Positions 1-64,000 of a stretch of 64,000 nt of DNA are shown one piece after another (within the stretch, counting starts at the first letter, position 1; each line of letters opens with the position of its first letter). A model generated the notes under the pieces. It worked only from the letters and a program-made list of their open reading frames with translations, searched no databases and had not been told where the DNA came from. Made by a program: the position numbers and the translations under genes. The DNA is from an uncultured Prevotellaceae bacterium (GTDB lineage: Bacteria; Bacteroidota; Bacteroidia; Bacteroidales; Muribaculaceae). The DNA lies in assembly GCA_900318345.1 (NCBI GenBank), contig ONKD01000021.1:1-64000 (forward strand). The letters are read 5' to 3'.

Positions 1-1
1 C

Positions 2-391
2 GATGAGAACAGCCGCCTGATCACTGGCATCACCGACAAGTTCTACACCGTTGAGAACCTCGCTGCCGGCGGCACCTTCCTCTACAGGGTTAAGGCGCTT
101 TACATCGACGGCACCGAGAGCAACTGGAGTAACATCGAGGAAGTGACCTTGTTCCAGAACGGTCATGGCTTCGACCTGGGTGATGTGAACCACGATGGTT
201 CAGTGACCATCAAGGACGTAACCGCCCTGATTGACTACCTGCTGGGCAATGGTGAGGTTTGCATGATCTGCGCTGACGTTAATGGTGACAGCGTGGTAAC
301 CATCAAGGATGTGACCGACCTCATCGACATGCTACTTGGCAACACTGCCAATCGCAAGTTGGCCCGTCCTGAGCGACTGATTGCCTTGTAA
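2..391 (+). CDS. dockerin-tailed secreted protein, 3' end only
   Basis: The open frame enters from the left edge and ends in a stop at 389-391, leaving 129 residues. The first part is a fibronectin-III-like or beta-sandwich segment (ITGITDKFYTVENL, then FLYRVKALYIDGTES). It is followed by two dockerin-like repeats with Ca-loop pattern DVNHDG and DVNGDS, each ending in a helix of the ALIDYLL or DLIDMLL type. The tail is almost identical to the C-terminus of the C10 protease starting at 742, so this is probably the end of a tandem paralogue, perhaps also a protease, but its catalytic part lies outside the window. A short basic extension (NRKLARPERLIAL) follows the second repeat and is absent from the paralogue. 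Confidence 0.85.
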   Translation, partial: DENSRLITGITDKFYTVENLAAGGTFLYRVKALYIDGTESNWSNIEEVTLFQNGHGFDLGDVNHDGSVTIKDVTALIDYLLGNGEVCMICADVNGDSVVTIKDVTDLIDMLLGNTANRKLARPERLIAL

Positions 392-495
392 TTGAAATGT
401 TGACTAAAGTGCTCTTATTTGCCTAGAACAAATCGCGAGTAAAATTGCCTCTTTTAAATAGGCTAATAGAGATAGGCTTCTAAAATTCTGGAGAC

Positions 496-535
496 GGTTC
501 CCATGGTATAAATCCACGGGAACCTCTCCTTTTTT
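496..535 (+). terminator. rho-independent terminator
   Basis: An 11-bp stem with one mismatch (496-506 with 514-524) is followed by a T-rich run at 529-535. It ends the transcript of the dockerin-tailed gene at the left edge. Confidence 0.75.
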
Positions 536-656
536 GTCAAGGTGGAATAGATAGCTACTTGGCTGAGCAAATAGACCGATTGATGGGATGAGAGGGGATG
601 TTCGCTTATTAATTAATGCTGTTAAAAATATATTTGTGATAAATATTTGAATTTGT

Positions 657-688
657 TTGGATTTTTGTTGCTGATTGTAGTATATTTG
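657..688 (+). promoter_or_regulatory. Bacteroidetes-type promoter of the C10 protease gene
   Basis: TTG at 657-659 and TATATTTG at 681-688 are separated by 21 bases, close to the phylum consensus. The start codon at 742 lies about 50 bases downstream. The rest of the 392-741 gap holds only the upstream terminator and AT-rich sequence. Confidence 0.5.
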
Positions 689-741
689 CAGGTCATTAAA
701 AACTGAAACATCTTTTTTAATTAACTAGTTAACTAACGCTT

Positions 742-3700
742 ATGAAAAAATTATTTTTCTTTCTGACTGCCGCTATTGCGGCATTATCGTTAACGGCTGC
801 ACCTGTTGATCAGGCATCAGCTATGAGAAAGGCAAAAAGCTACTTGGCTAACGAGCTTTATGCCGGTAAAGTAATGGCTCCTGCAGCTCTTAATCCTGTC
901 CTGTTGAAGGCTGAGATTGGAAACCCTAAGCTGAATCAGCCCGTTTATTACATTTATAATACCTCCACGACCTTCCTGGTGATTGCTGGTGATGATCGTG
1001 CCGAGGAAATCCTGATGGTTGGTGACGAGCCCTTGAAGGACATCAACAACCTGGCTCCCGCGATGAAGGGCGTGCTCAGCCAGTACAAGGAGGAAATCAC
1101 GTTCCTCCAGGAACATCCCAATATTCAGGTTCAGAAGCCGTCTCAAGTGAACACTCCGAGCCTGCGTGCAGTGACCTATGGCCCGCTGTTGACCGCCAAA
1201 TGGGATCAGATGGCACCATATTGGAGCCAGTGTGTTTTCACTTATAACAATAGGTCCTATCAGTGCTTGACGGGTTGTCCCGCCACTTCGGCATCGATGG
1301 TGCTCTACTACTGGAAGTACCCGACCACTCAGGTGCCTGCAGTTGCTTCTTACACGGCCACTTTGGATATTTCATATTATAATAGTGTTAACTTCACCTA
1401 TCCTTCGGTTTCAGCCACCACATTTGACTGGGCCAACATGAAGGATTCTTACATCAGCTATAATTCAACTCAGTCCAACGCCGTTGCTACCCTGATGCGT
1501 TATGTCGGTCAGCTCGAGAAGATGATGTATGGTACTGAGGACGCAGGTGGTAGTGGTATCTATACCACCAACTCACAGATCATTGCTACCATGTTCAAGA
1601 CCTTGGGTTATGATTCCAACACTCGATTGGCCAACAAGTCCTCTTATTCCGAGTCCAGCTGGGGCGCCCTGATCCAGGGTGAGATGGCTGCCGGTCGTCC
1701 TGTTGTTTACTTGGGTGTTGATACCCAGGGTGGTGGTCATGCCTTCAATGTCGATGGTTATCGTGACAGCGACGGTAAGTATCACGTGAACTTTGGTTGG
1801 AGTGGTGATGGTAACAGCTGGTATGCGATGAACTCGTTCACCTACAGCGGTTACACCTTCAGCTCCAGCCAGCAGGCTATCGTGGGCATCCAGCCCCCCG
1901 GTGGCACCGTGACCATGCCACAATTAACCGTCAACCCCACCTCACTGTCCTTTACTGGCAATGCTGGTGAGACCTACACCAAGACCTTCACCGTTACTGG
2001 TGCCAACCTGCTTGGCGATGTAACTCTCGCGTCGACTAACACTGCGTTTACTGTTTCTCCCACGACATTGACTGCCGCTCAGGCTCAGGCTGGTGCAACT
2101 GTAACCGTTACCTATCAACCCACTAGTGCTGGTACAAAGTCGGGCAACATTACCGTCTCGAGCAGCGGTGCTACAAGCCAAACTGTTGCCGTGACCGGAA
2201 CCGCAACGGCAAATCCTACCCTGACTGTTGATCCCTCCACGCTGAGCTTCAGCACCCAGGCCGGTACTCCCGTGACCAAGACCTTCACCCTCACTGCCGC
2301 CAACTTGACTGCCAGCTATGTGCAGCTCGCAGTTAGTGGTACTGGTTTCAGCATCGACAAGACGACCGTGACCAAGACAGCCGCTACTGCAGGCGTAACA
2401 ATTACCGTGACCTATAATCCCTCCGCTGCCGGTAACCACACGGGCACTGTAACCTGCACCAGCAATGGTGCCCAGAATGCGGTTGTGAACTTGACTGGTA
2501 ATGCTACCGCCCCTGCCCGCGCCATTACGGCTAATCCCACTTCATTGACGTTCAACAACATCGTTGGCCAGAGCGCTACTAAGACCTTTACCGTGACCGG
2601 TACCAATTTGACAGGCCCGCTCACGCTCACGCTGAATAATGCTGGTGGCGTTTACAGCATCACTCCCACCACGCTGACTGCTGCTCAGGCTCAGGCTGGT
2701 GCAACTGTGAGTGTGACTTATGCACCCACAACATTTGGCACTAACAACGCTTCTGTTACCATCAGTGGCGGCGGCGCATCTGCCGTTACCGTTAACCTGA
2801 CTGGTACCGCAAGCTTGACCAAGTATGCTCCTGTAATGCAGCCCGCTGCCGAGGAATACATCAACCTGACTCAGTTCCGTGCTGACTGGACCGATGCTAC
2901 TCCCGCTGCTAATGTAGCCAGCTACACCCTTGAGGTGAACGCTAAGCCCGTTGAGCCCGAGGTTGTAGAATTGATCGGCTCGATCAACGGTACTTCTTAT
3001 ACCAACCAGAGCTATCAGGCTGTCACACTCTCAGCACCATGGTCTGGCAATAACGTCTATGGTGGCTATGGAGCTATCTACTTCCGCAATGCTACCCACC
3101 AGTCGGCGACCACCGATGGCTACATCAAGTTCACCATTCCCGCAGGTTACCAGAACAAGACCTTCACCTTGAAGCTTACCACGGCCAGTGGCCAGTATGG
3201 CAGCGGCAGGTTTGTGGTTGGTTCTACCCAGACAGCTGCTGTCGAGTATAGCATGAGTGCAAGCGAGGCTCACAGCTGGCTTGTAACTGGTAGCACCGGT
3301 GAAGTGATTACCATCACCTCGCCCGAGGATCAGTACTCACCCGATATCGCTTACATTGAGGTTTATGCTGGTGATGCTACCGCTACGCTTAATGCTACCG
3401 AGACCGGCAATGAGACTTATCGCCTGATCACTGGCATCACCGACAAGTTCTACACCGTTGAGAACCTCACCGCCGAGGGTACCTTCCTCTACAAGGTGAA
3501 AGCCCTCTACATCGATGGCACCGAGAGCGAGTGGAGCAACATCGAGGAAGTGACCTTGTTCCAGAACGGACATGGATTTGACCTGGGTGATGTGAACCAC
3601 GATGGCTCAGTCACCATCAAGGATGTGACCGCCCTGATTGACTACCTCTTGAGTGGTGGCGATATTTGCTCAATCTGCGCTGACGTTAATGCTGACGGCT

Positions 3701-3759
3701 TAGTGAGCATCAAGGATGTGACCGACCTCATCGACATGCTCCTTGGTTCTGGTGATTAA
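742..3759 (+). CDS. C10 family (streptopain-like) cysteine protease with Ig-like repeats and dockerin
   Basis: A 1005-residue secreted protease. Residues 1-20 form a signal peptide. A Spi-like propeptide region (about 25-140) precedes the papain-fold C10 domain. Cys179 in the motif TGCPATSASM is the likely nucleophile and His333 in GGHAFNVDGY the likely general base, followed by the typical FGWSG. From about residue 393 to 690 come three or four ASH/choice-of-anchor-D type beta-sandwich repeats (pattern NPTSLSF...TKTFTVTG), then a fibronectin-like segment (about 695-935). The last 60 residues are two dockerin-like repeats (DVNHDG and DVNADG loops). Family members cleave host or dietary proteins outside the cell. 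The C-terminal module presumably tethers the enzyme. The preceding gene has the same tail, so the two are tandem paralogues at least at their 3' ends. Confidence 0.9.
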   Translation: MKKLFFFLTAAIAALSLTAAPVDQASAMRKAKSYLANELYAGKVMAPAALNPVLLKAEIGNPKLNQPVYYIYNTSTTFLVIAGDDRAEEILMVGDEPLKDINNLAPAMKGVLSQYKEEITFLQEHPNIQVQKPSQVNTPSLRAVTYGPLLTAKWDQMAPYWSQCVFTYNNRSYQCLTGCPATSASMVLYYWKYPTTQVPAVASYTATLDISYYNSVNFTYPSVSATTFDWANMKDSYISYNSTQSNAVATLMRYVGQLEKMMYGTEDAGGSGIYTTNSQIIATMFKTLGYDSNTRLANKSSYSESSWGALIQGEMAAGRPVVYLGVDTQGGGHAFNVDGYRDSDGKYHVNFGWSGDGNSWYAMNSFTYSGYTFSSSQQAIVGIQPPGGTVTMPQLTVNPTSLSFTGNAGETYTKTFTVTGANLLGDVTLASTNTAFTVSPTTLTAAQAQAGATVTVTYQPTSAGTKSGNITVSSSGATSQTVAVTGTATANPTLTVDPSTLSFSTQAGTPVTKTFTLTAANLTASYVQLAVSGTGFSIDKTTVTKTAATAGVTITVTYNPSAAGNHTGTVTCTSNGAQNAVVNLTGNATAPARAITANPTSLTFNNIVGQSATKTFTVTGTNLTGPLTLTLNNAGGVYSITPTTLTAAQAQAGATVSVTYAPTTFGTNNASVTISGGGASAVTVNLTGTASLTKYAPVMQPAAEEYINLTQFRADWTDATPAANVASYTLEVNAKPVEPEVVELIGSINGTSYTNQSYQAVTLSAPWSGNNVYGGYGAIYFRNATHQSATTDGYIKFTIPAGYQNKTFTLKLTTASGQYGSGRFVVGSTQTAAVEYSMSASEAHSWLVTGSTGEVITITSPEDQYSPDIAYIEVYAGDATATLNATETGNETYRLITGITDKFYTVENLTAEGTFLYKVKALYIDGTESEWSNIEEVTLFQNGHGFDLGDVNHDGSVTIKDVTALIDYLLSGGDICSICADVNADGLVSIKDVTDLIDMLLGSGD

Positions 3760-3796
3760 TCGTTACTGAGAGAATCAACGATAAATCTTATCGCCT

Positions 3797-3836
3797 TTTG
3801 CGGGATGCTCCATCATTGGGCATCCCGCAAATTTTA
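3797..3836 (+). terminator. rho-independent terminator of the C10 protease gene
   Basis: A perfect 12-bp stem (3797-3808 with 3820-3831) is followed by a T-rich stretch, 37 bases after the stop codon. Confidence 0.8.
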
Positions 3837-4141
3837 TGTTCATATTAAGGTTAACCTGGCTTTATGGATATCTTGTGGTTTTGTTTCATTGATGTCTGGA
3901 GACAGCTCCGATAGGAGCGGCTAGGGCATGGTATTTTCCGGACACTAATGGTTTCGTTTACTTAACGTGAGAGACGATGAGAATTAGGTGTTGTCAATCA
4001 ACTCCTTCACTTAAGGGGGAGGAATTGGGAACTGCTTATGCCCTGATTGAAAAACAAAAAATCTACGAACTCACGTTATTTAAATTTGCTTGGCATGATG
4101 AGTTGTCTCTCCAATCAGCTAAATGATAGGTGTTTAGCTAT
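3837..4141. other. intergenic stretch without recognisable features
   Basis: About 300 bases between the C10 protease terminator and the candidate minus-strand small RNA. I see no coding pattern, repeat or RNA gene in it, only a short hairpin around 3910-3925. Confidence 0.5.
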
Positions 4142-4223
4142 AAAATGAAAAGACTCGCCATCCCGGCGAGTCTAGTTCAATCTCTTAAATCATTACCTTA
4201 TGAAAAAAATTATTACCCAAAAA
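4142..4223 (-). ncRNA. candidate small RNA with orphan promoter and terminator
   Basis: On the minus strand TACCTTTG (4237-4230) lies 18 bases after TTG (4258-4256), a good Bacteroidetes promoter. About 80 bases downstream a hairpin (4173-4165 with 4159-4151, nine pairs, GC rich) is followed by a T-rich tail (4150-4141), a plausible intrinsic terminator. No minus-strand reading frame lies between them, and the amylase gene upstream has its own terminator just before this promoter. A short independent transcript of about 75-80 nt is therefore inferred. It matches no RNA family I can name. Alternatively it is a decayed promoter and terminator pair. Confidence 0.35.
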
Positions 4224-4272
4224 GTGGTGCAAAGGTACGGCTAAATTTGATACGGCAATGATTCTGAGAGTT

Positions 4273-4310
4273 AAAAAACATTAAATGCAGAAATTTTTCT
4301 GCATTTAATG
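4273..4310 (-). terminator. rho-independent terminator of the amylase gene
   Basis: A perfect 14-bp AT-rich inverted repeat (4279-4292 with 4297-4310, loop of four) is followed on the minus strand by six T residues (4278-4273). A second 10-bp hairpin lies at 4324-4346, nearer the stop codon. Confidence 0.75.
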
Positions 4311-4353
4311 TTTAAATCACTATGTCTGCCATCGTTATGGCAGGCAAATGGGC

Positions 4354-7300
4354 TCATCTCAACAGGATGTCGATCAGTTCAGTTGCATCGCTGATGTTGA
4401 CCTCGCCATCGCCATTCAGGTCGCCTCGCCTGAGGGTTTCAGCATCAATGCCGTCGCTTAGCAGGATGTCGATGAGGGTAGTAACATCGCTGATGTTGAC
4501 CTCACCATCACAATTCAGATCGCCAAGCAGATAGCTATACTGGTCGGTGATGTCGGCAACCGTGTATTTATTGGTCGTCGAGGTGACCTCCAGGTAGATG
4601 TCATGGGTGATGCCTGTAATATCTACACTCTGATGGTCGCTATCGCCCTGGCTGAGTACGACATTAAACACGTAGTCCTCGCTGTTGACGTTAAAGGTGC
4701 GGTAGTAGAATTTCTGTCCCATGACAGTCTTTGTGGCGGTAACATTCACACCAGGCCAGCTGTCGCTAATTGCACCCGTGTTGTCCCAGGCGTAGATGTA
4801 GACGTTGCTCCAGTTGTTGGGCGAGACTTTCGGGTCTTTGACATAAACCGTGGCGGTATATGGAACGAAGCTGTGGAAGATGTACTCGCGCTGAACCACG
4901 TTGCGCACGCGGCCACCAACAAGCACGCCCGCGGTGAGGACGGTGTTGTCGGTGAATGTCAAGCTCACATGCCCAATGGCTTGTGGGCTTGATGATGTCG
5001 GTGTTGTACCGTTAGTGGTATAGACGATGACCGCATCGCTCTCGCTGGCAGTAATGTTGACCGTGACGCTGCCCTCATATTGTCCCGAGGCCTTATCAAT
5101 GTTGAGGGTGGGAGCCGAGCCAGTGTAATTGGTCACTGTGTGGTCATAGGTGCCGTTGATGTAGTAACCGTGGTTGATGAAGGTTAGGTCACTGGTCTGG
5201 GTGCCGTCGGTCACAAAGATAATGCCCGTTGGGGCGCTGGTGGCTGTTCCCTCATAGTCCCATTTCCAGATTTTGCGGGTGCCATCGCTGGTGGTGCCCA
5301 TCAGCGTCATGGCTTGACCGGGCCAAGAGCCACCGGTGTAGTTGGTGCTGCTGTTCCAAACCCACGTGGTCACGTTGCTCACGCTCATGTCAGTCTCGAG
5401 GAATGCATTCAGGCCATCTTCCTCACAACTGGGCTCATAAGGCTCCAGTGTCGAGGGTTGGCTGCTGCCGTTCCCCTCACCGTTGTTGCTCGACAACTCC
5501 TCCTCGGTGCCGTCATAGTTCAGAACGGTGCCAGCATTGGCGCTGCTGGTATAAAGGAATGGACCGTCATTGCCTATCTTTCCAGGGGCGGGTGTGAGAT
5601 TCGTCGACAGTACATACACGCGCATGTTGCCCTTGCCGCTGCAAGATGTGGTCGTGAGGGTGCCGTTGGTGACGGTTTTTACATCACCGGTAACGCAATC
5701 GGTATAGGTGCCGTTAAGCACACCGGTAAAGGTCGCAGGACCGTTGATGGTCACCAGCACATAGCTGTCGGTGGTGCCGTCGGTATAGCGGCGCTTGAAG
5801 GCATAGCCGCCACTTGAAGAGCAGCCTGTGGTGCTGTATTGCCCCTTGCGCAGTGCGGGCACGGCCTGGCGTATCTGGTTTAATCGTTGCAAGTGCTTCA
5901 CCAGTGGCTTGCTTAGGGTGGCAGCAACGTTGCCTGTGGCGCCTGTGGTGGTTCCAAAGTCGGTAGTGGTCAGATTACCCTTGATATAGCCGCCATAGTA
6001 TGCGCGTCCGCTATCCTTGAGCGACCCGTTGCCACCTGGATCGATGGTCTTGCCGGCCTTGAACTCGATCTCGCTACCATAGTACAAGCACGGGATGCCG
6101 CGGAAGGTGAACATGAATGACAGATTCTCGGCCCACTGGTTTGTGCCCTCGTTAAAGCGGATATTGTCGTTGGGGCCGGGGCTGTAGTCGTGGCTATCGA
6201 CATACACCACGTTGTAGGTGGCGTCGTTGTAGTACTTGTCGCCATTGATGGCGAGGTCCCACACACTACCGATGTTATGGAACGAATAGTGAACGGGGAA
6301 GTCAATGACATTCAGCCCCGAGGCGCGGCTCGCGTCAGGGGTATGATAGGTATTCCCGTTGAGGACCGCGTTGGTTGACGTGGGCATGGCGCTGCTGGTC
6401 TCATGACTGTTGTCGGCATACATCTGCTGGCAAGAACTGATGTTGTCAAGCGAACTCAGGCTGGTGCTCTCATAGATGGCAATATTATCCCAATAGCTGG
6501 CGTCATCGTTCCAGCTGTAGTTCTTGTTCTCGGCCCAGGTGTAGAAATAAGGCGACAGCACGGGTTGGTTGCGGTATGTCACGCTACCCTGATAGCGGGC
6601 ACACACCTCGGTGCACATGAAAAAGTCACCCTGGTTCAACCGCTTGTAGCGATACTGCTCGCCCAGTGCCTGGAAGGCGGGAATGTAGATCTTGTTGAAT
6701 GTCAAACGTGCGATGTGGCCGCCGGTGTCGATGCGGAATCCGTCAACACCCATCTTGATGAATGTGCCGTAGCAGTTGATGAGATACTCGGCAACAGCGG
6801 AATTCTCGGTGTTCAGGTCAACGCAGTCACCGGCGATTTGTGCCCACCAGCGCGTGTTGTCATCCCAGTTAAATTGCCCGAAATGGTGCCAGTAGTTGTG
6901 CGTGTCGTGGTTCTGGTTGTCGGTATTCTTCATCATTTTCAGCCTCGCGTCATACTGCTGGCCCGAGGGCAGGCTGCTGTAGTTGGTCGGCAATTTGCCG
7001 CCCACCGAGTCGGTGGTGTAGGGGAGCATGCACTCGTTGATCTTGTACTGGTTGGCGTTGCGGTCACGCGTGAACAGTTTGCACAGGTGCTCCTCGCCAA
7101 AGTTGCCCGTGTGGTTGAGCACAACGTCAAGCAGCACCTTCATCCCGCGAGCGTGGGCTTCGTCAATGAGGGTTTGAAACGTCGTGTCGCCGCTCTCGTA
7201 GCGATGGTCGACGCGGCTGAAGTTGCTCGCGTGGTAGCCGTGGTAATCCAGTCCTGAAGCGTTCTCAACGATGGGCGTTACCCACACCGCCGTGAATCCC

Positions 7301-7563
7301 AGCGCCTTGATGTAGTCCAGCTTGTCGATCAAGCCCTTGAAATCACCGCGCCAGCACGGGTCGCCGCTGTTGGCGGCGCCAGCGTCCCAGCACTGAGCGT
7401 TGTTGCTCGGGTCACCGTCATAAAAGCGCGTAGTGATCACAAAATAGATGCTCTCATCACGAAAGTCGTTACGCGGCCCAATGAATGCCGCCCATGCCTG
7501 CTGCGCCGTTAACACGGCTAGCAATAGCATGCTTAACTTGAAAAAGGTCCTTCGGTTCTTCAT
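4354..7563 (-). CDS. GH13 alpha-amylase with C-terminal carbohydrate-binding region and dockerin
   Basis: A 1069-residue exported alpha-amylase that should hydrolyse alpha-1,4 glucans. The ATG at 7563 is preferred over an upstream TTG because it begins a normal signal peptide (MKNRRTFFKLSMLLLAVL). The GH13 (beta/alpha)8 domain covers about residues 30-520. Visible are region I DVVLNHTG, region II GVDGFRID with nucleophile Asp279, region III CTEV with acid/base Glu319, and region IV VDSHD with Asp459. Later residues contain a starch-binding type beta-sandwich (WNSSTNYTGGSWPGQAM), a chitobiase-C-terminal-like repeat (YTTNGTTPTSSSPQ) and another carbohydrate-module-like segment. The C-terminus has two dockerin-like repeats (DLNCDGEVNISD, DLNGDGEVNISD). 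It stands alone, with no SusC/SusD pair next to it, so it is probably not part of a classical Sus locus. Confidence 0.92.
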   Translation of the reverse strand: MKNRRTFFKLSMLLLAVLTAQQAWAAFIGPRNDFRDESIYFVITTRFYDGDPSNNAQCWDAGAANSGDPCWRGDFKGLIDKLDYIKALGFTAVWVTPIVENASGLDYHGYHASNFSRVDHRYESGDTTFQTLIDEAHARGMKVLLDVVLNHTGNFGEEHLCKLFTRDRNANQYKINECMLPYTTDSVGGKLPTNYSSLPSGQQYDARLKMMKNTDNQNHDTHNYWHHFGQFNWDDNTRWWAQIAGDCVDLNTENSAVAEYLINCYGTFIKMGVDGFRIDTGGHIARLTFNKIYIPAFQALGEQYRYKRLNQGDFFMCTEVCARYQGSVTYRNQPVLSPYFYTWAENKNYSWNDDASYWDNIAIYESTSLSSLDNISSCQQMYADNSHETSSAMPTSTNAVLNGNTYHTPDASRASGLNVIDFPVHYSFHNIGSVWDLAINGDKYYNDATYNVVYVDSHDYSPGPNDNIRFNEGTNQWAENLSFMFTFRGIPCLYYGSEIEFKAGKTIDPGGNGSLKDSGRAYYGGYIKGNLTTTDFGTTTGATGNVAATLSKPLVKHLQRLNQIRQAVPALRKGQYSTTGCSSSGGYAFKRRYTDGTTDSYVLVTINGPATFTGVLNGTYTDCVTGDVKTVTNGTLTTTSCSGKGNMRVYVLSTNLTPAPGKIGNDGPFLYTSSANAGTVLNYDGTEEELSSNNGEGNGSSQPSTLEPYEPSCEEDGLNAFLETDMSVSNVTTWVWNSSTNYTGGSWPGQAMTLMGTTSDGTRKIWKWDYEGTATSAPTGIIFVTDGTQTSDLTFINHGYYINGTYDHTVTNYTGSAPTLNIDKASGQYEGSVTVNITASESDAVIVYTTNGTTPTSSSPQAIGHVSLTFTDNTVLTAGVLVGGRVRNVVQREYIFHSFVPYTATVYVKDPKVSPNNWSNVYIYAWDNTGAISDSWPGVNVTATKTVMGQKFYYRTFNVNSEDYVFNVVLSQGDSDHQSVDITGITHDIYLEVTSTTNKYTVADITDQYSYLLGDLNCDGEVNISDVTTLIDILLSDGIDAETLRRGDLNGDGEVNISDATELIDILLR

Positions 7564-7803
7564 ATTGCACAAACTATTATAATTATTAAAAAAAAACGTG
7601 TGTAAATTTACTCTTTAAAATATTCCTATAAAAACTTTACCCCCTGATATATGGATATTTTTCCATGCAATCGTTTGCATATAAAAGGTAACTATGTTTA
7701 TTTCATACTAATTATTGTTAAAAAAGAGTAGGTTTTATTGTAGTATTATATTGTGACGCAATTATTCTGTATTTTTGTTGCAAAATGAAATCCTAAATTG
7801 ATA

Positions 7804-8742
7804 ATGAACAAGAGAATATATTGGATCGACTGGCTCAAAGTGTTTACAATGATACTGGTCGTCTATGCCCACGCTTGTAGCAATATGGTTGTTACAATGA
7901 TCTATTCTTTTCACATGCCTCTATTCTTTCTTATCTCAGGGTTCCTGCACAAGCCCAGAGCCTTTAAAGATGAGCTAAAGGTCACGATCAAGTCACTATT
8001 CATTCCATACTTTATTCTCACGTTCTTCTTTCTGGCTATTCATCTCGATGTGAATTATAAAGATTATCTGTTCACATCGTTATGCAAATTAGAGCAAACG
8101 CCTTTTTACATCAGGCCGATGTGGTTCGTTTTTTCTCTTGCGATAATGAGAATTGTTGTAAGCCTATTAAGAACATTAAATAATTGTATTGTCTTGTCAC
8201 TGTTTTGCATCCTGGCATTTTCAGTGGGATATAAATTGAAAGTCATTCCTTATGATATAGATCTTTTCCAATTGAATACAACACTGTTGTCATTCCCGTT
8301 TTTCATTTTAGGAAAGTATATTGCCCAAAAAGATGTTCTGTCTAAGTTCAACAAGTTACCTTTATGGCCCATTTGGATTATTTGTCTACCAGTCCTGTGC
8401 TTGGCTTTGAAAAACGGGCCAGTGAACATTTTCCGCTGCCAGTGTGGTCGTTTCTTATTGTTGTTCTATTTCAATGCTGTTTTTCTCTCTCTTGCGACTT
8501 TTATTACATTTGCAAGAATAAAGGCCATCAATCAATACAACTACTACATCGAGATGACCTCAAAGAGTATGATCATTCTTTTAGCTTATCAATTCACGGC
8601 TATTTCTCTCTTAAAGATAGTGATAGATAGCAACACGATTATTGGCTCGATAGTGGTTACGGCATTAGTCATGATCATAGGGTTCTTTATATCTCAATTT
8701 TGTTGGAAAAGGTTGCCCATCTTATTTGGGAAAAAACGATAA
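7804..8742 (+). CDS. acyltransferase 3 family membrane protein
   Basis: About 312 residues from the ATG at 7804; the frame also opens at a TTG at 7798. The N-terminus (YWIDWLKVFTMILVVYAHA, then FHMPLFFLISGFLH) is the hallmark of the acyltransferase 3 family: an early Asp-Trp, a His at the end of the first membrane helix and a second helix with FHMP. Around nine or ten hydrophobic segments follow. Such proteins O-acylate cell-surface sugars or transfer succinyl groups; the substrate cannot be told. Base composition is visibly more AT rich than the flanking genes, which may indicate recent acquisition. A possible promoter (TATTTTTG at 7770) lies upstream. It converges with the M16 peptidase gene. 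Confidence 0.8.
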   Translation: MNKRIYWIDWLKVFTMILVVYAHACSNMVVTMIYSFHMPLFFLISGFLHKPRAFKDELKVTIKSLFIPYFILTFFFLAIHLDVNYKDYLFTSLCKLEQTPFYIRPMWFVFSLAIMRIVVSLLRTLNNCIVLSLFCILAFSVGYKLKVIPYDIDLFQLNTTLLSFPFFILGKYIAQKDVLSKFNKLPLWPIWIICLPVLCLALKNGPVNIFRCQCGRFLLLFYFNAVFLSLATFITFARIKAINQYNYYIEMTSKSMIILLAYQFTAISLLKIVIDSNTIIGSIVVTALVMIIGFFISQFCWKRLPILFGKKR

Positions 8743-8772
8743 GCTATTGTTCTGTAGTATGTTAAAAACAGT

Positions 8773-8800
8773 AGAGGCGCAAGATTTCTCTTGCGCCTCT
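8773..8800. terminator. bidirectional terminator between convergent genes
   Basis: A perfect 12-bp inverted repeat (8773-8784 with 8789-8800, loop TTTC) sits in the 97-base gap between the acyltransferase and M16 stop codons and can serve both strands. Confidence 0.75.
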
Positions 8801-8839
8801 GCTATCATGATTGTGTCAGTTAAAACCTGATTGTTTAGC

Positions 8840-11740
8840 TTAATATCCGAAGATCTCCTCGAGGGTCAGACGACGAATCGGGCCGATCTTCTCAAGGGCG
8901 TCCATGTCGAGTTCCTTCTCATCGCCCAGAATGAGATAGCGGTAGGGCTTATTGGCCATCGACTGCTGCTCAAACTTGACGATATCGTTCAGCTTCAGGT
9001 TAGGCAGGGCCTTGAATACCACTGAGTTGATGTCATAGTCCAGACCCAGGCGCTGTGCTGTCATGTAGCTGTTCAAGACGCCACTACGAACCACGCGGCG
9101 GCTAGCCAGCTTCTTCATCAGCGACTCCTTGGCCAGGGCAAAGGCAGCCTCGCTTTGGGGAATGGTGCCAACAATGTTGTTGAACTCGCGCACGCAGTCC
9201 ATCATCTTATCGTTCTGGGTGATGATGTAGGTCATGGCATACTCGGGATGACCTAGCTCATAGGGCTGACGGTAGTAAGCGGCTGCCGAGTAGGCGAGAC
9301 CACGGGCCTCACGCAGCTCCTGGAAGACGATACCGTTCATGCCACCGCCAAAGTACTCGTTGAACAAATTGATCGTTGCGGCGTGCTCGGGAGCCCACTT
9401 AGTGCCCTCATTGTGATACTGCACCATGTAGATGTTCTTGGCCTCGTAGGGGGCAAGCAGAATCTCGGTGCGAGGGGTGGTTTGTTCCATGTAGGGCGTG
9501 CCCACGGGAACGGCGGCCAGGTTCTTCTTGGTCTTGTGTACCTTGCTCAGGCACTTGTTCAATTCCTTCTCAGTCATGGGACCGTAGTAAACCACGGTAT
9601 GCTTCATGTCGCGCAGGCCCTTCACGAGGTTGAGCAACTCGGCGGGATTGGTGTTGCGCAGTTGCTGCTCGCTCATGATGTTGGTGTACTCGTTGCGGGG
9701 ACCGTACATGCCATATTCGTTCAGGCGGTTGAAGCACTCTTCCTGGTTGGTCTTAGCATCGTTGCGGGCCTTGATGAGGAGGTCGACCAGGCTGTTGTAG
9801 GCCTCTTGGTCAACTTGGGCGTTCTGCATCAGGTCCTCGGCGAGTTTCAGTGCCTCGGGCATGTTCTCGCTCAGGCCACTCAGCGACAGGTAGGTCTCGT
9901 TGTCCCTTACAACCATCGAGATGTTGCAAGCCAGCTTGTACAGGCGCTGCTTGAACTCGGTGGCACTCATCTTCTTGGTTCCCAAGTAGTCCATGTAGCT
10001 CAACGCGAGGTCGTAGCGGTTGTCGGCGGTGTTACCGAAGTCATACTTGTAGGTGAGCTGGAACAGGTCGTCCAGGTCGTTGTGCTTGTAAAGCAGCGGC
10101 AGTTTCTTGCTAGTCTGACCCACGGTCATCTCCTTGCTGTAGTCCACAAACTGCGGCTGGATGGGCTCGACGATCTCGCTCAGGATGTTACGCACGAAGT
10201 CGCTCTGCTTGTCGCGGTTGGTGGGGATGGGGGTGATGGCAGGTTTGTCAATCTTCTTGGCGGTGGTGTCCTCGCCCATGCGCTTGTACACGCACACGAA
10301 GTTGTTGTTCAGGTAGCGGTTGGCAAAGGCCACGATCTGGTCCTTGGTCATACCGGCCATGCGGTCAAGTTTGCCTACCTCCTGGGCCCAGTCAACATTA
10401 TTGATAAAGGCGTTGACCAGCTGACGGGTGCGGGCACCGTTATTGTCGAGTGCGCGCAGGTAGTTCAGTTTGTTGTTGTTCACCACGCTCACCAGCAAGT
10501 CATCGTCAAAGTTGCCTGCACGCAGCTTTGCCAACTCGCCGAGCATCAGCTCGCGTACTTCCTCCAGCGTCTGGCCCTCATTGGGATAGCCCAGAAGCAT
10601 GAGCATCGAGTAGTCGGTCATCATGTCGCTGTAGGCTCCGCTGTACATCAGCTTCATGGGCTGGTTCAGGTTCAGGTCCATCAGACCGGCCGTGCCGTTT
10701 GACAGCATCTCGGCCACTACGTCCATGGTGTCGACCTGCAGGGTGTTGCCGGCATCAAAGCGCCATCCCAAGGCCACAAACTCGGCCTCCTGTCCCATGA
10801 CGGTGGTGTCGATGGGAGCCACAATGGGCTTGAGAGGAGCGAACTCGGGACGGGTGAGGCTGTAGTTAGGCTTCCAACTGCCGAAGTGGTGCTCCAGGAT
10901 GGCGATGACCTCGTCGGGGTCAAAGTCGCCAGCCATACAGATGGCCACGTTGTTGGGGCAGTAGTAATTGTTGAAGTAGTTCTTGATGTTAGTGATCGAC
11001 GGGTTCTTCAGGTGCTCCTGCGTACCGATGGTCGTCTGGGTGCCATAAGGGTGGGTGGGGAACATCTTGGCATTCATGGCCTCGAACAGCTTCCACTGGT
11101 CCTTGGCGATGCCGATGTTGTATTCCTCATACACGGCCTCGAGCTCGGTGTGGAAACCACGGATGACCATGTTCTGGAAGCGGTCAGCCTGGATGCGTGC
11201 CCAGCGGTCCACCTCATTGGCGGGGATGTCCTCGGTATAACAGGTCACGTCGGTGCTGGTATAGGCGTTAGTGCCTTGACCACCGATGCCGGCCATCAAC
11301 TTGTCATACTCGTTGGGGATGTTGTACTGTGCAGCTAACTGCGAGATGCTGTCAATCTCGTGATAGAGCACGCGGCGACGCTCGGGATCCTTCACCAGGC
11401 GATACTGCTCGTAACGTGCCTCGATGGTGTCGAGCAGAGCCTTCTCGGCGGCATAGTTGCTCGTGCCGTACTGCTGGGTGCCCTTGAACATCAGGTGCTC
11501 CAGGTAGTGGGCCAGACCGGTGGTCTCGGCGGGGTCATTACGCGAGCCGGTGCGCACTGCGATATGGGCCGAGATGCGCGGGCTCTGGTGGTTAACACTC
11601 AGGAATACCTTCAGGCCGTTGCTCAATGTGTAGCATTGCGTAGCCATCGGGTCACCTGGAACCGTTGTTGCTGCGGGCTTCTGTGCTGCCATGCCCAGGA
11701 ATGCAAGGGCGGCAAGCAATGTCAGAAAAAACTTTTTCAT
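8840..11740 (-). CDS. M16 family zinc metallopeptidase
   Basis: A 966-residue pitrilysin/insulinase-type peptidase with two M16 halves in one chain. Signal peptide MKKFFLTLLAALAFLGMAAQ. The inverted zinc motif HxxEH is His78-Tyr-Leu-Glu81-His82 (GLAHYLEHLMFKG), and the distal Glu ligand region is ELEAVYEEY around 199-206. The second, non-catalytic half begins near residue 520 and includes the R/Y-type substrate-binding motif region FQELREARGLAYSAAAYY. It probably degrades peptides in the periplasm. Monocistronic: a TACCTTTG -7 element lies at 11801-11794 upstream of the start. Confidence 0.92.
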   Translation of the reverse strand: MKKFFLTLLAALAFLGMAAQKPAATTVPGDPMATQCYTLSNGLKVFLSVNHQSPRISAHIAVRTGSRNDPAETTGLAHYLEHLMFKGTQQYGTSNYAAEKALLDTIEARYEQYRLVKDPERRRVLYHEIDSISQLAAQYNIPNEYDKLMAGIGGQGTNAYTSTDVTCYTEDIPANEVDRWARIQADRFQNMVIRGFHTELEAVYEEYNIGIAKDQWKLFEAMNAKMFPTHPYGTQTTIGTQEHLKNPSITNIKNYFNNYYCPNNVAICMAGDFDPDEVIAILEHHFGSWKPNYSLTRPEFAPLKPIVAPIDTTVMGQEAEFVALGWRFDAGNTLQVDTMDVVAEMLSNGTAGLMDLNLNQPMKLMYSGAYSDMMTDYSMLMLLGYPNEGQTLEEVRELMLGELAKLRAGNFDDDLLVSVVNNNKLNYLRALDNNGARTRQLVNAFINNVDWAQEVGKLDRMAGMTKDQIVAFANRYLNNNFVCVYKRMGEDTTAKKIDKPAITPIPTNRDKQSDFVRNILSEIVEPIQPQFVDYSKEMTVGQTSKKLPLLYKHNDLDDLFQLTYKYDFGNTADNRYDLALSYMDYLGTKKMSATEFKQRLYKLACNISMVVRDNETYLSLSGLSENMPEALKLAEDLMQNAQVDQEAYNSLVDLLIKARNDAKTNQEECFNRLNEYGMYGPRNEYTNIMSEQQLRNTNPAELLNLVKGLRDMKHTVVYYGPMTEKELNKCLSKVHKTKKNLAAVPVGTPYMEQTTPRTEILLAPYEAKNIYMVQYHNEGTKWAPEHAATINLFNEYFGGGMNGIVFQELREARGLAYSAAAYYRQPYELGHPEYAMTYIITQNDKMMDCVREFNNIVGTIPQSEAAFALAKESLMKKLASRRVVRSGVLNSYMTAQRLGLDYDINSVVFKALPNLKLNDIVKFEQQSMANKPYRYLILGDEKELDMDALEKIGPIRRLTLEEIFGY

Positions 11741-12066
11741 TTTGTTTCAGTTATTGTTGGTTGATAAATCAGAATGTGTCGGTTAATCGCTGGCAAAGGT
11801 AAGATTTTTTTTTAATAGTTGATAGTGTATCATGTGAATAGTTTCCTTCCCTCATCACTTACCGTGCCTGGGCGGCTTTTGGTAAGGTTACCATCACATT
11901 TTTTTACTTGTATTGGGAAATATAGAAAAATTTCAGTAATTTTGTGCGAATTTTATGATTATTGTTTCTGTAACCCAATTATTATTTACCGAGCCATTCC
12001 GTCTGCCGAGGTTATGGTTTGCCCTGTTCTGATAGCTGCGGGCTGGCTCATAAACAAGTAAAAAAC
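11741..12066. promoter_or_regulatory. divergent promoter region of the M16 and M6 peptidase genes
   Basis: The gap holds a minus-strand TACCTTTG at 11801-11794 for the M16 gene. It also holds a plus-strand TAATTTTG at 11937-11944, with TTG 21 bases upstream at 11913-11915, for the M6 gene. Nothing else is recognised here. Confidence 0.45.
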
Positions 12067-13842
12067 ATGAAGATATCCTGTTACAAAAAATTCTTGTGGG
12101 TGTGCTTGTTCGTTGTTGCCGGCGTAATGACCGCTTCGGCCATACCGGCTCATCCCAGGCCCATGGATGTCACTCAGAGCGACGGCAGCAAGTTGACCGT
12201 GCGCTTGGTTGGTGACGAGTTTTACCATCGCACGATGACAACCGATGGCTACACCTTGCTGCAACGGAGCAATGGCGACTATGTGTATGCTGTTGAGTCG
12301 GGCTCGACCTTGGTCGCTAGTGATGTGGTGGCCCATAATCCGAAGATGCGTAACGCAAGCGAGTTGAGCATGCTCTCTAAACTCCAGAAGGGGCTGACCG
12401 ACAAGAAACTGGCAGCTCATGGCAAGGCCATGCATGCCTCTCGTGACCAGCTGAATGCTTCCATCAGGACCGACTACCAGAACTTCCGCGGCCTGCTGAT
12501 TCTCATCAACTACAACGACAGGACCTTCAACTATGGCGGTGATTATTTCGAGGACATGATGAACAAGAAGGATTACACGGGATTCTATCGCACCGATGGC
12601 AACTTTGTGTCTTGTACGGGAAGTGCCAGAGACTATTACTACGACAACAGCATGGGGCTGTTTGACCCGGAATTCGACGTCGTTGGACCCGTGAAAGTGA
12701 ATTATTCATGCACTGACCCTCAAGGAACAAGCTGGACGGTGGGCGACATCTTTGTTGCTGCAGTCAATGCGCTGAATCCTACCGTTGACTTTAGCCGCTA
12801 TGATGGCGATGGTGACGGCGAAGTTGACATGATTTATTTTGTCGTGGCAGGTTATACTTCCAACTTCAGTGGTAACAATAGCGGTTATCTCTGGCCTCAC
12901 CAATTCTACATGTACTATTACACGGATCAACAGTATGACGGCGTTTATTTGGGACGGTATTCTTGCTCGGGTGAGATTTACGGCTGGGAAGATTATGGCT
13001 ACACCGACCCCGATGGCATCGGCACGATTTGCCATGAGTTTACCCATGCCTTGGGGCTGATGGACCTCTATGACACCAACTACGACCAGAATGGACAGGC
13101 CAATGATCCCGGTGAATGGGACATTATGGCGGGCGGCAGCTACATGGACGATTCACACACGCCTGTTGGATTCTCCTTGTGGGAGCGTTACCGCCTGGGC
13201 TTCGCCGACCCTGTAGAAATCGATGAGAAACGGGCAGGGTATTCCCTGGAAGCGCTTAATACAAGCAACACGGGCTACTGGATAGCCACGCCCAACGAAA
13301 ATGAGTTCTTCATGCTTGAGAACCGCCAGCAAACGGGATGGGACACCTACCTGCCCGGGCACGGCATGCTCATCACCCGCGTCGAGTATAATCAATACGC
13401 GTGGTCTCGTAACACCATCAACGCTAATGCGTCCCACATGTACTATGAGCTCCTGCGGGCAGGCAATTTAACTGGTAGCAACCCCAGCGACCCGTTCCCG
13501 GGAACCAATCAGGTGACAGCAATCAACAACCTCACCACACCCAGCCTCCTGACATGGTCAGGACAGGCCAATGAATATGGCCTCGACAACATCGCAGAGA
13601 ATGACGGCATTATCACCTTCAATGTGGTGAATGGCGATGGCACAACTCCCGCTCACGGCTTCGATGTGGGTGATGTCAACCACGATGGCTCTGTGACCAT
13701 CAAGGATGTGACAGCCCTGATCGACCACTTGTTGGGCAGCGGCGACGTGTGCATGATTTGCGCTGACGTTAATGTTGACGGTTCAGTGACTATCAAGGAT
13801 GTGACCAATCTCATCGACATGCTCCTGGGAGGCAACAGATGA
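12067..13842 (+). CDS. M6 family (immune inhibitor A-like) metalloprotease with dockerin
   Basis: 591 residues from the ATG at 12067, preferred over an in-frame ATG at 12019 because it directly begins the signal peptide (MKISCYKKFLWVCLFVVAGV). The zinc site is His323-Glu324-x2-His327 in HEFTHALGLMDLYD, an HExxHxxGxxD metzincin-like motif of M6 peptidases. A Met-turn candidate, WDIMAGGSYM, follows. The N-terminal part (DVTQSDGSKLTVRLVGDEFYH) is the usual pro-region of bacterial M6 proteins. The C-terminal 60 residues are two dockerin-like repeats (DVNHDGSVTIKD, DVNVDGSVTIKD). It is therefore a secreted protease sharing the targeting module of the other exported enzymes in the window. Confidence 0.92.
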   Translation: MKISCYKKFLWVCLFVVAGVMTASAIPAHPRPMDVTQSDGSKLTVRLVGDEFYHRTMTTDGYTLLQRSNGDYVYAVESGSTLVASDVVAHNPKMRNASELSMLSKLQKGLTDKKLAAHGKAMHASRDQLNASIRTDYQNFRGLLILINYNDRTFNYGGDYFEDMMNKKDYTGFYRTDGNFVSCTGSARDYYYDNSMGLFDPEFDVVGPVKVNYSCTDPQGTSWTVGDIFVAAVNALNPTVDFSRYDGDGDGEVDMIYFVVAGYTSNFSGNNSGYLWPHQFYMYYYTDQQYDGVYLGRYSCSGEIYGWEDYGYTDPDGIGTICHEFTHALGLMDLYDTNYDQNGQANDPGEWDIMAGGSYMDDSHTPVGFSLWERYRLGFADPVEIDEKRAGYSLEALNTSNTGYWIATPNENEFFMLENRQQTGWDTYLPGHGMLITRVEYNQYAWSRNTINANASHMYYELLRAGNLTGSNPSDPFPGTNQVTAINNLTTPSLLTWSGQANEYGLDNIAENDGIITFNVVNGDGTTPAHGFDVGDVNHDGSVTIKDVTALIDHLLGSGDVCMICADVNVDGSVTIKDVTNLIDMLLGGNR

Positions 13843-13899
13843 TTTCCTCAATAGGAGGGCAATATGTGCCTAGCGGGGAATCTCCCCGATGATGAAAAC

Positions 13900-13935
13900 C
13901 GGGTCCTGTGCTTTTATCTCAAGGCACGGGACCCG
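13900..13935 (+). terminator. hairpin terminator downstream of the M6 protease gene
   Basis: A 12-bp stem (13900-13911 with 13924-13935, one wobble pair), followed by only a weak T run. A smaller hairpin lies at 13873-13888. The remainder up to 14133 holds nothing recognisable; a TACCTTTG element at 14134-14141 probably drives the next gene. Confidence 0.5.
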
Positions 13936-14173
13936 TTCTGTAGCGTAGATAGGGGAATGGGTCCCAGGTGAGGGTAGGCTTGGTTGTGAGAGTCCTGGAT
14001 AAGTTGTTGGCTTGGCTTTCAATATATTGATAATGAGCGTGTTGTGGTTATGTTGTCTTTTGTTGCCATTTTTTATATCGTGCGCTGGAACTTAAAATGC
14101 GGGAAATATGGCGGTTATGTGGATTTTTTTTCGTACCTTTGCGCGATTTTTCACATTATTAGAGTAATTTTTT

Positions 14174-16306
14174 ATGACACCTACTACAAAAACCATCGTA
14201 CTGAGTGACGGACGTGAGATCACTCTGCAGACTGGAAAGCTTGCTGAGCAAGCCGATGGAGCATGCCCCTTACTGTTGAATACAAGGAGAAATTCTCCGC
14301 TTATGGACGTTTTCCCGGCGGTTTCACCCGCCGCGAGGGCCGCGCTAGCGACTATGAGATCTTGACGGCCCGCTTGGTGGACCGCGTGCTCAGGCCGCTG
14401 TTCCCCTCTAACTATCACGCTAACACTATCGTTCACATCTTGATGTTCTCGAGCGACGGTGTTGACGCCCCCGATGCACTGGCAGGTCTTGCCGCATCGG
14501 CTGCCATCGCTGTGAGCGATGTGCCTTTTGAAGAGCCCATTGCCGAGGTGCGTGTGGCACGCATCGACGGTGAATTCGTTATCGACCCGACGTTTGAGCA
14601 GATTGAGAAAGCTGACATGGAATTGATGGTAGGTGCGACTTACGATAATATTATGCTTGATCCAGAAGGAGTGGGCCAAGGAACTGGGCGTTGCCAAGCG
14701 CGAGTACTGTCACGAGACCGACGACGAGGAACTTCACGAGCGCGTGCGCAAGGAGATCTATCCCAAGTGCTATGCTGTGGCTCAGGCTGGCAAGGCCGAC
14801 AAGCAGTGGCGCAACGAGACCTTCCAGAAGGCCTATGACGACTTCATGGAGACCATTCCCGAGGAGGAGCGTGAGGAGAAGGAACCGATGATCAAGCGCT
14901 ACTACGAGGAAGTGCAGCGTGACGCCGTTCGCCGTTGCATCCTCGACGAGCACATCCGTCTCGACGGCCGCAAGACCAACGAGATCCGTCCCATCCTGTG
15001 CGAGCCCGACTATCTGCCTTATCCCCACGGCTCGGCCCTGTTCAAGCGTGGTGAGACCCAGGCGCTGGCTACTGTTACGCTGGGCACCAAGGACGATGAG
15101 AAGCTCATCGACGACGTGCTGCGTCACGAGAACGAGCGTTTCCTGCTCCACTATAACTTCCCCGCCTTTTCGACGGGTGAGGCACGCGCACCCCGTGGCG
15201 TGAGCCGCCGCGAGATCGGTCACGGCAACTTGGCTCATCGCGCCCTCAAACGCATGATCCCTGAGGACAACCCCTATTGCATCCGCATCGTCAGCGACAT
15301 CCTCAGCAGTAACGGTTCTTCATCGATGGCTACTGTCTGCGCAGGTTGCATGGCACTGCTCGACGCCGGTATCAAGCTCAAAAAGCCCGTTGCCGGTATC
15401 GCTATGGGTCTGATTACCGATGAGGGTAACGTGAAGCACGCCGTGTTGAGCGATATCCTGGGTGATGAGGATCACCTGGGTGATATGGACTTCAAGGTGA
15501 CGGGTACCGTTGACGGTATCACCGCCACTCAGATGGATATCAAGTGCGATGGTCTGCCCTATGAGATTCTCGAGCAGGCTCTGCATCAGGCTAAGGAAGG
15601 TCGTCTCCACATCCTCAACCTCATCAACGAGGCCATCCCCGAGGCTCGTGCCGACTACAAGCCTCATGTGCCTCGCATCGTGACCATGACCGTCGACAAG
15701 GAGTTCATTGGCGCCATTATCGGCAAGGGTGGCGAGGTTATCCAAGGTCTCCAGGAAGAGACTGGCACGACCATCAGCATTGAGGAAATTGACGGCAAGG
15801 GAATCGTCGAGATCGCAGCCGCCAACAAGGATAGCATCAATGCAGCTGTTGCTCGTATCGAGGCCATTATCGCTGTACCCGAGGAGGGTCAGGTCTACAC
15901 TGGCAAGGTGGTTAGCATCCTTGAGTTTGGCGCTTTTGTCGAGTTCATGCCCGGCCGTGACGGCCTGTTGCACATCAGCGAGATCAGTTGGGATCGCATC
16001 GAGAGCATGGAGGCCAGCGGCCTGCATGAGGGCGATGAGGTCACCGTTAAGCTCATCGAGATTGACAAGAAGACCGGCAAGTTCCGCCTGTCGATGCGTG
16101 CGCTGCAGGACAAGCCCGAGGGTTATGACGAGCGCCGCAATGGTGGCAACAACCGCGGTCCTCGTCCCGGTGGCAATGGCAACGGTGGTAACAACCGTGG
16201 CCCCCGCCCCGGTGGCAATCGTCCCATGGGTGGCGGCAACAACCGTGGTCCCCGTCCTAATGGACCGCGTCGTCCCCGCCGTGACGACCGTCGCGACGAC
16301 GAGTAA
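14174..16306 (+). pseudogene. pnp: polyribonucleotide nucleotidyltransferase (PNPase), frame broken twice
   Basis: PNPase degrades mRNA 3'->5' by phosphorolysis. The sequence runs in three pieces. 14174 to about 14262 (GKLAEQADG) is in one frame. From about 14263 ([20 protein letters not shown]) to about 14650 it is in a second frame. From about 14654 ([10 protein letters not shown]) to 16306 it is back in the first. At each junction a conserved stretch of roughly 25-33 residues expected in the family is missing, from the first RNase PH domain and from just after it. The second RNase PH domain ([17 protein letters not shown]), the KH domain ([12 protein letters not shown]) and the S1 domain are intact, and an Arg/Gly-rich tail of about 57 residues follows. 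As written, translation from 14174 stops at 14365. Either a genuine double-deletion pseudogene or two assembly errors. Confidence 0.85.
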
Positions 16307-16360
16307 TATGCTCAACTCCTCCCTCAAGATAGGGGCACAGGAGCATAACATCAACAAAAC

Positions 16361-16399
16361 AAGAGGGTGAGCCATAACTGAATTATGACACACCCTCTT
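16361..16399 (-). terminator. probable terminator of the minus-strand PepSY genes
   Basis: A nine-base stem (16361-16369 with 16391-16399) is followed on the minus strand by a T-rich GTTTTGTTG stretch. It lies about 90 bases after the stop of the 16485 gene. Confidence 0.5.
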
Positions 16400-16449
16400 A
16401 AAAATGTTATTCAAGTTGTCTTCAGCAAGCGCCTTTGAATCCAAAGTGC

Positions 16450-16474
16450 GCGGATGCCTCTTTAACCTTTAACC
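16450..16474 (-). repeat. interspersed intergenic repeat, copy 1
   Basis: These 25 bases match the reverse complement of 19175-19199 at 24 positions. The copy lies directly after the stop of the PepSY-like lipoprotein gene and continues into TTTAACC units up to 16482. Confidence 0.7.
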
Positions 16475-16484
16475 TTTAACCTAT

Positions 16485-17015
16485 TTAGTCGTCCATTCCC
16501 ATGAATTGGCCTGAATGGTCAAAGTTCAGGTCAAGTCCATTGGAAAGCTCAATCTCATAGCCAAAGTGTTCCTTATGGATCTTGACGATAGGCAGCTGAT
16601 AGTTGCCCTTCACATAGGTGGCAATAGCCTTTGGAATGAAGGTAGCAGGAACTGCTTTGGCGCGGCATTCAATGGTTTCCCATTGGTTATTGGCGTCAAA
16701 GTCAAGTTCGGTACCGTCGTTCAGATAGACATCATACTCCAAGCCACCATGATCCTGATCGGGTTCAACACCAGTAATCGTGGCATTGGGGAAATGCTGT
16801 TTCAAGAATGTGGTGATGGCTTCGGGCAACGTTTGTGCCGTAGCAGCGGGGGCAGCTGCCTGGGGCTGTGCCGTGGTTGAATCTACGGGAGCGGCCTGCA
16901 CGGGCTGCTCTTGGGTTACAGGCACTTGCTGCTGATAAGCATCATTATTATTACCGGTGCAGGAACAAAGTGCCAACACGACAACGCCTACAGATAAGAA
17001 TTTCTTGCTATTCAT
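16485..17015 (-). CDS. PepSY-like lipoprotein
   Basis: A 176-residue protein with a lipoprotein-type signal (VVVLALCSC, Cys19 the likely lipidated residue) and a Gln/Pro/Ala-rich linker to about residue 70. Two PepSY-like (putative beta-lactamase-inhibitor-like, PF11396 type) half-domains follow. The pattern repeats: an amphipathic helix ending FLKQHFPNA, then strands YDVYLNDGTELDFD; then IATYVKGNYQ with YEIELSNGLDLNFD. The family is exported and of unknown biochemical role. It follows the 17043 gene by 27 bases and probably shares its transcript. Close relatives lie at 17043, 18720 and 19256. Confidence 0.8.
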   Translation of the reverse strand: MNSKKFLSVGVVVLALCSCTGNNNDAYQQQVPVTQEQPVQAAPVDSTTAQPQAAAPAATAQTLPEAITTFLKQHFPNATITGVEPDQDHGGLEYDVYLNDGTELDFDANNQWETIECRAKAVPATFIPKAIATYVKGNYQLPIVKIHKEHFGYEIELSNGLDLNFDHSGQFMGMDD

Positions 17016-17042
17016 ATTGTTGTAGCTTTTAGCGATTGATAA

Positions 17043-17474
17043 TTAATCGTCAATATCAATTACCTGGAATGTGGGGCTGTATTCCACTTCAAGACCATTG
17101 TTGAGCTTTACCTCATAGCCGCGGCGGTTGCGGTCAATCTTGAGAATCATGGCACCAGGAAAGGTGGACGCGATGTTAGTCTTAATCTCCTCGGGAATCA
17201 GTTCGGTGGGAACAAGCGACGAGCGGCAGTCAATCTCTTTCCATTTGCCCTGCTTGTCAAATTCCACTTTCTCACCGCTCTCATAGCGGATTGTATAATC
17301 ATCCCAATCGACCGTCACCACGAGGGGAACTTTATTGGCAAAATGCTGCTTGAGAAACGCTTGGGCGGCTTCAGGCATCTGGTTGAAAGGGATTACTTGG
17401 TCATGATCGGCCTTGGCTTGGAAACCCATGGTCATCATGACTACCAATAAAAGGATAACTTTAATACTTTTCAT
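17043..17474 (-). CDS. PepSY-like secreted protein
   Basis: 143 residues with a cleavable signal peptide (LLLVVMMTMGFQAKA). Two PepSY-like half-domains follow: AQAFLKQHFANKVPLVV with YTIRYESGEKVEFD, then IKTNIASTFPGA with YEVKLNNGLEVEYS, and an acidic end VIDIDD. It is closest to the plus-strand protein at 19256, with the same 'IRYESGEKVEFDK' and 'QVIDxD' segments. A TACCTTTG element at 17521-17514 with CAA about 18 bases further gives it a promoter. Function unknown. Confidence 0.8.
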   Translation of the reverse strand: MKSIKVILLLVVMMTMGFQAKADHDQVIPFNQMPEAAQAFLKQHFANKVPLVVTVDWDDYTIRYESGEKVEFDKQGKWKEIDCRSSLVPTELIPEEIKTNIASTFPGAMILKIDRNRRGYEVKLNNGLEVEYSPTFQVIDIDD

Positions 17475-17625
17475 TGTATTTATAATTTTGTTATGTAATA
17501 GTTACGAATGTGGCAAAGGTAAAATAATTCCTGGAATCACAAGGTTTTTATTAGTTATTTGCTTCAAGTTGCGATAAGAAACCCTTGCGATGATCTTTGT
17601 TAACGGTCCCAACAATAGTGCTTGC

Positions 17626-18480
17626 CTATAAGATATATTCGACAAAATAACCGCCTACGTCCAACGCTTCCACAACGGTGTCCATCATCGTGGGGAAGAA
17701 TAACCAGATCAATAACATAAAGGAAAAAACAACACATATGAAAACCAGAGCTTGGCGCCACAGGGTCCCCCATATCCCATAACCGAATAATTGCTTATAC
17801 CCGATGAAATAATAGCCCATAATCAACAAGTCGTAAGCGGCAGTGCTGTATTTGGATTGGGTAAAATCAAGCGGTATTGTCAATAATGACAGCACGATGG
17901 TGAGCGTTTGGAACAACACTTGGATGAAGAAACCCTCAGGAATCGTGTGGCGAGTGTTGCGGGGCGAGTATCTGAAGACGACCCATGTGGGGATGATGGC
18001 TAAAACCGACATGACCAGCATGGCCCAACTATAGTGTTCCCTGATCCACAACTTATAGCCTACCGCTCCCTGTTCCTCCAACGGCAACCTCAACACTTCG
18101 GGGAAAAACCAAAAGTAGACATTGGCATAGATCAAAGCGACGATAAACAGCATCTTAACCGGCGGAAAACTCAACTGCCGTTTGCCACTGATATAGTCAC
18201 CGATGAAGTAACCCGGGCGATACAAAAGCTGCCAAATCGACAGAGGCATCGATCGTGAGCCCAGACCCCATACGTCCATTATACCATTGCGCACGCTACG
18301 CCAAGTGATGCGTCCAACCTCCGCCTTTTGGGAACAGCGTGGACAGTAGTTCCCGCGATAGCGTTGCCCACAGCATTGGCAGAGGTGTTTCTTTTCACTC
18401 GTGATGAGGAACGTGGGCGACTGCCGCACCCAGCGCTCTAAGCGCTCAAATCCGCTTTTCAGTTGTTGCAGATTCATCAT
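17626..18480 (-). CDS. DUF3667 family membrane protein with zinc ribbon
   Basis: About 284 residues when begun at the Met codon at 18480; the frame extends to 18543, but the extra 21 residues lie in AT-rich upstream sequence and look untranslated. The N-terminus carries a zinc-ribbon-like CxxC...CxxC (CCGQRYRGNYCPRC). The conserved RPGYFIGDYISGKRQLSFPPVK segment of DUF3667, quoted here in part, follows, then four or five membrane helices. The role is not known; a membrane protein with a cytoplasmic metal-binding head is likely. It neighbours the minus-strand PepSY genes. Two more DUF3667 genes lie at 19777 and 20814 on the other strand. Confidence 0.8.
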   Translation of the reverse strand: MMNLQQLKSGFERLERWVRQSPTFLITSEKKHLCQCCGQRYRGNYCPRCSQKAEVGRITWRSVRNGIMDVWGLGSRSMPLSIWQLLYRPGYFIGDYISGKRQLSFPPVKMLFIVALIYANVYFWFFPEVLRLPLEEQGAVGYKLWIREHYSWAMLVMSVLAIIPTWVVFRYSPRNTRHTIPEGFFIQVLFQTLTIVLSLLTIPLDFTQSKYSTAAYDLLIMGYYFIGYKQLFGYGIWGTLWRQALVFICVVFSFMLLIWLFFPTMMDTVVEALDVGGYFVEYIL

Positions 18481-18719
18481 ATACTCGGAACTTGAATTAT
18501 GTTCAGTGCAAAAATAGTCAAAAAACAATATCAAGCAACCCAACGCCCCCCCCTAAACCGACAATTATTTACCTATTACCATAGTCAGTGGGCCATACAA
18601 CACATGACGAGCCTTTTCCAGACCTCAATATAGGGAAAACAACACACTTTTCATGAGATACTTGCTTTTATAAGAAGAAATTGGCGTATATTTGCACAGT
18701 TTATTAACAGACAAGAAAG

Positions 18720-19154
18720 ATGAGAAGTATTATTGTATCAGTCATTTTTGCCTTAGTTTTATTGATGACGGCTTGCAGCGACAAGCCTGTTGTTCCTGAA
18801 CAATTACCAGTTCAAGTAAAGACGTTCATCCAGCAGACCTATCCTGGTGAAGCCATCACATTTGCACAAAAGGATCTGGAATTGACCGGCTGGAAGTATG
18901 AGGTTTTCTTGGTTGACGGTACTCACATCGAATTTGATACCGACGACATGTGGGACAAGATCGAGAGCCCGGTAGCAAGGCCCGTTCCCCAGCAGTTGAT
19001 ACCGGCGCCTATCGCCTCCCATCTCCAGGCCAATTTCCCCGGAACTGTTGTTACCAAAATAGATAAGGAGCGCAATGGCTATGAAATTGAGCTGGCTAAC
19101 GGCATGGAATTGAAGTACAACAAGCAGGGAGTCCTGAGGGAAATGGACGACTAA
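18720..19154 (+). CDS. PepSY-like lipoprotein
   Basis: 144 residues. The signal ends in LLMTACSD with Cys19 in a good lipobox. Two PepSY-like half-domains follow: VKTFIQQTYPGEAI with YEVFLVDGTHIEFD, then IASHLQANFPGT with YEIELANGMELKYN, ending REMDD. It is the counterpart of the minus-strand lipoprotein at 16485 but lacks the Gln/Pro linker. A promoter-like TATATTTG lies at 18687-18694. The role is unknown; the lipid anchor places it in a membrane facing the periplasm or outside. Confidence 0.8.
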   Translation: MRSIIVSVIFALVLLMTACSDKPVVPEQLPVQVKTFIQQTYPGEAITFAQKDLELTGWKYEVFLVDGTHIEFDTDDMWDKIESPVARPVPQQLIPAPIASHLQANFPGTVVTKIDKERNGYEIELANGMELKYNKQGVLREMDD

Positions 19155-19158
19155 AGAT

Positions 19159-19199
19159 GCTCGCTGCGTTAGCAGGTTAGAGGTTAAAGAGGCATCCGC
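19159..19199 (+). repeat. interspersed intergenic repeat, copy 2 (longest)
   Basis: The right part (19175-19199) is repeated in inverted orientation at 16450-16474 with one mismatch. The left part (19159-19189) is repeated in inverted orientation at 21793-21823 with three mismatches in 31. It lies five bases after the stop of the 18720 gene. Confidence 0.75.
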
Positions 19200-19255
19200 C
19201 TCTTGACAGCTAACAATCAGAAGATTAAAATCACATTTATAACAAAAGATTTTTT

Positions 19256-19696
19256 ATGAAGAAGATTAAATTTTTTCTGTTGATGGCGATGGTCATGACC
19301 ATGAGCCTGACCATGAGTGCCGATGACGATGATCGTGTAATCACCTATGATCAGTTGCCACAGGCCGCACAGACTTTCCTCAAGTCGAATTTCGCCACTA
19401 AGGTGCCCCTGTTGGTGACCGCCGACTGGGATGATTTCACCATCCGCTATGAGAGCGGCGAGAAGGTGGAGTTTGACAAGAATGGTAACTGGAAGGATAT
19501 CGAGTGCTATAGCAGCAAGGTGCCCGCTGCCGCTGTTCCTGCTCAGATCAGCACCTATATCAGCCAGAACTATCCTGGCAAGTCCATCATCAAGATTGAG
19601 CGCCACCGCAGTGTCTATGAGGTGAAGCTCAACAACGGCATGGAAATTGAGTTCAACCGCAATTTCCAGGTCATCGACATGGACTATGACGATTAA
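19256..19696 (+). CDS. PepSY-like secreted protein
   Basis: 146 residues with signal peptide (FFLLMAMVMTMSLTMSA) and an acidic mature start DDDDR. Two PepSY-like half-domains: AQTFLKSNFATKVPLLV with FTIRYESGEKVEFD, then ISTYISQNYPGKSI with YEVKLNNGMEIEFN, ending QVIDMDYDD. It is nearly colinear with the minus-strand protein at 17043. It follows the 18720 gene by 101 bases that contain the interspersed repeat. Confidence 0.8.
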   Translation: MKKIKFFLLMAMVMTMSLTMSADDDDRVITYDQLPQAAQTFLKSNFATKVPLLVTADWDDFTIRYESGEKVEFDKNGNWKDIECYSSKVPAAAVPAQISTYISQNYPGKSIIKIERHRSVYEVKLNNGMEIEFNRNFQVIDMDYDD

Positions 19697-19697
19697 T

Positions 19698-19768
19698 AGG
19701 CTATAGGATATTAGGTGTTAGGCTTTAGGAAACTCCTAACTCCTAACCCCTAACTCCTAACTCCTAGA
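19698..19768. repeat. CCTAA-type short tandem repeat with inverted half
   Basis: The left half carries TTAGG-type units and the right half about five CCTAACT-type units, so the stretch can fold back on itself. It fills the gap between the 19256 stop and the GTG start at 19777. Similar heptamer-like runs occur at other gene ends in the window (16459-16482, 21784-21806, 26553-26579, 28655-28676). Confidence 0.6.
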
Positions 19769-19776
19769 TAAGAACA

Positions 19777-20661
19777 GTGGATTTCAAGACAGCATATCGG
19801 CGATTCAGGCAATGGCAGCTGGCCCCATTTGACTATGAGGCCAGACGTCAGGCTCAGACCTCGCACCGTTGTAACAACTGCGGCAGTGACTTTGTGGGCA
19901 ATTACTGTCCCGTCTGTTCCCAGAAGGAGGACGTGGGACCCATCACATGGAAAAGCGTGGTTCAAAGCATCGGCGAGGTCTGGGGTCTGCACAACCGTTC
20001 CATGCTTTACACCCTGGTGCAGCTGTTCTTGCGTCCGGGTTACTTCATCAGCGACTACATCAGTGGCAAGAAGCAGGTGAGTTTCCCGCCTGTCAAGCTG
20101 CTGGCGCTTATGGCCGTGCTAGGCCTCCTTGTCGATTATTTTATAGGGAGTCCCATCGGCGGTGTGTTCAACAACGACTTTGATTTTGCGGGCGACAAGA
20201 TGCTGTTTATCGACAACGCCTTTGAGTGGATGAATCTCCACCCCGACGTGATGTCGTTAATCTTGCTGTCCTACCTGATTATCCCCAACTATTTCATCTA
20301 TCGCTCTGCGCCGCGCAACCCCCGCCACACCTTACCCCAGGGCTTTTTCATCCAGGTGTTTACAGCCATTGCTTTTCTGGTCTTCAACATGTTTGATGAT
20401 CTCACATCCTGGCATTGGTTCTCGTTCGTGTTAGGTAATGTCTGGACCTATGCCGTTTACAAGCAGCTCTTTGGCTATGGCGTGTGGGGAACACTGTGGC
20501 GCGTGGTTTTGGCTTTGGTTTGCGCTCACCTGCTGGCGCTTCTGTTTTTGGGAATAGATTTCATTTATCACATGATTCAGACCGGTGATTACAATTTTGT
20601 CGATGGGTTTAAGCTCTTTATAAAACTGCTCAACAGGATGCTGACCAACTCCGACGTATAG
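19777..20661 (+). CDS. DUF3667 family membrane protein with zinc ribbon
   Basis: 294 residues from a GTG start (MDFKTAYRRFRQW). The zinc ribbon is CNNCGSDFVGNYCPVC. Next come the family signature (RPGYFISDYISGKKQVSFPP) and four or five membrane helices, with a second signature APRNPRHTLPQGFFIQVF and KQLFGYGVWGTLWR near the C-terminus. The GTG start lies in the same AACAGTGGAT context as the following paralogue at 20814, which supports the start choice. Function unknown. Confidence 0.82.
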   Translation: MDFKTAYRRFRQWQLAPFDYEARRQAQTSHRCNNCGSDFVGNYCPVCSQKEDVGPITWKSVVQSIGEVWGLHNRSMLYTLVQLFLRPGYFISDYISGKKQVSFPPVKLLALMAVLGLLVDYFIGSPIGGVFNNDFDFAGDKMLFIDNAFEWMNLHPDVMSLILLSYLIIPNYFIYRSAPRNPRHTLPQGFFIQVFTAIAFLVFNMFDDLTSWHWFSFVLGNVWTYAVYKQLFGYGVWGTLWRVVLALVCAHLLALLFLGIDFIYHMIQTGDYNFVDGFKLFIKLLNRMLTNSDV

Positions 20662-20813
20662 ACCCAGGTCGTGACATCTTTTATTTATAGCAAGCGTGCG
20701 CTTCGCATGGGAAATCAAATACCATCAGTAAGACCATTAAATAAAAAATTTTGCTTAATTTCGCAGCCGTTATGACAATGCAACGTTAAGGACCTTAGGC
20801 CTCAATACTAACA

Positions 20814-21791
20814 GTGGATATCAAAGCAACATATCGACGATTCAGGCAGTGGCAACATTCCCCGAACGATCACGAGTTCGCTTCCCATGACACGCAGCAT
20901 TGCACTAATTGTGGGCATGACTTTGTGGGCAATTTCTGTCCCTATTGCTCGCAGAAGTCCGGTCTGGGCCCCATCACGTGGCGCAGCGTGGGCAAGAGCA
21001 TTGCCGAGGTGTGGGGCATGCACAACCGCTCGTTGCTTTACTCGCTGGCTCAGCTGTTCCTGCGTCCCGGCTACTTCATTGGCGACTACATCAGCGGCAA
21101 GCGGCAGGTGAGTTTCCCGCCCGTCAAGATGTTGGCCATCGTCGCCGTGCTCGGTGTGATTGTCGACTTTCTCACGGGTGCCATCCATGGCATGGTCAGG
21201 TTGCACAATAGTGAACGCTTGAGTTATATCGATGACGTGTTCTCGTGGCTCAATGTCCATCTCAATGGCGCTTTCCCGCCGCCCAGCAATTACTTGAGTG
21301 ACGTGTTCTTGTGGCTGAACACTCACCCCGACGTCCTGTCCTTGCTGTTGCTTTCCTTCCTCATCATCCCCAACTACTACATCTTCCGCTTCGCCCCCCG
21401 CAACGCGCTTCACACCCTGCCACAGGGCTTCTTTATTCAGGTGTTCAGTTCCACGGTTTTCATGATTCTGAACATGATTTATGACATCACCTCGCTGGGA
21501 TGGCTCGTTCTCATCCTTGGCGCCGTAATGGTGTTTATGACTTATAAGCAATTGTTTGGATACAGCGTGTGGGGAACGCTATGGCGTGCGGTGATGGCAT
21601 TTGTGTGTGGCTGCACGTTGCTGTCGATCTTGTTAAATACCAACTACGCCATCCACCTCATGCGCGAGATGCAGATGCCGGCGGCCCAGAGGTATTTCCT
21701 TAACATCCCCATCGCCCTTGCTTTTCTAGTTATCATATTGAGCATCTGCAATTACATCAGCAAGAAAACTTCTCGATATTTTTACCTCTAA
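20814..21791 (+). CDS. DUF3667 family membrane protein with internal duplication
   Basis: 325 residues from a GTG start (MDIKATYRRFRQW), paralogous to the gene at 19777. Zinc ribbon CTNCGHDFVGNFCPYC, signature RPGYFIGDYISGKRQVSFPP and about five membrane helices. It is some 30 residues longer than its neighbour, partly because a segment is repeated in tandem: DDVFSWLNVHL is followed 22 codons later by SDVFLWLNTHP, where the paralogue has one copy (DNAFEWMNLHP). Its stop codon overlaps the convergent acyltransferase stop by 4 bases. Confidence 0.82.
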   Translation: MDIKATYRRFRQWQHSPNDHEFASHDTQHCTNCGHDFVGNFCPYCSQKSGLGPITWRSVGKSIAEVWGMHNRSLLYSLAQLFLRPGYFIGDYISGKRQVSFPPVKMLAIVAVLGVIVDFLTGAIHGMVRLHNSERLSYIDDVFSWLNVHLNGAFPPPSNYLSDVFLWLNTHPDVLSLLLLSFLIIPNYYIFRFAPRNALHTLPQGFFIQVFSSTVFMILNMIYDITSLGWLVLILGAVMVFMTYKQLFGYSVWGTLWRAVMAFVCGCTLLSILLNTNYAIHLMREMQMPAAQRYFLNIPIALAFLVIILSICNYISKKTSRYFYL

Positions 21792-22876
21792 CCTCTAACC
21801 TTTAACCTGCTCACGCAGCGAGCGCCCAGCAACGGCACAGCCGTGCCCACGATGGTGTAGAGTACCCAAAAGAGGTCGGTGGTGCTGTTCTCATGGATGA
21901 CCATGTGGCAACCGATTTGTCCCCAGTCGAGGCCGTAGTACCAAATTTTTATGGCCGATACAATCTTGAACGAGATGATGTGGAACACATAGATGTACAG
22001 CGTGTTGTTACCGCAATACACCATAAACCGCTTCACCGCGCCCTCGTGGTGGTCAAGCCAGGAAGCAATGTGGTGAACCATCAGGAAACCGATAGCACCT
22101 GTCACGGGCAGCGTGGCCACCGTGCGCAGTTCGGTCTTGAGAGCCATGCCCTGCCAGCCCTGATAGGCCCCGAAAACCAGAATAGCTGCATAGATCAGCG
22201 TCAGTGCCCAGTGCTCGCGTATGCGGCTCTCGTGCCGACGGTAGAGTACGCCCAGGCTGAAGAACAGCACGCCCCAGCAGTCACGTATGCCACCCTGTAC
22301 CACAGTGACAATCGTCAAGTGGTTGGCCACCTTGAACCATGAGAACCCAAGGGCCAACAGGGCAATCACAACGGGCACCGTGTCATGGTTGAGCCATTTG
22401 TGGCGGTTGTAGAGCAGCAGGTAAAGGACAAGAAACACGATGCTAGCCACCAGCAGTGCCCTGAAGAACCAGAACGCGCCAGCAAGAAACTCGTCATAGC
22501 CGCCCATCGAGAAGATGATGTGTACAAGGCGTTGCCAGAACTGGTGCCAAGTGTAAGGATGGGTGACACCGCCGGCCCAGTTGCCATATTGCTCGTTCAT
22601 CAGCCCAATCTTGAAAAACAGGTTGTGCAGTACCAGGAAGAACAGGCTCCACTTGACAAAAGGCACATACAGGCCCTTGAAACGCTTTTTGCAGAAGGTC
22701 CACGGGTCATTCAGGTACTTCTTGTCAAAGAAATAGCCCGCCGCGATAAAGAATACCGGCATGTGGAACAGGTAGATGAATGTCACTAGCAGGGTAGGGC
22801 CCTCGGCATGACCAGCGCACATCAAGATGATGGCAATGGCCTTACAAATCGATAATGTAGTGTTGTTGCGTTTCAT
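21788..22876 (-). CDS. acyltransferase 3 family membrane protein
   Basis: About 362 residues from the ATG at 22876. The frame is open to 22975, but that extension overlaps the GH9 gene and is not signal-like. The start (KRNNTTLSICKAIAIILMCAGHAEGP) and FHMPVFFIAAGYFFDK are typical of the acyltransferase 3 / OpgC-like family, with about ten membrane helices. It probably acylates a surface sugar. It starts 16 bases after the GH9-deacetylase gene, so the two are likely cotranscribed. The last twelve residues (GARCVSRLKVRG, approximately) are encoded by a copy of the interspersed repeat at 21793-21823, so the normal 3' end may have been replaced. Confidence 0.82.
   Translation of the reverse strand: MKRNNTTLSICKAIAIILMCAGHAEGPTLLVTFIYLFHMPVFFIAAGYFFDKKYLNDPWTFCKKRFKGLYVPFVKWSLFFLVLHNLFFKIGLMNEQYGNWAGGVTHPYTWHQFWQRLVHIIFSMGGYDEFLAGAFWFFRALLVASIVFLVLYLLLYNRHKWLNHDTVPVVIALLALGFSWFKVANHLTIVTVVQGGIRDCWGVLFFSLGVLYRRHESRIREHWALTLIYAAILVFGAYQGWQGMALKTELRTVATLPVTGAIGFLMVHHIASWLDHHEGAVKRFMVYCGNNTLYIYVFHIISFKIVSAIKIWYYGLDWGQIGCHMVIHENSTTDLFWVLYTIVGTAVPLLGARCVSRLKVRG
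21793..21823 (-). repeat. interspersed repeat, copy 3, inside a coding 3' end
   Basis: 28 of 31 bases match the reverse complement of 19159-19189. Read on the minus strand it supplies the final codons of the acyltransferase gene. Confidence 0.7.
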
Positions 22877-22892
22877 TGGTGCTGCGGTTAAT

Positions 22893-25409
22893 TCACTTTC
22901 CCATGATTTCCTTGAGCGGGACGAAGGCGTAACCCTTGCGCTTGAGTTCCTTGATAAGGGCGGGCAAGCGGTCATAGAATTTCTCCACTCGGCGCTCGTC
23001 GGTCCCCAAGTGGATCATCAGCAGGTGGCCGTTCAGGCTCTTTTCCTTTTCGCACTTCATAATGCGGTTCCACAACCACTTATTGTCGCGGTAGGGGTTA
23101 CCGCCGGTGATGCCTGGATAGGTGTAATCCATACTGCTGAGGGTGCCAGGAGTGAAATTTACGAGTTGCAGCCCCATCTCTCGTGCCCAAGCGGCCACGG
23201 TGGCGTTGTGCCACTCGTAGGGCGGAATCATATAGGGTGCGTCCTGGGGTGTGATGCCATAGCGGGCCAGTCGCTCGTAGCTGCGACGGATGTCCTCGGT
23301 GAACTGTTGTTTGGTTACCAGCAGCGAGTCGCGCTTCTCCCACGAGCAGTACAGCAGGTGGCCATCACTGTGGCTCCCCACATAGTGCCCATCATTGACC
23401 AGTCGCTTCACCACGTCGGGGTAGAGCTCAAAGAACTTTCCAGTGAAGAAAAATGCGCCCTTGATGCCCTGCTTTTTCAGGGTCGAGATGATGCGGTCAG
23501 CGCCATCGGCCCGGTCATCGGCGGTAAAGACGAGGCAAAGCTGCTTCTTCGTCGCATCACCGCGGACAATCGCACCCTCGTCCCATAGGAAGTGGCCGCT
23601 TGAACTCTTTCCCTCCATCTCATAGAACGAGAACGGGAACGTCAGCGACGCCGTGCCGTCCATGGTGGGCTCATTGGTGCTGTAGTCGTGGGTGTTGTCG
23701 TGATAAACCACGTCACCAGGCTGGAAACGGTCATAGGTGTTGCCCATAATGTTAAGCATGTCATCAGCCAGGTTTACGCCCTTGAGACTATTGAAAATGG
23801 TGGCATATACAGGACCGTCAACCAATCCTCCCGTGGGCATACCCACTTGTTCCATCACAAAGTTGCTATGCGTCGCGTGGGGATAGGTGCCGCCGAGTGG
23901 CAATTCCACAATCATGCTCGTGCCCCATGGATTGCAGCCCAATAGCCAATCACGCAGCGCTCCCTCCATTTCCTCAAACTGGCGGTCGCCTGTCAGCTGA
24001 CGATACAGAATGCATTGGGTGAGCATCGCGGTGGTCAGATTATTGCTGCACCAGATGCCCGGCACGCCCCACAGGAACGGATTACCCGTCTGTTCGGCAC
24101 GTCCCTTGACCCGCTCGATACCCGCCTTGATGTTGCGGATGAACTCGTTGCTGAGCCGTTGGTTGCCGCTGGCCTGCTGCGCCACACGGATGTGTCCCAT
24201 GTTCATGAAGGGGTACCACTGGTAGTGGCGCGCGCTGTCGGCGCCCATCCACGGAGTGACGGGTTCTCGGCGTCCGTATTCCACAGCCTGAGTCATATAT
24301 TTGGCATCACCAGTCATGCGGTAAAGCTCGATGGCGCCTAGCTCCATGTCATCCACCCAGTTGTCTTCCTCATAGATGTAGGGCGAGACAACACTAACCG
24401 TTTGGGTGTTGCCAGGCTTGTCGAGGCCCACCTGATAGGCGTCTGCGGCCTTGCCCTTGATTTTTGCGGCAAACTCGGGATAGTACGGTGCTAATATCTC
24501 AGCGCCTAGTGCAAAATCGCTGGCGAACTTGCCCGCTGTGCTGGCCGCGCCCATCGTGGCGTTCATGAACTTGCCGCGCTGTTGTGGCTTGCCGTCAATG
24601 TAATAGACGGGCCTGCCGTTGTTCGGACCCCAACCATAATCGGCAGGGTCATCCTTGGGCAGTTTCATGCCGATGTGGTCGCGGTCGTCAGCTATCTGGT
24701 TATAGAGTTCGCCCTTGCTCGGGTTCATCTTGTCGAGCCACGTCAGTCCCCAGTAAATCTCGTCAATGATGTCAGGGATACCGTTGGCACCCTTGAGGCC
24801 ATTGGCCTGAAAATGGTCGCCGAAAGCCCCAGGGCACTGCTGCCAGGCCAGCATCATCTGATAGATGGCATTGGCGCTTGTGGTGGTATATTGCAGCAGG
24901 TCGGCCGCATCGTGCCAGCCGCCACGCACGTCGATATGCTGCCCCTCCTTCTCGGGGTGGTAACGCACGTAGGCATCCTTCACGTGACAACTGTCTTGCT
25001 GAAACGGGTTGAAGCCGCATCGTTGCTGGCGCATGTAGTTCAGCACAAAGTCGGCCGTGCCGTCCCACACGCGGTTGTTGATGGGAAACACTGGTGAATC
25101 GATGCCAGCCGCCACGATGCGGTAGGAACCCTCACCGTGAAAATCGCTGAAATCCAGTCGGTAGGTTGACGCCATCTGTCCCCATGGCCCCATGCCGCGG
25201 CTGGCGGTCGACCGATAAGCAGTCTTGCCCGTGAATACGTCCTGCAGTTCAAACTCGGTGACCGTAACACTCTCCTCGCTCATGAGCACGGCTACCTTGG
25301 TTGCTGTGGGCAGATAGCCCAATTGATTGATGCGAATCCATCCGCTGGCGTTAGCCACGGCGGTAATAGCGACAAGAATGATTGCTAATAATGTCAGCCG
25401 CTTATCCAT
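22893..25409 (-). CDS. GH9 glycoside hydrolase fused to a polysaccharide deacetylase
   Basis: 838 residues with signal peptide (LLAIILVAITAVANA). Residues about 22-110 are the Ig-like CelD N-terminal domain (IRINQLGYLPTATKVAV). The GH9 (alpha/alpha)6 barrel covers about 115-590, with the catalytic base region RGGWHDAADLLQY and later motifs CNPWGTSMI and DNTHDYSTNEP, whose Glu is the likely acid. Residues about 630-835 form a CE4/NodB-like deacetylase domain (LVFTADDRADGADRI with metal-type Asp pair, GSHSDGHLLYC with the HSxxH-like motif, APYMIPPYEWHN). GH9 enzymes cut beta-glucans such as cellulose or mixed-linkage glucan; CE4 enzymes remove acetyl groups. A single enzyme that deacetylates and cuts one acetylated glycan is inferred. 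No dockerin is present. Confidence 0.88.
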   Translation of the reverse strand: MDKRLTLLAIILVAITAVANASGWIRINQLGYLPTATKVAVLMSEESVTVTEFELQDVFTGKTAYRSTASRGMGPWGQMASTYRLDFSDFHGEGSYRIVAAGIDSPVFPINNRVWDGTADFVLNYMRQQRCGFNPFQQDSCHVKDAYVRYHPEKEGQHIDVRGGWHDAADLLQYTTTSANAIYQMMLAWQQCPGAFGDHFQANGLKGANGIPDIIDEIYWGLTWLDKMNPSKGELYNQIADDRDHIGMKLPKDDPADYGWGPNNGRPVYYIDGKPQQRGKFMNATMGAASTAGKFASDFALGAEILAPYYPEFAAKIKGKAADAYQVGLDKPGNTQTVSVVSPYIYEEDNWVDDMELGAIELYRMTGDAKYMTQAVEYGRREPVTPWMGADSARHYQWYPFMNMGHIRVAQQASGNQRLSNEFIRNIKAGIERVKGRAEQTGNPFLWGVPGIWCSNNLTTAMLTQCILYRQLTGDRQFEEMEGALRDWLLGCNPWGTSMIVELPLGGTYPHATHSNFVMEQVGMPTGGLVDGPVYATIFNSLKGVNLADDMLNIMGNTYDRFQPGDVVYHDNTHDYSTNEPTMDGTASLTFPFSFYEMEGKSSSGHFLWDEGAIVRGDATKKQLCLVFTADDRADGADRIISTLKKQGIKGAFFFTGKFFELYPDVVKRLVNDGHYVGSHSDGHLLYCSWEKRDSLLVTKQQFTEDIRRSYERLARYGITPQDAPYMIPPYEWHNATVAAWAREMGLQLVNFTPGTLSSMDYTYPGITGGNPYRDNKWLWNRIMKCEKEKSLNGHLLMIHLGTDERRVEKFYDRLPALIKELKRKGYAFVPLKEIMGK

Positions 25410-25435
25410 AATGAAGAATTTTGGGAATGAATGGG

Positions 25436-25978
25436 TTAAAAAATAATAAGGCCAGCGATGCCGGCGAGGATGATGACCAGGATAGGATGCACCCGAGTGA
25501 AATACACGATGCAGAACGATGTGGCGCAGATGGCTATGGTCACCACGCGTTCACTGTTGAGATAGCCGAAGTTCTCACTGTTCATCAGCAACAGGGCTGC
25601 CGACGCGATTAAGCCCACTACCACAGGGCGAAGACCCATAAATGCACCCTTGATAAAGGGGCTCTGCTTGTGGCGCTCGATGTAATGGCTGGCGATGAGT
25701 GTGAGAATGAACGGCGGCAACACGACAGTGAGCGTTGTCACCAGTGATCCCCAGACACTTCCCGTGACCACATAGCCGATATAGGTTGCACTGTTGATGC
25801 CGATAGGCCCGGGGGTCATCTGCGAGATGGCGACGATGTCGGTAAACATCTGACTGGTAATCCAACCCGAGTCGACCACCTCGCGCTGGATGAGCGAGAG
25901 CATCGCATAACCGCCACCAAAGCCGAATAGCCCGATTTTCAGGTAGGCCCAGATGAGTTTCAGATACGTGTCAAGCAT
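25436..25978 (-). CDS. chromate transporter family protein, subunit 2
   Basis: 180 residues, five or six membrane helices. The chromate-ion-transporter half-domain signature is visible (KIGLFGFGGGYAMLSLIQRE, then QMTPGPIGINSATYIGY). Together with the gene at 25971 it forms a two-gene short-chain ChrA pair, each supplying one half of the transporter. The two reading frames overlap by 8 bases. The physiological substrate in gut Bacteroidales is uncertain. Confidence 0.88.
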   Translation of the reverse strand: MLDTYLKLIWAYLKIGLFGFGGGYAMLSLIQREVVDSGWITSQMFTDIVAISQMTPGPIGINSATYIGYVVTGSVWGSLVTTLTVVLPPFILTLIASHYIERHKQSPFIKGAFMGLRPVVVGLIASAALLLMNSENFGYLNSERVVTIAICATSFCIVYFTRVHPILVIILAGIAGLIIF

Positions 25979-26552
25979 CGCCGGCCCCCTTCTTTGCTTT
26001 GTTCAACAAATCACGCATATAATAGATGTATCCCCCGATAGCGCCCAACACAATATATATAATAGGGTTGGAGATATAAGGGATCTTGCTGTAGATGAGC
26101 AGTGCCACTGCCACAGGAATGATGACTGTTTTCCAGTTGATGCCGGCAGCCTTGGCAGTCGTGAGCACCGGAGCGATAATCAGTGCGACCACTGCTGGGC
26201 GGATGCCCTTGAAAATGCGGCTCACGATAGCGTTGTTCTTGATGGTTTCGGGCGTGAGGAAGATGGCGATGGCAAGTATCATGAGAAACGACGGCAGGAT
26301 GGTGCCGATAGCGGCACACACGCTGCCCTTGACCCCCTTGAGCCTGTCACCCACCACGACGCTGATGTTGACCGCAAGGATTCCCGGCATCGATTGGGCA
26401 ACCGCAAGCAGGTCGAGAAAATCCTCAAGCTCAATCCAGTGGTGACGCTCAACAATTTCGCGCTGGATGATGCTGATCATTGCCCATCCACCTCCAAAGG
26501 TGAATGCCCCAATCTTGGCAAAAGTGAGAAACAGTTGCAGATACAGGTTCAT
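25971..26552 (-). CDS. chromate transporter family protein, subunit 1
   Basis: 193 residues. Signature FAKIGAFTFGGGWAMISIIQ near the N-terminus and AQSMPGILAVNISVVVG in the second membrane segment. It is the upstream partner of the 25436 gene. Roughly 25 bases of CCTAAC-type repeat (26553-26579) separate its start from the stop of the DUF4296 gene. Confidence 0.88.
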   Translation of the reverse strand: MNLYLQLFLTFAKIGAFTFGGGWAMISIIQREIVERHHWIELEDFLDLLAVAQSMPGILAVNISVVVGDRLKGVKGSVCAAIGTILPSFLMILAIAIFLTPETIKNNAIVSRIFKGIRPAVVALIIAPVLTTAKAAGINWKTVIIPVAVALLIYSKIPYISNPIIYIVLGAIGGYIYYMRDLLNKAKKGAGDA

Positions 26553-26579
26553 TTAACTCCTAACTCCTAACACCTAACT
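26553..26579. repeat. short CCTAAC-type tandem repeat
   Basis: Four imperfect CTCCTAA / ACCTAA units lie exactly in the gap between the 26578 gene and the chromate transporter pair. They resemble 19736-19768. Confidence 0.5.
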
Positions 26580-27456
26580 AATCCTTCCGTTCCAGCAGGC
26601 GCTGGGCGTTGATGAAGCCATAGTTGCTCTTGCTCATGTGTGAGCGCAGGAGCATGAGGCTATCGACAATAGCGGTTTGTCCACGCTTGATGTCATAGCT
26701 CACATAGCCGTAGATGCGGCGCACCCGACGGGTGCTGTCGCTCTGTACATCGATGGCCACCCATCCGTCGCTGTGGGTGCCTCGTGTGATTTGGGAGGTG
26801 CCGCCGTCGGTATAGTCCACGTTCAGGCTCACTTTAAACTCATTGTTGCATCGGGTCAGGTAATAAGCGAGCTGGTAGCGGTCGCCGGGCTTGTATTGGG
26901 CATCGGGCTGAACGCTGAAGGTGATGAAGCCGCGTTTGGCGCCTTGGGTCAGCACATAGCTTCGGTTGCCCTGCCACAGGTCAATCGTGTCACCTTTACT
27001 ATCGGTGTTCGGTCGTCCCAATTGTTTGCCTCGGGAACTGTGTATGCTTTGCGGAATAGCCTCAGGGGTTTCTCTTCTTTCTCTGATGGCCATCTCTCGA
27101 TCAACCATCTTGCCGTTCTTGTCCAGTTTGTCATATCGCTCCTTGAGCTTGCCGATGGCCTTGTCGTGTGCCTTGATATAGTCCTCCATGTTGTGGGAAT
27201 ACCACACCAGCGACGAGTCATAGTCCTCTTGGGTGATGCCATGCTTCTTGAACACCGACTGCTTGAGAACGAGCTTGCTGCTATCGCTGGTATACTCGCC
27301 AATGTGGCTGTCAATGTAGGCCTCGGCGATTTGCAGGTCGACAATGAGGTCGGCCATCTCGTTCACGCTCATCACGCCATGAGGCGTGCGGCCACAGGAT
27401 AGCAGCGACATCACGATTGTGAGCAATAGTGATATGTGGAGAAGGGCATTGCGCAT
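26578..27456 (-). CDS. DUF4296 domain lipoprotein
   Basis: 292 residues. Lipoprotein signal ending SLLSCGR with Cys21. The DUF4296 segment is at about 28-115 (MSVNEMADLIVDLQIAEAYI, then the helical FKKHGITQEDYDSSLVWYSHN). The C-terminal half is a beta-rich region (FSVQPDAQYKPGDRYQLAYY). In Bacteroidales this family commonly follows lspA, as here, 6 bases away, although its role has not been defined. It may act in envelope biogenesis; that is only inferred from location. Confidence 0.82.
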   Translation of the reverse strand: MRNALLHISLLLTIVMSLLSCGRTPHGVMSVNEMADLIVDLQIAEAYIDSHIGEYTSDSSKLVLKQSVFKKHGITQEDYDSSLVWYSHNMEDYIKAHDKAIGKLKERYDKLDKNGKMVDREMAIRERRETPEAIPQSIHSSRGKQLGRPNTDSKGDTIDLWQGNRSYVLTQGAKRGFITFSVQPDAQYKPGDRYQLAYYLTRCNNEFKVSLNVDYTDGGTSQITRGTHSDGWVAIDVQSDSTRRVRRIYGYVSYDIKRGQTAIVDSLMLLRSHMSKSNYGFINAQRLLERKD

Positions 27457-27462
27457 GGAAAA

Positions 27463-28167
27463 TTACTCGTCTGAATCTTGACTGTTCTCCTTGTTTTCAA
27501 CTTCGAGGGATTGATTCTCCTCGCTCACCTGTTCAAGTTCCTCGACAGCCTTCTTATCGCTGGTTAATGTGGCAAGAAAGCGGGCATAGAACAAGATGAG
27601 CACAAAGACGCTCACGCAGAGGGATGCATCGGCCACATTGAAGATGGGCTGGAAGAACACGAAGTGGTTGCCTCCTATCCAGGGCATCCATTGAGGCCAG
27701 TTCCACTCACACAGTGGGAAGTAGAGCATATCCACAACCCTGCCGTTGAACAGCGTGGTATATCCGCCATCGGGCGGAAACAACTGTGCCACTTGGGGTG
27801 GTACTGGGCTGTTGAAAATCACGCCATAGGCAACGCAGTCGATGGCGTTACCCAGCGCGCCGGCGGTGATGAGCGCGATACAGACCATATACCCCCGGGG
27901 AATGTCATTGCGGTTGCTCAACTGCCACAGGTAGTAGATGAGAGCGCACGATGCAATGATGCGGAAAAGGGTGAGCATCAGTTTGCTGCCCAGCTCCATG
28001 CCGAATGCCATGCCGTTGTTCTCGATGAACAGGAGCCTGAACCACGAGGTGATGGCCACCTCCTCGCCGTAATAGAAGTGGGTCTTGACCCAAATCTTTA
28101 CGGCTTGGTCGATGACGATAACCAGCACCATGATGAGCGCTGCCAGTTTTCCGTTAGAGATTTTCAT
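27463..28167 (-). CDS. lspA: lipoprotein signal peptidase (signal peptidase II)
   Basis: 234 residues. The enzyme cleaves prolipoprotein signal peptides before the lipidated cysteine in the inner membrane. Visible are the first helix VIVIDQAVKIWVK, FIENNGMAFGM, and the two catalytic aspartates Asp110 (GNAIDCVAYG) and Asp180 (FNVADASL). An insertion between them (about 115-165) and a Glu-rich tail (about 205-234) are usual in the phylum. Several proteins of this window (16485, 18720, 26578, 34752) are predicted substrates. It lies in the ileS operon, 18 bases from the DksA-like gene. Confidence 0.95.
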   Translation of the reverse strand: MKISNGKLAALIMVLVIVIDQAVKIWVKTHFYYGEEVAITSWFRLLFIENNGMAFGMELGSKLMLTLFRIIASCALIYYLWQLSNRNDIPRGYMVCIALITAGALGNAIDCVAYGVIFNSPVPPQVAQLFPPDGGYTTLFNGRVVDMLYFPLCEWNWPQWMPWIGGNHFVFFQPIFNVADASLCVSVFVLILFYARFLATLTSDKKAVEELEQVSEENQSLEVENKENSQDSDE

Positions 28168-28185
28168 GCCAATAGGGCTCTAACG

Positions 28186-28572
28186 TTATTTTTGCTTTTT
28201 GTTCTTGGCCTCGATCTCCTTGCCCTCGATAGACAGGGTTGCGTGGGGAACTGCGAGCAGGCGCTCTTTAGGAATGAGTTTGCCCGTTATACGGCACACG
28301 CCGTAGGTCTTGTTCTCGATGCGCACAAGTGCGGCTTGGAGTTTGCGAATGAAGTCAAGTTGGCGTTGCACTTGCTGGCTGGAAATCTCCTTCTGCATCG
28401 TTGAGGCACCTTCCTCCATCATCTTGAAGGTGGGATTGGACTCGTCAACCATGATATTGTCTTTCAGACGCTCATAGTTGGCTTGAGCCTGTTCTATCTT
28501 AGCCTCGATGAGCTCCTTGAACTCCTGCAACTCCTGGTCGCTGTATCTGGCTTTCTCTTGATTGTTGTTCAT
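28186..28572 (-). CDS. TraR/DksA-like protein without the zinc cysteines
   Basis: 128 residues. An N-terminal coiled-coil region (FKELIEAKIEQAQANYERL) is followed by the DksA-type C-terminal motif YGVCRITGKLIPKERLLAVP. Of the four cysteines of the usual zinc finger only one is present, so the fold is probably metal-free, as seen in other Bacteroidetes members. DksA proteins bind RNA polymerase through the secondary channel; this one may do the same. It lies between ileS and lspA in the conserved order. Confidence 0.85.
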   Translation of the reverse strand: MNNNQEKARYSDQELQEFKELIEAKIEQAQANYERLKDNIMVDESNPTFKMMEEGASTMQKEISSQQVQRQLDFIRKLQAALVRIENKTYGVCRITGKLIPKERLLAVPHATLSIEGKEIEAKNKKQK

Positions 28573-28676
28573 ATGAATTATTTAATTCGTTCTTAATTCT
28601 CAGTCGTCAATTGTCTGTTGTCAGTTTTCTGTCGCAGATGCCACTCAAACTTAACACCTAGAGCCTAAAACCTAAA

Positions 28677-31600
28677 TCACACCTTCTCGACACTCACGGG
28701 CAGAGTCCAGCCATCCATGTCAAGTTCAACAGCCTTGGCGGCATCGACGGGGGCCACGGTTATGCTGTTGGCCAGCACTTGATGGGCGATGTAGTCGCTA
28801 TAGGCCTTGATGGCGGCATCGGTGCGCTCGTCAGGAGCGATGGTGATGTTGATCTTATCGGTGATGTCAAAGTCCTTGCTCTTGCGTACGTTCTGGATGC
28901 GGTTTACGAGTTCACGGGCGATACCCTCAAGACGCAGTTCCTCGTTGACAGTGATGTCGAGAGCCACAGTCAGATTGCCATCGTTAGCGACGAGCCAGCC
29001 AGGGATATCCTCGCTGATGATTTCCACATCGCCAAGTTCCACGGTCGCGAGCTGTCCGTCAACGTCGATATCCAGCTTGCCGTCTTTCTCAAACTGGGCG
29101 ATTTCGGGCTGAGACAGGCCGGTAATCTTGGCAGCGAGCGCCTTCATGATTTTGCCGTACTTCGGGCCGAGTTTCTTGAAATCGGGTTTCACGCGCTTAA
29201 CAAGGATGCCTGCATCGTTACCCACGAGCTGGATTTCCTTGACATTAACCTCGTTGCGGATGAGGTCGGCAACAGCCTCGATCGATTCGCGCTGGCTCTC
29301 GTCAAGCACAGGCACCATGATGGCCTGCAGCGGCTGGCGAACCTTGAGGTTTTGCTTGCGGCGCAATGACAAAACCATCGAGGTGATATCCTGGGCAGCC
29401 TGCATGCGCTGTTCCAGTTGCTTGTCGATAACAGCCTCGTCACACTTGGGGAAGGCTGCAAGGTGTACCGAGTTCTCACTATGAGTGAGGTCGCGGTACA
29501 GGCGGTCGCTATAGAAGGGTGCCACGGGTGCCATGAGCAATGCCACGGTTGTGAGGCACTGGTGCAGGGTCTGATAAGCCGCCAACTTGTCTTGGGTCAT
29601 TTCGCCACCCCAGAAGCGCTTGCGGTTCAACCTCACATACCAGTTGCTCAAGTGGTCGCTCACAAATGTGCTGATGGCACGGGCGGCCTTGGTGGGCTCG
29701 TAGTCCTCCAGGTCGGCCTGCACCTGTGCGATGAGCGAGTTGAGCAGCGAGATGATCCAGCGGTCGATCTCGGGACGCTCGTTCAAGGGCACCTGGGCCG
29801 CCTCGGGGTCGAAGCCGTCCACGTTGGCATACAGGGCAAAGAATGAGTAGGTGTTATACAGGGTACCGAAGAACTTGCGGGCAACCTCTACCACACCAGC
29901 CTCGTCAAACTTGAGGTTATCCCAGGGCGACGAGTTGCTGATCATGTACCAGCGCAGGGGGTCGCTACCGTAGGTCTCAATGGCGCCGAACGGGTCAACA
30001 GCGTTGCCCAGGCGCTTGCTCATCTTGTTGCCGTTCTTGTCAAGGACGAGTCCGTTGCTGATTACATTCTTGTAGGCCACGCTGTCAAACACCATTGTGC
30101 CAATGGCGTGCAGCGTGAAGAACCAGCCGCGCGTCTGATCCACGCCCTCGGCGATAAAGTCGGCGGGGTAGAACGTTTTGCTGTCCACGGCCTCCTTGTT
30201 CTCGAAGGGGTAGTGCAGCTGTGCATAAGGCATGGCACCGCTATCAAACCACACGTCGATCAGGTCAAGTTCGCGCTTCATGGGCTTGCCCGTGTCGCTC
30301 ACCAGAATGATGTCGTCAACATAGGGGCGGTGGATGTCAATTTTATTGTAGTTCTCCTCGCTGTAGTCGCCGGGAACAAAGCCCTTGTCCTTGTAGGGAT
30401 TGCTTGTCATCACGCCGGCGGCAACGGCTTTCTCGATTTCGTTATAGAGTTCCTCGATGCTGCCAATGCACTTCTCCTCACCATCCTCGTCGCGCCAGAT
30501 GGGCAGCGGGGTGCCCCAGTAGCGGCTGCGGCTCAGGTTCCAGTCATTGAGGTTCTCCAGCCACTTGCCAAAGCGGCCCGTACCAGTGTGCTCGGGCTTC
30601 CAGTTGATGCTGTGGTTGAGCTCGATCATGCGGTCGCGGCAAGCCGTGTCGCGGATAAACCAGCTGTCCAGCGGGTAGTAGAGCACGGGCTTGTCGGTGC
30701 GCCAGCAGTGGGGATAGTTATGGGTGTGCTTCTCCATCTTGAAGGCGGTGCCCTCCTGCTTCATGCGGATGCAGATGTAGATGTTCAGGTCCTCTGCCTT
30801 GTTGGCAGCGTCCTCGTCAAACTTGCCACCCACGGTATACTGCGGGTCGTAGGCATTCTTCACCCAGCGGCCTGCATATTCCTTATAAAGTTCCTCATTG
30901 ACGAAGTTCTTGACGAATTCCTCGTCCAGGTCCTCGATGAGGTAGTATTTACCAGTGAGGTCCACCATGGGGCGGGTCTCCAGTTTCTTGTTGATCATGT
31001 ACAGGGCGGGGATGCCGGCAGCCTTGGCTACGCGGGCATCGTCAGCACCAAAGGTCGGCGCGATGTGGACGATACCGGTACCATCCTCGGTGGTTACATA
31101 GTCACCGGGGATGACGCGGAAACCGTTGTCGTTGCCAACGACCTTGCCGTCAATCTTGTCCACGGGCTTAACCCAGGGGAACAGTTGGGCATAGCACATC
31201 TCGAGCAGGTCTTGACCCTTGAACTGGGCAATTACCTTCCAAGGCACCACCTTGGCTCCAGCGGCGTACTCCAGCGGCTGGTCCTTGCCGTCGGCCTTGA
31301 AGTAGGCATCGACGCGAGCCTCGGCCAGGATGTAGATGGCGGGCTTGCCAGTGTAGGGGTTGAAACTCTCAATGGCTACATAGTCGATCTTGTTGCCCAC
31401 ACACAGGGCGGTGTTGCTCGGCAGAGTCCACGGTGTGGTCGTCCATGCCAGCACATAAGCCTCGTTGAAGCCATCATCGGCAACCTCATGGATTTTCTTA
31501 ACGACGGGATGCTCGTCACCGCTCAGCACGGTGAACTGGGCCGTTACCGTCTGGTCCTTCACGTCGCGATAGCAGCCGGGCAAGTTCAGCTCGTGAGAGC

Positions 31601-32171
31601 TCAAGCCGGTGCCGGCAGCGGGCGAGTAAGGCTGGATAGTGTAACCCTTGTAGAGCAGGCCCTTGTTGTAGAGCTGCTTCAACAGCCACCACAGTGTCTC
31701 AATATAGCTGTTCTTGAAAGTGATGTAGGGGTTCTTCATATCCACCCAGTAACCCATGCGGTGAGTAAGATCTTCCCACTCGCGGGTATATTTCATCACT
31801 TCCTTGCGGCACGTGGCATTATAATCATCAACCGAGATTTTCTTGCCGATATCCTCCTTGGTGATGCCCAGCGCCTTTTCAACGCCCAGCTCCACGGGCA
31901 GGCCGTGGGTGTCCCAACCGGCCTTGCGCAGCACCTGATAGCCCTGCATCGTCTTGTAGCGGCAGAAGATGTCCTTGATTGTCCTGGCCATCACGTGATG
32001 GATGCCCGGCATGCCGTTAGCACTGGGAGGACCTTCAAAGAATACATAAGACTTGGCGCCCTCGCGCTCGCTGATGCTGCGGCCGAACACGTCTTCCTCA
32101 TCCCACTGTTTCAAGACTTCCTTGTTGATATCTGACAGGTTAAACCCGTTATACTCGTTGAATCTCTTCAT
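28677..32171 (-). CDS. ileS: isoleucyl-tRNA synthetase
   Basis: 1164 residues, normal for Bacteroidetes IleRS. It charges tRNA-Ile. The class I signature HxGH region is GPPSANGMPGIHH (about 47-59), and the KMSKS motif is KMSKR at 716-720. The editing domain (CP1) lies between them (AWTTTPWTLPSNTALCVG), and an anticodon-binding domain and C-terminal region follow. A TACCTTTG element at 32212-32205 provides a promoter. The downstream order, DksA-like gene, lspA and DUF4296, suggests one long transcript. Confidence 0.96.
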   Translation of the reverse strand: MKRFNEYNGFNLSDINKEVLKQWDEEDVFGRSISEREGAKSYVFFEGPPSANGMPGIHHVMARTIKDIFCRYKTMQGYQVLRKAGWDTHGLPVELGVEKALGITKEDIGKKISVDDYNATCRKEVMKYTREWEDLTHRMGYWVDMKNPYITFKNSYIETLWWLLKQLYNKGLLYKGYTIQPYSPAAGTGLSSHELNLPGCYRDVKDQTVTAQFTVLSGDEHPVVKKIHEVADDGFNEAYVLAWTTTPWTLPSNTALCVGNKIDYVAIESFNPYTGKPAIYILAEARVDAYFKADGKDQPLEYAAGAKVVPWKVIAQFKGQDLLEMCYAQLFPWVKPVDKIDGKVVGNDNGFRVIPGDYVTTEDGTGIVHIAPTFGADDARVAKAAGIPALYMINKKLETRPMVDLTGKYYLIEDLDEEFVKNFVNEELYKEYAGRWVKNAYDPQYTVGGKFDEDAANKAEDLNIYICIRMKQEGTAFKMEKHTHNYPHCWRTDKPVLYYPLDSWFIRDTACRDRMIELNHSINWKPEHTGTGRFGKWLENLNDWNLSRSRYWGTPLPIWRDEDGEEKCIGSIEELYNEIEKAVAAGVMTSNPYKDKGFVPGDYSEENYNKIDIHRPYVDDIILVSDTGKPMKRELDLIDVWFDSGAMPYAQLHYPFENKEAVDSKTFYPADFIAEGVDQTRGWFFTLHAIGTMVFDSVAYKNVISNGLVLDKNGNKMSKRLGNAVDPFGAIETYGSDPLRWYMISNSSPWDNLKFDEAGVVEVARKFFGTLYNTYSFFALYANVDGFDPEAAQVPLNERPEIDRWIISLLNSLIAQVQADLEDYEPTKAARAISTFVSDHLSNWYVRLNRKRFWGGEMTQDKLAAYQTLHQCLTTVALLMAPVAPFYSDRLYRDLTHSENSVHLAAFPKCDEAVIDKQLEQRMQAAQDITSMVLSLRRKQNLKVRQPLQAIMVPVLDESQRESIEAVADLIRNEVNVKEIQLVGNDAGILVKRVKPDFKKLGPKYGKIMKALAAKITGLSQPEIAQFEKDGKLDIDVDGQLATVELGDVEIISEDIPGWLVANDGNLTVALDITVNEELRLEGIARELVNRIQNVRKSKDFDITDKINITIAPDERTDAAIKAYSDYIAHQVLANSITVAPVDAAKAVELDMDGWTLPVSVEKV

Positions 32172-32364
32172 CTTTTTAATAATGTATTATTTAAAATTTG
32201 GGTGCAAAGGTAATCATTTTAATTGGATTGAAAAATAATGTGCCATTTTTCGAACGAAATAGTTGTTTACATTATCAATTTACGGCCCGTAAAAAAGCGC
32301 ATTGAAGATATTTTTAATGGTCTTTAGGCATGGCGTGAGAATTATTTTGTACTTTTGCAGCGAG

Positions 32365-32575
32365 ATTTGGTGCCCTAATGGGGTAAACTCCTGAGGGTGA
32401 AAAGGGAACCAGGTGAGATTCCTGGACAGACGGTGCTGCTGTGTGCCTCATCAAGAGAAACCCTCACCGGGTCACTGCAAAACAGCGTCCATGCATTGGC
32501 GCAGCTATGTGGGAAGGCCAGGTGACAATAATGGGTCGAGGCGAGTCAGAAGACCTGCCAAGTCGCAATATTTGT
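32365..32575 (+). promoter_or_regulatory. cobalamin riboswitch 1
   Basis: The B12 box AGTCAGAAGACCTGCC is at 32544-32559. Upstream are the conserved AAAAGGGAA...GGTGAGATTCCTGGACAG core (about 32400-32430, quoted in part), GCTGCTGTG and TGGGAAGG. A TACTTTTG promoter element lies at 32350-32357. The switch precedes the BtuB-like receptor gene and should turn it off when B12 is plentiful. Confidence 0.92.
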
Positions 32576-32658
32576 GCAAACCGAACGTCATGATATTAGC
32601 ATCGACGGCTAAGGTGTCGCCAAATTTATGCAAACATAAAGACCCGTAACTCAAAACA

Positions 32659-34755
32659 ATGCGTAAAACCGTTGTAATAGCGTTTATGAACCTTATATGT
32701 GCCCTGTGTGTGATTGCCCAGGACGCACCGCTCGCTGGTTCACTTGCCGAACAAGATTCGGCGCTTGCCGCTGTGGGTCATGGCAGGCTGGACTCGATGC
32801 AGTATATCCAGAATGTCATTATCTATGGCCGTCGCCCCTATGAGGAAGTGATACCAGCCCAGGTGCTCACCGGCAAGCAACTCGAAGGACTGAACAGTCA
32901 CTCGGTGGCCGATGCTGTGCGTTATTTCGCTGGGGTGCAACTCAAGGATTACGGCGGCGTGGGGGGGCTCAAGACGGTTGATATACGCTCGATGGGTACC
33001 AATCATCTGGGTGTCTTCTACGACGGCATACAGATTGGTAACGCTCAAAATGGTCAAGTGGATTTGGGAAAATTTTCTCTTGACAATATTGAGGAAATCT
33101 CGCTTTACAACGGTCAGCGCAGTAGTATTTTCCAGAGCGCTAAAGATTATGGATCGGCGGGCACCATTTACCTGCGCACTCGTCGACCGAAGTTTAAGCC
33201 GGGAAAACGCGACAACCTCAACGTGTCGTTCAAGACCGGTTCATTTGGCTTGGTAAATCCTAGCGTGCGATGGGAGCACAAGTTGAACAAACACATGAGC
33301 CTGTCGGTCAACAGTGAGTTCACTTACGCTACGGGGCAGTACCACTTCCGTTACCGCAAGCACTATAGCGACGGCACGCTGGCTTGGGACACGACTGCCG
33401 TCCGCCGCAATGGCGAGGTGCGTTCCTGGCGTGTCGAGGGAGGCTTGTTTGGCGTGATGAATGGTGGCCAGTGGCATGCCAAGGCCTATTACTATGATGG
33501 CAGTAAAGGCATCCCTGGCGCTATAGTGAATAATGTGTGGAAACATGCTCAAAAGCAGTGGGACCGCAACTTTTTTGTCCAAGGGGCTTTTCAACGCCGA
33601 CTAACCGACCGTTATGAACTGATGGTTAACGCCAAGTACTCGCGCGATTACCTCCATTACTTGAATCCTGATACCACATTAATGTATATCGATAACGAGT
33701 TCTGGCAGGACGAGATATACATCTCCACAGCCAACAAGTATAACATCCTCACCGATTGGGACGTGAACCTGTCGGTGGACTACCAGTGGAACAGTCTTGA
33801 CGCGACACTGACGGGCTTTGGTTACCCCATACGCCATACGGTGCTCACGGCCCTGGCAACGGCTTGGAGCTGGCACGGCTTTAAGGCCCAGGGTAGTTTG
33901 CTCTACACATTGGTTAACGACCGTTCGTCGGCGCGCAGTGGCGGTGTGGTTGTGGGTAAGATGAACCGTTATTCCAACAAGGTGACGCCTGCCGTTTTTC
34001 TGAGCTGGCAACCCTGGCTGGAGCGGGATTTCAACTTGCGGGCCTATTACAAGCGCATCTTCCGTATGCCCACGTTCAACGACCTGTATTACACCGACAT
34101 GGGCAATATCACGCTTAATCCCGAGTATGCCACGCAATATAATGTGGGCTTCCTTTATCGTCTGCTCACCAGCGATGGCTTCCTGGCGGGTGTCAAGTTT
34201 AGTGCCGACGCCTATTACAACTACATTACCGACAAAATCATCGCTGTGCCCAAGGGAACAGGCCAGTATCGATGGATGATGATGAACGTGGGCAAGGTGA
34301 AAATCCGCGGCATTGATGCGAGCGCGCGAACCACCCTGCGTTTTCCCGCCGATGTGGTGATGGATATTAACCTGAGTTACACCTATCAGCGGGCTCAAGA
34401 CTATACCAATCCCGCTGACAACGAGGACGGCGGCACCTACAAGGGGCAACTCGCTTACATCCCCTGGCACAGCGGCTCGGTGGTGGGACATCTGAACTGG
34501 CATGACTTTGATTTGAACTATAGTTTTATATATGTGGGGGAACGCTATCACACTAGCGCTAACACCCGCGAGAACCATGAGCAGCCGTGGTACACCCACG
34601 ACCTCTCGGCAGGTTATGTTTTCCGTTTGGGCAAGACAACGACCCTGAAAGTGTCGGGCGAGGTGAACAATCTGTTCAATCAGTACTATGATGTGATATT
34701 GAACTATCCCATGCCAGGCTGCAATTATAAACTCATATTGAAATTTGACATTTGA
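32659..34755 (+). CDS. TonB-dependent receptor, BtuB-like (cobalamin uptake)
   Basis: 698 residues. Signal peptide (VVIAFMNLICALCVIAQ). Plug domain at about 45-170 (QVLTGKQLEGLNSHSVADAV, then VDIRSMGTNHLGVFYDG). A 22-strand type barrel follows and ends with the C-terminal aromatic strand KLILKFDI. The substrate call, cobalamin or a corrinoid, rests on the riboswitch directly upstream and the BtuG-like gene directly downstream, whose start overlaps this stop by 4 bases. It imports B12 through the outer membrane using TonB. Confidence 0.88.
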   Translation: MRKTVVIAFMNLICALCVIAQDAPLAGSLAEQDSALAAVGHGRLDSMQYIQNVIIYGRRPYEEVIPAQVLTGKQLEGLNSHSVADAVRYFAGVQLKDYGGVGGLKTVDIRSMGTNHLGVFYDGIQIGNAQNGQVDLGKFSLDNIEEISLYNGQRSSIFQSAKDYGSAGTIYLRTRRPKFKPGKRDNLNVSFKTGSFGLVNPSVRWEHKLNKHMSLSVNSEFTYATGQYHFRYRKHYSDGTLAWDTTAVRRNGEVRSWRVEGGLFGVMNGGQWHAKAYYYDGSKGIPGAIVNNVWKHAQKQWDRNFFVQGAFQRRLTDRYELMVNAKYSRDYLHYLNPDTTLMYIDNEFWQDEIYISTANKYNILTDWDVNLSVDYQWNSLDATLTGFGYPIRHTVLTALATAWSWHGFKAQGSLLYTLVNDRSSARSGGVVVGKMNRYSNKVTPAVFLSWQPWLERDFNLRAYYKRIFRMPTFNDLYYTDMGNITLNPEYATQYNVGFLYRLLTSDGFLAGVKFSADAYYNYITDKIIAVPKGTGQYRWMMMNVGKVKIRGIDASARTTLRFPADVVMDINLSYTYQRAQDYTNPADNEDGGTYKGQLAYIPWHSGSVVGHLNWHDFDLNYSFIYVGERYHTSANTRENHEQPWYTHDLSAGYVFRLGKTTTLKVSGEVNNLFNQYYDVILNYPMPGCNYKLILKFDI

Positions 34756-35912
34756 TGAAGCGCAATCTACATATCATTGGCTTGGCCCTGGTCATCTTGA
34801 CGATGCTGGCGGGATGTCGAGAGGAAGAGACGATTTTCCTGCCAGAGCATGTGCCTGTGGCCCAACCTGAATTCAGCGACATCGAGGGGTTTTACCTGTT
34901 GTGTGAGGGCAATATGGGATGGAACAAGGCGACACTCGACTACTATGACTACGCCGCTGGCGAGTACATCCGCAACATCTTCTCCTATGCTAACCCCAAC
35001 GTGCCCAAGGAGATGGGCGACGTGGGCAACGATATGGGCATCTATGGCAGCAACCTGTTTTGCGTCATCAATTGCTCTAACAAGGTTGATGTGCTTGACA
35101 AGTACACCTGCCGCAAAAAATACCAGATCGATATCCCCAATTGCCGCTTCATCCGTTTCTATGGCGGCTATGCTTATGTGACGAGTTATGCCGGTCCTGT
35201 GCAGATCAATCCCAACTATGAGCAGCGGGGCTATGTGGCCAAAATCGACACCGTGACGATGCAGATTGTCGATACCTGTCTCGTGGGCTTCCAACCCGAT
35301 GAACTGGAAATTGTGAATGGCAAGATTTATGTCGCCAACTCGGGCGGCTACATGGTGCCTAACTACGAGAACACCCTGTCGGTCATCGATGTGGCAACAT
35401 TCAAGGAAGAACGCCGCGTCCCCATTGCCATCAACCTGCAATGGGTCAAGGGTGATTCCCATGGCATGTTGTGGGTAGCGTCGCGTGGTGACTACTACAC
35501 CAAGCCTAGCAAGATCTATGCCTATGACACGCGCAAGAATCTACTTGTTGACAGCATCGATTGCCGTGTGAGCAACATGTGGCTTCACGGCGACTCGCTC
35601 TATGTGGTGAGCACCGAGTGGAGCTATGTGTCGATGAGCAACCACTTCTCCTATGCCATCATTAACACCCAAACCCGCGAAAAGGTGTGCGACAATTTTA
35701 TTACCGATGGCACCGACAGCGAGATTGTTGTCCCTTATGCCGTGGCGGTCAATCCGCTCTCGGGTGATATCTATGTGACAGATGCCAAGGATTATGTGTC
35801 ACCTGGACGCCTTTACTGTTTTGACCGTTATGGCGTGAAGAAGTGGGATGTGCGCACCGGCGATATCCCTGCCCATTTTGCATTCTTGGGACATAATATG
35901 AATGAACATTAA
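34752..35912 (+). CDS. BtuG-like YncE/DUF5074 beta-propeller lipoprotein
   Basis: 386 residues. Lipobox LAGC with Cys22. The mature part is a series of propeller blades (GNDMGIYGSNLFCVINCSNK, YVAKIDTVTMQIVDTCLVG, LEIVNGKIYVANSGG, LSVIDVATFKEERRV). In Bacteroides the surface lipoprotein BtuG, also a seven-bladed propeller encoded beside BtuB, captures B12 with very high affinity and hands it to BtuB. The matching fold, location and riboswitch control make the same job likely here. B12-binding residues cannot be verified from sequence alone. Confidence 0.8.
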   Translation: MMKRNLHIIGLALVILTMLAGCREEETIFLPEHVPVAQPEFSDIEGFYLLCEGNMGWNKATLDYYDYAAGEYIRNIFSYANPNVPKEMGDVGNDMGIYGSNLFCVINCSNKVDVLDKYTCRKKYQIDIPNCRFIRFYGGYAYVTSYAGPVQINPNYEQRGYVAKIDTVTMQIVDTCLVGFQPDELEIVNGKIYVANSGGYMVPNYENTLSVIDVATFKEERRVPIAINLQWVKGDSHGMLWVASRGDYYTKPSKIYAYDTRKNLLVDSIDCRVSNMWLHGDSLYVVSTEWSYVSMSNHFSYAIINTQTREKVCDNFITDGTDSEIVVPYAVAVNPLSGDIYVTDAKDYVSPGRLYCFDRYGVKKWDVRTGDIPAHFAFLGHNMNEH

Positions 35913-35923
35913 AATAATATAAT

Positions 35924-37135
35924 ATGAAGAAGATGAGAAACATTCTGCTAGCGTTGATGGCCGTGTTGACCACACTGACCATGTGGGGCAACCATCCGTG
36001 GCTTTCCCGCGTCTATGAATACCGTCCTGCACCAGGGCAGTTCGTCAATACCATGCCCGTTTATAGGGTGGGGGAACCGTTGGATAGCGTTTTGGCTCGG
36101 TGTGAGGCCAGCATTTGTGGGCGGATTGATACCACCACAACAACCTTTCATGGCGTGGAATACACCCGCATCGACACCGTTTGGGCCGAGGGCATGATCA
36201 CGCTTGGCGGTTACGGTGGCTATGTGGTGGTGGCTTTTGACCATCCGGTGGTCAATATGCACGATTATGATTTCGAGATCTGGGGCAATGCCTTCTACAG
36301 TGACCAATACTCGGGTGGTGGCAGCTGCGAGCCTGGTATCGTCATGGTGGGCGTGGATGTCGATGGTGACGGCGTGCCCAGTGACGGTGACAAGTGGTAT
36401 GAACTGGCTGGCAGCGAATATGACCATCCCACCACCCAGCACGATTACAGCATCACCTACTACCGCCCCGACGATGGCAAGGCTCCTACGCCCAGCCGCG
36501 TGGATCCTAGCCTTTGCGACACGACTTACATCCGCTGGACCAGTAACGACGTGAACACCGATAGCACTAGTGGCTACATGAGCCGCAATACATTCCACAA
36601 CCAGCCCTATTGGCCCATGTGGATTCAGGATGAGACGCTGACTTTCACAGGCGAGAAACTGCGTTGCAATGCCGTAAATGCGGGTAGCAATGGAAGCAAC
36701 GCTTACTATGTGCTCGAGAATTTTGCATGGGGCTATGTGGATAACCTGCCCAACAATCCCGCACGCCAACCGGTCGAGGGTTACTATAATCCGGGTTTTA
36801 AAATCGACTGGGCCGTGGATGAGCGGGGCCACCATGTGAACCTCACCCACATCGATTTCATCAAGGTGTATAACGCCCTCAACCAGTATTGTGGATGGAT
36901 AGGGGAGACCTCAACCGAGGTCGCCGGCGGTATTGACTACCATCCTGACGCAGAGATGCCTGAGCCCATTGACGGCGACGTGAATGGCGACGGTGAGGTC
37001 AACATCAGCGACGTGAATGCGGTGATCGATATTGTCCTTTCGGCATCGGTGATTCCTGCCGGTGACGTGAATGGCGACGGTGAGGTCAACATTAGCGACG
37101 TGAACTCGGTTATCGATAGCATTTTGACACTTTAG
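35924..37135 (+). CDS. B12-locus surface protein with dockerin
   Basis: 403 residues. Signal peptide (LLALMAVLTTLTMWGN). The mature protein begins YEYRPAPGQFVNTMP, a segment that recurs in the second B12 locus at 50152. A beta-sandwich-like region follows (GGYGGYVVVAFDHPVVNMHD, then GGGSCEPGIVMVGVDVDGDG, then NTFHNQPYWPMWI). Two dockerin-like repeats (DVNGDGEVNISD twice) close the protein. It is the third gene of the riboswitch operon, 11 bases after the BtuG-like gene. It is probably a surface B12 or cofactor-handling accessory; its exact role is not established. Confidence 0.8.
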   Translation: MKKMRNILLALMAVLTTLTMWGNHPWLSRVYEYRPAPGQFVNTMPVYRVGEPLDSVLARCEASICGRIDTTTTTFHGVEYTRIDTVWAEGMITLGGYGGYVVVAFDHPVVNMHDYDFEIWGNAFYSDQYSGGGSCEPGIVMVGVDVDGDGVPSDGDKWYELAGSEYDHPTTQHDYSITYYRPDDGKAPTPSRVDPSLCDTTYIRWTSNDVNTDSTSGYMSRNTFHNQPYWPMWIQDETLTFTGEKLRCNAVNAGSNGSNAYYVLENFAWGYVDNLPNNPARQPVEGYYNPGFKIDWAVDERGHHVNLTHIDFIKVYNALNQYCGWIGETSTEVAGGIDYHPDAEMPEPIDGDVNGDGEVNISDVNAVIDIVLSASVIPAGDVNGDGEVNISDVNSVIDSILTL

Positions 37136-37231
37136 GCATTTCTAATTAGGAATAGTTCAGAAAACTGGACCCTAAAAATTGGCAATAAATTGTCCCGAAA
37201 AAATATTTTGTTTTTTTTTGAGAAAAGTTGC

Positions 37232-37260
37232 TTGTTATTGAAAAAAATGATTTATCTTTG
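37232..37260 (+). promoter_or_regulatory. Bacteroidetes-type promoter
   Basis: TTG at 37232-37234 and TATCTTTG at 37253-37260, spacing 18, upstream of the small secreted protein at 37345. Confidence 0.6.
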
Positions 37261-37344
37261 CCGCATGATATATGTCATGATTATTAATAGTTGAACAAAT
37301 AACAGATTTAATTAATATTTATTCATTTTTAAAATTTTAAAATC

Positions 37345-37920
37345 ATGAAGAAAATTTTTACGCTTCTTTTCGTTGCTATGATGGCTGTAGCTGCTCAGGC
37401 TCAGGTGACAATTCCCGATTGCCAGGTTGTGTTGGTAACAGCTGATGGTACTGAGACTCCTTATGATTTGATTCCTGGCTGGAACACTGATCCCGTCAAC
37501 ACTTTTGACCTTATTTATGAATATGGTTATGTTGAGGTAGCTCATTTCTATTTCCTGATTGACGGTGTAGAGTATGGCGCACCCGGTGAGGAGCCTGTTT
37601 TCGTTGACGATAACATGATGGGCTATGGAGATCAGACTCCTCTGGTTGCTAATAGCAAGAATACTTACTATGTTGGTAATGGTTATAGCTATAACCTCGG
37701 TGTTCACCCTGTTATCAATGACGATTTGGAGATCGAAATGTTCATGGCTTATGTTGCTAAGGGTGGTCCCGTGAGCGTTGATGAGCTCGCTGCCAAGACC
37801 GTAGCTAACGTTCGCTACTACAACATGGCTGGTCAGGAGATGCAGGAGGCTAATGGTATGACCATCCAGGTTACCACCTACACCGACGGCACCACCAACG
37901 CTGTTAAGGTGATCAAGTAA
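37345..37920 (+). CDS. small secreted protein with conserved C-terminal tail
   Basis: 191 residues. Signal peptide MKKIFTLLFVAMMAVAAQA is almost the same as in the dockerin family that follows at 39895. The middle has no family I recognise (FDLIYEYGYVEVAHFYFLID). The last 45 residues (TVANVRYYNMAGQEMQEANG, then IQVTTYTDGTTNAVKVIK) resemble the short beta-rich C-terminal tail common at the ends of secreted Bacteroidales proteins, similar in style to type IX sorting tails. Here it stands in place of a dockerin. Own promoter and terminator. Confidence 0.75.
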   Translation: MKKIFTLLFVAMMAVAAQAQVTIPDCQVVLVTADGTETPYDLIPGWNTDPVNTFDLIYEYGYVEVAHFYFLIDGVEYGAPGEEPVFVDDNMMGYGDQTPLVANSKNTYYVGNGYSYNLGVHPVINDDLEIEMFMAYVAKGGPVSVDELAAKTVANVRYYNMAGQEMQEANGMTIQVTTYTDGTTNAVKVIK

Positions 37921-37970
37921 TCAAGCCTTACAGAGCCCTGTTTAAAGGGTTTTAAAGAACAACCTAACTT

Positions 37971-38012
37971 CAGGCGACCTCGATTTCAAGCGAGGCCGCC
38001 TGAGTGTTTTTT
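37971..38012 (+). terminator. rho-independent terminator
   Basis: A 12-bp stem with one mismatch (37971-37982 with 37991-38002), then a run of six T. Confidence 0.8.
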
Positions 38013-38193
38013 GCCGTTCACGTAGCTAGTTGTTAGCCCGTTTGAGACAGTAGTTCAATTTTGCGCAGAAAATTTTGCTCAAATTAATAATTATGATTTA
38101 ATTTGCATCATCATCGGTTATCACCCATTGATTGATGAGACCTCCATTGAGGCGCACCCATTAATTTAAACCTAAAGTTAATTTAACAAAGCA

Positions 38194-39639
38194 ATGAAAT
38201 ACCCAATAATCAATCCTTGCAAGAAGCTATTTCTCACGCTTGTAATGATGGCCTCGGCTACTATGTTGCATGGCCAGTTCCTGCGTACATCCTACTTTAT
38301 GGAAGGATCACATTATAGCCTTCAACTCAATCCGGCATTGGCGCCCGAAAGGGGATTTGTCCATTTGCCCGGGATTGGCCAGACTAATGGCATGATGTAT
38401 TCTAACTCAATGGGCCACAACGATGTCGTTGAGATGATCAAAAATAAGGCCCGGGCCGATTTCTTTACCGACCAGGATTTCATCAACAATCTTAAGGATG
38501 TGAATCATGCCTCGGTCAACGTGGGTACTGATTTGTTGAATGTCGGTTGGTGGCAAGGTCAGGCCTTTTGGACGCTCGGCTTCGGTGTGAAGGCCGATGG
38601 GTATGCTGTTGTGCCTCGAGAATGGTTTAACTTCATGAGCGACATGAAACAGCGTCGTGGCATTGACTTCTCAGACTATACGCGCCACATCGGCAATGAA
38701 AAACTTGGCATCAATGTTTATAGCGAGCTCAGCTTGGGTTATTCGCGCCCGCTCCTCGGTGATAGGCTTAAGGTGGGCGGTCGTGTCAAGGGTTTGTTTG
38801 GCATGGCCAATATGAAGTTGACGGTAAATGAGGCTGTCATTAAGACCCGCATTGAGGGTTTGGATCCTGATTTTGATTGGAACAACCCCGATGTCGAACA
38901 GCTGATCAATAGCCAGGGCTCGGCCTCGTTTGATGTGGATGCCGAGCTTGAATGCTCAACCGATGCCGTTGAATTGCTGCAAGGCGCCGATGGTTACATC
39001 GATGACGTGGAATTTAAACCCACTCACATCGGTTTTGCAGGTGCTGGAGCGGGAGCTGATCTCGGTGTCTCCTATCAGGTAACCCCCTCGCTTACACTGT
39101 CGGCCGCCATCAATGATGTGGGATTCATCTGTTGGTCTAAAGGCTTTACCAAGTATGCCCATTCCAATACTGCTGACATGAATTTTGACACCGACGATCC
39201 CAGTGGGATGATGTATTTTGCTGACGTTACTGGGGAGGGAAAGACCCTTAACCTGGATCTGCTCAGGTTGGAGCTTGACGAGCAAAAGGATAAATCCAGG
39301 ACAACGTGGCTTGCACCGATTTTAGTTGTCGGCGGCGAATACAAGCTGATGAATGACAAGTTGGGCTTTGGCCTGTTGTACACCAACCGGTTTGCCCCAT
39401 CCAGGAACGAGAATGAGTTCACCATGTCGGTCAATTACCGTCCTAGCCGTTTTGTTGACCTTGCTGTGAGCTACTCGCCTGTCATGTGTAGCGGTAAGGC
39501 CTTTGGCGTTGCCCTCAAGCTTGGTCCGTTGTTTGTGGGCTCTGATTATGTGTTCATGGGCAAGAACAGTAAGTGCAGCAACGTACTCGTAGGGTTATCT
39601 ATCCCATTGGGCTGGCGTACCCTTCCTAAGGAGAATTAA
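38194..39639 (+). CDS. DUF5723 family outer-membrane-like protein
   Basis: 481 residues. Signal peptide (KKLFLTLVMMASATMLHG). The mature start FLRTSYFMEGSHYSLQLNPA is the signature of DUF5723 proteins. These are predicted outer-membrane beta-barrels, and the sequence alternates aromatic and polar residues through the C-terminus (FVGSDYVFMGKNSKCSNVLV). Function unknown. Transcribed alone; an intergenic region of 270 bases precedes it, in which no strong promoter match is seen. Confidence 0.75.
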   Translation: MKYPIINPCKKLFLTLVMMASATMLHGQFLRTSYFMEGSHYSLQLNPALAPERGFVHLPGIGQTNGMMYSNSMGHNDVVEMIKNKARADFFTDQDFINNLKDVNHASVNVGTDLLNVGWWQGQAFWTLGFGVKADGYAVVPREWFNFMSDMKQRRGIDFSDYTRHIGNEKLGINVYSELSLGYSRPLLGDRLKVGGRVKGLFGMANMKLTVNEAVIKTRIEGLDPDFDWNNPDVEQLINSQGSASFDVDAELECSTDAVELLQGADGYIDDVEFKPTHIGFAGAGAGADLGVSYQVTPSLTLSAAINDVGFICWSKGFTKYAHSNTADMNFDTDDPSGMMYFADVTGEGKTLNLDLLRLELDEQKDKSRTTWLAPILVVGGEYKLMNDKLGFGLLYTNRFAPSRNENEFTMSVNYRPSRFVDLAVSYSPVMCSGKAFGVALKLGPLFVGSDYVFMGKNSKCSNVLVGLSIPLGWRTLPKEN

Positions 39640-39676
39640 ACACATCCTGCCTTATATTGCATAGACTACTGAAACG

Positions 39677-39713
39677 GATTATGCCAGCTTTTCTAGCATA
39701 ATCCTAGCTTTTT
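39677..39713 (+). terminator. rho-independent terminator of the DUF5723 gene
   Basis: A perfect 9-bp stem (39677-39685 with 39697-39705), then a T-rich tail. Confidence 0.65.
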
Positions 39714-39778
39714 GCTGCGTTTCAGGCATCTATTGTTGAAAAAAGCCAGAAAAGCACAGAATTAGTATGTGAATAATT

Positions 39779-39808
39779 TTGCAGAGAGCAAAAAATGACC
39801 TATCTTTG
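39779..39808 (+). promoter_or_regulatory. Bacteroidetes-type promoter
   Basis: TTG at 39779-39781, 19-base spacer, TATCTTTG at 39801-39808: an exact consensus match, upstream of the dockerin protein at 39895. Confidence 0.75.
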
Positions 39809-39894
39809 CCGCGTGAACAATTCTGCATTCTTGCTTAGCGTGAAGATTATTCGTATTATTAATATTTTTTCTAACCTTTAACATTAACACTATT

Positions 39895-41487
39895 ATGAAG
39901 AAATTCTTTTCTCTTCTTTTTGTGGCCATTGTAGCATTTGCTGCTCAGGCCGCAACGACTAACCTGTATCAGGATGGTCCGATGACTTCCAGTGAGCAGG
40001 TTCCCTTCTACGGTATGTATATGGACACTCCGGGCACTCGTGTGCAGCTGATTTATCCCGAGTCAGCATTGACCGACCTGGTGGGCCTCCCCATCAACTC
40101 GATTACTTTCTACATTCTCAACGATGGTGGAAATCCTGTGAATGGTGGTAAGGTGAATGTGTTGGTTGGCACTACCGATCAGACTTCGTTCCCCTCATCG
40201 GGTGCAACTCCCATCGATGGCCTGACTAAGGTCGCTGAAATCACGATGGTTCAGGGTGCATCTTCTTTGCCCATCGTTTTCGACCAGCCTTTTGTTTACA
40301 CTGGTGGCAATTTGGTGATTGAGACCGAAGTGGTAGAAGCTGCTGAGAATTATGCTGCGATTACTTTCCAGGGTGCTTATGGCAGCAATAATGCTATAAC
40401 CTATACCTATAGCTGGCAAACCCGTGGCTTCTATCCCATGGCAACTGTTGATTACACACCTCAAGACTATGCCGCAACTGTACGTCCTGCTGCTCTCGAC
40501 TTTGGCCGTATCTATCCCGAGCAGACTGCAGATCTGACCTTCAGGATTGACAACAAGGGCGCTAATGCCTTCACTCCCGCCTTTAGCGGTATCCAGGCTC
40601 CCTTCAGTGTATCTCCCGAGCCCGCCGAGATTCCTGGTAGTGGTTTCGTGACTTACACTGTTACCTTTGCTCCCACTGCTTTGGGTGAATACAGCCAGAC
40701 CTTAGCTATCGACTGTGGCGCTGCCGGCCAGTTCCAGGTAGCACTGAGCGGTGCTCAGGTTGAGGTTCCCGCCGAGGTTGTTGTTGCTGAAGGCACTTCA
40801 ACCAACAAGATGGTTCCCGTTGATCCTGAGAACTATGAGCACGTTGGTGGTGGCGCTTTCTCTCAGATGATTTATCCTGCCGATATGATGACCGACCTGG
40901 CTGGTAAGAAGATCACCGGTATCAGGTTCCACACCAAAGAGGCCATGACCTTGAATGGCGGTAACATCCAGCTCTCGATTAAGGAGGTTGAGCAAGATTT
41001 CTTCGGTGCTCCAGAAGCAATTACCGGCATGACCGTCGTTGCCAATGGCGCTCCCGTTGCTGGTGAGAACGAGCTCGTGTTTGAATTCACCGAGCCCTAT
41101 GAGTATCAGGGTGGCAACCTGGCTATTGAGGCTCTCGTGACCGCTCAGGGTAACTATAGCTTCAGTGACGCTTATCTGGGTGTTGAAAGTACAGGTGCAT
41201 CCTTTGCTCACATCTATAATTTCGGTTGGGAAGAAGGCGTAGTTAACTTCCTGCCCATGGCAACCTTCAGCTACGTGAAGGAGGATACTCCCGAGCCTCA
41301 GGGCATGCGTGGTGACGTGAATGGTGACGACGCTGTTACTATCAAGGACGTGACTGTGCTGATTGACCTCTTGCTGAGTGGAGCCGAGGCACCTGCAACT
41401 GCTGACTGCAACCTTGACGAGTCAGTGACCATCAAGGATGTGACTGTCCTCATCGACTACCTGTTGAGTGGCAACTGGCCCGAGTAA
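39895..41487 (+). CDS. tandem-family secreted protein A: two beta-sandwich modules, ASH domain, dockerin
   Basis: 530 residues. Signal peptide MKKFFSLLFVAIVAFAAQA. Two copies of one module (about 25-185 and 295-455) share the pattern 'YP-x-aliphatic... G..I..I.F... GG.v.v... F..PF.Y.GGNL.IE'. Between them lies a choice-of-anchor-D / ASH-type domain (LDFGRIYPEQTADLTFRID, then TYTVTFAPTALGEYSQTLAI). The last 60 residues are a dockerin pair (DVNGDDAVTIKD and DCNLDESVTIKD). First of four adjacent paralogues; no enzymatic motif is visible. A surface adhesin or glycan-binding role is inference. Confidence 0.82.
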   Translation: MKKFFSLLFVAIVAFAAQAATTNLYQDGPMTSSEQVPFYGMYMDTPGTRVQLIYPESALTDLVGLPINSITFYILNDGGNPVNGGKVNVLVGTTDQTSFPSSGATPIDGLTKVAEITMVQGASSLPIVFDQPFVYTGGNLVIETEVVEAAENYAAITFQGAYGSNNAITYTYSWQTRGFYPMATVDYTPQDYAATVRPAALDFGRIYPEQTADLTFRIDNKGANAFTPAFSGIQAPFSVSPEPAEIPGSGFVTYTVTFAPTALGEYSQTLAIDCGAAGQFQVALSGAQVEVPAEVVVAEGTSTNKMVPVDPENYEHVGGGAFSQMIYPADMMTDLAGKKITGIRFHTKEAMTLNGGNIQLSIKEVEQDFFGAPEAITGMTVVANGAPVAGENELVFEFTEPYEYQGGNLAIEALVTAQGNYSFSDAYLGVESTGASFAHIYNFGWEEGVVNFLPMATFSYVKEDTPEPQGMRGDVNGDDAVTIKDVTVLIDLLLSGAEAPATADCNLDESVTIKDVTVLIDYLLSGNWPE

Positions 41488-41513
41488 TCATCAGGCAAAA
41501 TACTAATTTATAG

Positions 41514-41545
41514 GGGGCAGGCTCATTGAGGGTCTGCCTCTTTTT
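41514..41545 (+). terminator. rho-independent terminator
   Basis: An 11-pair stem including three wobbles (41514-41524 with 41530-41540), then TTTTT. Confidence 0.8.
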
Positions 41546-41689
41546 GTGTTCATTTTGTATAGTTGTCTCTTTTTGTTGTTTTTTACTAATTTATTGATTA
41601 TTAGTTTGTTGTAAAATCACTTAATGATTGCCCCACTATTGTTTAAGGTGATTTGTTTGTATTTTTATTTTTTTTAGTCAATAGGGGCT

Positions 41690-41719
41690 TTGCCATGTCA
41701 GGTTAATGTTGTACATTTG
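41690..41719 (+). promoter_or_regulatory. Bacteroidetes-type promoter
   Basis: TTG at 41690-41692, 19-base spacer, TACATTTG at 41712-41719, upstream of the gene at 41795. Confidence 0.75.
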
Positions 41720-41794
41720 CCGCAAGTTGATACTACTGATTTTTAACCTTTGCTTTATTTATAAACCTTTTCAACAATTAATTCATTATTTTTT

Positions 41795-43423
41795 ATGAAG
41801 AAAGTATTTAAACTCATGTCCGCAGCGCTGATGGCGCTTGCTATGTTCATGCCCGCACAGGCCGATGAACTGACGTTGTATGACGCCTCCACACAGGTTG
41901 TAGTTTACAACGAGTATGTGCCCATTTACGGTTACTACTTTGATGCGGCCAACTTTATCACCGAGATTATCTATCCCGCAAGCGATCTCGAGGCTATGCA
42001 GGGCGCCGCAATCACATCGTTGAAATTCTACATCGGTGGCTTGGATGGTAACACGCTCAGTGGCGGTAAGGTAGGTGTTGGAATCGGCACTACCGACCAG
42101 AATGAATTCCCTGGTTACAACCCTGATCCGATTCTTGGCTTGACCGAGGTTGCCGAGATCACGATGACCCCCGGTGAGACCGAACTCGTGATTAACTTCA
42201 ATGAGCCTTTCGTCTATGAGGGTGGCAATATTGTTGTTTCAACCATCGTTAAGGAGGCCAGCGGTTATGCTGATTTGACCTTCGCCGGTGAAGAGAAGTC
42301 GTACAACGCTTCGATGTACAGGCTTCCCGCCAGTGGTAGCTCTTATGCCCAGCCGTGGGCTCCTAAGACCACCTTCGGCTATGAGAAAGGTGACGACTTT
42401 GCAGTGATCAGCACCTCGGCAATTGACTTCGGTACGCTCTATCCCGAGATGACTGCTGCTCCTCAGACTTTCGTTCTGAAGAACATGGGTAAGAACGCCT
42501 TTACTCCCGTGTTTAGCGCACTGTCTGCTCCCTTCAGCGTAACTCCTGCCGCTACCGAGATTGCTCCTGGTGCCTCGATGGAGTTCACCGTTACCTTTGC
42601 TCCCACCGAACTTGGTGAATATGCTCAGACCTTGGCTATCGACTGTGGTGCAGCCGGTCAGTTTGAGGTTGCCCTTACTGGCGTATTGGCCACCATGCCC
42701 TCAGTGATCACCGTTTGTGACGGTACCGCTACCAATAGTTATCTGCCTGTCTATGGCTACTATTATGACGCTATATTCAAGGACCAGATGATCTATACCG
42801 CCGAGATGCTTGCTCCTCTGGCAGGTAAGAAGATTACCGAGGTAACGTTCTATCCTACCGCTCCTCTGACCTTCACGGGTGGTCAACTGCAGCTTTCGTT
42901 CAAGGCCGTTGACCAGCAGGGCTTCACCAGCTACACTGCTCTGACCGACCTCACTGCCGTGGCCACCTGGGTACCCGGTGACAGTGAAAACGAGCTTGTC
43001 TTCACGCTTGATGAGCCCTTCGAGTACGCCGGTGGTAACCTCGCCATCGAGGTCTGCAATATTGAGAAGGGAAACAATTATCCCAAAACTTATTTCTATG
43101 GCCAGGACATAGCTGACTATTATCCCAGCTACTACGAGTATGGTGTATCTTCGACCTCGAACTATCTCGATCACTTCCTGCCCAAGGTTGGTTTCGGTTA
43201 TGAGGCCGGTGACACTCCCGAGCCTCAGGGTCTGCGTGGCGACGTAAACTTGAATAATGATGTAACTATCGCTGACGTTACAGCCCTTATCGACTACTTG
43301 CTGAGCGGTGATGCTACTGGTATCAGCCTCGAGAATGCAAACTGCAATCTCCAGGATGATGTTACCATCGCCGACGTGACTGCCCTCATCGACTATCTGC
43401 TGAGTGGCAACTGGCCTGAATAA
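41795..43423 (+). CDS. tandem-family secreted protein B: two beta-sandwich modules, ASH domain, dockerin
   Basis: 542 residues with the same layout as the 39895 protein. Signal peptide, module (VPIYGYYFDAANFITEIIYP, then LVINFNEPFVYEGGNIVV), ASH-type domain (IDFGTLYPEMTAAPQTFVL), second module (LPVYGYYYDAIFKDQMIY), then a dockerin pair. The dockerin loops are degenerate: DVNLNNDVTIAD has Asn for the usual Asp at position 5, and NCNLQDDVTIAD has Asn at position 1 and Gln at position 5. The protein ends in GNWPE, like its neighbour. No enzymatic motif is seen. Confidence 0.82.
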   Translation: MKKVFKLMSAALMALAMFMPAQADELTLYDASTQVVVYNEYVPIYGYYFDAANFITEIIYPASDLEAMQGAAITSLKFYIGGLDGNTLSGGKVGVGIGTTDQNEFPGYNPDPILGLTEVAEITMTPGETELVINFNEPFVYEGGNIVVSTIVKEASGYADLTFAGEEKSYNASMYRLPASGSSYAQPWAPKTTFGYEKGDDFAVISTSAIDFGTLYPEMTAAPQTFVLKNMGKNAFTPVFSALSAPFSVTPAATEIAPGASMEFTVTFAPTELGEYAQTLAIDCGAAGQFEVALTGVLATMPSVITVCDGTATNSYLPVYGYYYDAIFKDQMIYTAEMLAPLAGKKITEVTFYPTAPLTFTGGQLQLSFKAVDQQGFTSYTALTDLTAVATWVPGDSENELVFTLDEPFEYAGGNLAIEVCNIEKGNNYPKTYFYGQDIADYYPSYYEYGVSSTSNYLDHFLPKVGFGYEAGDTPEPQGLRGDVNLNNDVTIADVTALIDYLLSGDATGISLENANCNLQDDVTIADVTALIDYLLSGNWPE

Positions 43424-43445
43424 TCTAGGCAAAATTCATATCAAT

Positions 43446-43480
43446 GAGGCTGGCTCTTTCAGGGGTCGGCCTCTTGATTT
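43446..43480 (+). terminator. rho-independent terminator
   Basis: An 11-pair stem with three wobbles (43446-43456 with 43463-43473), then a T-rich tail. The same hairpin recurs at 44944-44978. Confidence 0.75.
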
Positions 43481-43517
43481 ATATGATATAAAGTGCTGAG
43501 ATTTAGGCAGAATAATT

Positions 43518-43547
43518 TTGTTGTGAATATATTTTAGTTTACCTTTG
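43518..43547 (+). promoter_or_regulatory. Bacteroidetes-type promoter
   Basis: TTG at 43518-43520, 19-base spacer, TACCTTTG at 43540-43547, upstream of the gene at 43644. Confidence 0.75.
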
Positions 43548-43643
43548 TGGCAGTAATTAATGCAAGACTATTAACATTAGTAGGATACTGATAGTATTTC
43601 GTATTATTCATTTTATAATTAACATTTTTATCTTTTATCATTT

Positions 43644-44915
43644 ATGAAAAAGTTTTTAACACTTATTGCTGTAGCAGCTATGGCATTTGCTGCTCAAGCC
43701 GACATCTTGACAGTTGCCGAAGGTACTGACGAGGCTCAGTACGCTCCGTTTTATGGCTTTCAGATGGATGCCTTGGGCGCTAAAAGTCAGGTGATCTATC
43801 CCGCCGACATGCTCGCTGACATGAATGGTGGAACCATCACCGAGATCAAGTTCTATCCCACCCAAGCCTTCGGAGCCCTGGGCTCAGGTAACTTGCAGAT
43901 TTCTCTCAAGGAGGTTGAACAGGATCGCTACACTTCCACCACGCTGGTAACCGACGCCACTGTTGTTGGCAATGCTTATCCCGTTCAAGGCAATATCGAG
44001 TGGGTCATCGTTTTTGACCAACCCTTTGAGTACCATGGCGGCAACCTCATGGTTGAGACCGAACTCATTCAGGTAGGCTCTTTTAAGGCCACTAAGTTCT
44101 TTGGCCAATCATTCTCTTATGCCGTTGGTCTCGCCCAATACAAGTATACTTGGGGTACCGAATATTACTATGAGGCTGAACAGGTTCTCCCCAAGGCAAC
44201 CTTCATCTATGAGGGTGGCGGTAGTCAGGAAGAAGGTATTGCCAACCTGAGCGAGGCTAACGCATTGGAGGACAATGCTGAGTTCACCTTCGACGGCGAC
44301 GCTGTCGTTACTTTCTTTAAAGATGGTTTATTGTTCCTGCGCGACGAGAGCGGCTACGCCCAGATTAGCGGTGTTGAGGGCACCTTCGAGAATGGTCAGG
44401 TGCTAAGCCAGGGTTGGAATGCCACCAAGACCAGCATTGTTAACGGTTGGGTTAAGTACATCAATGCTGCAGGCCTCAGCGCCAGCGGTGAGACTAATGC
44501 CGAACTGGCTGCAGCCCAGAAACTCACCGGCGCCGTAGATGAGAGCATGCTCAACGCCTATGTTTATATTGAGAATGCATCGCCAAGTAGTAGCGGTACC
44601 CCAATACTTCCTCAACGCTATTTCACGCTGCCTGACAACTCTAAACTTTATGCAACTGACTGCTTGTGGCCCACGAATTGGGACGCCGGAAGTTACAATG
44701 TCTATGGTATTCTTTGCAAGGATCGCGGCACAGTGAGGATCAATCCCGTTGCTTTCGAGCCGTATGTTGAGCCTCAGGGTCTGCGTGGTGACGTGAACAT
44801 GAATAATGATGTTACCATCGCTGACGTTACCGCCCTTATCGACTACCTGTTGAGTGGTGATCCCACTGGTATCAGCCTCGAGAACGCAAACTGCAACCTC
44901 CAGGATTTGGCCTGA
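43644..44915 (+). CDS. tandem-family secreted protein C: one module, OB-like domain, truncated dockerin
   Basis: 423 residues. Signal peptide MKKFLTLIAVAAMAFAAQA. One beta-sandwich module (about 22-195: YAPFYGFQMDALGAKSQVIY, then IVFDQPFEYHGGNLMVETEL). Next comes a region resembling the OB-fold type repeats of Bacteroidales surface proteins (NLSEANALEDNAEFTFDGDA, then LFLRDESGYAQISG). The dockerin has a complete first repeat (DVNMNNDVTIAD), but the second breaks off after NCNLQD and ends Leu-Ala-stop. Compared with the 41795 gene, a net 53 bases covering the second repeat are missing and the old stop region is read in another frame. The half-dockerin may be non-functional. Confidence 0.82.
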   Translation: MKKFLTLIAVAAMAFAAQADILTVAEGTDEAQYAPFYGFQMDALGAKSQVIYPADMLADMNGGTITEIKFYPTQAFGALGSGNLQISLKEVEQDRYTSTTLVTDATVVGNAYPVQGNIEWVIVFDQPFEYHGGNLMVETELIQVGSFKATKFFGQSFSYAVGLAQYKYTWGTEYYYEAEQVLPKATFIYEGGGSQEEGIANLSEANALEDNAEFTFDGDAVVTFFKDGLLFLRDESGYAQISGVEGTFENGQVLSQGWNATKTSIVNGWVKYINAAGLSASGETNAELAAAQKLTGAVDESMLNAYVYIENASPSSSGTPILPQRYFTLPDNSKLYATDCLWPTNWDAGSYNVYGILCKDRGTVRINPVAFEPYVEPQGLRGDVNMNNDVTIADVTALIDYLLSGDPTGISLENANCNLQDLA

Positions 44916-44943
44916 ATAATCATCAGGTGATATTCATATCAAT

Positions 44944-44978
44944 GAGGCTGGCTCTTTTAGGGGTCGGCCTCTTGTTTT
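44944..44978 (+). terminator. rho-independent terminator
   Basis: An 11-pair stem (44944-44954 with 44961-44971), then a T-rich tail; nearly the same sequence as 43446-43480. Confidence 0.75.
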
Positions 44979-45017
44979 ATTTATTTTATAATGTGCTGAG
45001 ATTTAGGTGGAATAATT

Positions 45018-45047
45018 TTGCGGTGAGGAAATTTTAGATTACTTTTG
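45018..45047 (+). promoter_or_regulatory. Bacteroidetes-type promoter
   Basis: TTG at 45018-45020, 19-base spacer, TACTTTTG at 45040-45047, upstream of the gene at 45147. Confidence 0.75.
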
Positions 45048-45146
45048 CGGCAAAAATTAATGTACATCTATTGAAACAGATTAGGATGCTAACGAGATTT
45101 TGTATTATTCATTTTTTATAATTAACATTTTATCTTTTTATCATTT

Positions 45147-46580
45147 ATGAAAAAGTATTTCACTCTTATCGCTGTGGCCGCTATGGCATTTGCCGCTCAG
45201 GCCACCGAGTGGACCGCTGCTGACGGCACCACAACAAGTGAGTATGCACCCGTCTATGGTTACAACTTCGAAACCAATCAGCACAACCAGATGCAGTATC
45301 CCGCTTCTGAGTTGACTGGTATCGCAGCTGGCACCGAAATCACTGCCGTGAAGTTCTATACCAGCACCCCCAGTCTGGTGAACGCTCTGGGTGGCACTGT
45401 AACGGTTTCGTTGGCTAATATGGAAGATGTGACTCCTTGGACTCCTAACGCATGGGGTGGCGTTTACGGCGACTTGTTGGATGTTGCTGTGACCGCTGTC
45501 GCTACTGTAACTCCTTCTGCTGATGAGAATGGCGTTTGGACCATTACCTTCGATGCTCCCTTTACCTACACTGGTAATGCTCTGTTGATTGACGTTCTGT
45601 CTGTTGCCGGTGATTATCAGGATACCGAATTTTACGCTAAAGAGATGGGTTCATACTTAATCATGAGCACTTATGGCTACGCTGGCAGCACTAAGGGTGA
45701 TAATAAATTACCCAAGGCTACCTTTGTCTATGGCAGTGACGAGCCCATTGAGATCACTTCTTACACCGTAGTAGGTCCTGAGTCGATCTTTGGCAGCAAC
45801 TGGAATACCGAAGATACCAACAACGACATGGTTCTTGACGAGGCAACTGGCGTTTACAGCTGGAACAAGACTGGCGTAACCCTCTATGGCAACTTCGACT
45901 TCAAGGTTGTTGGTAACCACAGCTACAGCATCTATGAGTGGCCCGTTGGTCCCTACAACTGGACTGCTGTCGTAGAAGAGGAAGGCATTTACAGCATCGC
46001 TATCACCTTCGACCCCAATGCTGAGGAGGACTACCGCATCACCTGCACCTTGATCAAGACTGGTGACATCGATCCCGTTGAGCACACCTATACCGTTGCC
46101 GGTACCACCAACCTGTTTGGTAGCTTCTGGGATCCCAGTGACACTGCTAACGACATGGTTGAGGGTGAGGATGGTATCTATACCTGGACCAAGAGTGACG
46201 TTGTCTTTGAGGAGGCTGCTAACGTTGAGTTCAAGGTCGTTCAAGACCACGCTTGGGATTATGCTTGGCCCTCAAGCAACTGGATCTATGAGGTAACCGA
46301 GGCCGGTACCTATGACTTCGTGATTACTTTCAATGCCGAGACCAAGGAAATCACCTGCACTGCTACCAAGCATGACGCTCCTCAGGGTATGCGTGGTGAT
46401 GTGAACATGAGCAATGATGTTACCATCTCCGACGTTACCTCCCTCATCGACTACCTGTTGAGCGGTGATGCTACTGATATCAGTCTCGAGAACGCTGACT
46501 GCAACCTTGCTGATGGTGTTACCATCGCCGACGTGACTGCTCTGATTGACTACCTGCTGAGCGGCGTTTGGGCCGAGTAA
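45147..46580 (+). CDS. tandem-family secreted protein D: one module, two X25/SusE-like repeats, dockerin
   Basis: 477 residues. Signal peptide MKKYFTLIAVAAMAFAAQA. One beta-sandwich module (about 22-195: APVYGYNFETNQHNQMQYPA). Two similar repeats follow: TVVGPESIFGSNWNTEDTNN ... and TVAGTTNLFGSFWDPSDTAN ..., each with FKVV and a Trp-containing strand. These look like the X25/SusE-type starch-binding-like beta-sandwiches. A dockerin pair ends the protein (DVNMSNDVTISD, DCNLADGVTIAD, then GVWAE). Carbohydrate binding is a reasonable inference from the repeats but is untested. Own promoter and terminator. Confidence 0.82.
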   Translation: MKKYFTLIAVAAMAFAAQATEWTAADGTTTSEYAPVYGYNFETNQHNQMQYPASELTGIAAGTEITAVKFYTSTPSLVNALGGTVTVSLANMEDVTPWTPNAWGGVYGDLLDVAVTAVATVTPSADENGVWTITFDAPFTYTGNALLIDVLSVAGDYQDTEFYAKEMGSYLIMSTYGYAGSTKGDNKLPKATFVYGSDEPIEITSYTVVGPESIFGSNWNTEDTNNDMVLDEATGVYSWNKTGVTLYGNFDFKVVGNHSYSIYEWPVGPYNWTAVVEEEGIYSIAITFDPNAEEDYRITCTLIKTGDIDPVEHTYTVAGTTNLFGSFWDPSDTANDMVEGEDGIYTWTKSDVVFEEAANVEFKVVQDHAWDYAWPSSNWIYEVTEAGTYDFVITFNAETKEITCTATKHDAPQGMRGDVNMSNDVTISDVTSLIDYLLSGDATDISLENADCNLADGVTIADVTALIDYLLSGVWAE

Positions 46581-46613
46581 TCCAAGTTAAGGAAATAGAC
46601 TAATTGTATACCT

Positions 46614-46646
46614 CAAGGCGGGACCAACTGATGGTCCCGCCTTGTT
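46614..46646 (+). terminator. rho-independent terminator
   Basis: A perfect 13-bp stem (46614-46626 with 46632-46644), then a short T-rich tail. Confidence 0.8.
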
Positions 46647-46830
46647 GTGCGTTAAGGTCTGGGTGGTTTTCTCGTTATTCACGTTGGTAAACCGCTAGTT
46701 TTTACATTTTTATGACTCGATATAATTGAAAAGTTTTCCAAAATATTTTTTAAATAGCAGAAAATCAATAAGATATATTTTTACGAAGTCCAAAAAGTTT
46801 TCCAAAACGAAAATTTTCTTGAAAAATCTT

Positions 46831-46860
46831 TTGTCATCTCGTGGGCGTTGTTTACCTTTG
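46831..46860 (+). promoter_or_regulatory. Bacteroidetes-type promoter of nrdDG
   Basis: TTG at 46831-46833, 19-base spacer, TACCTTTG at 46853-46860, about 75 bases upstream of the nrdD start. Confidence 0.75.
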
Positions 46861-46934
46861 CAAACGCAAATCGGCCATGCCGGTTCCTAGCGATAGCAAT
46901 AACGTAATCAACCTGTAATTTTTCACAACACGAT

Positions 46935-49142
46935 ATGATTCAGACAGTACTGAAGCGTGATGGCCGTGTCGTCGGCTATAACGAAGAGAAAATCAAGGCC
47001 GCGATCCGCAAGGCTATGCTCGCCACCCCTGCTGGTGAGGACGAGGGTCTCATCCAGCGCATCGCCGACCGCATAGGTCAGCGAGGCCGTGCCCAGATGA
47101 GCGTCGAGGACATTCAGGACCAGGTGGAACTGGAGCTGATGAAGAGTCCCCGCAAGGAGGTGGCACGCTGCTATATCAACTATCGCCAGAAACGCAGCGT
47201 GGCGCGCAAGGCCAAGACGCGTGACCTGTTCCTGGAGATCATCAATGCCAAGAACAATGACGTCACGCGCGAGAACGCCAACATGAATGCTGACACGCCT
47301 GCTGGCATGATGATGAAGTTTGCCAGCGAGACGACCAAACCCTTCGTCGATGACTACCTCTTGAGCGAGGAGGCACGTGAGGCTGTGCGCGGTAACTATC
47401 TTCACATCCATGACAAGGACTACTATCCCACCAAGAGCTTGACCTGTGTGCAGCATCCGCTGGACAAGGTGCTCAAGCAGGGCTATATGGCTGGTCATGG
47501 CGAGTCGCGCCCGGCTAAGCGCATCGAGACTGCAGGCGTCATTGCCTGCATCACGATGGAAACCGCCCAAAACGAGATGCATGGCGGCCAGGCCATCCCG
47601 GCATTTGACTTCTATCTGGCCCCCTACGTGCGCCGCTCGTTTATTGAGGAGGTCAAGAACCTTGAGTCATTGATGGGCCAGGACTACAGTCGCTTGTATG
47701 ATGTGAAATTTGATGATTATATCGCGCGTGAGCTAGACTTCTTGCAGGGCGATGAGCGCATCTTGCAGCATGCCATCAACAGCACCGTGCGCCGTGTTCA
47801 TCAGGCAATGGAAGCTTTTATCCACAACATGAACACTATCCACTCGCGCGGTGGCAACCAAGTGGTGTTCAGTTCCATCAACTATGGAACTGACACGAGC
47901 GCCGAGGGCCGTTGCATCATCCGCGAGCTGCTGAATTCCACCTACGAGGGTGTGGGTAACGGCTCCACTGCCATTTTCCCCATCCAGATTTGGAAGAAGA
48001 AAACCGGTGTGAGCTACAAGCCGGGTGATCCTAACTATGATCTCTACCGCTTGGCCTGCAAGGTGACCGCTCGCCGTTTCTTCCCCAATTTCGTCAATCT
48101 GGACGCCTCCTACAATCACCACGAGCTGTGGCGTGCCGATGATCCCGAGCGCTACAAGCACGAGGTGGCTACCATGGGTTGCCGCACGCGCGTCTTCGAG
48201 AACCGCTTTGGTGAGAAGACCTCCATTGGGCGCGGTAATCTCTCGTTCTCGACCATCAACATCGTGCGCCTGGCCATCGAGTGCATGAATATCAAGGACA
48301 AGCAAGAGCGCATCGACCGCTTCTTTGCCAAACTCGACAATATGCTTGAGGTGACCGCGCGCCAGCTCGATGCCCGCTACCAGTATCAAAAGACCGCCAT
48401 GGCCAAACAGTTCCCCTTGCTCATGTCGCAACTGTGGAACGGTGCTAATGACCTGGGACCTAATGACCGTGTTGAGAGCGTGATTAACCAGGGCACACTG
48501 GGCATCGGCTTCATTGGCTTGGCCGAGTGTCTGATTGCGCTCACGGGCCATCACCATGGCGAGAGTGAAGAAGCCCAGCAACTGGGCCTCAAGATTGTCA
48601 CCTACATGCGTGACAGGGTGAATGAATTCAGTGAACGCTTCCAGCACAATTACAGCGTCTTGGCCACTCCAGCCGAGGGGTTGAGTGGCAAGTTTACGCG
48701 CCGTGACCGCAAGGACTTTGGCGAGATTCCCGGCGTGACCGACAAGATCTATTACACTAACAGCAACCATGTGCCCGTCTATTACAAGTGCAGCCCCAAG
48801 CACAAGGCTGAGGTTGAGGCGCCTTACCACGAGCTGACGCGCGGCGGCCACATCTTCTATGTGGAGATTGACGGCGACGCCACACACAATCCCGATGCCA
48901 TCGCAGCTGTAGTGGACCTGATGGACAAGTACAACATGGGTTATTGCTCGGTGAACCATAACCGCAACCGCTGCATGGACTGCGGCTATGAGGATGCCAC
49001 CGAGGGTCTCGAGGAATGCCCCGAGTGCCACAGCCACAACATCGACCGCCTGCAGCGCATTACGGGCTACCTCGTGGGCACGACCGACCGCTGGAACAGC
49101 GGCAAGCTCGCCGAGCTCAAGGACCGTGTGGTACATAAGTAA
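46935..49142 (+). CDS. nrdD: anaerobic ribonucleoside-triphosphate reductase (class III)
   Basis: 735 residues. It reduces ribonucleoside triphosphates to deoxy forms without oxygen. An N-terminal ATP-cone (about 1-95: VLKRDGRVVGYNEEKIKAAI) provides allosteric control by dATP/ATP. The catalytic barrel carries GVIACITMETAQNEMHGGQA. Near the C-terminus are a zinc site with two CxxC pairs (CMDCGYED, CPEC) and the glycyl-radical motif RITGYLVG, with Gly711 the likely radical site. The activase nrdG follows 43 bases downstream. Confidence 0.96.
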   Translation: MIQTVLKRDGRVVGYNEEKIKAAIRKAMLATPAGEDEGLIQRIADRIGQRGRAQMSVEDIQDQVELELMKSPRKEVARCYINYRQKRSVARKAKTRDLFLEIINAKNNDVTRENANMNADTPAGMMMKFASETTKPFVDDYLLSEEAREAVRGNYLHIHDKDYYPTKSLTCVQHPLDKVLKQGYMAGHGESRPAKRIETAGVIACITMETAQNEMHGGQAIPAFDFYLAPYVRRSFIEEVKNLESLMGQDYSRLYDVKFDDYIARELDFLQGDERILQHAINSTVRRVHQAMEAFIHNMNTIHSRGGNQVVFSSINYGTDTSAEGRCIIRELLNSTYEGVGNGSTAIFPIQIWKKKTGVSYKPGDPNYDLYRLACKVTARRFFPNFVNLDASYNHHELWRADDPERYKHEVATMGCRTRVFENRFGEKTSIGRGNLSFSTINIVRLAIECMNIKDKQERIDRFFAKLDNMLEVTARQLDARYQYQKTAMAKQFPLLMSQLWNGANDLGPNDRVESVINQGTLGIGFIGLAECLIALTGHHHGESEEAQQLGLKIVTYMRDRVNEFSERFQHNYSVLATPAEGLSGKFTRRDRKDFGEIPGVTDKIYYTNSNHVPVYYKCSPKHKAEVEAPYHELTRGGHIFYVEIDGDATHNPDAIAAVVDLMDKYNMGYCSVNHNRNRCMDCGYEDATEGLEECPECHSHNIDRLQRITGYLVGTTDRWNSGKLAELKDRVVHK

Positions 49143-49185
49143 GTCGCTAGTTGCTAGTCGGGCCTCATTCAACCTCTAACTGAAG

Positions 49186-49671
49186 ATGCTTCGCGTTCTA
49201 CATATCGTAGAGGGTACCAGCGTTGACGGGCCCGGTCTGCGCACGTCAATTTATCTGGCAGGCTGCAATCACCATTGCCCGGGTTGCCACAATCCCCAGT
49301 CTTGGGATTTCAAGGGTGGGGAAGAACGCACCCTTGACGAACTGATGGCGGTCATTGCCTATAACGAGGCGCCAGTTACCTTGAGTGGGGGTGACCCCCT
49401 GCAACAGCCTGAGGGCACGCGTGAACTTATCCACCGCATCAAGCAGGAACTGGGTTACAACGTGTGGTGCTACACTGGTTACACCTGGGAGGAAATCGTC
49501 GCCGATGCAGCTCTGCTTGATGTCGTGCGAGAGCTTGATGTCCTTGTTGAAGGGCCGTTTGTTGAGGCAGAACGCGATATTTCCCTGCACTTTCGCGGCA
49601 GTCGCAACCAGCGCCTCATCGACATCCCCCGCACTCTCGCCACCGGCACAATTACCCTGTGGGCCCAATAG
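49186..49671 (+). CDS. nrdG: anaerobic ribonucleotide reductase activating enzyme
   Basis: 161 residues. A radical-SAM enzyme that makes the glycyl radical on NrdD. The CxxxCxxC cluster motif is Cys27-Cys31-Cys34 in AGCNHHCPGCHNP, and the SAM-binding GGDP is in LSGGDPLQQPEG. The size is normal for the family. It probably shares the nrdD transcript. Confidence 0.95.
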   Translation: MLRVLHIVEGTSVDGPGLRTSIYLAGCNHHCPGCHNPQSWDFKGGEERTLDELMAVIAYNEAPVTLSGGDPLQQPEGTRELIHRIKQELGYNVWCYTGYTWEEIVADAALLDVVRELDVLVEGPFVEAERDISLHFRGSRNQRLIDIPRTLATGTITLWAQ

Positions 49672-49734
49672 AAGCGGTTGCGGGCAATTCATATAGGGCT
49701 AACATTTCATCGTAGAAAAATTGCAGGGATATTG

Positions 49735-49762
49735 TTGCATTGTGTAAAAAGTGTTATCTTTG
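49735..49762 (+). promoter_or_regulatory. Bacteroidetes-type promoter before riboswitch 2
   Basis: TATCTTTG at 49755-49762 with TTG at 49735-49737 or 49732-49734 (spacing 17 or 20). Confidence 0.55.
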
Positions 49763-49784
49763 CAGCAACAAATTGATTGTGTTG

Positions 49785-49985
49785 AGGTTCTTCTCGCCGT
49801 TTATCGACGAGGGGATGAAAAGGGAATCAGGTGAGAGTCCTGGACAGTACCCGCTGCTGTAACTCCTTGATGACACATCGCTCGGCATCATGCCACTGGT
49901 TGTGAGACACTTGTGTATCGCATCATCACCGGGAAGGCGCCGTCGCGATGGGGGAGAAGTCAGAAGACCTGCCTACACACAGCCA
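49785..49985 (+). promoter_or_regulatory. cobalamin riboswitch 2
   Basis: The B12 box AGTCAGAAGACCTGCC lies at 49958-49973. The conserved GATGAAAAGGGAATCAGGTG, TCCTGGACAG, CCCGCTGCTGT and CCGGGAAGG elements lie upstream. The segment from 49986 to the start at 50152 is a long untranslated leader or expression platform. It controls the dockerin-tailed genes at 50152, 51273 and probably 52988. Confidence 0.93.
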
Positions 49986-50151
49986 CCAGTAGTGGTTCAC
50001 GCGGCATTTGGACCCTGGCAAAGAAAGATGATGCGGACACACGCTGCCCACATTCTCAAGAGATTACCATTGACCAGCACATGGCCAATCATGTCGCATG
50101 AATTCACGCTAAAACGTGAAGGTTGAACATTTTTATATATATGATAGTGAC

Positions 50152-51276
50152 ATGAGAAAAGCTCTACATCTTGCTGTGGTAATGGTGCTGACCACGATGG
50201 CGGCTCAAGCCGATAACTCACCCTACATCGCTCGGGTATATGATTATTTGCCCGCGCCAGGACAGTTTGTTAACGTTTTCCCAGCTTACAAGCCCGGATA
50301 TACCCAGGACAGCATCAACGCGCAGCTGGAGGATGCCCTGTGCGGAAAGCTGGGCGGCACGGTCAGCCTGGGCAGCTATGGCGGTTACATCGTTTTTGGC
50401 TTTGACCATCCTGTGGTGAATATGCATGGCTATGACGTTAAAATCTATGGCAACGCCATGCAGAGCGAGGCCGTGCCCGGCATGGCCGGTGGCAGTTGCG
50501 AACCTGGCATCATCATGGTGGGCGTGGATAATGACGGCGATGGCATGCCCGGTGACGGAGACCTGTGGTATGAAATCAAGGGCGCTGATTATGACCGATG
50601 CCAACACAGCTACGAGATTACCTACTACAAGCCTGACGAGAACAAGGTGCGTGTGCCCCATGATAGCTGGCGATTCATCACCGATGTTGAGTATGTCTAT
50701 TGGACCAGCAACGATGAGAATCCCGATAGCACGAGCGGTTATGTGTGGCGCAATTCATTCCATAACCAGCCTTATTGGCCCTTGTGGCTTGAGGACACCG
50801 TGATGACCTTTAGGGGAACCAAACTGCCCAACACCGCTATCGACATGAGCGGAGGCAACGGAAACAACTGGTTCCAGCCCTTCTTTGGCTTGGGCTATGT
50901 TGATAACTTGCCCAACGGCCAGGAACCTGGTTTCATGATTGACTGGGCGGTTGATGAGGAGGGTAACTCAGTATCGCTCGACCATATTGACTTCATCAAG
51001 GTTTATTGCGGGCAGTTGGACTACTGCGGTTGGCTGGGCGAGGTATCGACCGAGTTTTGCGGTGCCGAGGATTTGCATCCCGATGCCGTGATGACGTTAC
51101 CTGGAGACGTGAATTGTGACAACGCGGTGACCATCAGCGATGTGACCACTCTCATCGACTACCTGTTGGGCAGCGAAGTGGCTCCGTTTGGCGCAGTGGC
51201 TGCCGATGTTAATCATGATGGCGGTATCAGTATTGCCGATGTGACCGAATTGATTGATCAACTGTTAGGCTCATGA
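50152..51276 (+). CDS. B12-locus surface protein with dockerin (paralogue of 35924)
   Basis: 374 residues from the ATG at 50152, chosen over an upstream ATG at 50116 because it begins a clean signal peptide (MRKALHLAVVMVLTTMAAQA). The mature start YDYLPAPGQFVNVFPAYK, the core GGYIVFGFDHPVVNMHGYD, GGSCEPGIIMVGVDNDGDG and NSFHNQPYWPLWL match the 35924 protein along its length. Two dockerin-like repeats end it (DVNCDNAVTISD, DVNHDGGISIAD). It is the first gene after the riboswitch and overlaps the next start by 4 bases. Confidence 0.85.
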   Translation: MRKALHLAVVMVLTTMAAQADNSPYIARVYDYLPAPGQFVNVFPAYKPGYTQDSINAQLEDALCGKLGGTVSLGSYGGYIVFGFDHPVVNMHGYDVKIYGNAMQSEAVPGMAGGSCEPGIIMVGVDNDGDGMPGDGDLWYEIKGADYDRCQHSYEITYYKPDENKVRVPHDSWRFITDVEYVYWTSNDENPDSTSGYVWRNSFHNQPYWPLWLEDTVMTFRGTKLPNTAIDMSGGNGNNWFQPFFGLGYVDNLPNGQEPGFMIDWAVDEEGNSVSLDHIDFIKVYCGQLDYCGWLGEVSTEFCGAEDLHPDAVMTLPGDVNCDNAVTISDVTTLIDYLLGSEVAPFGAVAADVNHDGGISIADVTELIDQLLGS

Positions 51277-52946
51277 AAAAGGTAATATTATTTGTATTCA
51301 TTGCCCTGGTGACAATAGTGTCCCAGGCCCAGGACTTCACGTTTACTAATGGCATTATCTTCATTAATGAGGACCGCTATGGCGCCAATCAAGGCTCCAT
51401 CAACTACTTTAATTTTGATTATAATGAGATGGAGTATAACGTGTTCGCATTTGTCAACCCTGGTGTGAAGCTGGGTGTGACATCTCAACACGGACAACTG
51501 TTTGGCGGGCGCCTCTTCGTCGTGAGCAAGCAGGCTAACGGCAACGAGTCCAGCGGTAGCACTGTGGGCTCGAGACTGGCCGTGCTTGATGGTGCGACAC
51601 TCGTTCAGCGGGCCAGCATTCTGCGCTTTGGCGCAACAATGGACAGCGTGTATGACGGGCGTGCCTATTGCGCTGTCAATAACGAGAAGGGTTATATCTC
51701 GACTAACGCCGGCATTTTTGTGCTGGATGTCGCCAGCATGACAGTTAGAGGCCCCATCCAGGGCACGCAGTCCAGCGCTAGGGGCGACTACAACAGCCTG
51801 TATTATGACCAGTGCGGCGATATGGTGAGATTTGGACAGTATGTCTTTGCCGTGCAGCAGGGCAAGGGTCTGCATGTGATTGATCCCGAAACCGATGCTG
51901 TTGTCGCTACCTTGCCGTTCCCTGACATCGTCACAGTGTTTGTCACCGCTGCCGGCAAGCTCTATGTCGCCAATAACAGCCGTGAGGTCTATGACTTTGG
52001 TACAGGTCCATTTGAGGCCAATTTCACGCAGATAGACCCGGTGGCCTTCGAGATAAAGGGTGTGCATAGCCTGCCTGAGGACAAGGGCCCAGTGTGTGCA
52101 TGGGGTGCATGGCATGCGCGCATGTTATGTGTAGATCCTGTTGCCGAGCGTGTATATTTCAACCACGAGGAATATCAGAACTTCATCAGTAGCTATGATT
52201 TCAGTTCGCGTGAGTTTATCGACACGCTCATCCTCCTGCCCGAGGGCGTGGAGACCAATTGGGACGGAACTAAAGAGCGTCAAGGCCTATACGCTTCGGC
52301 ATTGAGTTTTGACCCCCACACGGGCGACATGGTGGTGCAGACTACCGAGGCAGCACCGATGTATGCTTACCAGAACTTCAATCACAACTGGGTATTGTTC
52401 TATAACGTGATGACAGGTGAACTCAAACGCCAAGTGCGCTTGCAGGACGCCTATTGGTTCCCTGCCTTAGCGGTTTATCCTGACTTGTATGCACCCACTG
52501 TTAGTGTCAGTGACATGACGTTGTCGAGAGGGACGAGCAGTGAGGTCGATTTGCTCCATGCAGTTCAAGATCCCGATAACATGGCAGCACTGGCCGTGAC
52601 AACGGCTAAAAGCCGTGATGAGTCGATTGCGCGTGCTCGGGTCGTTGGTCTTAAGCTTGTCATCGAGGCTGTGGCTCCTGGTCGAGCAACGGTCGATGTG
52701 ACCACCGACAGCAACGGCCAGCTGGCAGAAACAGCGTTTGTGGTTACAGTGACGGGTGGCTCCACGCCGGGTGATGTGAACATGGACGGCAGGATAAGTA
52801 TTGACGATGTGACTGACCTTATCGATATCCTGCTAGGGTCGGTGCTCACGGTCTATGACATGGGAGCTGCCGATGTAGATAGGGACGGTAGAATCAGCAT
52901 CAGTGATGTGACCGACCTTATCGACATGCTATTAATCAGAAATTGA
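51273..52946 (+). CDS. DUF5074/BtuG-like beta-propeller with Ig-like domain and dockerin
   Basis: 557 residues. Signal peptide (VILFVFIALVTIVSQAQ) without a lipobox. Residues about 20-415 form propeller blades (GGRLFVVSKQANG, AGIFVLDVASMTVRGPI, GLHVIDPETDAVVATLPF, KLYVANNSREVYDFG). An Ig-like segment (about 415-495: VDVTTDSNGQLAETAFVVTV) and two dockerin repeats (DVNMDGRISIDD, DVDRDGRISISD) follow. Relatives in Bacteroides B12 loci are surface lipoproteins; here the lipid anchor is absent and a dockerin-like tail is present. B12 or corrinoid binding is inferred from the riboswitch and fold. Confidence 0.8.
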   Translation: MKKVILFVFIALVTIVSQAQDFTFTNGIIFINEDRYGANQGSINYFNFDYNEMEYNVFAFVNPGVKLGVTSQHGQLFGGRLFVVSKQANGNESSGSTVGSRLAVLDGATLVQRASILRFGATMDSVYDGRAYCAVNNEKGYISTNAGIFVLDVASMTVRGPIQGTQSSARGDYNSLYYDQCGDMVRFGQYVFAVQQGKGLHVIDPETDAVVATLPFPDIVTVFVTAAGKLYVANNSREVYDFGTGPFEANFTQIDPVAFEIKGVHSLPEDKGPVCAWGAWHARMLCVDPVAERVYFNHEEYQNFISSYDFSSREFIDTLILLPEGVETNWDGTKERQGLYASALSFDPHTGDMVVQTTEAAPMYAYQNFNHNWVLFYNVMTGELKRQVRLQDAYWFPALAVYPDLYAPTVSVSDMTLSRGTSSEVDLLHAVQDPDNMAALAVTTAKSRDESIARARVVGLKLVIEAVAPGRATVDVTTDSNGQLAETAFVVTVTGGSTPGDVNMDGRISIDDVTDLIDILLGSVLTVYDMGAADVDRDGRISISDVTDLIDMLLIRN

Positions 52947-52987
52947 AGAATAACTATTTAGTTTAACCTTTAAATACATTAAAAACA

Positions 52988-54571
52988 ATGAAGAAATTAT
53001 TTACATTTGCTGCATGTGCCCTGATGGCTTCGGCCGCTTGGGCTAATGTGATTACACTTGACTTGAACAAGCCGATTAATCCTGCAACCATTGAGTATGG
53101 TGCCAACAATGTGTGGACCGAGTGCTACAATGATGTGGATTATACGTGGCTCGAGTTCGGTGACGAGAATGGCGAGTTCATGCTCTCGCACCTTATTGAC
53201 GGCGAGGGCGCCTCGTGGGGTGGCTCCTACTGGGACGGTTTCGCCCCCGCTATCGGTGGTGACATCACCGACTATGGTCAGCCTGGCAGCGGTGGTACGT
53301 GGACAACCAACTTTGGTGGCTGCATGGCCGGTGGCGGTTGCGTCATCAATGCTGACGGTTCGGTGACTGCCGACCCCAATCAGCCCTATTTCGTGGCATA
53401 TTACAGCAGCTGGGCTATGGAAGGTCCCAGCAATCAGGTGATGTTTGTGGATGCAAACGGCGGCACGACTTTTGAGCCCGTGGGCGTGTATGTGTGCAAC
53501 CACCCCTGGCCCTATTACGGTTGTGCGCATGGTGACGATTTCGGCCGTGCTTTTGAAGAGGGTGACTATTTTGAGCTCACCGCCCATGGTGTTGATGCCG
53601 AGGGTAATGAGACGACCGTTTCGATGAATCTCATTGAGTTTACCGATGGCGAGCTCAAGGCTGCTAATGACTGGACTTTCTTTGACCTGTCGAGCCTGGG
53701 CGAGGTAGTATCGGTTTACTTCACTTTGACTTCGACCGATGTGGGTGCCTATGGTATGAACACCGCCGCTTATTTTTGCATGGACAAGTTCCAGGTGAAG
53801 GGTGCCGCTCAGGCCAGCGAATTGACCGTTGCCGACGGTGACGAAGTAGGCGAGTATGCTCCTGTCTTTGGTTACAATTATGATATGCCTCAGCACAACC
53901 AGATGCAGTATCCTGCTGCTGAGTTGGCTGGTATGGCCGAAGGCACCGAAATCACCGCTATGAAGTTCTATACCGGTACCATCAATGAGGTGAACAATCT
54001 GGGTGGCTCTGTGAAGGTTTCATTGGCTAATTTGGAAGATGTAACCCCTTGGAGCGTTGACGGCTATGGTTATGCTTCTGGCGACTTGCTCGATGTTGAT
54101 GTTACTACAGTTGCAGCTACTGTAGTTCCTGCTGCCGATGAGAATGGCGTTTGGACCATCACCTTCGATGCTCCCTTTACCTATGCTGGTGGAGCTCTGT
54201 TGGTAGAAATTCAGTCCCTTGAGGAAGGTAGCTGGCAGAATACCAATTTCTATGGTAAGGCGTTTGACGCTCACTATGTTTTGAGTGTTTATGGTTATGC
54301 TGATTCCAAGAAGACTCAGAAGGTTCTGCCTAAGGTGACTTTCACTATTAATGGTAGCGACACACCTCAACCTCAGGGTCTGCGTGGTGACGTGAACGTC
54401 AATAATGAGGTTTCTATCGCTGATGTGACCGCCCTCATCGACTACCTGTTGAGCGGTGATGCAAGTGCAATCAGCCTCGAGAATGCAGACTGCAACCTTC
54501 AGGATGGTGTTACTATCGCCGACGTGACTGCCCTCATCGACTATCTGCTGAGTGGCAACTGGGCCAACTAA
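52988..54571 (+). CDS. DUF4465 protein with tandem-family module and dockerin
   Basis: 527 residues. Signal peptide (LFTFAACALMASAAWA). Residues about 25-265 are a DUF4465 domain (GASWGGSYWDGFAPAI, GGTTFEPVGVYVCNHPW, WTFFDLSSLGEVVSVYFTL, GAYGMNTAAYFCMDKFQVKG). Residues about 275-465 are the same module found in the 39895-46580 family (APVFGYNYDMPQHNQMQYPA), closest to the 45147 protein. A dockerin pair ends it (DVNVNNEVSIAD, DCNLQDGVTIAD). Only 41 bases separate it from the propeller gene, so riboswitch control is likely. It joins the B12 locus and the tandem family in one protein. Confidence 0.82.
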   Translation: MKKLFTFAACALMASAAWANVITLDLNKPINPATIEYGANNVWTECYNDVDYTWLEFGDENGEFMLSHLIDGEGASWGGSYWDGFAPAIGGDITDYGQPGSGGTWTTNFGGCMAGGGCVINADGSVTADPNQPYFVAYYSSWAMEGPSNQVMFVDANGGTTFEPVGVYVCNHPWPYYGCAHGDDFGRAFEEGDYFELTAHGVDAEGNETTVSMNLIEFTDGELKAANDWTFFDLSSLGEVVSVYFTLTSTDVGAYGMNTAAYFCMDKFQVKGAAQASELTVADGDEVGEYAPVFGYNYDMPQHNQMQYPAAELAGMAEGTEITAMKFYTGTINEVNNLGGSVKVSLANLEDVTPWSVDGYGYASGDLLDVDVTTVAATVVPAADENGVWTITFDAPFTYAGGALLVEIQSLEEGSWQNTNFYGKAFDAHYVLSVYGYADSKKTQKVLPKVTFTINGSDTPQPQGLRGDVNVNNEVSIADVTALIDYLLSGDASAISLENADCNLQDGVTIADVTALIDYLLSGNWAN

Positions 54572-54590
54572 TCGCGGTCTATCATCTGGT

Positions 54591-54683
54591 AGTTGCCGAT
54601 GTAATAAGTCCTTTGACGGTGTGAAAGTTGCTGTTCCGACCAATACCGACGGCACAACCAGCACTGCAAGGGCAATGAAATGA
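54591..54683 (+). pseudogene. possible remnant of a secreted-protein C-terminal tail
   Basis: Just after the stop of the 52988 gene, a frame ending at a TGA (54681-54683) reads GVKVAVPTNTDGTTSTARAM-Lys. This resembles the C-terminal tail of the small secreted protein at 37345 (IQVTTYTDGTTNAVKVIK). No start or upstream coding part remains. A decayed gene end is inferred; the similarity is short. Confidence 0.3.
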
Positions 54684-54736
54684 TCTATGCTTGATTGAAA
54701 AGTTATAAAGTATAGTATATAGTAACCATGATTGTG

Positions 54737-54781
54737 AGAACGTCCTGGAGGCGCAATAGGCCGACAGGACGTTCTCTTTTT
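54737..54781 (+). terminator. rho-independent terminator of the second B12 operon
   Basis: A perfect 10-bp stem (54737-54746 with 54766-54775), then CTTTTT. Confidence 0.75.
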
Positions 54782-54790
54782 AGGCTCCCC

Positions 54791-54835
54791 CAAAAACAGA
54801 AAGGCGTCTGTCCCTGGAATAGGGGCAAACGCCTT
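54791..54835 (-). terminator. rho-independent terminator of greA/HIT genes
   Basis: Outer stem 54801-54807 with 54829-54835 plus inner pairing; on the minus strand a T5 run (54796-54792) follows. Confidence 0.65.
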
Positions 54836-54861
54836 GTGATAGGGTGGATGCTAAGTGATGC

Positions 54862-55254
54862 TTACATCTTAGCCGCGATGGCAGCAGCAATGGCTTGCAT
54901 CTCCTCGGCCGGCAGGCTCAACTTGGGACCACCGAATGCCATGTCCTTCTCGCTCTGCAGGGGAACGAGGTGGATGTGGCAATGGGGCACCTCAAGGCCC
55001 AGGACACCGATGCCGATGCGCTTGCAGGGAACTGCCTGCTCGAGCGCCATAGCCACCTTGCGGGCAAATGCCCAAAGTCCGGCGTACTCTTCCTCGTCGA
55101 GGTCAAACATATAGTTTACCTCGTGTTTGGGAATAACCAGGGTGTGACCCTTAGCCATGGGATTGATGTCGAGGAATGCAAAGTAGCGGTCGTCCTCGGC
55201 TACCTTGTAGCTGGGAATCTCACCAGCTGCGATTTTGCTGAATATTGTTGCCAT
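54862..55254 (-). CDS. HIT family nucleotide-binding protein
   Basis: 130 residues from the ATG at 55254; the frame is open to 55284, but that would overlap greA. The histidine triad His91-x-His93-x-His95 (PHCHIHLVPL) marks a nucleoside phosphoramidase/phosphatase-like HIT protein (Hint/HinT branch). The N-terminus IFSKIAAGEIPSYKVAEDD and GHTLVIPKHEV are typical. It follows greA by 4 bases and is probably cotranscribed. Confidence 0.92.
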   Translation of the reverse strand: MATIFSKIAAGEIPSYKVAEDDRYFAFLDINPMAKGHTLVIPKHEVNYMFDLDEEEYAGLWAFARKVAMALEQAVPCKRIGIGVLGLEVPHCHIHLVPLQSEKDMAFGGPKLSLPAEEMQAIAAAIAAKM

Positions 55255-55258
55255 AATG

Positions 55259-55729
55259 TTAAATCTCGATTTTGAGGATTTCAAATTTCATGAGTCCGGC
55301 GGGCGCCTGTACCTCAACGGTCTCGCCAACCTTGTGGCCGAGCAGTCCCTTAGCAATGGGAGTTGAGATGGAAATCTTACCCTCGCGCAGGTTGGCTTCG
55401 GTCTCGGTAACGATGGTATAGGTCACGGTAGCCTTGTTCTTGAGGTTGCGGATGGTAACTTTGGTGAGCAGTTGGACCTCGTCGGTGGAAATTTTGCTCT
55501 CATCGATGATGCGTGCCGACGCGATAAGTGATTTGAGCTCAGCAATCTTGGCTTCGAGCATACCTTGGCGTTCCTTGGCGGCATCATATTCTGCGTTCTC
55601 TGAAAGGTCTCCCTTGTCACGGGCTTCAACAATAGCGCGGACTACTTCGGGACGTTCGACGTTTTCAAGATGGGCAAGTTCGGCCATCTTTTTGTCGTAA
55701 CCTTCCTGTGTCATGTAAGTAATAGCCAT
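55259..55729 (-). CDS. greA: transcription elongation factor GreA
   Basis: 156 residues. It rescues backtracked RNA polymerase by stimulating transcript cleavage. The N-terminal coiled coil (about 1-75) carries the acidic tip (ARDKGDLSENAEYDAAKERQ). The C-terminal FKBP-like domain is at about 80-156 (ISISTPIAKGLLGHKVGETV). A TACCTTTG element at 55840-55833 gives a promoter. Normal length. Confidence 0.95.
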   Translation of the reverse strand: MAITYMTQEGYDKKMAELAHLENVERPEVVRAIVEARDKGDLSENAEYDAAKERQGMLEAKIAELKSLIASARIIDESKISTDEVQLLTKVTIRNLKNKATVTYTIVTETEANLREGKISISTPIAKGLLGHKVGETVEVQAPAGLMKFEILKIEI

Positions 55730-55959
55730 GCTAAAATACTGTGTTTTTTTAATTTTTAAGATTCAAAAAATTAGAAGAATCTCAACTATTTGCTGGTGAG
55801 ATCCCTCGCGGTTAATACTTGTTTTAACGGTGCAAAGGTAGATATTTTTTTTCAATCACAGTGCCATATTGTTAATAAAATCACGCTTTTTTATTGAAAT
55901 TTAACCGATAATGGCACGATGACTATTTGTTCTAGTAGGGGTGAAAAAGAATGGTGCGG

Positions 55960-57396
55960 TTATCGCTTCCATAGGGCGATAATCTGCCTTGAAGCGATAG
56001 CCACGCTCATGGTGGTCAGGACAGCCGCAATAACCGTTTTACCGCACTCCATGGCTGCCAGCACGCATGATGTCACGGCGAGTGTCCACAACAGATTGTA
56101 GATACATGCCCTGGTTACGGTCAAGCGGTAATTCTTGAAATAAACGACCGCGATGATGAGGGTGTAAAGGAGGTAAGATACCAGGAAGGCAATGCCGAGT
56201 CCCGTGAGCCCCCACCAGCGATAGAACAGGATGTTGAGCACAAGGTTGATGATGGCGCTGGCGACCTCGGTCCACAAGTAGGTCTTGCCATCACCCTTGG
56301 CCAGGATGGTGAACGCCAGGCACCACGAGAGCGTGCGCAGCACGGTACCAATCATGCCCCACGAGACAAACGAGAGGATGGAGTTGTACTCGGGCGTATA
56401 GAGAATCCACACCACTAGTTCGCGCAACAGGATAAACAGCGCCACAACGGGCGCCATGACAGCGATGGAGACATTGATTTCTTGAGAGACAAAGGCACGC
56501 AGCCTCAAGCGGCTCTCGGCGACACGGGCCAGTCGTGGGTAATATTCCATGCCCAGGGCTGTGAGGATAAGTCCAGTGTATTTATTAATTAATGTATAGC
56601 CCGCCTGATACAAGCCGACGACCTCGGTGCCCGCATCGATGTTGAGCCAGGCGTTGAAGACATAGCTGGCCAGAATGCTGGCAAAATTGCCCAGGGTCAT
56701 GTAGATGCCTAGCTTGACGAAGCTTTTGCCCAAATCAAAGGTCTCCTTATTGCTCACGGGAACCGGAGCATAGTCGCGGTTGCGGAATAACCAGGCGAAA
56801 ACAGCCAGTGCTGTTGCATAGGCGATGATTGAAGGCAGGATGCTGCGCTCACGCAGGAGATAAAACAGGGGAATGGAAACCACTAGGCCCGCGATTGTGC
56901 CCCACAGTGTGACGCTTGCCAGCCGCTTGAGGCGCGCAGTGCCTTGCAGGACGGCATATTCACCGTTAGTGAGCGCCTGCAGCAGCACGGCTATGCTCAA
57001 GGCTACAAAGCCCCAGATGTGTGTCGTGTTGCCAAAGGTGACCTGACTCAGCAACGGGGCAAGCGCGAGCGTGAGCAGGGCACCGGCAAGTCCAAGCCAC
57101 AACGACCACTTGCGCACCACGGTAATCATGCGGGCAACGATAGTGGTGGAATTTTGCTCATGGGCTTGTGAAATATCGCGCACACTGCTGGAGCGGATGC
57201 CCAGGTTGGTGCCGATGGATATCATCTCCAACGCGTTGTTGAACAGGCCGAAAAGTCCAGTTCCCACAGGGCCTATCCACAAGGCGACGAGCTTGGTGCG
57301 GATAATTGAACACAGGATGCCAGCGACCTGGACTCCACCGAAGAGTCCCATCGCTTTCATCGCCATGCGTGATATGTTGCCCTGCTTGCCTGCCAT
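55960..57396 (-). CDS. oligosaccharide flippase (Wzx/MATE-like) family protein
   Basis: 478 residues, about twelve to fourteen membrane helices, starting FGGVQVAGILCSIIRTKLVAL and containing GPVGTGLFGLFNNALEMIS. This fits the polysaccharide-biosynthesis branch of the MOP exporter superfamily that flips lipid-linked sugars across the inner membrane. The gene follows the acetyltransferase at 57409 by 12 bases; no glycosyltransferases are nearby, so the glycan is unknown. Confidence 0.85.
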   Translation of the reverse strand: MAGKQGNISRMAMKAMGLFGGVQVAGILCSIIRTKLVALWIGPVGTGLFGLFNNALEMISIGTNLGIRSSSVRDISQAHEQNSTTIVARMITVVRKWSLWLGLAGALLTLALAPLLSQVTFGNTTHIWGFVALSIAVLLQALTNGEYAVLQGTARLKRLASVTLWGTIAGLVVSIPLFYLLRERSILPSIIAYATALAVFAWLFRNRDYAPVPVSNKETFDLGKSFVKLGIYMTLGNFASILASYVFNAWLNIDAGTEVVGLYQAGYTLINKYTGLILTALGMEYYPRLARVAESRLRLRAFVSQEINVSIAVMAPVVALFILLRELVVWILYTPEYNSILSFVSWGMIGTVLRTLSWCLAFTILAKGDGKTYLWTEVASAIINLVLNILFYRWWGLTGLGIAFLVSYLLYTLIIAVVYFKNYRLTVTRACIYNLLWTLAVTSCVLAAMECGKTVIAAVLTTMSVAIASRQIIALWKR

Positions 57397-57408
57397 CGCT
57401 GCGTGGGG

Positions 57409-58356
57409 TTAGAGATTGACCTCAAATGTGTTATAGACGATGCCGCGACCGCCGAGGCGGGATTTCTGCCTCACGAGCCCCTCGTTGAGGTAACGCCCGT
57501 GGTCCTCGTTAGAGATGCCGAAGTCAAAGTAACGGTAATCAGGCTTGGTGTATTCGGCGATGAGGTATTCAAACAGCAGAGTCAAGGCCTTACTGTCTTT
57601 TCCTGTTGGTGAGGCGCAAATGTATTGGCAGTGGGCCACAGGGGCGTTCAAGTACATCACGACACCAGCCAGCAACTCATCGTTGAGCGTGGCGGTGTAG
57701 AGACGGATGTTCTCAGGGAAACGGTCATGCAGCAGCAGGATCTCGTCAAGGGTGTGGACAGGGCGAGTGCCGTAACGCGAGTCGAGCAGTGACGACAGCA
57801 GCTGCCAATAGCCTTGCCAGTCCTCGCTGGGCCCTACTTGGATACCGGCTTTGCGGGCCGCATTGGCTCCGCTCTTGTTGCCGCGGTCTAGGGCGAGCGG
57901 GCATGTCAGGTCGATGGTGGTGGAGATGTTGGTCTCGATAATTGCCGCATTGTGACGGAATAGAGCATACAAGTCCTCCTCACAGGGATAGCGGTGGTAG
58001 ATGTGGGGCACGGACTTGTAAACCAGCCGTTTGATGCCGTTGCCCACCATCCAGTTACAGGCAGCATCCATTACCTCAAGCATAACGGTGGCGTCAAAGT
58101 GCTTGAGCGGAACAATCCACCCGCCATAGGTCAGCCCACGATGGGAATACAGTGTCTCCTGGTCGATGCATGCAGGCAGCATGGCACAGGGCTTGCCGTC
58201 GCGCAAGGCTATGAGCGAGCAATCGGTGAACCGGTCGCTATGATAGTCCATATAATTGCGCTGGTGCATGAACGTGCCATTGCGGCTGTGCCTGACAAAT
58301 TCGTCCCATTGCGTCGCCATCGAGGCTTTGTAGCGGATAATCTCCATGATGCTCAT
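57409..58356 (-). CDS. GNAT/FemAB-like acetyltransferase
   Basis: 315 residues. The arrangement of an N-terminal NGTFMHQRNYMDYHSDRF segment and a C-terminal LNDELLAGVVMYLNAP ... YRYFDFGISNEDHGRYLNEG resembles the FemAB/acetyltransf_6 branch of the GNAT fold. Members transfer acyl groups or amino acids in envelope or polysaccharide synthesis. With the flippase gene 12 bases downstream, a role in surface-sugar modification is plausible. It is divergent from the symporter gene. Confidence 0.75.
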   Translation of the reverse strand: MSIMEIIRYKASMATQWDEFVRHSRNGTFMHQRNYMDYHSDRFTDCSLIALRDGKPCAMLPACIDQETLYSHRGLTYGGWIVPLKHFDATVMLEVMDAACNWMVGNGIKRLVYKSVPHIYHRYPCEEDLYALFRHNAAIIETNISTTIDLTCPLALDRGNKSGANAARKAGIQVGPSEDWQGYWQLLSSLLDSRYGTRPVHTLDEILLLHDRFPENIRLYTATLNDELLAGVVMYLNAPVAHCQYICASPTGKDSKALTLLFEYLIAEYTKPDYRYFDFGISNEDHGRYLNEGLVRQKSRLGGRGIVYNTFEVNL

Positions 58357-58392
58357 TTAATTTTTAAAACGCAAAATTACGCTAAAAAATAT

Positions 58393-58400
58393 TACCTTTG
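58393..58400 (+). promoter_or_regulatory. promoter -7 element of the symporter gene
   Basis: TACCTTTG, 32 bases before the ATG at 58433. The 76-base divergent gap also holds a minus-strand TAATTTTG (58380-58373) for the acetyltransferase gene. Confidence 0.5.
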
Positions 58401-58432
58401 CGCAAAAATTTAGAAATATCATAATTAAGCAG

Positions 58433-59608
58433 ATGAAACTATCTAAAATTGGCCTGTTGCCTCGCATTATCATTGCGATTATCCTGGGTGTAGTGTGTGG
58501 CATGTTCTTTCCCGAGTGGGCTGTGAGGTGCTTTGTTACCTTCAATAGTGTGTTCAGCCATTTCCTGTCGTTCCTTATCCCGCTCATCATTGTGGGCCTG
58601 GTGACGCCAGCTATTGCCGACATTGGCAAGGGAGCGGGTAAACTATTGTTGATCACGGCACTGATCGCCTATGGTGACACGGTATTCTCGGGTTTCCTGA
58701 GCTACTTTACCAGCACAAGCATTTTCCCGTCGCTCATCGATCGCAGTCAGGCAGCCCAGGCTGTCGCTACCGTCGAGGAACTCAAGCCGTTTTTCACTAT
58801 TGAGATTCCGCCGCTGCTCGACGTGATGAGCGCGTTGATTACAGCCTTTGTCATGGGACTGGGCATCAGCTTCTTTGAGTCTCCTAACCTGAAAAAGGCA
58901 TTTGACGAGTTTCGCGACATCATCGCCAAAACCATCGAGGTGGCGCTGATACCCATCTTGCCCATATACATCTTCTCGATATTCCTGAACATGTCCTACT
59001 CGGGACAGGCATGGCGTATTATTAACGTGTTTATCGCCATTATTGGAGTCATCTTTGTGATGCACATCTTCCTGCTTGTGCTCCAGTATTGCATTGCCGG
59101 GGCTATTGCCCACCGTAATCCCTTTAGGGCGCTCTATAACATGCTGCCCGCCTATTTCACTGCCCTGGGTACCTCATCGTCGGCAGCAACGATCCCCGTG
59201 ACCATGAAGCAGGTTAAGGCTAATGGTGTGAGCGACGGCATTGCAGGCTTTGTGGTGCCGCTGTGTGCCACTATTCACTTGTCGGGCAGCGCGATGAAGA
59301 TTACCGCATGTGCCATCGCCTTGATGATTATGCAGGGCGGAAGCATCGCCATTGGACCATTCACGGGCTTTATTCTGATGCTGGGCGTGATGATGGTCGC
59401 TGCTCCAGGCGTGCCGGGCGGTGCCATCATGGCCGCGCTGGGCGTGCTGCAGTCCATATTGGGCTTTACTCCAGAACAACAAGCGATTATGATCGCGTTA
59501 TACATCGCGATGGACAGCTTCGGTACCGCGTGCAATGTGACGGGCGATGGAGCCATAGCGCTGGTTGTTGACCGCATCTACAGCAAAAAGAAAGAAATTG
59601 CCGATTGA
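58433..59608 (+). CDS. dicarboxylate/amino acid:cation symporter
   Basis: 391 residues, eight to nine membrane segments and re-entrant loops of the DAACS (GltP/DctA/SstT) family. Visible are the family start GLLPRIIIAIILGVVCGMFFP, the Ser-rich hairpin TALGTSSSAATIPVTM, and the cation/substrate region IHLSGSAMKITAC and GVPGGAIMAALG. It takes up acidic amino acids or C4-dicarboxylates, or serine/threonine, with sodium or protons; the exact substrate is not determined. Confidence 0.88.
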   Translation: MKLSKIGLLPRIIIAIILGVVCGMFFPEWAVRCFVTFNSVFSHFLSFLIPLIIVGLVTPAIADIGKGAGKLLLITALIAYGDTVFSGFLSYFTSTSIFPSLIDRSQAAQAVATVEELKPFFTIEIPPLLDVMSALITAFVMGLGISFFESPNLKKAFDEFRDIIAKTIEVALIPILPIYIFSIFLNMSYSGQAWRIINVFIAIIGVIFVMHIFLLVLQYCIAGAIAHRNPFRALYNMLPAYFTALGTSSSAATIPVTMKQVKANGVSDGIAGFVVPLCATIHLSGSAMKITACAIALMIMQGGSIAIGPFTGFILMLGVMMVAAPGVPGGAIMAALGVLQSILGFTPEQQAIMIALYIAMDSFGTACNVTGDGAIALVVDRIYSKKKEIAD

Positions 59609-59724
59609 GGCGTTGACTGCATATAGTTGCTCAATTCCTGCTTTTTTCGGTGAAATCATCATTTTTTTTAAAAAAAGTGCAAAAAAGTTTTGTATGTGGA
59701 GAAATGATATTATCTTTGTAGCGC

Positions 59725-59812
59725 ATAAAGGGAAAATATTATTTTGATTCATTAGAGAGTTTCGGATTAACTGTACTGTTGGTATAATAGAATGGTTAAT
59801 CCATTCTTTTTT
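59725..59812 (+). ncRNA. candidate small RNA with orphan promoter and terminator
   Basis: A consensus promoter (TTG 59690-59692, 18 bases, TATCTTTG 59711-59718) faces a gap with no plus-strand gene. About 70 bases on, GAATGG-TTAAT-CCATTC (59790-59806) followed by TTTTTT (59807-59812) is a textbook intrinsic terminator. No coding frame of useful length lies between. The predicted transcript is about 85-90 nt. The next gene is convergent (the BspA-like gene). No known RNA family is recognised; it could also be a decayed transcription unit. Confidence 0.4.
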
Positions 59813-59843
59813 GTCTCTATCGATGTAGAGAGACACTAAGAAG

Positions 59844-59882
59844 AACGAGAAATGCCGGTCGTTATGGCCGGCATCTCTCGTT
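59844..59882 (-). terminator. terminator of the BspA-like gene
   Basis: A stem of about 14 pairs with one mismatch (59844-59858 with 59868-59882), followed on the minus strand by CTTCTT. It could also back up the plus-strand small RNA. Confidence 0.65.
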
Positions 59883-59909
59883 TAAATAATGATGGTTGAA
59901 TCGTCTATA

Positions 59910-62900
59910 TTAATGTGACAGAATATAGTCGATGACGGCGTTGATGTCAGAGATGTTAACCTCGCCATCGCCATTCACGTCGGCGCCAGGAGCCATGTTG
60001 CCACCCAAAATGGCGTCGATAATGTCACTGACATCAGAGATGTTCACCTCACCGTCACCATTCACGTCGCCAGGGACAGGCTCTGGGCCAGGTCCGGGCT
60101 CGTTATAGGTAGCACCGCACACGCCATAGGCCTCAACACCCTCGATGGCAAAGGTTACAGTGGTTGGCATCGTGCCGTCTTCATTGGCCTTAGCAGGCAG
60201 GCACTTGATGCCACTGTGGTGCAACGGGTTATTGGTGTCAAGGGCCACACTGTTGCGGATGGCGTCGGCATCGGTCGCGGGAGCGATATAGCTCCAGTAG
60301 ATGTACTCGCCATCGCTGTTGATCTGGGCCACGTTAGCAATCTCACCACTATCCTCAGCTCCCTCAACCTTGATGGGCGAATCATCGATGAGTTCACAGT
60401 CGGCGATACGCAGGTCGGCGTTGCCCTCCAGGTCGGCACCGGTCTCCATGTTCTCGATCTTGTTCAAGGCGATGCGGTAGATGCCGGGCACGCAGCCGTT
60501 GGGGTCGGTCTGTACCTGCATGTACAGGTAGCCGTTCTCCTCGTCGAGGTAGAAGGTCTTGATAATGGCATCCTTGAATAGGGCATTGTAGTGCTTGGTG
60601 TGGCCAGCGCCGCCGTCGGGGTAGATGTCACCCTTCTTGAAGCGCAGCAGGCAGATGCCGTTGAACTTCTTACTCATCCAGAAGATGCCGTGCTTGTCCT
60701 GGGTGAAGCCGCCAGTGATGGAGCCCCAACTGATCTCGTCGTTGTAGTAGGGTAGCCACTGGTTCTGCAGCAGGAAGGGCTGCTGGCCATAGAGGCCCGT
60801 CGTGTCGGCGTTCAGCTCGTGGATGCCCACGTTGCGGTCACTGATGTAGATCTTGTTCTCATTCTTGTCGATGAACATGGTGAACGGGTCCTCGCTGGGT
60901 GCGTAGCCCACATTATTTAATACGGTCACACGGTAGAAGATGCCGTTAGTGTTATTGACATAGAACAGCTCGCCATCACCCAGAGGTTGGTTGGGATCCT
61001 GATAGGTGAATCGTTGGCCGGCCACGGCTACATACACGCGGTTCTTGTAGCTTTGCAGTGTGAAGGCATGCTGACCGGCGTTGAAGTTGGTGTTCACGAT
61101 GTTGCCACTCTCATCCTTGTACATCAGGCTGCCGTCGGTGGTCGCAAAATAGAGGCCAGAGGGACAGCCCAGTGTAGCACCGTCGCCCTGGATGGTCGGG
61201 TCGGCTACGATGTTAAGATAACGCCACTGGTTCGCGCTCTTGTATGCGTTGACCGACTCGGGAGCCACCTTGCAGACAACATTGCCTTGGCTCTCGTTAA
61301 ACACGCCTGCAGCCAGGGCGGGAGTGTTGACGTTGAGCACGCGCAATGTTTGGATGGTGGCGGGCACAGAACCAGGCTCCATGTAGTTCACATTGGCGGG
61401 AATCTCCATGCTCTCGAGAGCTGTGCAGCCCTCAAAGCAGTTGCGCATCATGTTGGTCGTGGTGGTGGGCAGTGTGGCACTGGTCAGCTGCAGGCAACCG
61501 GCGCACAAGCCCTGAGGAATCTCGTTGCGGCCCTCGGCGATAACGATGGACTGCAATGCCGATCCAGCAAACACGTTTTGACCCACGGTGACATTGCTGG
61601 CGAGCGTGTAGGACTCGATGTCGCTATAGGCAAAGCCATAGTTGCCGATGGTGGCCAGTGCGGGCAGTTCAACGCTCGTGAATGGCGCGTAAGCAAGACC
61701 GTAATTGTCGATGCTGGTCACCGTGGGATTGCTGTAGGATGTGGCCATTTCGCCCTCATGGGCGGTAACCAGCAAGCGGTTGCCAGCGGCATTGAGCAGC
61801 ACACCATTCTCGAGCTTAAAGCTGGCGCATTCGGCGGGAAGAATGATGGAGGCAAGGGTGGGGATCGGGGCAAAGGCGCCCTGACCGATGCTGGTTACGC
61901 TCGCTGGAATGCTCACGCCAGTTAACTGAGTGTTAGCAAAAGCTTGTGTGCCAATGGCGGTAAGGCTGCCAGGAAGCACGATGTCACCTTGCAATTTGCT
62001 ATTCTCAAAGGCGCTCTGGCTGATTGATGTGAGTGCACTGGGGAATGTGAATGAGGTGAGCGCTGTGTTGTAAAAGGCCGTGATGCCGATGCTGGTCACA
62101 GCGTCACCCATTGAGAAATGAGTGAGGTTGCGGCAGCCGTTAAAGGTGCTTTGCTCGATGGTCGTGACGGCATGAGGGATATCGATGCCGGTCAGCGACG
62201 TGCAGCTGGCAAAGGCGCTGTTGCCGATGCTGTTCACCTTGTTGCCTTCTTCAAAGGTAACGGTTTGCAATGCTGTGCAACCTTGGAAGGTGGTGCCCTG
62301 GATGGTTGTGGTCTCGCCACCGATGACCAGCGTCTTGAGGCCGCCCATGTTGTGGAATGGCTGCTCGGCGTTGGTATATGCGCTGGCATCGACATTGCGG
62401 CCCATGTAGATGTACTCGATGCTGTTGATGGCCACGCGGGCTTCGCTGTTGGCGCCAAACATGTTCACCTTCATCACCACAGGCTCAGAACCTGGGGCAA
62501 TAATCAGGGTCTTGAGGTTGGGGCAGTTGGCAAACTCCTCGCTGATGGGTTTGTTCCAACCAGGCCAAATCGTGACTTCTTCAAGGCTCGTGCAACCATT
62601 GAACACACCACTGCCCACGCTGGTTACCGTCGACGGTAGAGGACTATGGGTTAATGCCGAACATCCCTTGAAGGTGTTGCGCGCGATGGTGACGCAGGTG
62701 GCGGGTAGCGTCACGCTGGTCAGGTCCCTACAGTCGAGGAACGAGTTGGCCGCCGTGGCGACAACGGTATATTCTGTACCGTCAACTGTGATGGTCTCGG
62801 GGATAACGATGTCACCCGTATAGAACAGGGTGTCATAGGGGGTCACGTTCTTGTCGATAGTGTACTTGGCGATGGTCGCCTCCTTTTTGGTCGTGTTGGT

Positions 62901-63020
62901 GGTGTAGTTGATGCCGCCAACTGTCACGTTGGCAGCTTGTAGTGCTGTCGCCGTGGCTAGGCATCCTAGCGCCAACAAGAGGTGGCGCAACCATTTTTTT
63001 TGAGTTGGGTTCTTTTCCAT
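59910..63020 (-). CDS. BspA-like leucine-rich-repeat surface protein with dockerin
   Basis: 1036 residues. Signal peptide (LLLALGCLATATALQA). Residues about 30-610 hold BspA/LRR_5-type repeats (ITAFYNTALTSFTFPSALTS, IPASVTSIGQGAF). Residues about 620-960 form a propeller-like region with Trp/Tyr-rich blades (GLYFATTDGSLMYKDESGN, NKIYISDRNVGIHELN, GIFWMSKKFNGICLL). Two dockerin-like repeats end it (DVNGDGEVNISD twice). BspA-like proteins bind host or partner cells; whether this one does is not known. It has a TACATTTG element at 63083-63076. Confidence 0.88.
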   Translation of the reverse strand: MEKNPTQKKWLRHLLLALGCLATATALQAANVTVGGINYTTNTTKKEATIAKYTIDKNVTPYDTLFYTGDIVIPETITVDGTEYTVVATAANSFLDCRDLTSVTLPATCVTIARNTFKGCSALTHSPLPSTVTSVGSGVFNGCTSLEEVTIWPGWNKPISEEFANCPNLKTLIIAPGSEPVVMKVNMFGANSEARVAINSIEYIYMGRNVDASAYTNAEQPFHNMGGLKTLVIGGETTTIQGTTFQGCTALQTVTFEEGNKVNSIGNSAFASCTSLTGIDIPHAVTTIEQSTFNGCRNLTHFSMGDAVTSIGITAFYNTALTSFTFPSALTSISQSAFENSKLQGDIVLPGSLTAIGTQAFANTQLTGVSIPASVTSIGQGAFAPIPTLASIILPAECASFKLENGVLLNAAGNRLLVTAHEGEMATSYSNPTVTSIDNYGLAYAPFTSVELPALATIGNYGFAYSDIESYTLASNVTVGQNVFAGSALQSIVIAEGRNEIPQGLCAGCLQLTSATLPTTTTNMMRNCFEGCTALESMEIPANVNYMEPGSVPATIQTLRVLNVNTPALAAGVFNESQGNVVCKVAPESVNAYKSANQWRYLNIVADPTIQGDGATLGCPSGLYFATTDGSLMYKDESGNIVNTNFNAGQHAFTLQSYKNRVYVAVAGQRFTYQDPNQPLGDGELFYVNNTNGIFYRVTVLNNVGYAPSEDPFTMFIDKNENKIYISDRNVGIHELNADTTGLYGQQPFLLQNQWLPYYNDEISWGSITGGFTQDKHGIFWMSKKFNGICLLRFKKGDIYPDGGAGHTKHYNALFKDAIIKTFYLDEENGYLYMQVQTDPNGCVPGIYRIALNKIENMETGADLEGNADLRIADCELIDDSPIKVEGAEDSGEIANVAQINSDGEYIYWSYIAPATDADAIRNSVALDTNNPLHHSGIKCLPAKANEDGTMPTTVTFAIEGVEAYGVCGATYNEPGPGPEPVPGDVNGDGEVNISDVSDIIDAILGGNMAPGADVNGDGEVNISDINAVIDYILSH

Positions 63021-63126
63021 AAGCGTTTACTTATTATAATTGGTTATTAAATGATAAATTCTTCTATTCAACCCACAAATGTAAACAAAATCGTCGAAAA
63101 AAGTATTAATGATATAAAGTTTTTGT

Positions 63127-63161
63127 AAAAAATCTGCCGCTCCCAGCACAGGGAACGGCAG
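63127..63161 (-). terminator. rho-independent terminator of the HU gene
   Basis: An 11-bp stem with one mismatch (63134-63144 with 63151-63161), then six T on the minus strand (63132-63127). Confidence 0.8.
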
Positions 63162-63215
63162 ACATTAATTCGTTGTCAAGGATATAATAATCCTTAAGAC
63201 CTAGCAAGCAATTTA

Positions 63216-63494
63216 TTATTTCTTGTTTACCTTCTCGGCCAGTTCAGCGCCAGCTTTGAACTTAACAACTTTCTTTGCAGGGATAGTGATCTTCTCCTTG
63301 GTTGCGGGGTTGATGCCTTCGCGAGCATCCTTCTCAACTACCTGGAAGGTGCCAAATCCGATCAGGGCAACTTTCTTTCCATCCTTCAGGGCGCAACCCA
63401 TTGAGCAAAGCATAGCGTCGAGCGCAGCCTTAGCCTGTACTTTGGTGAGATTAGCCTTTTCGGCAATTGCTTGAATTAATTCAGTCTTGTTCAT
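63216..63494 (-). CDS. HU family DNA-binding protein
   Basis: 92 residues, the standard HU/IHF length. MNKTELIQAIAEKANLTKVQ at the start and IGFGTFQVVEKDAREG with the DNA-binding arm INPATKEKITIPAKKVVKFK. A small basic nucleoid protein that bends DNA as a dimer. Monocistronic, with an exact promoter and terminator. Confidence 0.95.
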   Translation of the reverse strand: MNKTELIQAIAEKANLTKVQAKAALDAMLCSMGCALKDGKKVALIGFGTFQVVEKDAREGINPATKEKITIPAKKVVKFKAGAELAEKVNKK

Positions 63495-63551
63495 AGTGTA
63501 AATTTTTGAAAAATAAGTTATGTGAATAAAATATGTTTAATTTTCTTTGCG

Positions 63552-63581
63552 CAAATATAAGTAAAACAACATTTTCTGCAA
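63552..63581 (-). promoter_or_regulatory. Bacteroidetes-type promoter of the HU gene
   Basis: On the minus strand TTG (63581-63579), 19-base spacer, TATATTTG (63559-63552). Confidence 0.75.
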
Positions 63582-63716
63582 AAAAAATGGGAAAAAAAGT
63601 GCTGTTTTTGAACAAAAATCGACGAATTAAGGGATTTTTATATCTAAAATCACGTTTTATAGGGAGTTTTTGGTTATTTTTGTGCGGAAATTAAAGAGTA
63701 CAATTCATAATTGTTT

Positions 63717-64000
63717 ATGCAATACGAAAATCGCTCATTTTGGGCTTCAATCGCACCAGTGACCAAACATCTTCTCGTGATTAATGTAATCATGTGGTTG
63801 GCAACCGTTGTGTTTCAGCGGGTAGGGCTGATAGACTTAAATCGCTGGCTGGGTTTGCACTTTTGGCAAGGAAGTCATTTTAATGTCGGGCAGCTGATAT
63901 CCTACATGTTCATGCATGACACGAGCAACTTCTGGCATATTTTCGTAAACATGTTCATGTTGTGGATGTTTGGTAGCACGCTTGAGCGTGTGTTAGGCTC
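63717..64000 (+). CDS. rhomboid family intramembrane serine protease, 5' end
   Basis: 94 residues from the ATG at 63717 to the window edge. HLLVINVIMWLATVVFQRVG is the first membrane helix. YMFMHDTSNFWHIFVNMFML and WMFGSTLERVLG match the conserved L1 loop and second helix of bacterial rhomboids, including the His-containing HxxxNMxxL motif. The catalytic GxSG and second His lie beyond the window. A TATTTTTG element (63675-63682) is upstream. Confidence 0.85.
   Translation, partial: MQYENRSFWASIAPVTKHLLVINVIMWLATVVFQRVGLIDLNRWLGLHFWQGSHFNVGQLISYMFMHDTSNFWHIFVNMFMLWMFGSTLERVLG

Follow-up and report, generated by a model that had tools for sequence, protein, structure and literature searches.

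The second cobalamin riboswitch in a 64,000-nucleotide stretch of DNA from an uncultured member of the Muribaculaceae (the window) precedes an operon encoding three proteins, all of which fall into families with published B12 binders and all of which end in a dockerin. This predicted B12-capture operon has neither lipid anchors nor an adjacent receptor, as the initial annotation had proposed. The riboswitch, the protein families, the tails, the lack of a neighboring receptor and the replacement of an older tail in the DUF4465 gene were established by computation, and we consider it probable that the operon provides an accessory extracellular B12-capture set which feeds the BtuBG of locus 1 in trans and is displayed through its dockerins. 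The operon would then join familiar binder families to a new mode of display that is part of a genus-wide use of dockerins. The characterized accessory B12 binders of Bacteroides thetaiotaomicron are described as predicted lipoproteins (PMC8941943; PMC12751083); in the window locus the same three families carry a docking tail instead of lipid, and a genetic fossil there records how one tail gave way to another.

Organization of the operon

The genome that contains the window comprises 3.17 Mb in 82 contigs and is 90.6% complete, and the nearest named relatives of the window are rumen MAGs labeled 'Muribaculaceae' and 'Prevotellaceae'. The features of the two loci are as follows.

32351-32576, forward strand: cobalamin riboswitch of locus 1 (85.8 bits)
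32659-34755, forward strand: BtuB-like TonB-dependent receptor with a Plug domain (TIGR01779 at 122 bits, below its cut-off)
34752-35912, forward strand: BtuG-like propeller (DUF5074, 40.5 bits) with a lipobox (LAGC) read from the sequence
35924-37135, forward strand: BtuH-domain paralogue with an ordinary-looking signal peptide and a dockerin (Dockerin_1, 31.3 bits)
49768-49990, forward strand: cobalamin riboswitch aptamer of the second locus (RF00174, full model)
50152-51276, forward strand: protein with a BtuH-type B12-binding domain (by phmmer), an ordinary-looking signal peptide and a C-terminal dockerin (51100-51267)
51273-52946, forward strand: DUF5074 beta-propeller, BtuK1-like, followed by an Ig-like stretch and a C-terminal dockerin (52767-52934)
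52988-54571, forward strand: DUF4465 (BtuJ-type) domain with the inserted module MODC (about 53816-54352) behind it, and a C-terminal dockerin (54386-54550)
54600-54680, forward strand: decayed remnant of the T9SS-tail-like C-terminus of the close relatives' DUF4465 protein (profile A4)

The riboswitch ahead of the operon scores 97.4 bits (gathering score 31.5; E = 4.5e-23) over the entire covariance model (positions 1-189 of 189), and it is one of three in the genome, together with that of locus 1 and one lying 5' of btuR/cobO. Relatives were drawn from 80 loci taken by their likeness to the window, and thus biased towards it, of which 19 are of the second-locus type. Ten of these 19 close-relative loci were searched for RNA families and all ten have this riboswitch at the equivalent position, which argues that the arrangement of riboswitch and operon is beyond chance; among wider loci, a cobalamin riboswitch was present in nine of ten, L081 being the one without it. 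The three genes follow the riboswitch in the order listed, with a 4-base overlap between the first and the second; the first is counted from its first ATG, its listed GTG start being 50116. In scans for promoters and terminators, the counts were close to those of shuffled sequence.

Dockerin_1 was recognized in all three proteins (40.3, 28.5 and 30.2 bits, respectively, with a Pfam cut-off of 22.9), and none of them matched a Plug domain or TonB barrel in Pfam at E<=0.1 or the NCBIfam T9SS tail (TIGR04183-type). Judged by eye and with a lipobox pattern, each begins with what looks like an ordinary signal peptide; the pattern search picked out a lipobox-like motif in 4 of the 109 dockerin ORFs of the window and the 80 loci, overlapping loci being counted twice, and none of the three is one of them. 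In the third protein, position 10 is a Cys, which lies closer to the N-terminus than that of a usual lipobox; several close relatives lack this residue and others have it. The description first given, of a second cobalamin riboswitch ahead of three dockerin-tailed proteins with plain signal peptides, without lipobox and without a receptor, was therefore correct.

Relation of the three proteins to known B12 binders

The first protein, which had been annotated as a paralogue of the surface protein of locus 1 (35924-37135), is indeed 56% identical to it. By phmmer it matched the H domain of BtuG1 (8blw_B, 2.6e-55) and the C-terminal domain of BtuH2 (7biz, 5.7e-35), both from B. thetaiotaomicron (8BLW and 7BIZ), and the likeness covers a BtuH-type B12 domain of about 285 residues and the B12 control of the loci. 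Five of the six B12-contacting BtuH residues listed in PMC8941943 are identical in the window protein (Gln333, Asn399, His476, Trp511 and Trp577), and the sixth, Tyr510, is replaced by Asn239. However, BtuH2 is described in the same source as having a lipoprotein export signal, with PKD domains predicted N-terminal to its B12 domain, whereas the window protein is a bare BtuH domain with an ordinary-looking signal peptide and a dockerin; a pattern search of its ORF returned no lipobox-like motif, the export signal of BtuH lipoproteins.

The second protein belongs to the BtuK/BtuG (DUF5074) family by propeller fold and by sequence (239.7 bits in Pfam). It had been introduced as a propeller related to BtuG; the family assignment stands, but structure comparison of its model placed BtuK1 nearest and BtuG chains next, and BtuG was dropped as the best label. 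Cobalamin binding is its predicted function, and BtuK2, though similar, is described in print as not binding cobalamin. BtuK1 (9S6C) and BtuG2 are given as predicted lipoproteins in B. thetaiotaomicron (PMC12751083), whereas the window propeller, which has no lipobox, is followed by an Ig-like stretch and then a dockerin, and in relatives is often fused behind a BtuH domain. Such fusion of the two in one ORF was found in 14 of the 19 second-locus-type relatives, and suggests that the BtuH domain and the propeller may work together; in the other 5 they are split, as in the window. Among the fused relatives, 10 are complete and 4 are cut by a contig end (one of the latter, L037, was judged from its last residues). 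Each complete fused form carries one dockerin (10/10), and in the split forms each half has its own (5/5 relatives and the window).

The third protein, assigned to DUF4465 from the start, matches that family at 115.4 bits in Pfam. Its sequence matched 4jqr at 2e-21 and BtuJ1 (9qpm/9fct), and the top Foldseek hits were 4jqr, BtuJ1 and BtuJ2. With BtuJ1 and BtuJ2 (9QPM, 9FCT, 9I2L) it shares the DUF4465 domain and an MNTxxY loop, in which MNTAAY stands where BtuJ has MNTPSY and the Tyr is kept; B12 binding has been published for eight diverse DUF4465 proteins. Unlike BtuJ1 and BtuJ2, the window protein has an inserted module and a dockerin, and its close relatives have a T9SS-tail-like end. The AlphaFold2 model is poor outside DUF4465 (mean pLDDT 63.9).

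Tail replacement in the DUF4465 gene

Six of the 19 second-locus-type loci have the DUF4465 gene cut off or absent at a contig end. The gene can be read in the other 13, and in 12 of these the protein lacks a dockerin and ends in a conserved T9SS-tail-like sequence (alignment A4), K.VAGV.Y.N.AGQ...G..IVVTTYTDGTTS..KV.K. Among the readable close-relative loci, an inserted module and dockerin were found only in the window and in L018. In the window, the A4 profile matches at 54600-54680 (27.4 bits, E = 8.2e-6, columns 28-54), one of its 23 places in the genome, just 3' of the stop of the dockerin-tailed gene and in another frame. At the DNA level, the segment 54604-54720 could be aligned to 10444-10565 of the relative L026, which comprises the intact tail and its 3' flank; the segment's score against L017, which is 97% identical to the window in the BtuH domain, is 67, and no shuffle out of 200 exceeded 26. 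Since 12 of 13 relatives keep the T9SS-tail-like end and a decayed remnant of it lies 3' of the window gene, we conclude that in this gene the dockerin replaced another C-terminal address. The inserted module resembles the neighboring gene 45147-46580 (317 identities and 82 mismatches over 53812-54216), and on the simplest reading a module-plus-dockerin cassette would have been inserted ahead of the old DUF4465 tail. By eye, L018 has a further decayed version of the A4 tail.

The initial annotation had supposed a move from lipid anchoring to dockerin-type attachment. The BtuH-domain ORFs of the 80 loci end in a dockerin (41), a match to a T9SS-type tail profile (22; the profile was built here from 22 sequences, and 19 of these 22 matches are its own training rows), no tail (3, of which 2 have a lipobox) or another tail (10), and 4 are cut. 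Many relatives from outside the window's genus have such T9SS-type ends. Among the 35 readable relatives without a dockerin, 22 thus match the T9SS-type profile and 2 are tail-less lipobox forms, and the DUF4465 remnant is likewise T9SS-tail-like and not a lipid anchor; a visible lipid-to-dockerin step was therefore dropped. Two tail sets, A5 and A8, stand behind the self-built profile, and TIGR04183, the T9SS type A sorting domain, was found in 9 of 10 members of A5 and 1 of 12 members of A8. In profile comparisons, A8 matched A5 with 92.9% probability and A4 matched A8 with 37.5%; direct comparison of A4 with A5 gave 0.3%, and TIGR04183 matched 1 of 19 A4 members, at E 0.093.

Dockerins and cohesin-like modules in the genome and genus

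Dockerin attachment had been suggested as a new arrangement for corrinoid scavenging. That it is specific to B12 was given up because at least 149 dockerin places were counted in the genome (150 of 287 candidates being scored), and the dockerin is a general tail of this Muribaculaceae genus rather than a B12-specific one. In the window genome it also tails an amylase, C10 and M6 peptidases and an LRR protein. Among 119 genomes of the family, the 7 from the window's genus each have at least 49 dockerin places, one genome of another genus (G001) has 31 and the remaining 111 have between 0 and 9. The dockerin lies within 12 residues of the C-terminus in 105 of the 109 dockerin ORFs from the window and the 80 loci, none of which matched the A4 or A5 tail profile. 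In the whole genome the separation is not strict, an exception being an 878-residue ORF on contig C62, in which a dockerin is followed by a TIGR04183 tail. Nine such T9SS type A tails are present in the genome, as is SprA of the T9SS (611.6 bits). A rumen study states that cohesins and dockerins were absent as in other Bacteroidetes genomes (PMC5831590); dockerin-rich rumen Bacteroidetes bins are reported elsewhere and discussed there as cellulosomal (PMC6071333), so dockerins in rumen Bacteroidetes are already known. Dockerins on B12-capture proteins were not found in searches of open-licence literature, and the word 'dockerin' is absent from the main text of four published B12 papers.

The Pfam cohesin model has one match in the genome. 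A profile made from the matching protein and its neighbor recognized 17 cohesin-like modules in 13 ORFs. The A4 profile matches the ends of 4 of these ORFs (73-86 bits), 4 more have T9SS-like tails by eye, and none of the 13 is among the 9 TIGR04183 places; some of these proteins have internal dockerins. The profile matched all 7 genomes of the genus (2-17 modules each) and 21 of 112 others, with G001 lacking a match. Among the 119 genomes, 23 have both dockerin and cohesin-like modules, 20 dockerin only, 5 cohesin-like only and 71 neither (Fisher 1.4e-8), a co-occurrence that is partly trivial, as in several low-dockerin genomes the two are next to each other, within a single ORF or in neighboring frames. 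Since Pfam cohesin matches only 1 of the 17 modules and a PDB search with the profile returned no solved structure, a cohesin-dockerin surface assembly is put forward as no more than possible. It would resemble a cellulosome in its C-terminal type I dockerins and few cohesin-like proteins, but differ in having vitamin capture among its cargo, in that single Pfam-positive module and in its occurrence in Bacteroidota with a T9SS. In Ruminococcus albus, a lone cohesin has been proposed to anchor dockerin enzymes on the cell (PMC6118326).

Proposed function and display of the operon proteins

The proposed sequence of events is as follows. Scarcity of B12 would derepress the operon through its riboswitch, and a non-lipidated accessory set of BtuH-type, BtuK-type and BtuJ-type proteins would be made. 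After presumed export across the outer membrane, the C-terminal dockerins would set their extracellular position by tethering them to surface proteins with cohesin-like modules, the putative partners, some of which have T9SS-tail-like ends. There the three proteins would bind corrinoids and hand them in trans to BtuB and BtuG of locus 1. Searched against the genome at E<=1e-10, the window BtuB matched nothing but itself in locus 1, so B12 from the second operon would go to locus 1, or else to a receptor that the assembly lacks. A vesicle-linked set in B. thetaiotaomicron (BtuK, BtuH, BtuJ and BtuL) likewise contains the K, H and J families under B12 control, and in its operon 1, btuK1, btuK2 and btuH1 lie ahead of a btuB1 with its own riboswitch and promoter, as described in PMC12751083, which offers a partial precedent for a receptor-less unit. 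However, the members of that set are presented there as predicted lipoproteins, vesicle-linked and encoded beside btuB, and the window set is neither lipidated nor beside a receptor gene.

Other explanations could account for the same operon. First, the proteins could be released as a free secreted corrinophore that binds B12 away from the cell, the dockerin having no role in capture or being a relic. All three lack a lipobox and a T9SS-type tail, and B. thetaiotaomicron vesicles rich in BtuJ, BtuK, BtuH and BtuL have been proposed to act in a siderophore-like manner (PMC12751083). We regard this as unlikely, considering that a dockerin is kept on every separate polypeptide, in split and fused forms alike, as if under selection, and that the genome has so many other dockerin places. 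An equally doubtful reading is that the genus has come to use the dockerin as a general extracellular address in place of T9SS-like tails, with cohesin-like proteins that have T9SS-like ends taking up the clients and forming a surface B12 complex; it is weakened by the absence of TIGR04183 places from the cohesin-like ORFs and by the C62 ORF with both tails.

Second, the set could be periplasmic, where it would serve as a B12 buffer between BtuB and the transporter of the inner membrane. The signal peptides are plain, no outer-membrane export signal was recognized, and dockerins are not known to have an export function. Nevertheless, orthologous BtuH-domain proteins match the T9SS-type tail profile in 22 of 76 readable loci (19 being training rows) and are lipobox forms in 2, and the same dockerin tail is found on amylase, peptidase and LRR proteins, kinds that usually act outside; a periplasmic location is accordingly quite improbable. 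Finally, XusB-kind propellers bind siderophores, but that the ligand is another corrinoid or a metal chelate and not B12 itself seems very unlikely.

If display through dockerins is the true arrangement, cohesin-dockerin attachment would extend from fiber degradation to vitamin capture. The locus also poses the question of the route by which dockerin proteins reach the outside in an outer-membrane bacterium with so many of them. Nor does locus 1 bear out the supposed move from lipid anchoring to dockerins: its BtuG-like lid protein still has a lipobox, and its BtuH-domain protein already has a dockerin.

Dockerins in the family and candidate scaffold proteins

Within the family, dockerins have expanded in one genus, the one to which the window belongs, each of its seven genomes (7/7) encoding at least 49. 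One genome of another genus, G001, carries 31, and the remaining 111 family genomes have between 0 and 9 each. A profile built from the single Pfam cohesin protein of the window's genome (G000) and its neighbour identified the following candidate scaffold proteins:

13 cohesin-like ORFs (loci L106-L114; contigs C59, C38, C36, C75, C52, C33 and C68 of G000), each with 1-3 cohesin-like modules

Several of these ORFs contain internal dockerins, and several have C-termini that are T9SS-like or of the A4 type, the T9SS-tail-like ending found on the DUF4465 protein of close relatives.

Elsewhere in G000, at C62:12484-12864, both kinds of ending occur in one 878-residue ORF, the dockerin first and the TIGR04183 T9SS tail after it. 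In two relative loci (L071, 12501-13448; L087, 13574-14863), the dockerin lies close to the N-terminus, starting at residue 24, rather than at the C-terminal end.

The DUF4465 gene and its surroundings

In the relative locus L017, the BtuH domain and the propeller are 97% and 95% identical to those of the window, respectively, but the DUF4465 gene (9779-10756) is just 74% identical and ends in an A4 tail. Judging from this sequence comparison, the DUF4465 gene may have been exchanged separately.

Upstream of the second operon, dockerin-type tails occur on four adjacent genes, at 39895-46580:

39895, dockerin-type tail
41795, tail slightly below the Pfam cut-off; MODC
43644, truncated gene, tail slightly below the Pfam cut-off; MODC
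45147, dockerin-type tail; MODC

The MODC module is thus common to three of the four and to the third operon protein (52988-54571). Directly after locus 1, the other riboswitch locus, a small secreted-looking protein (37345-37920), which had no match in the Pfam search, ends in an A4-type tail.
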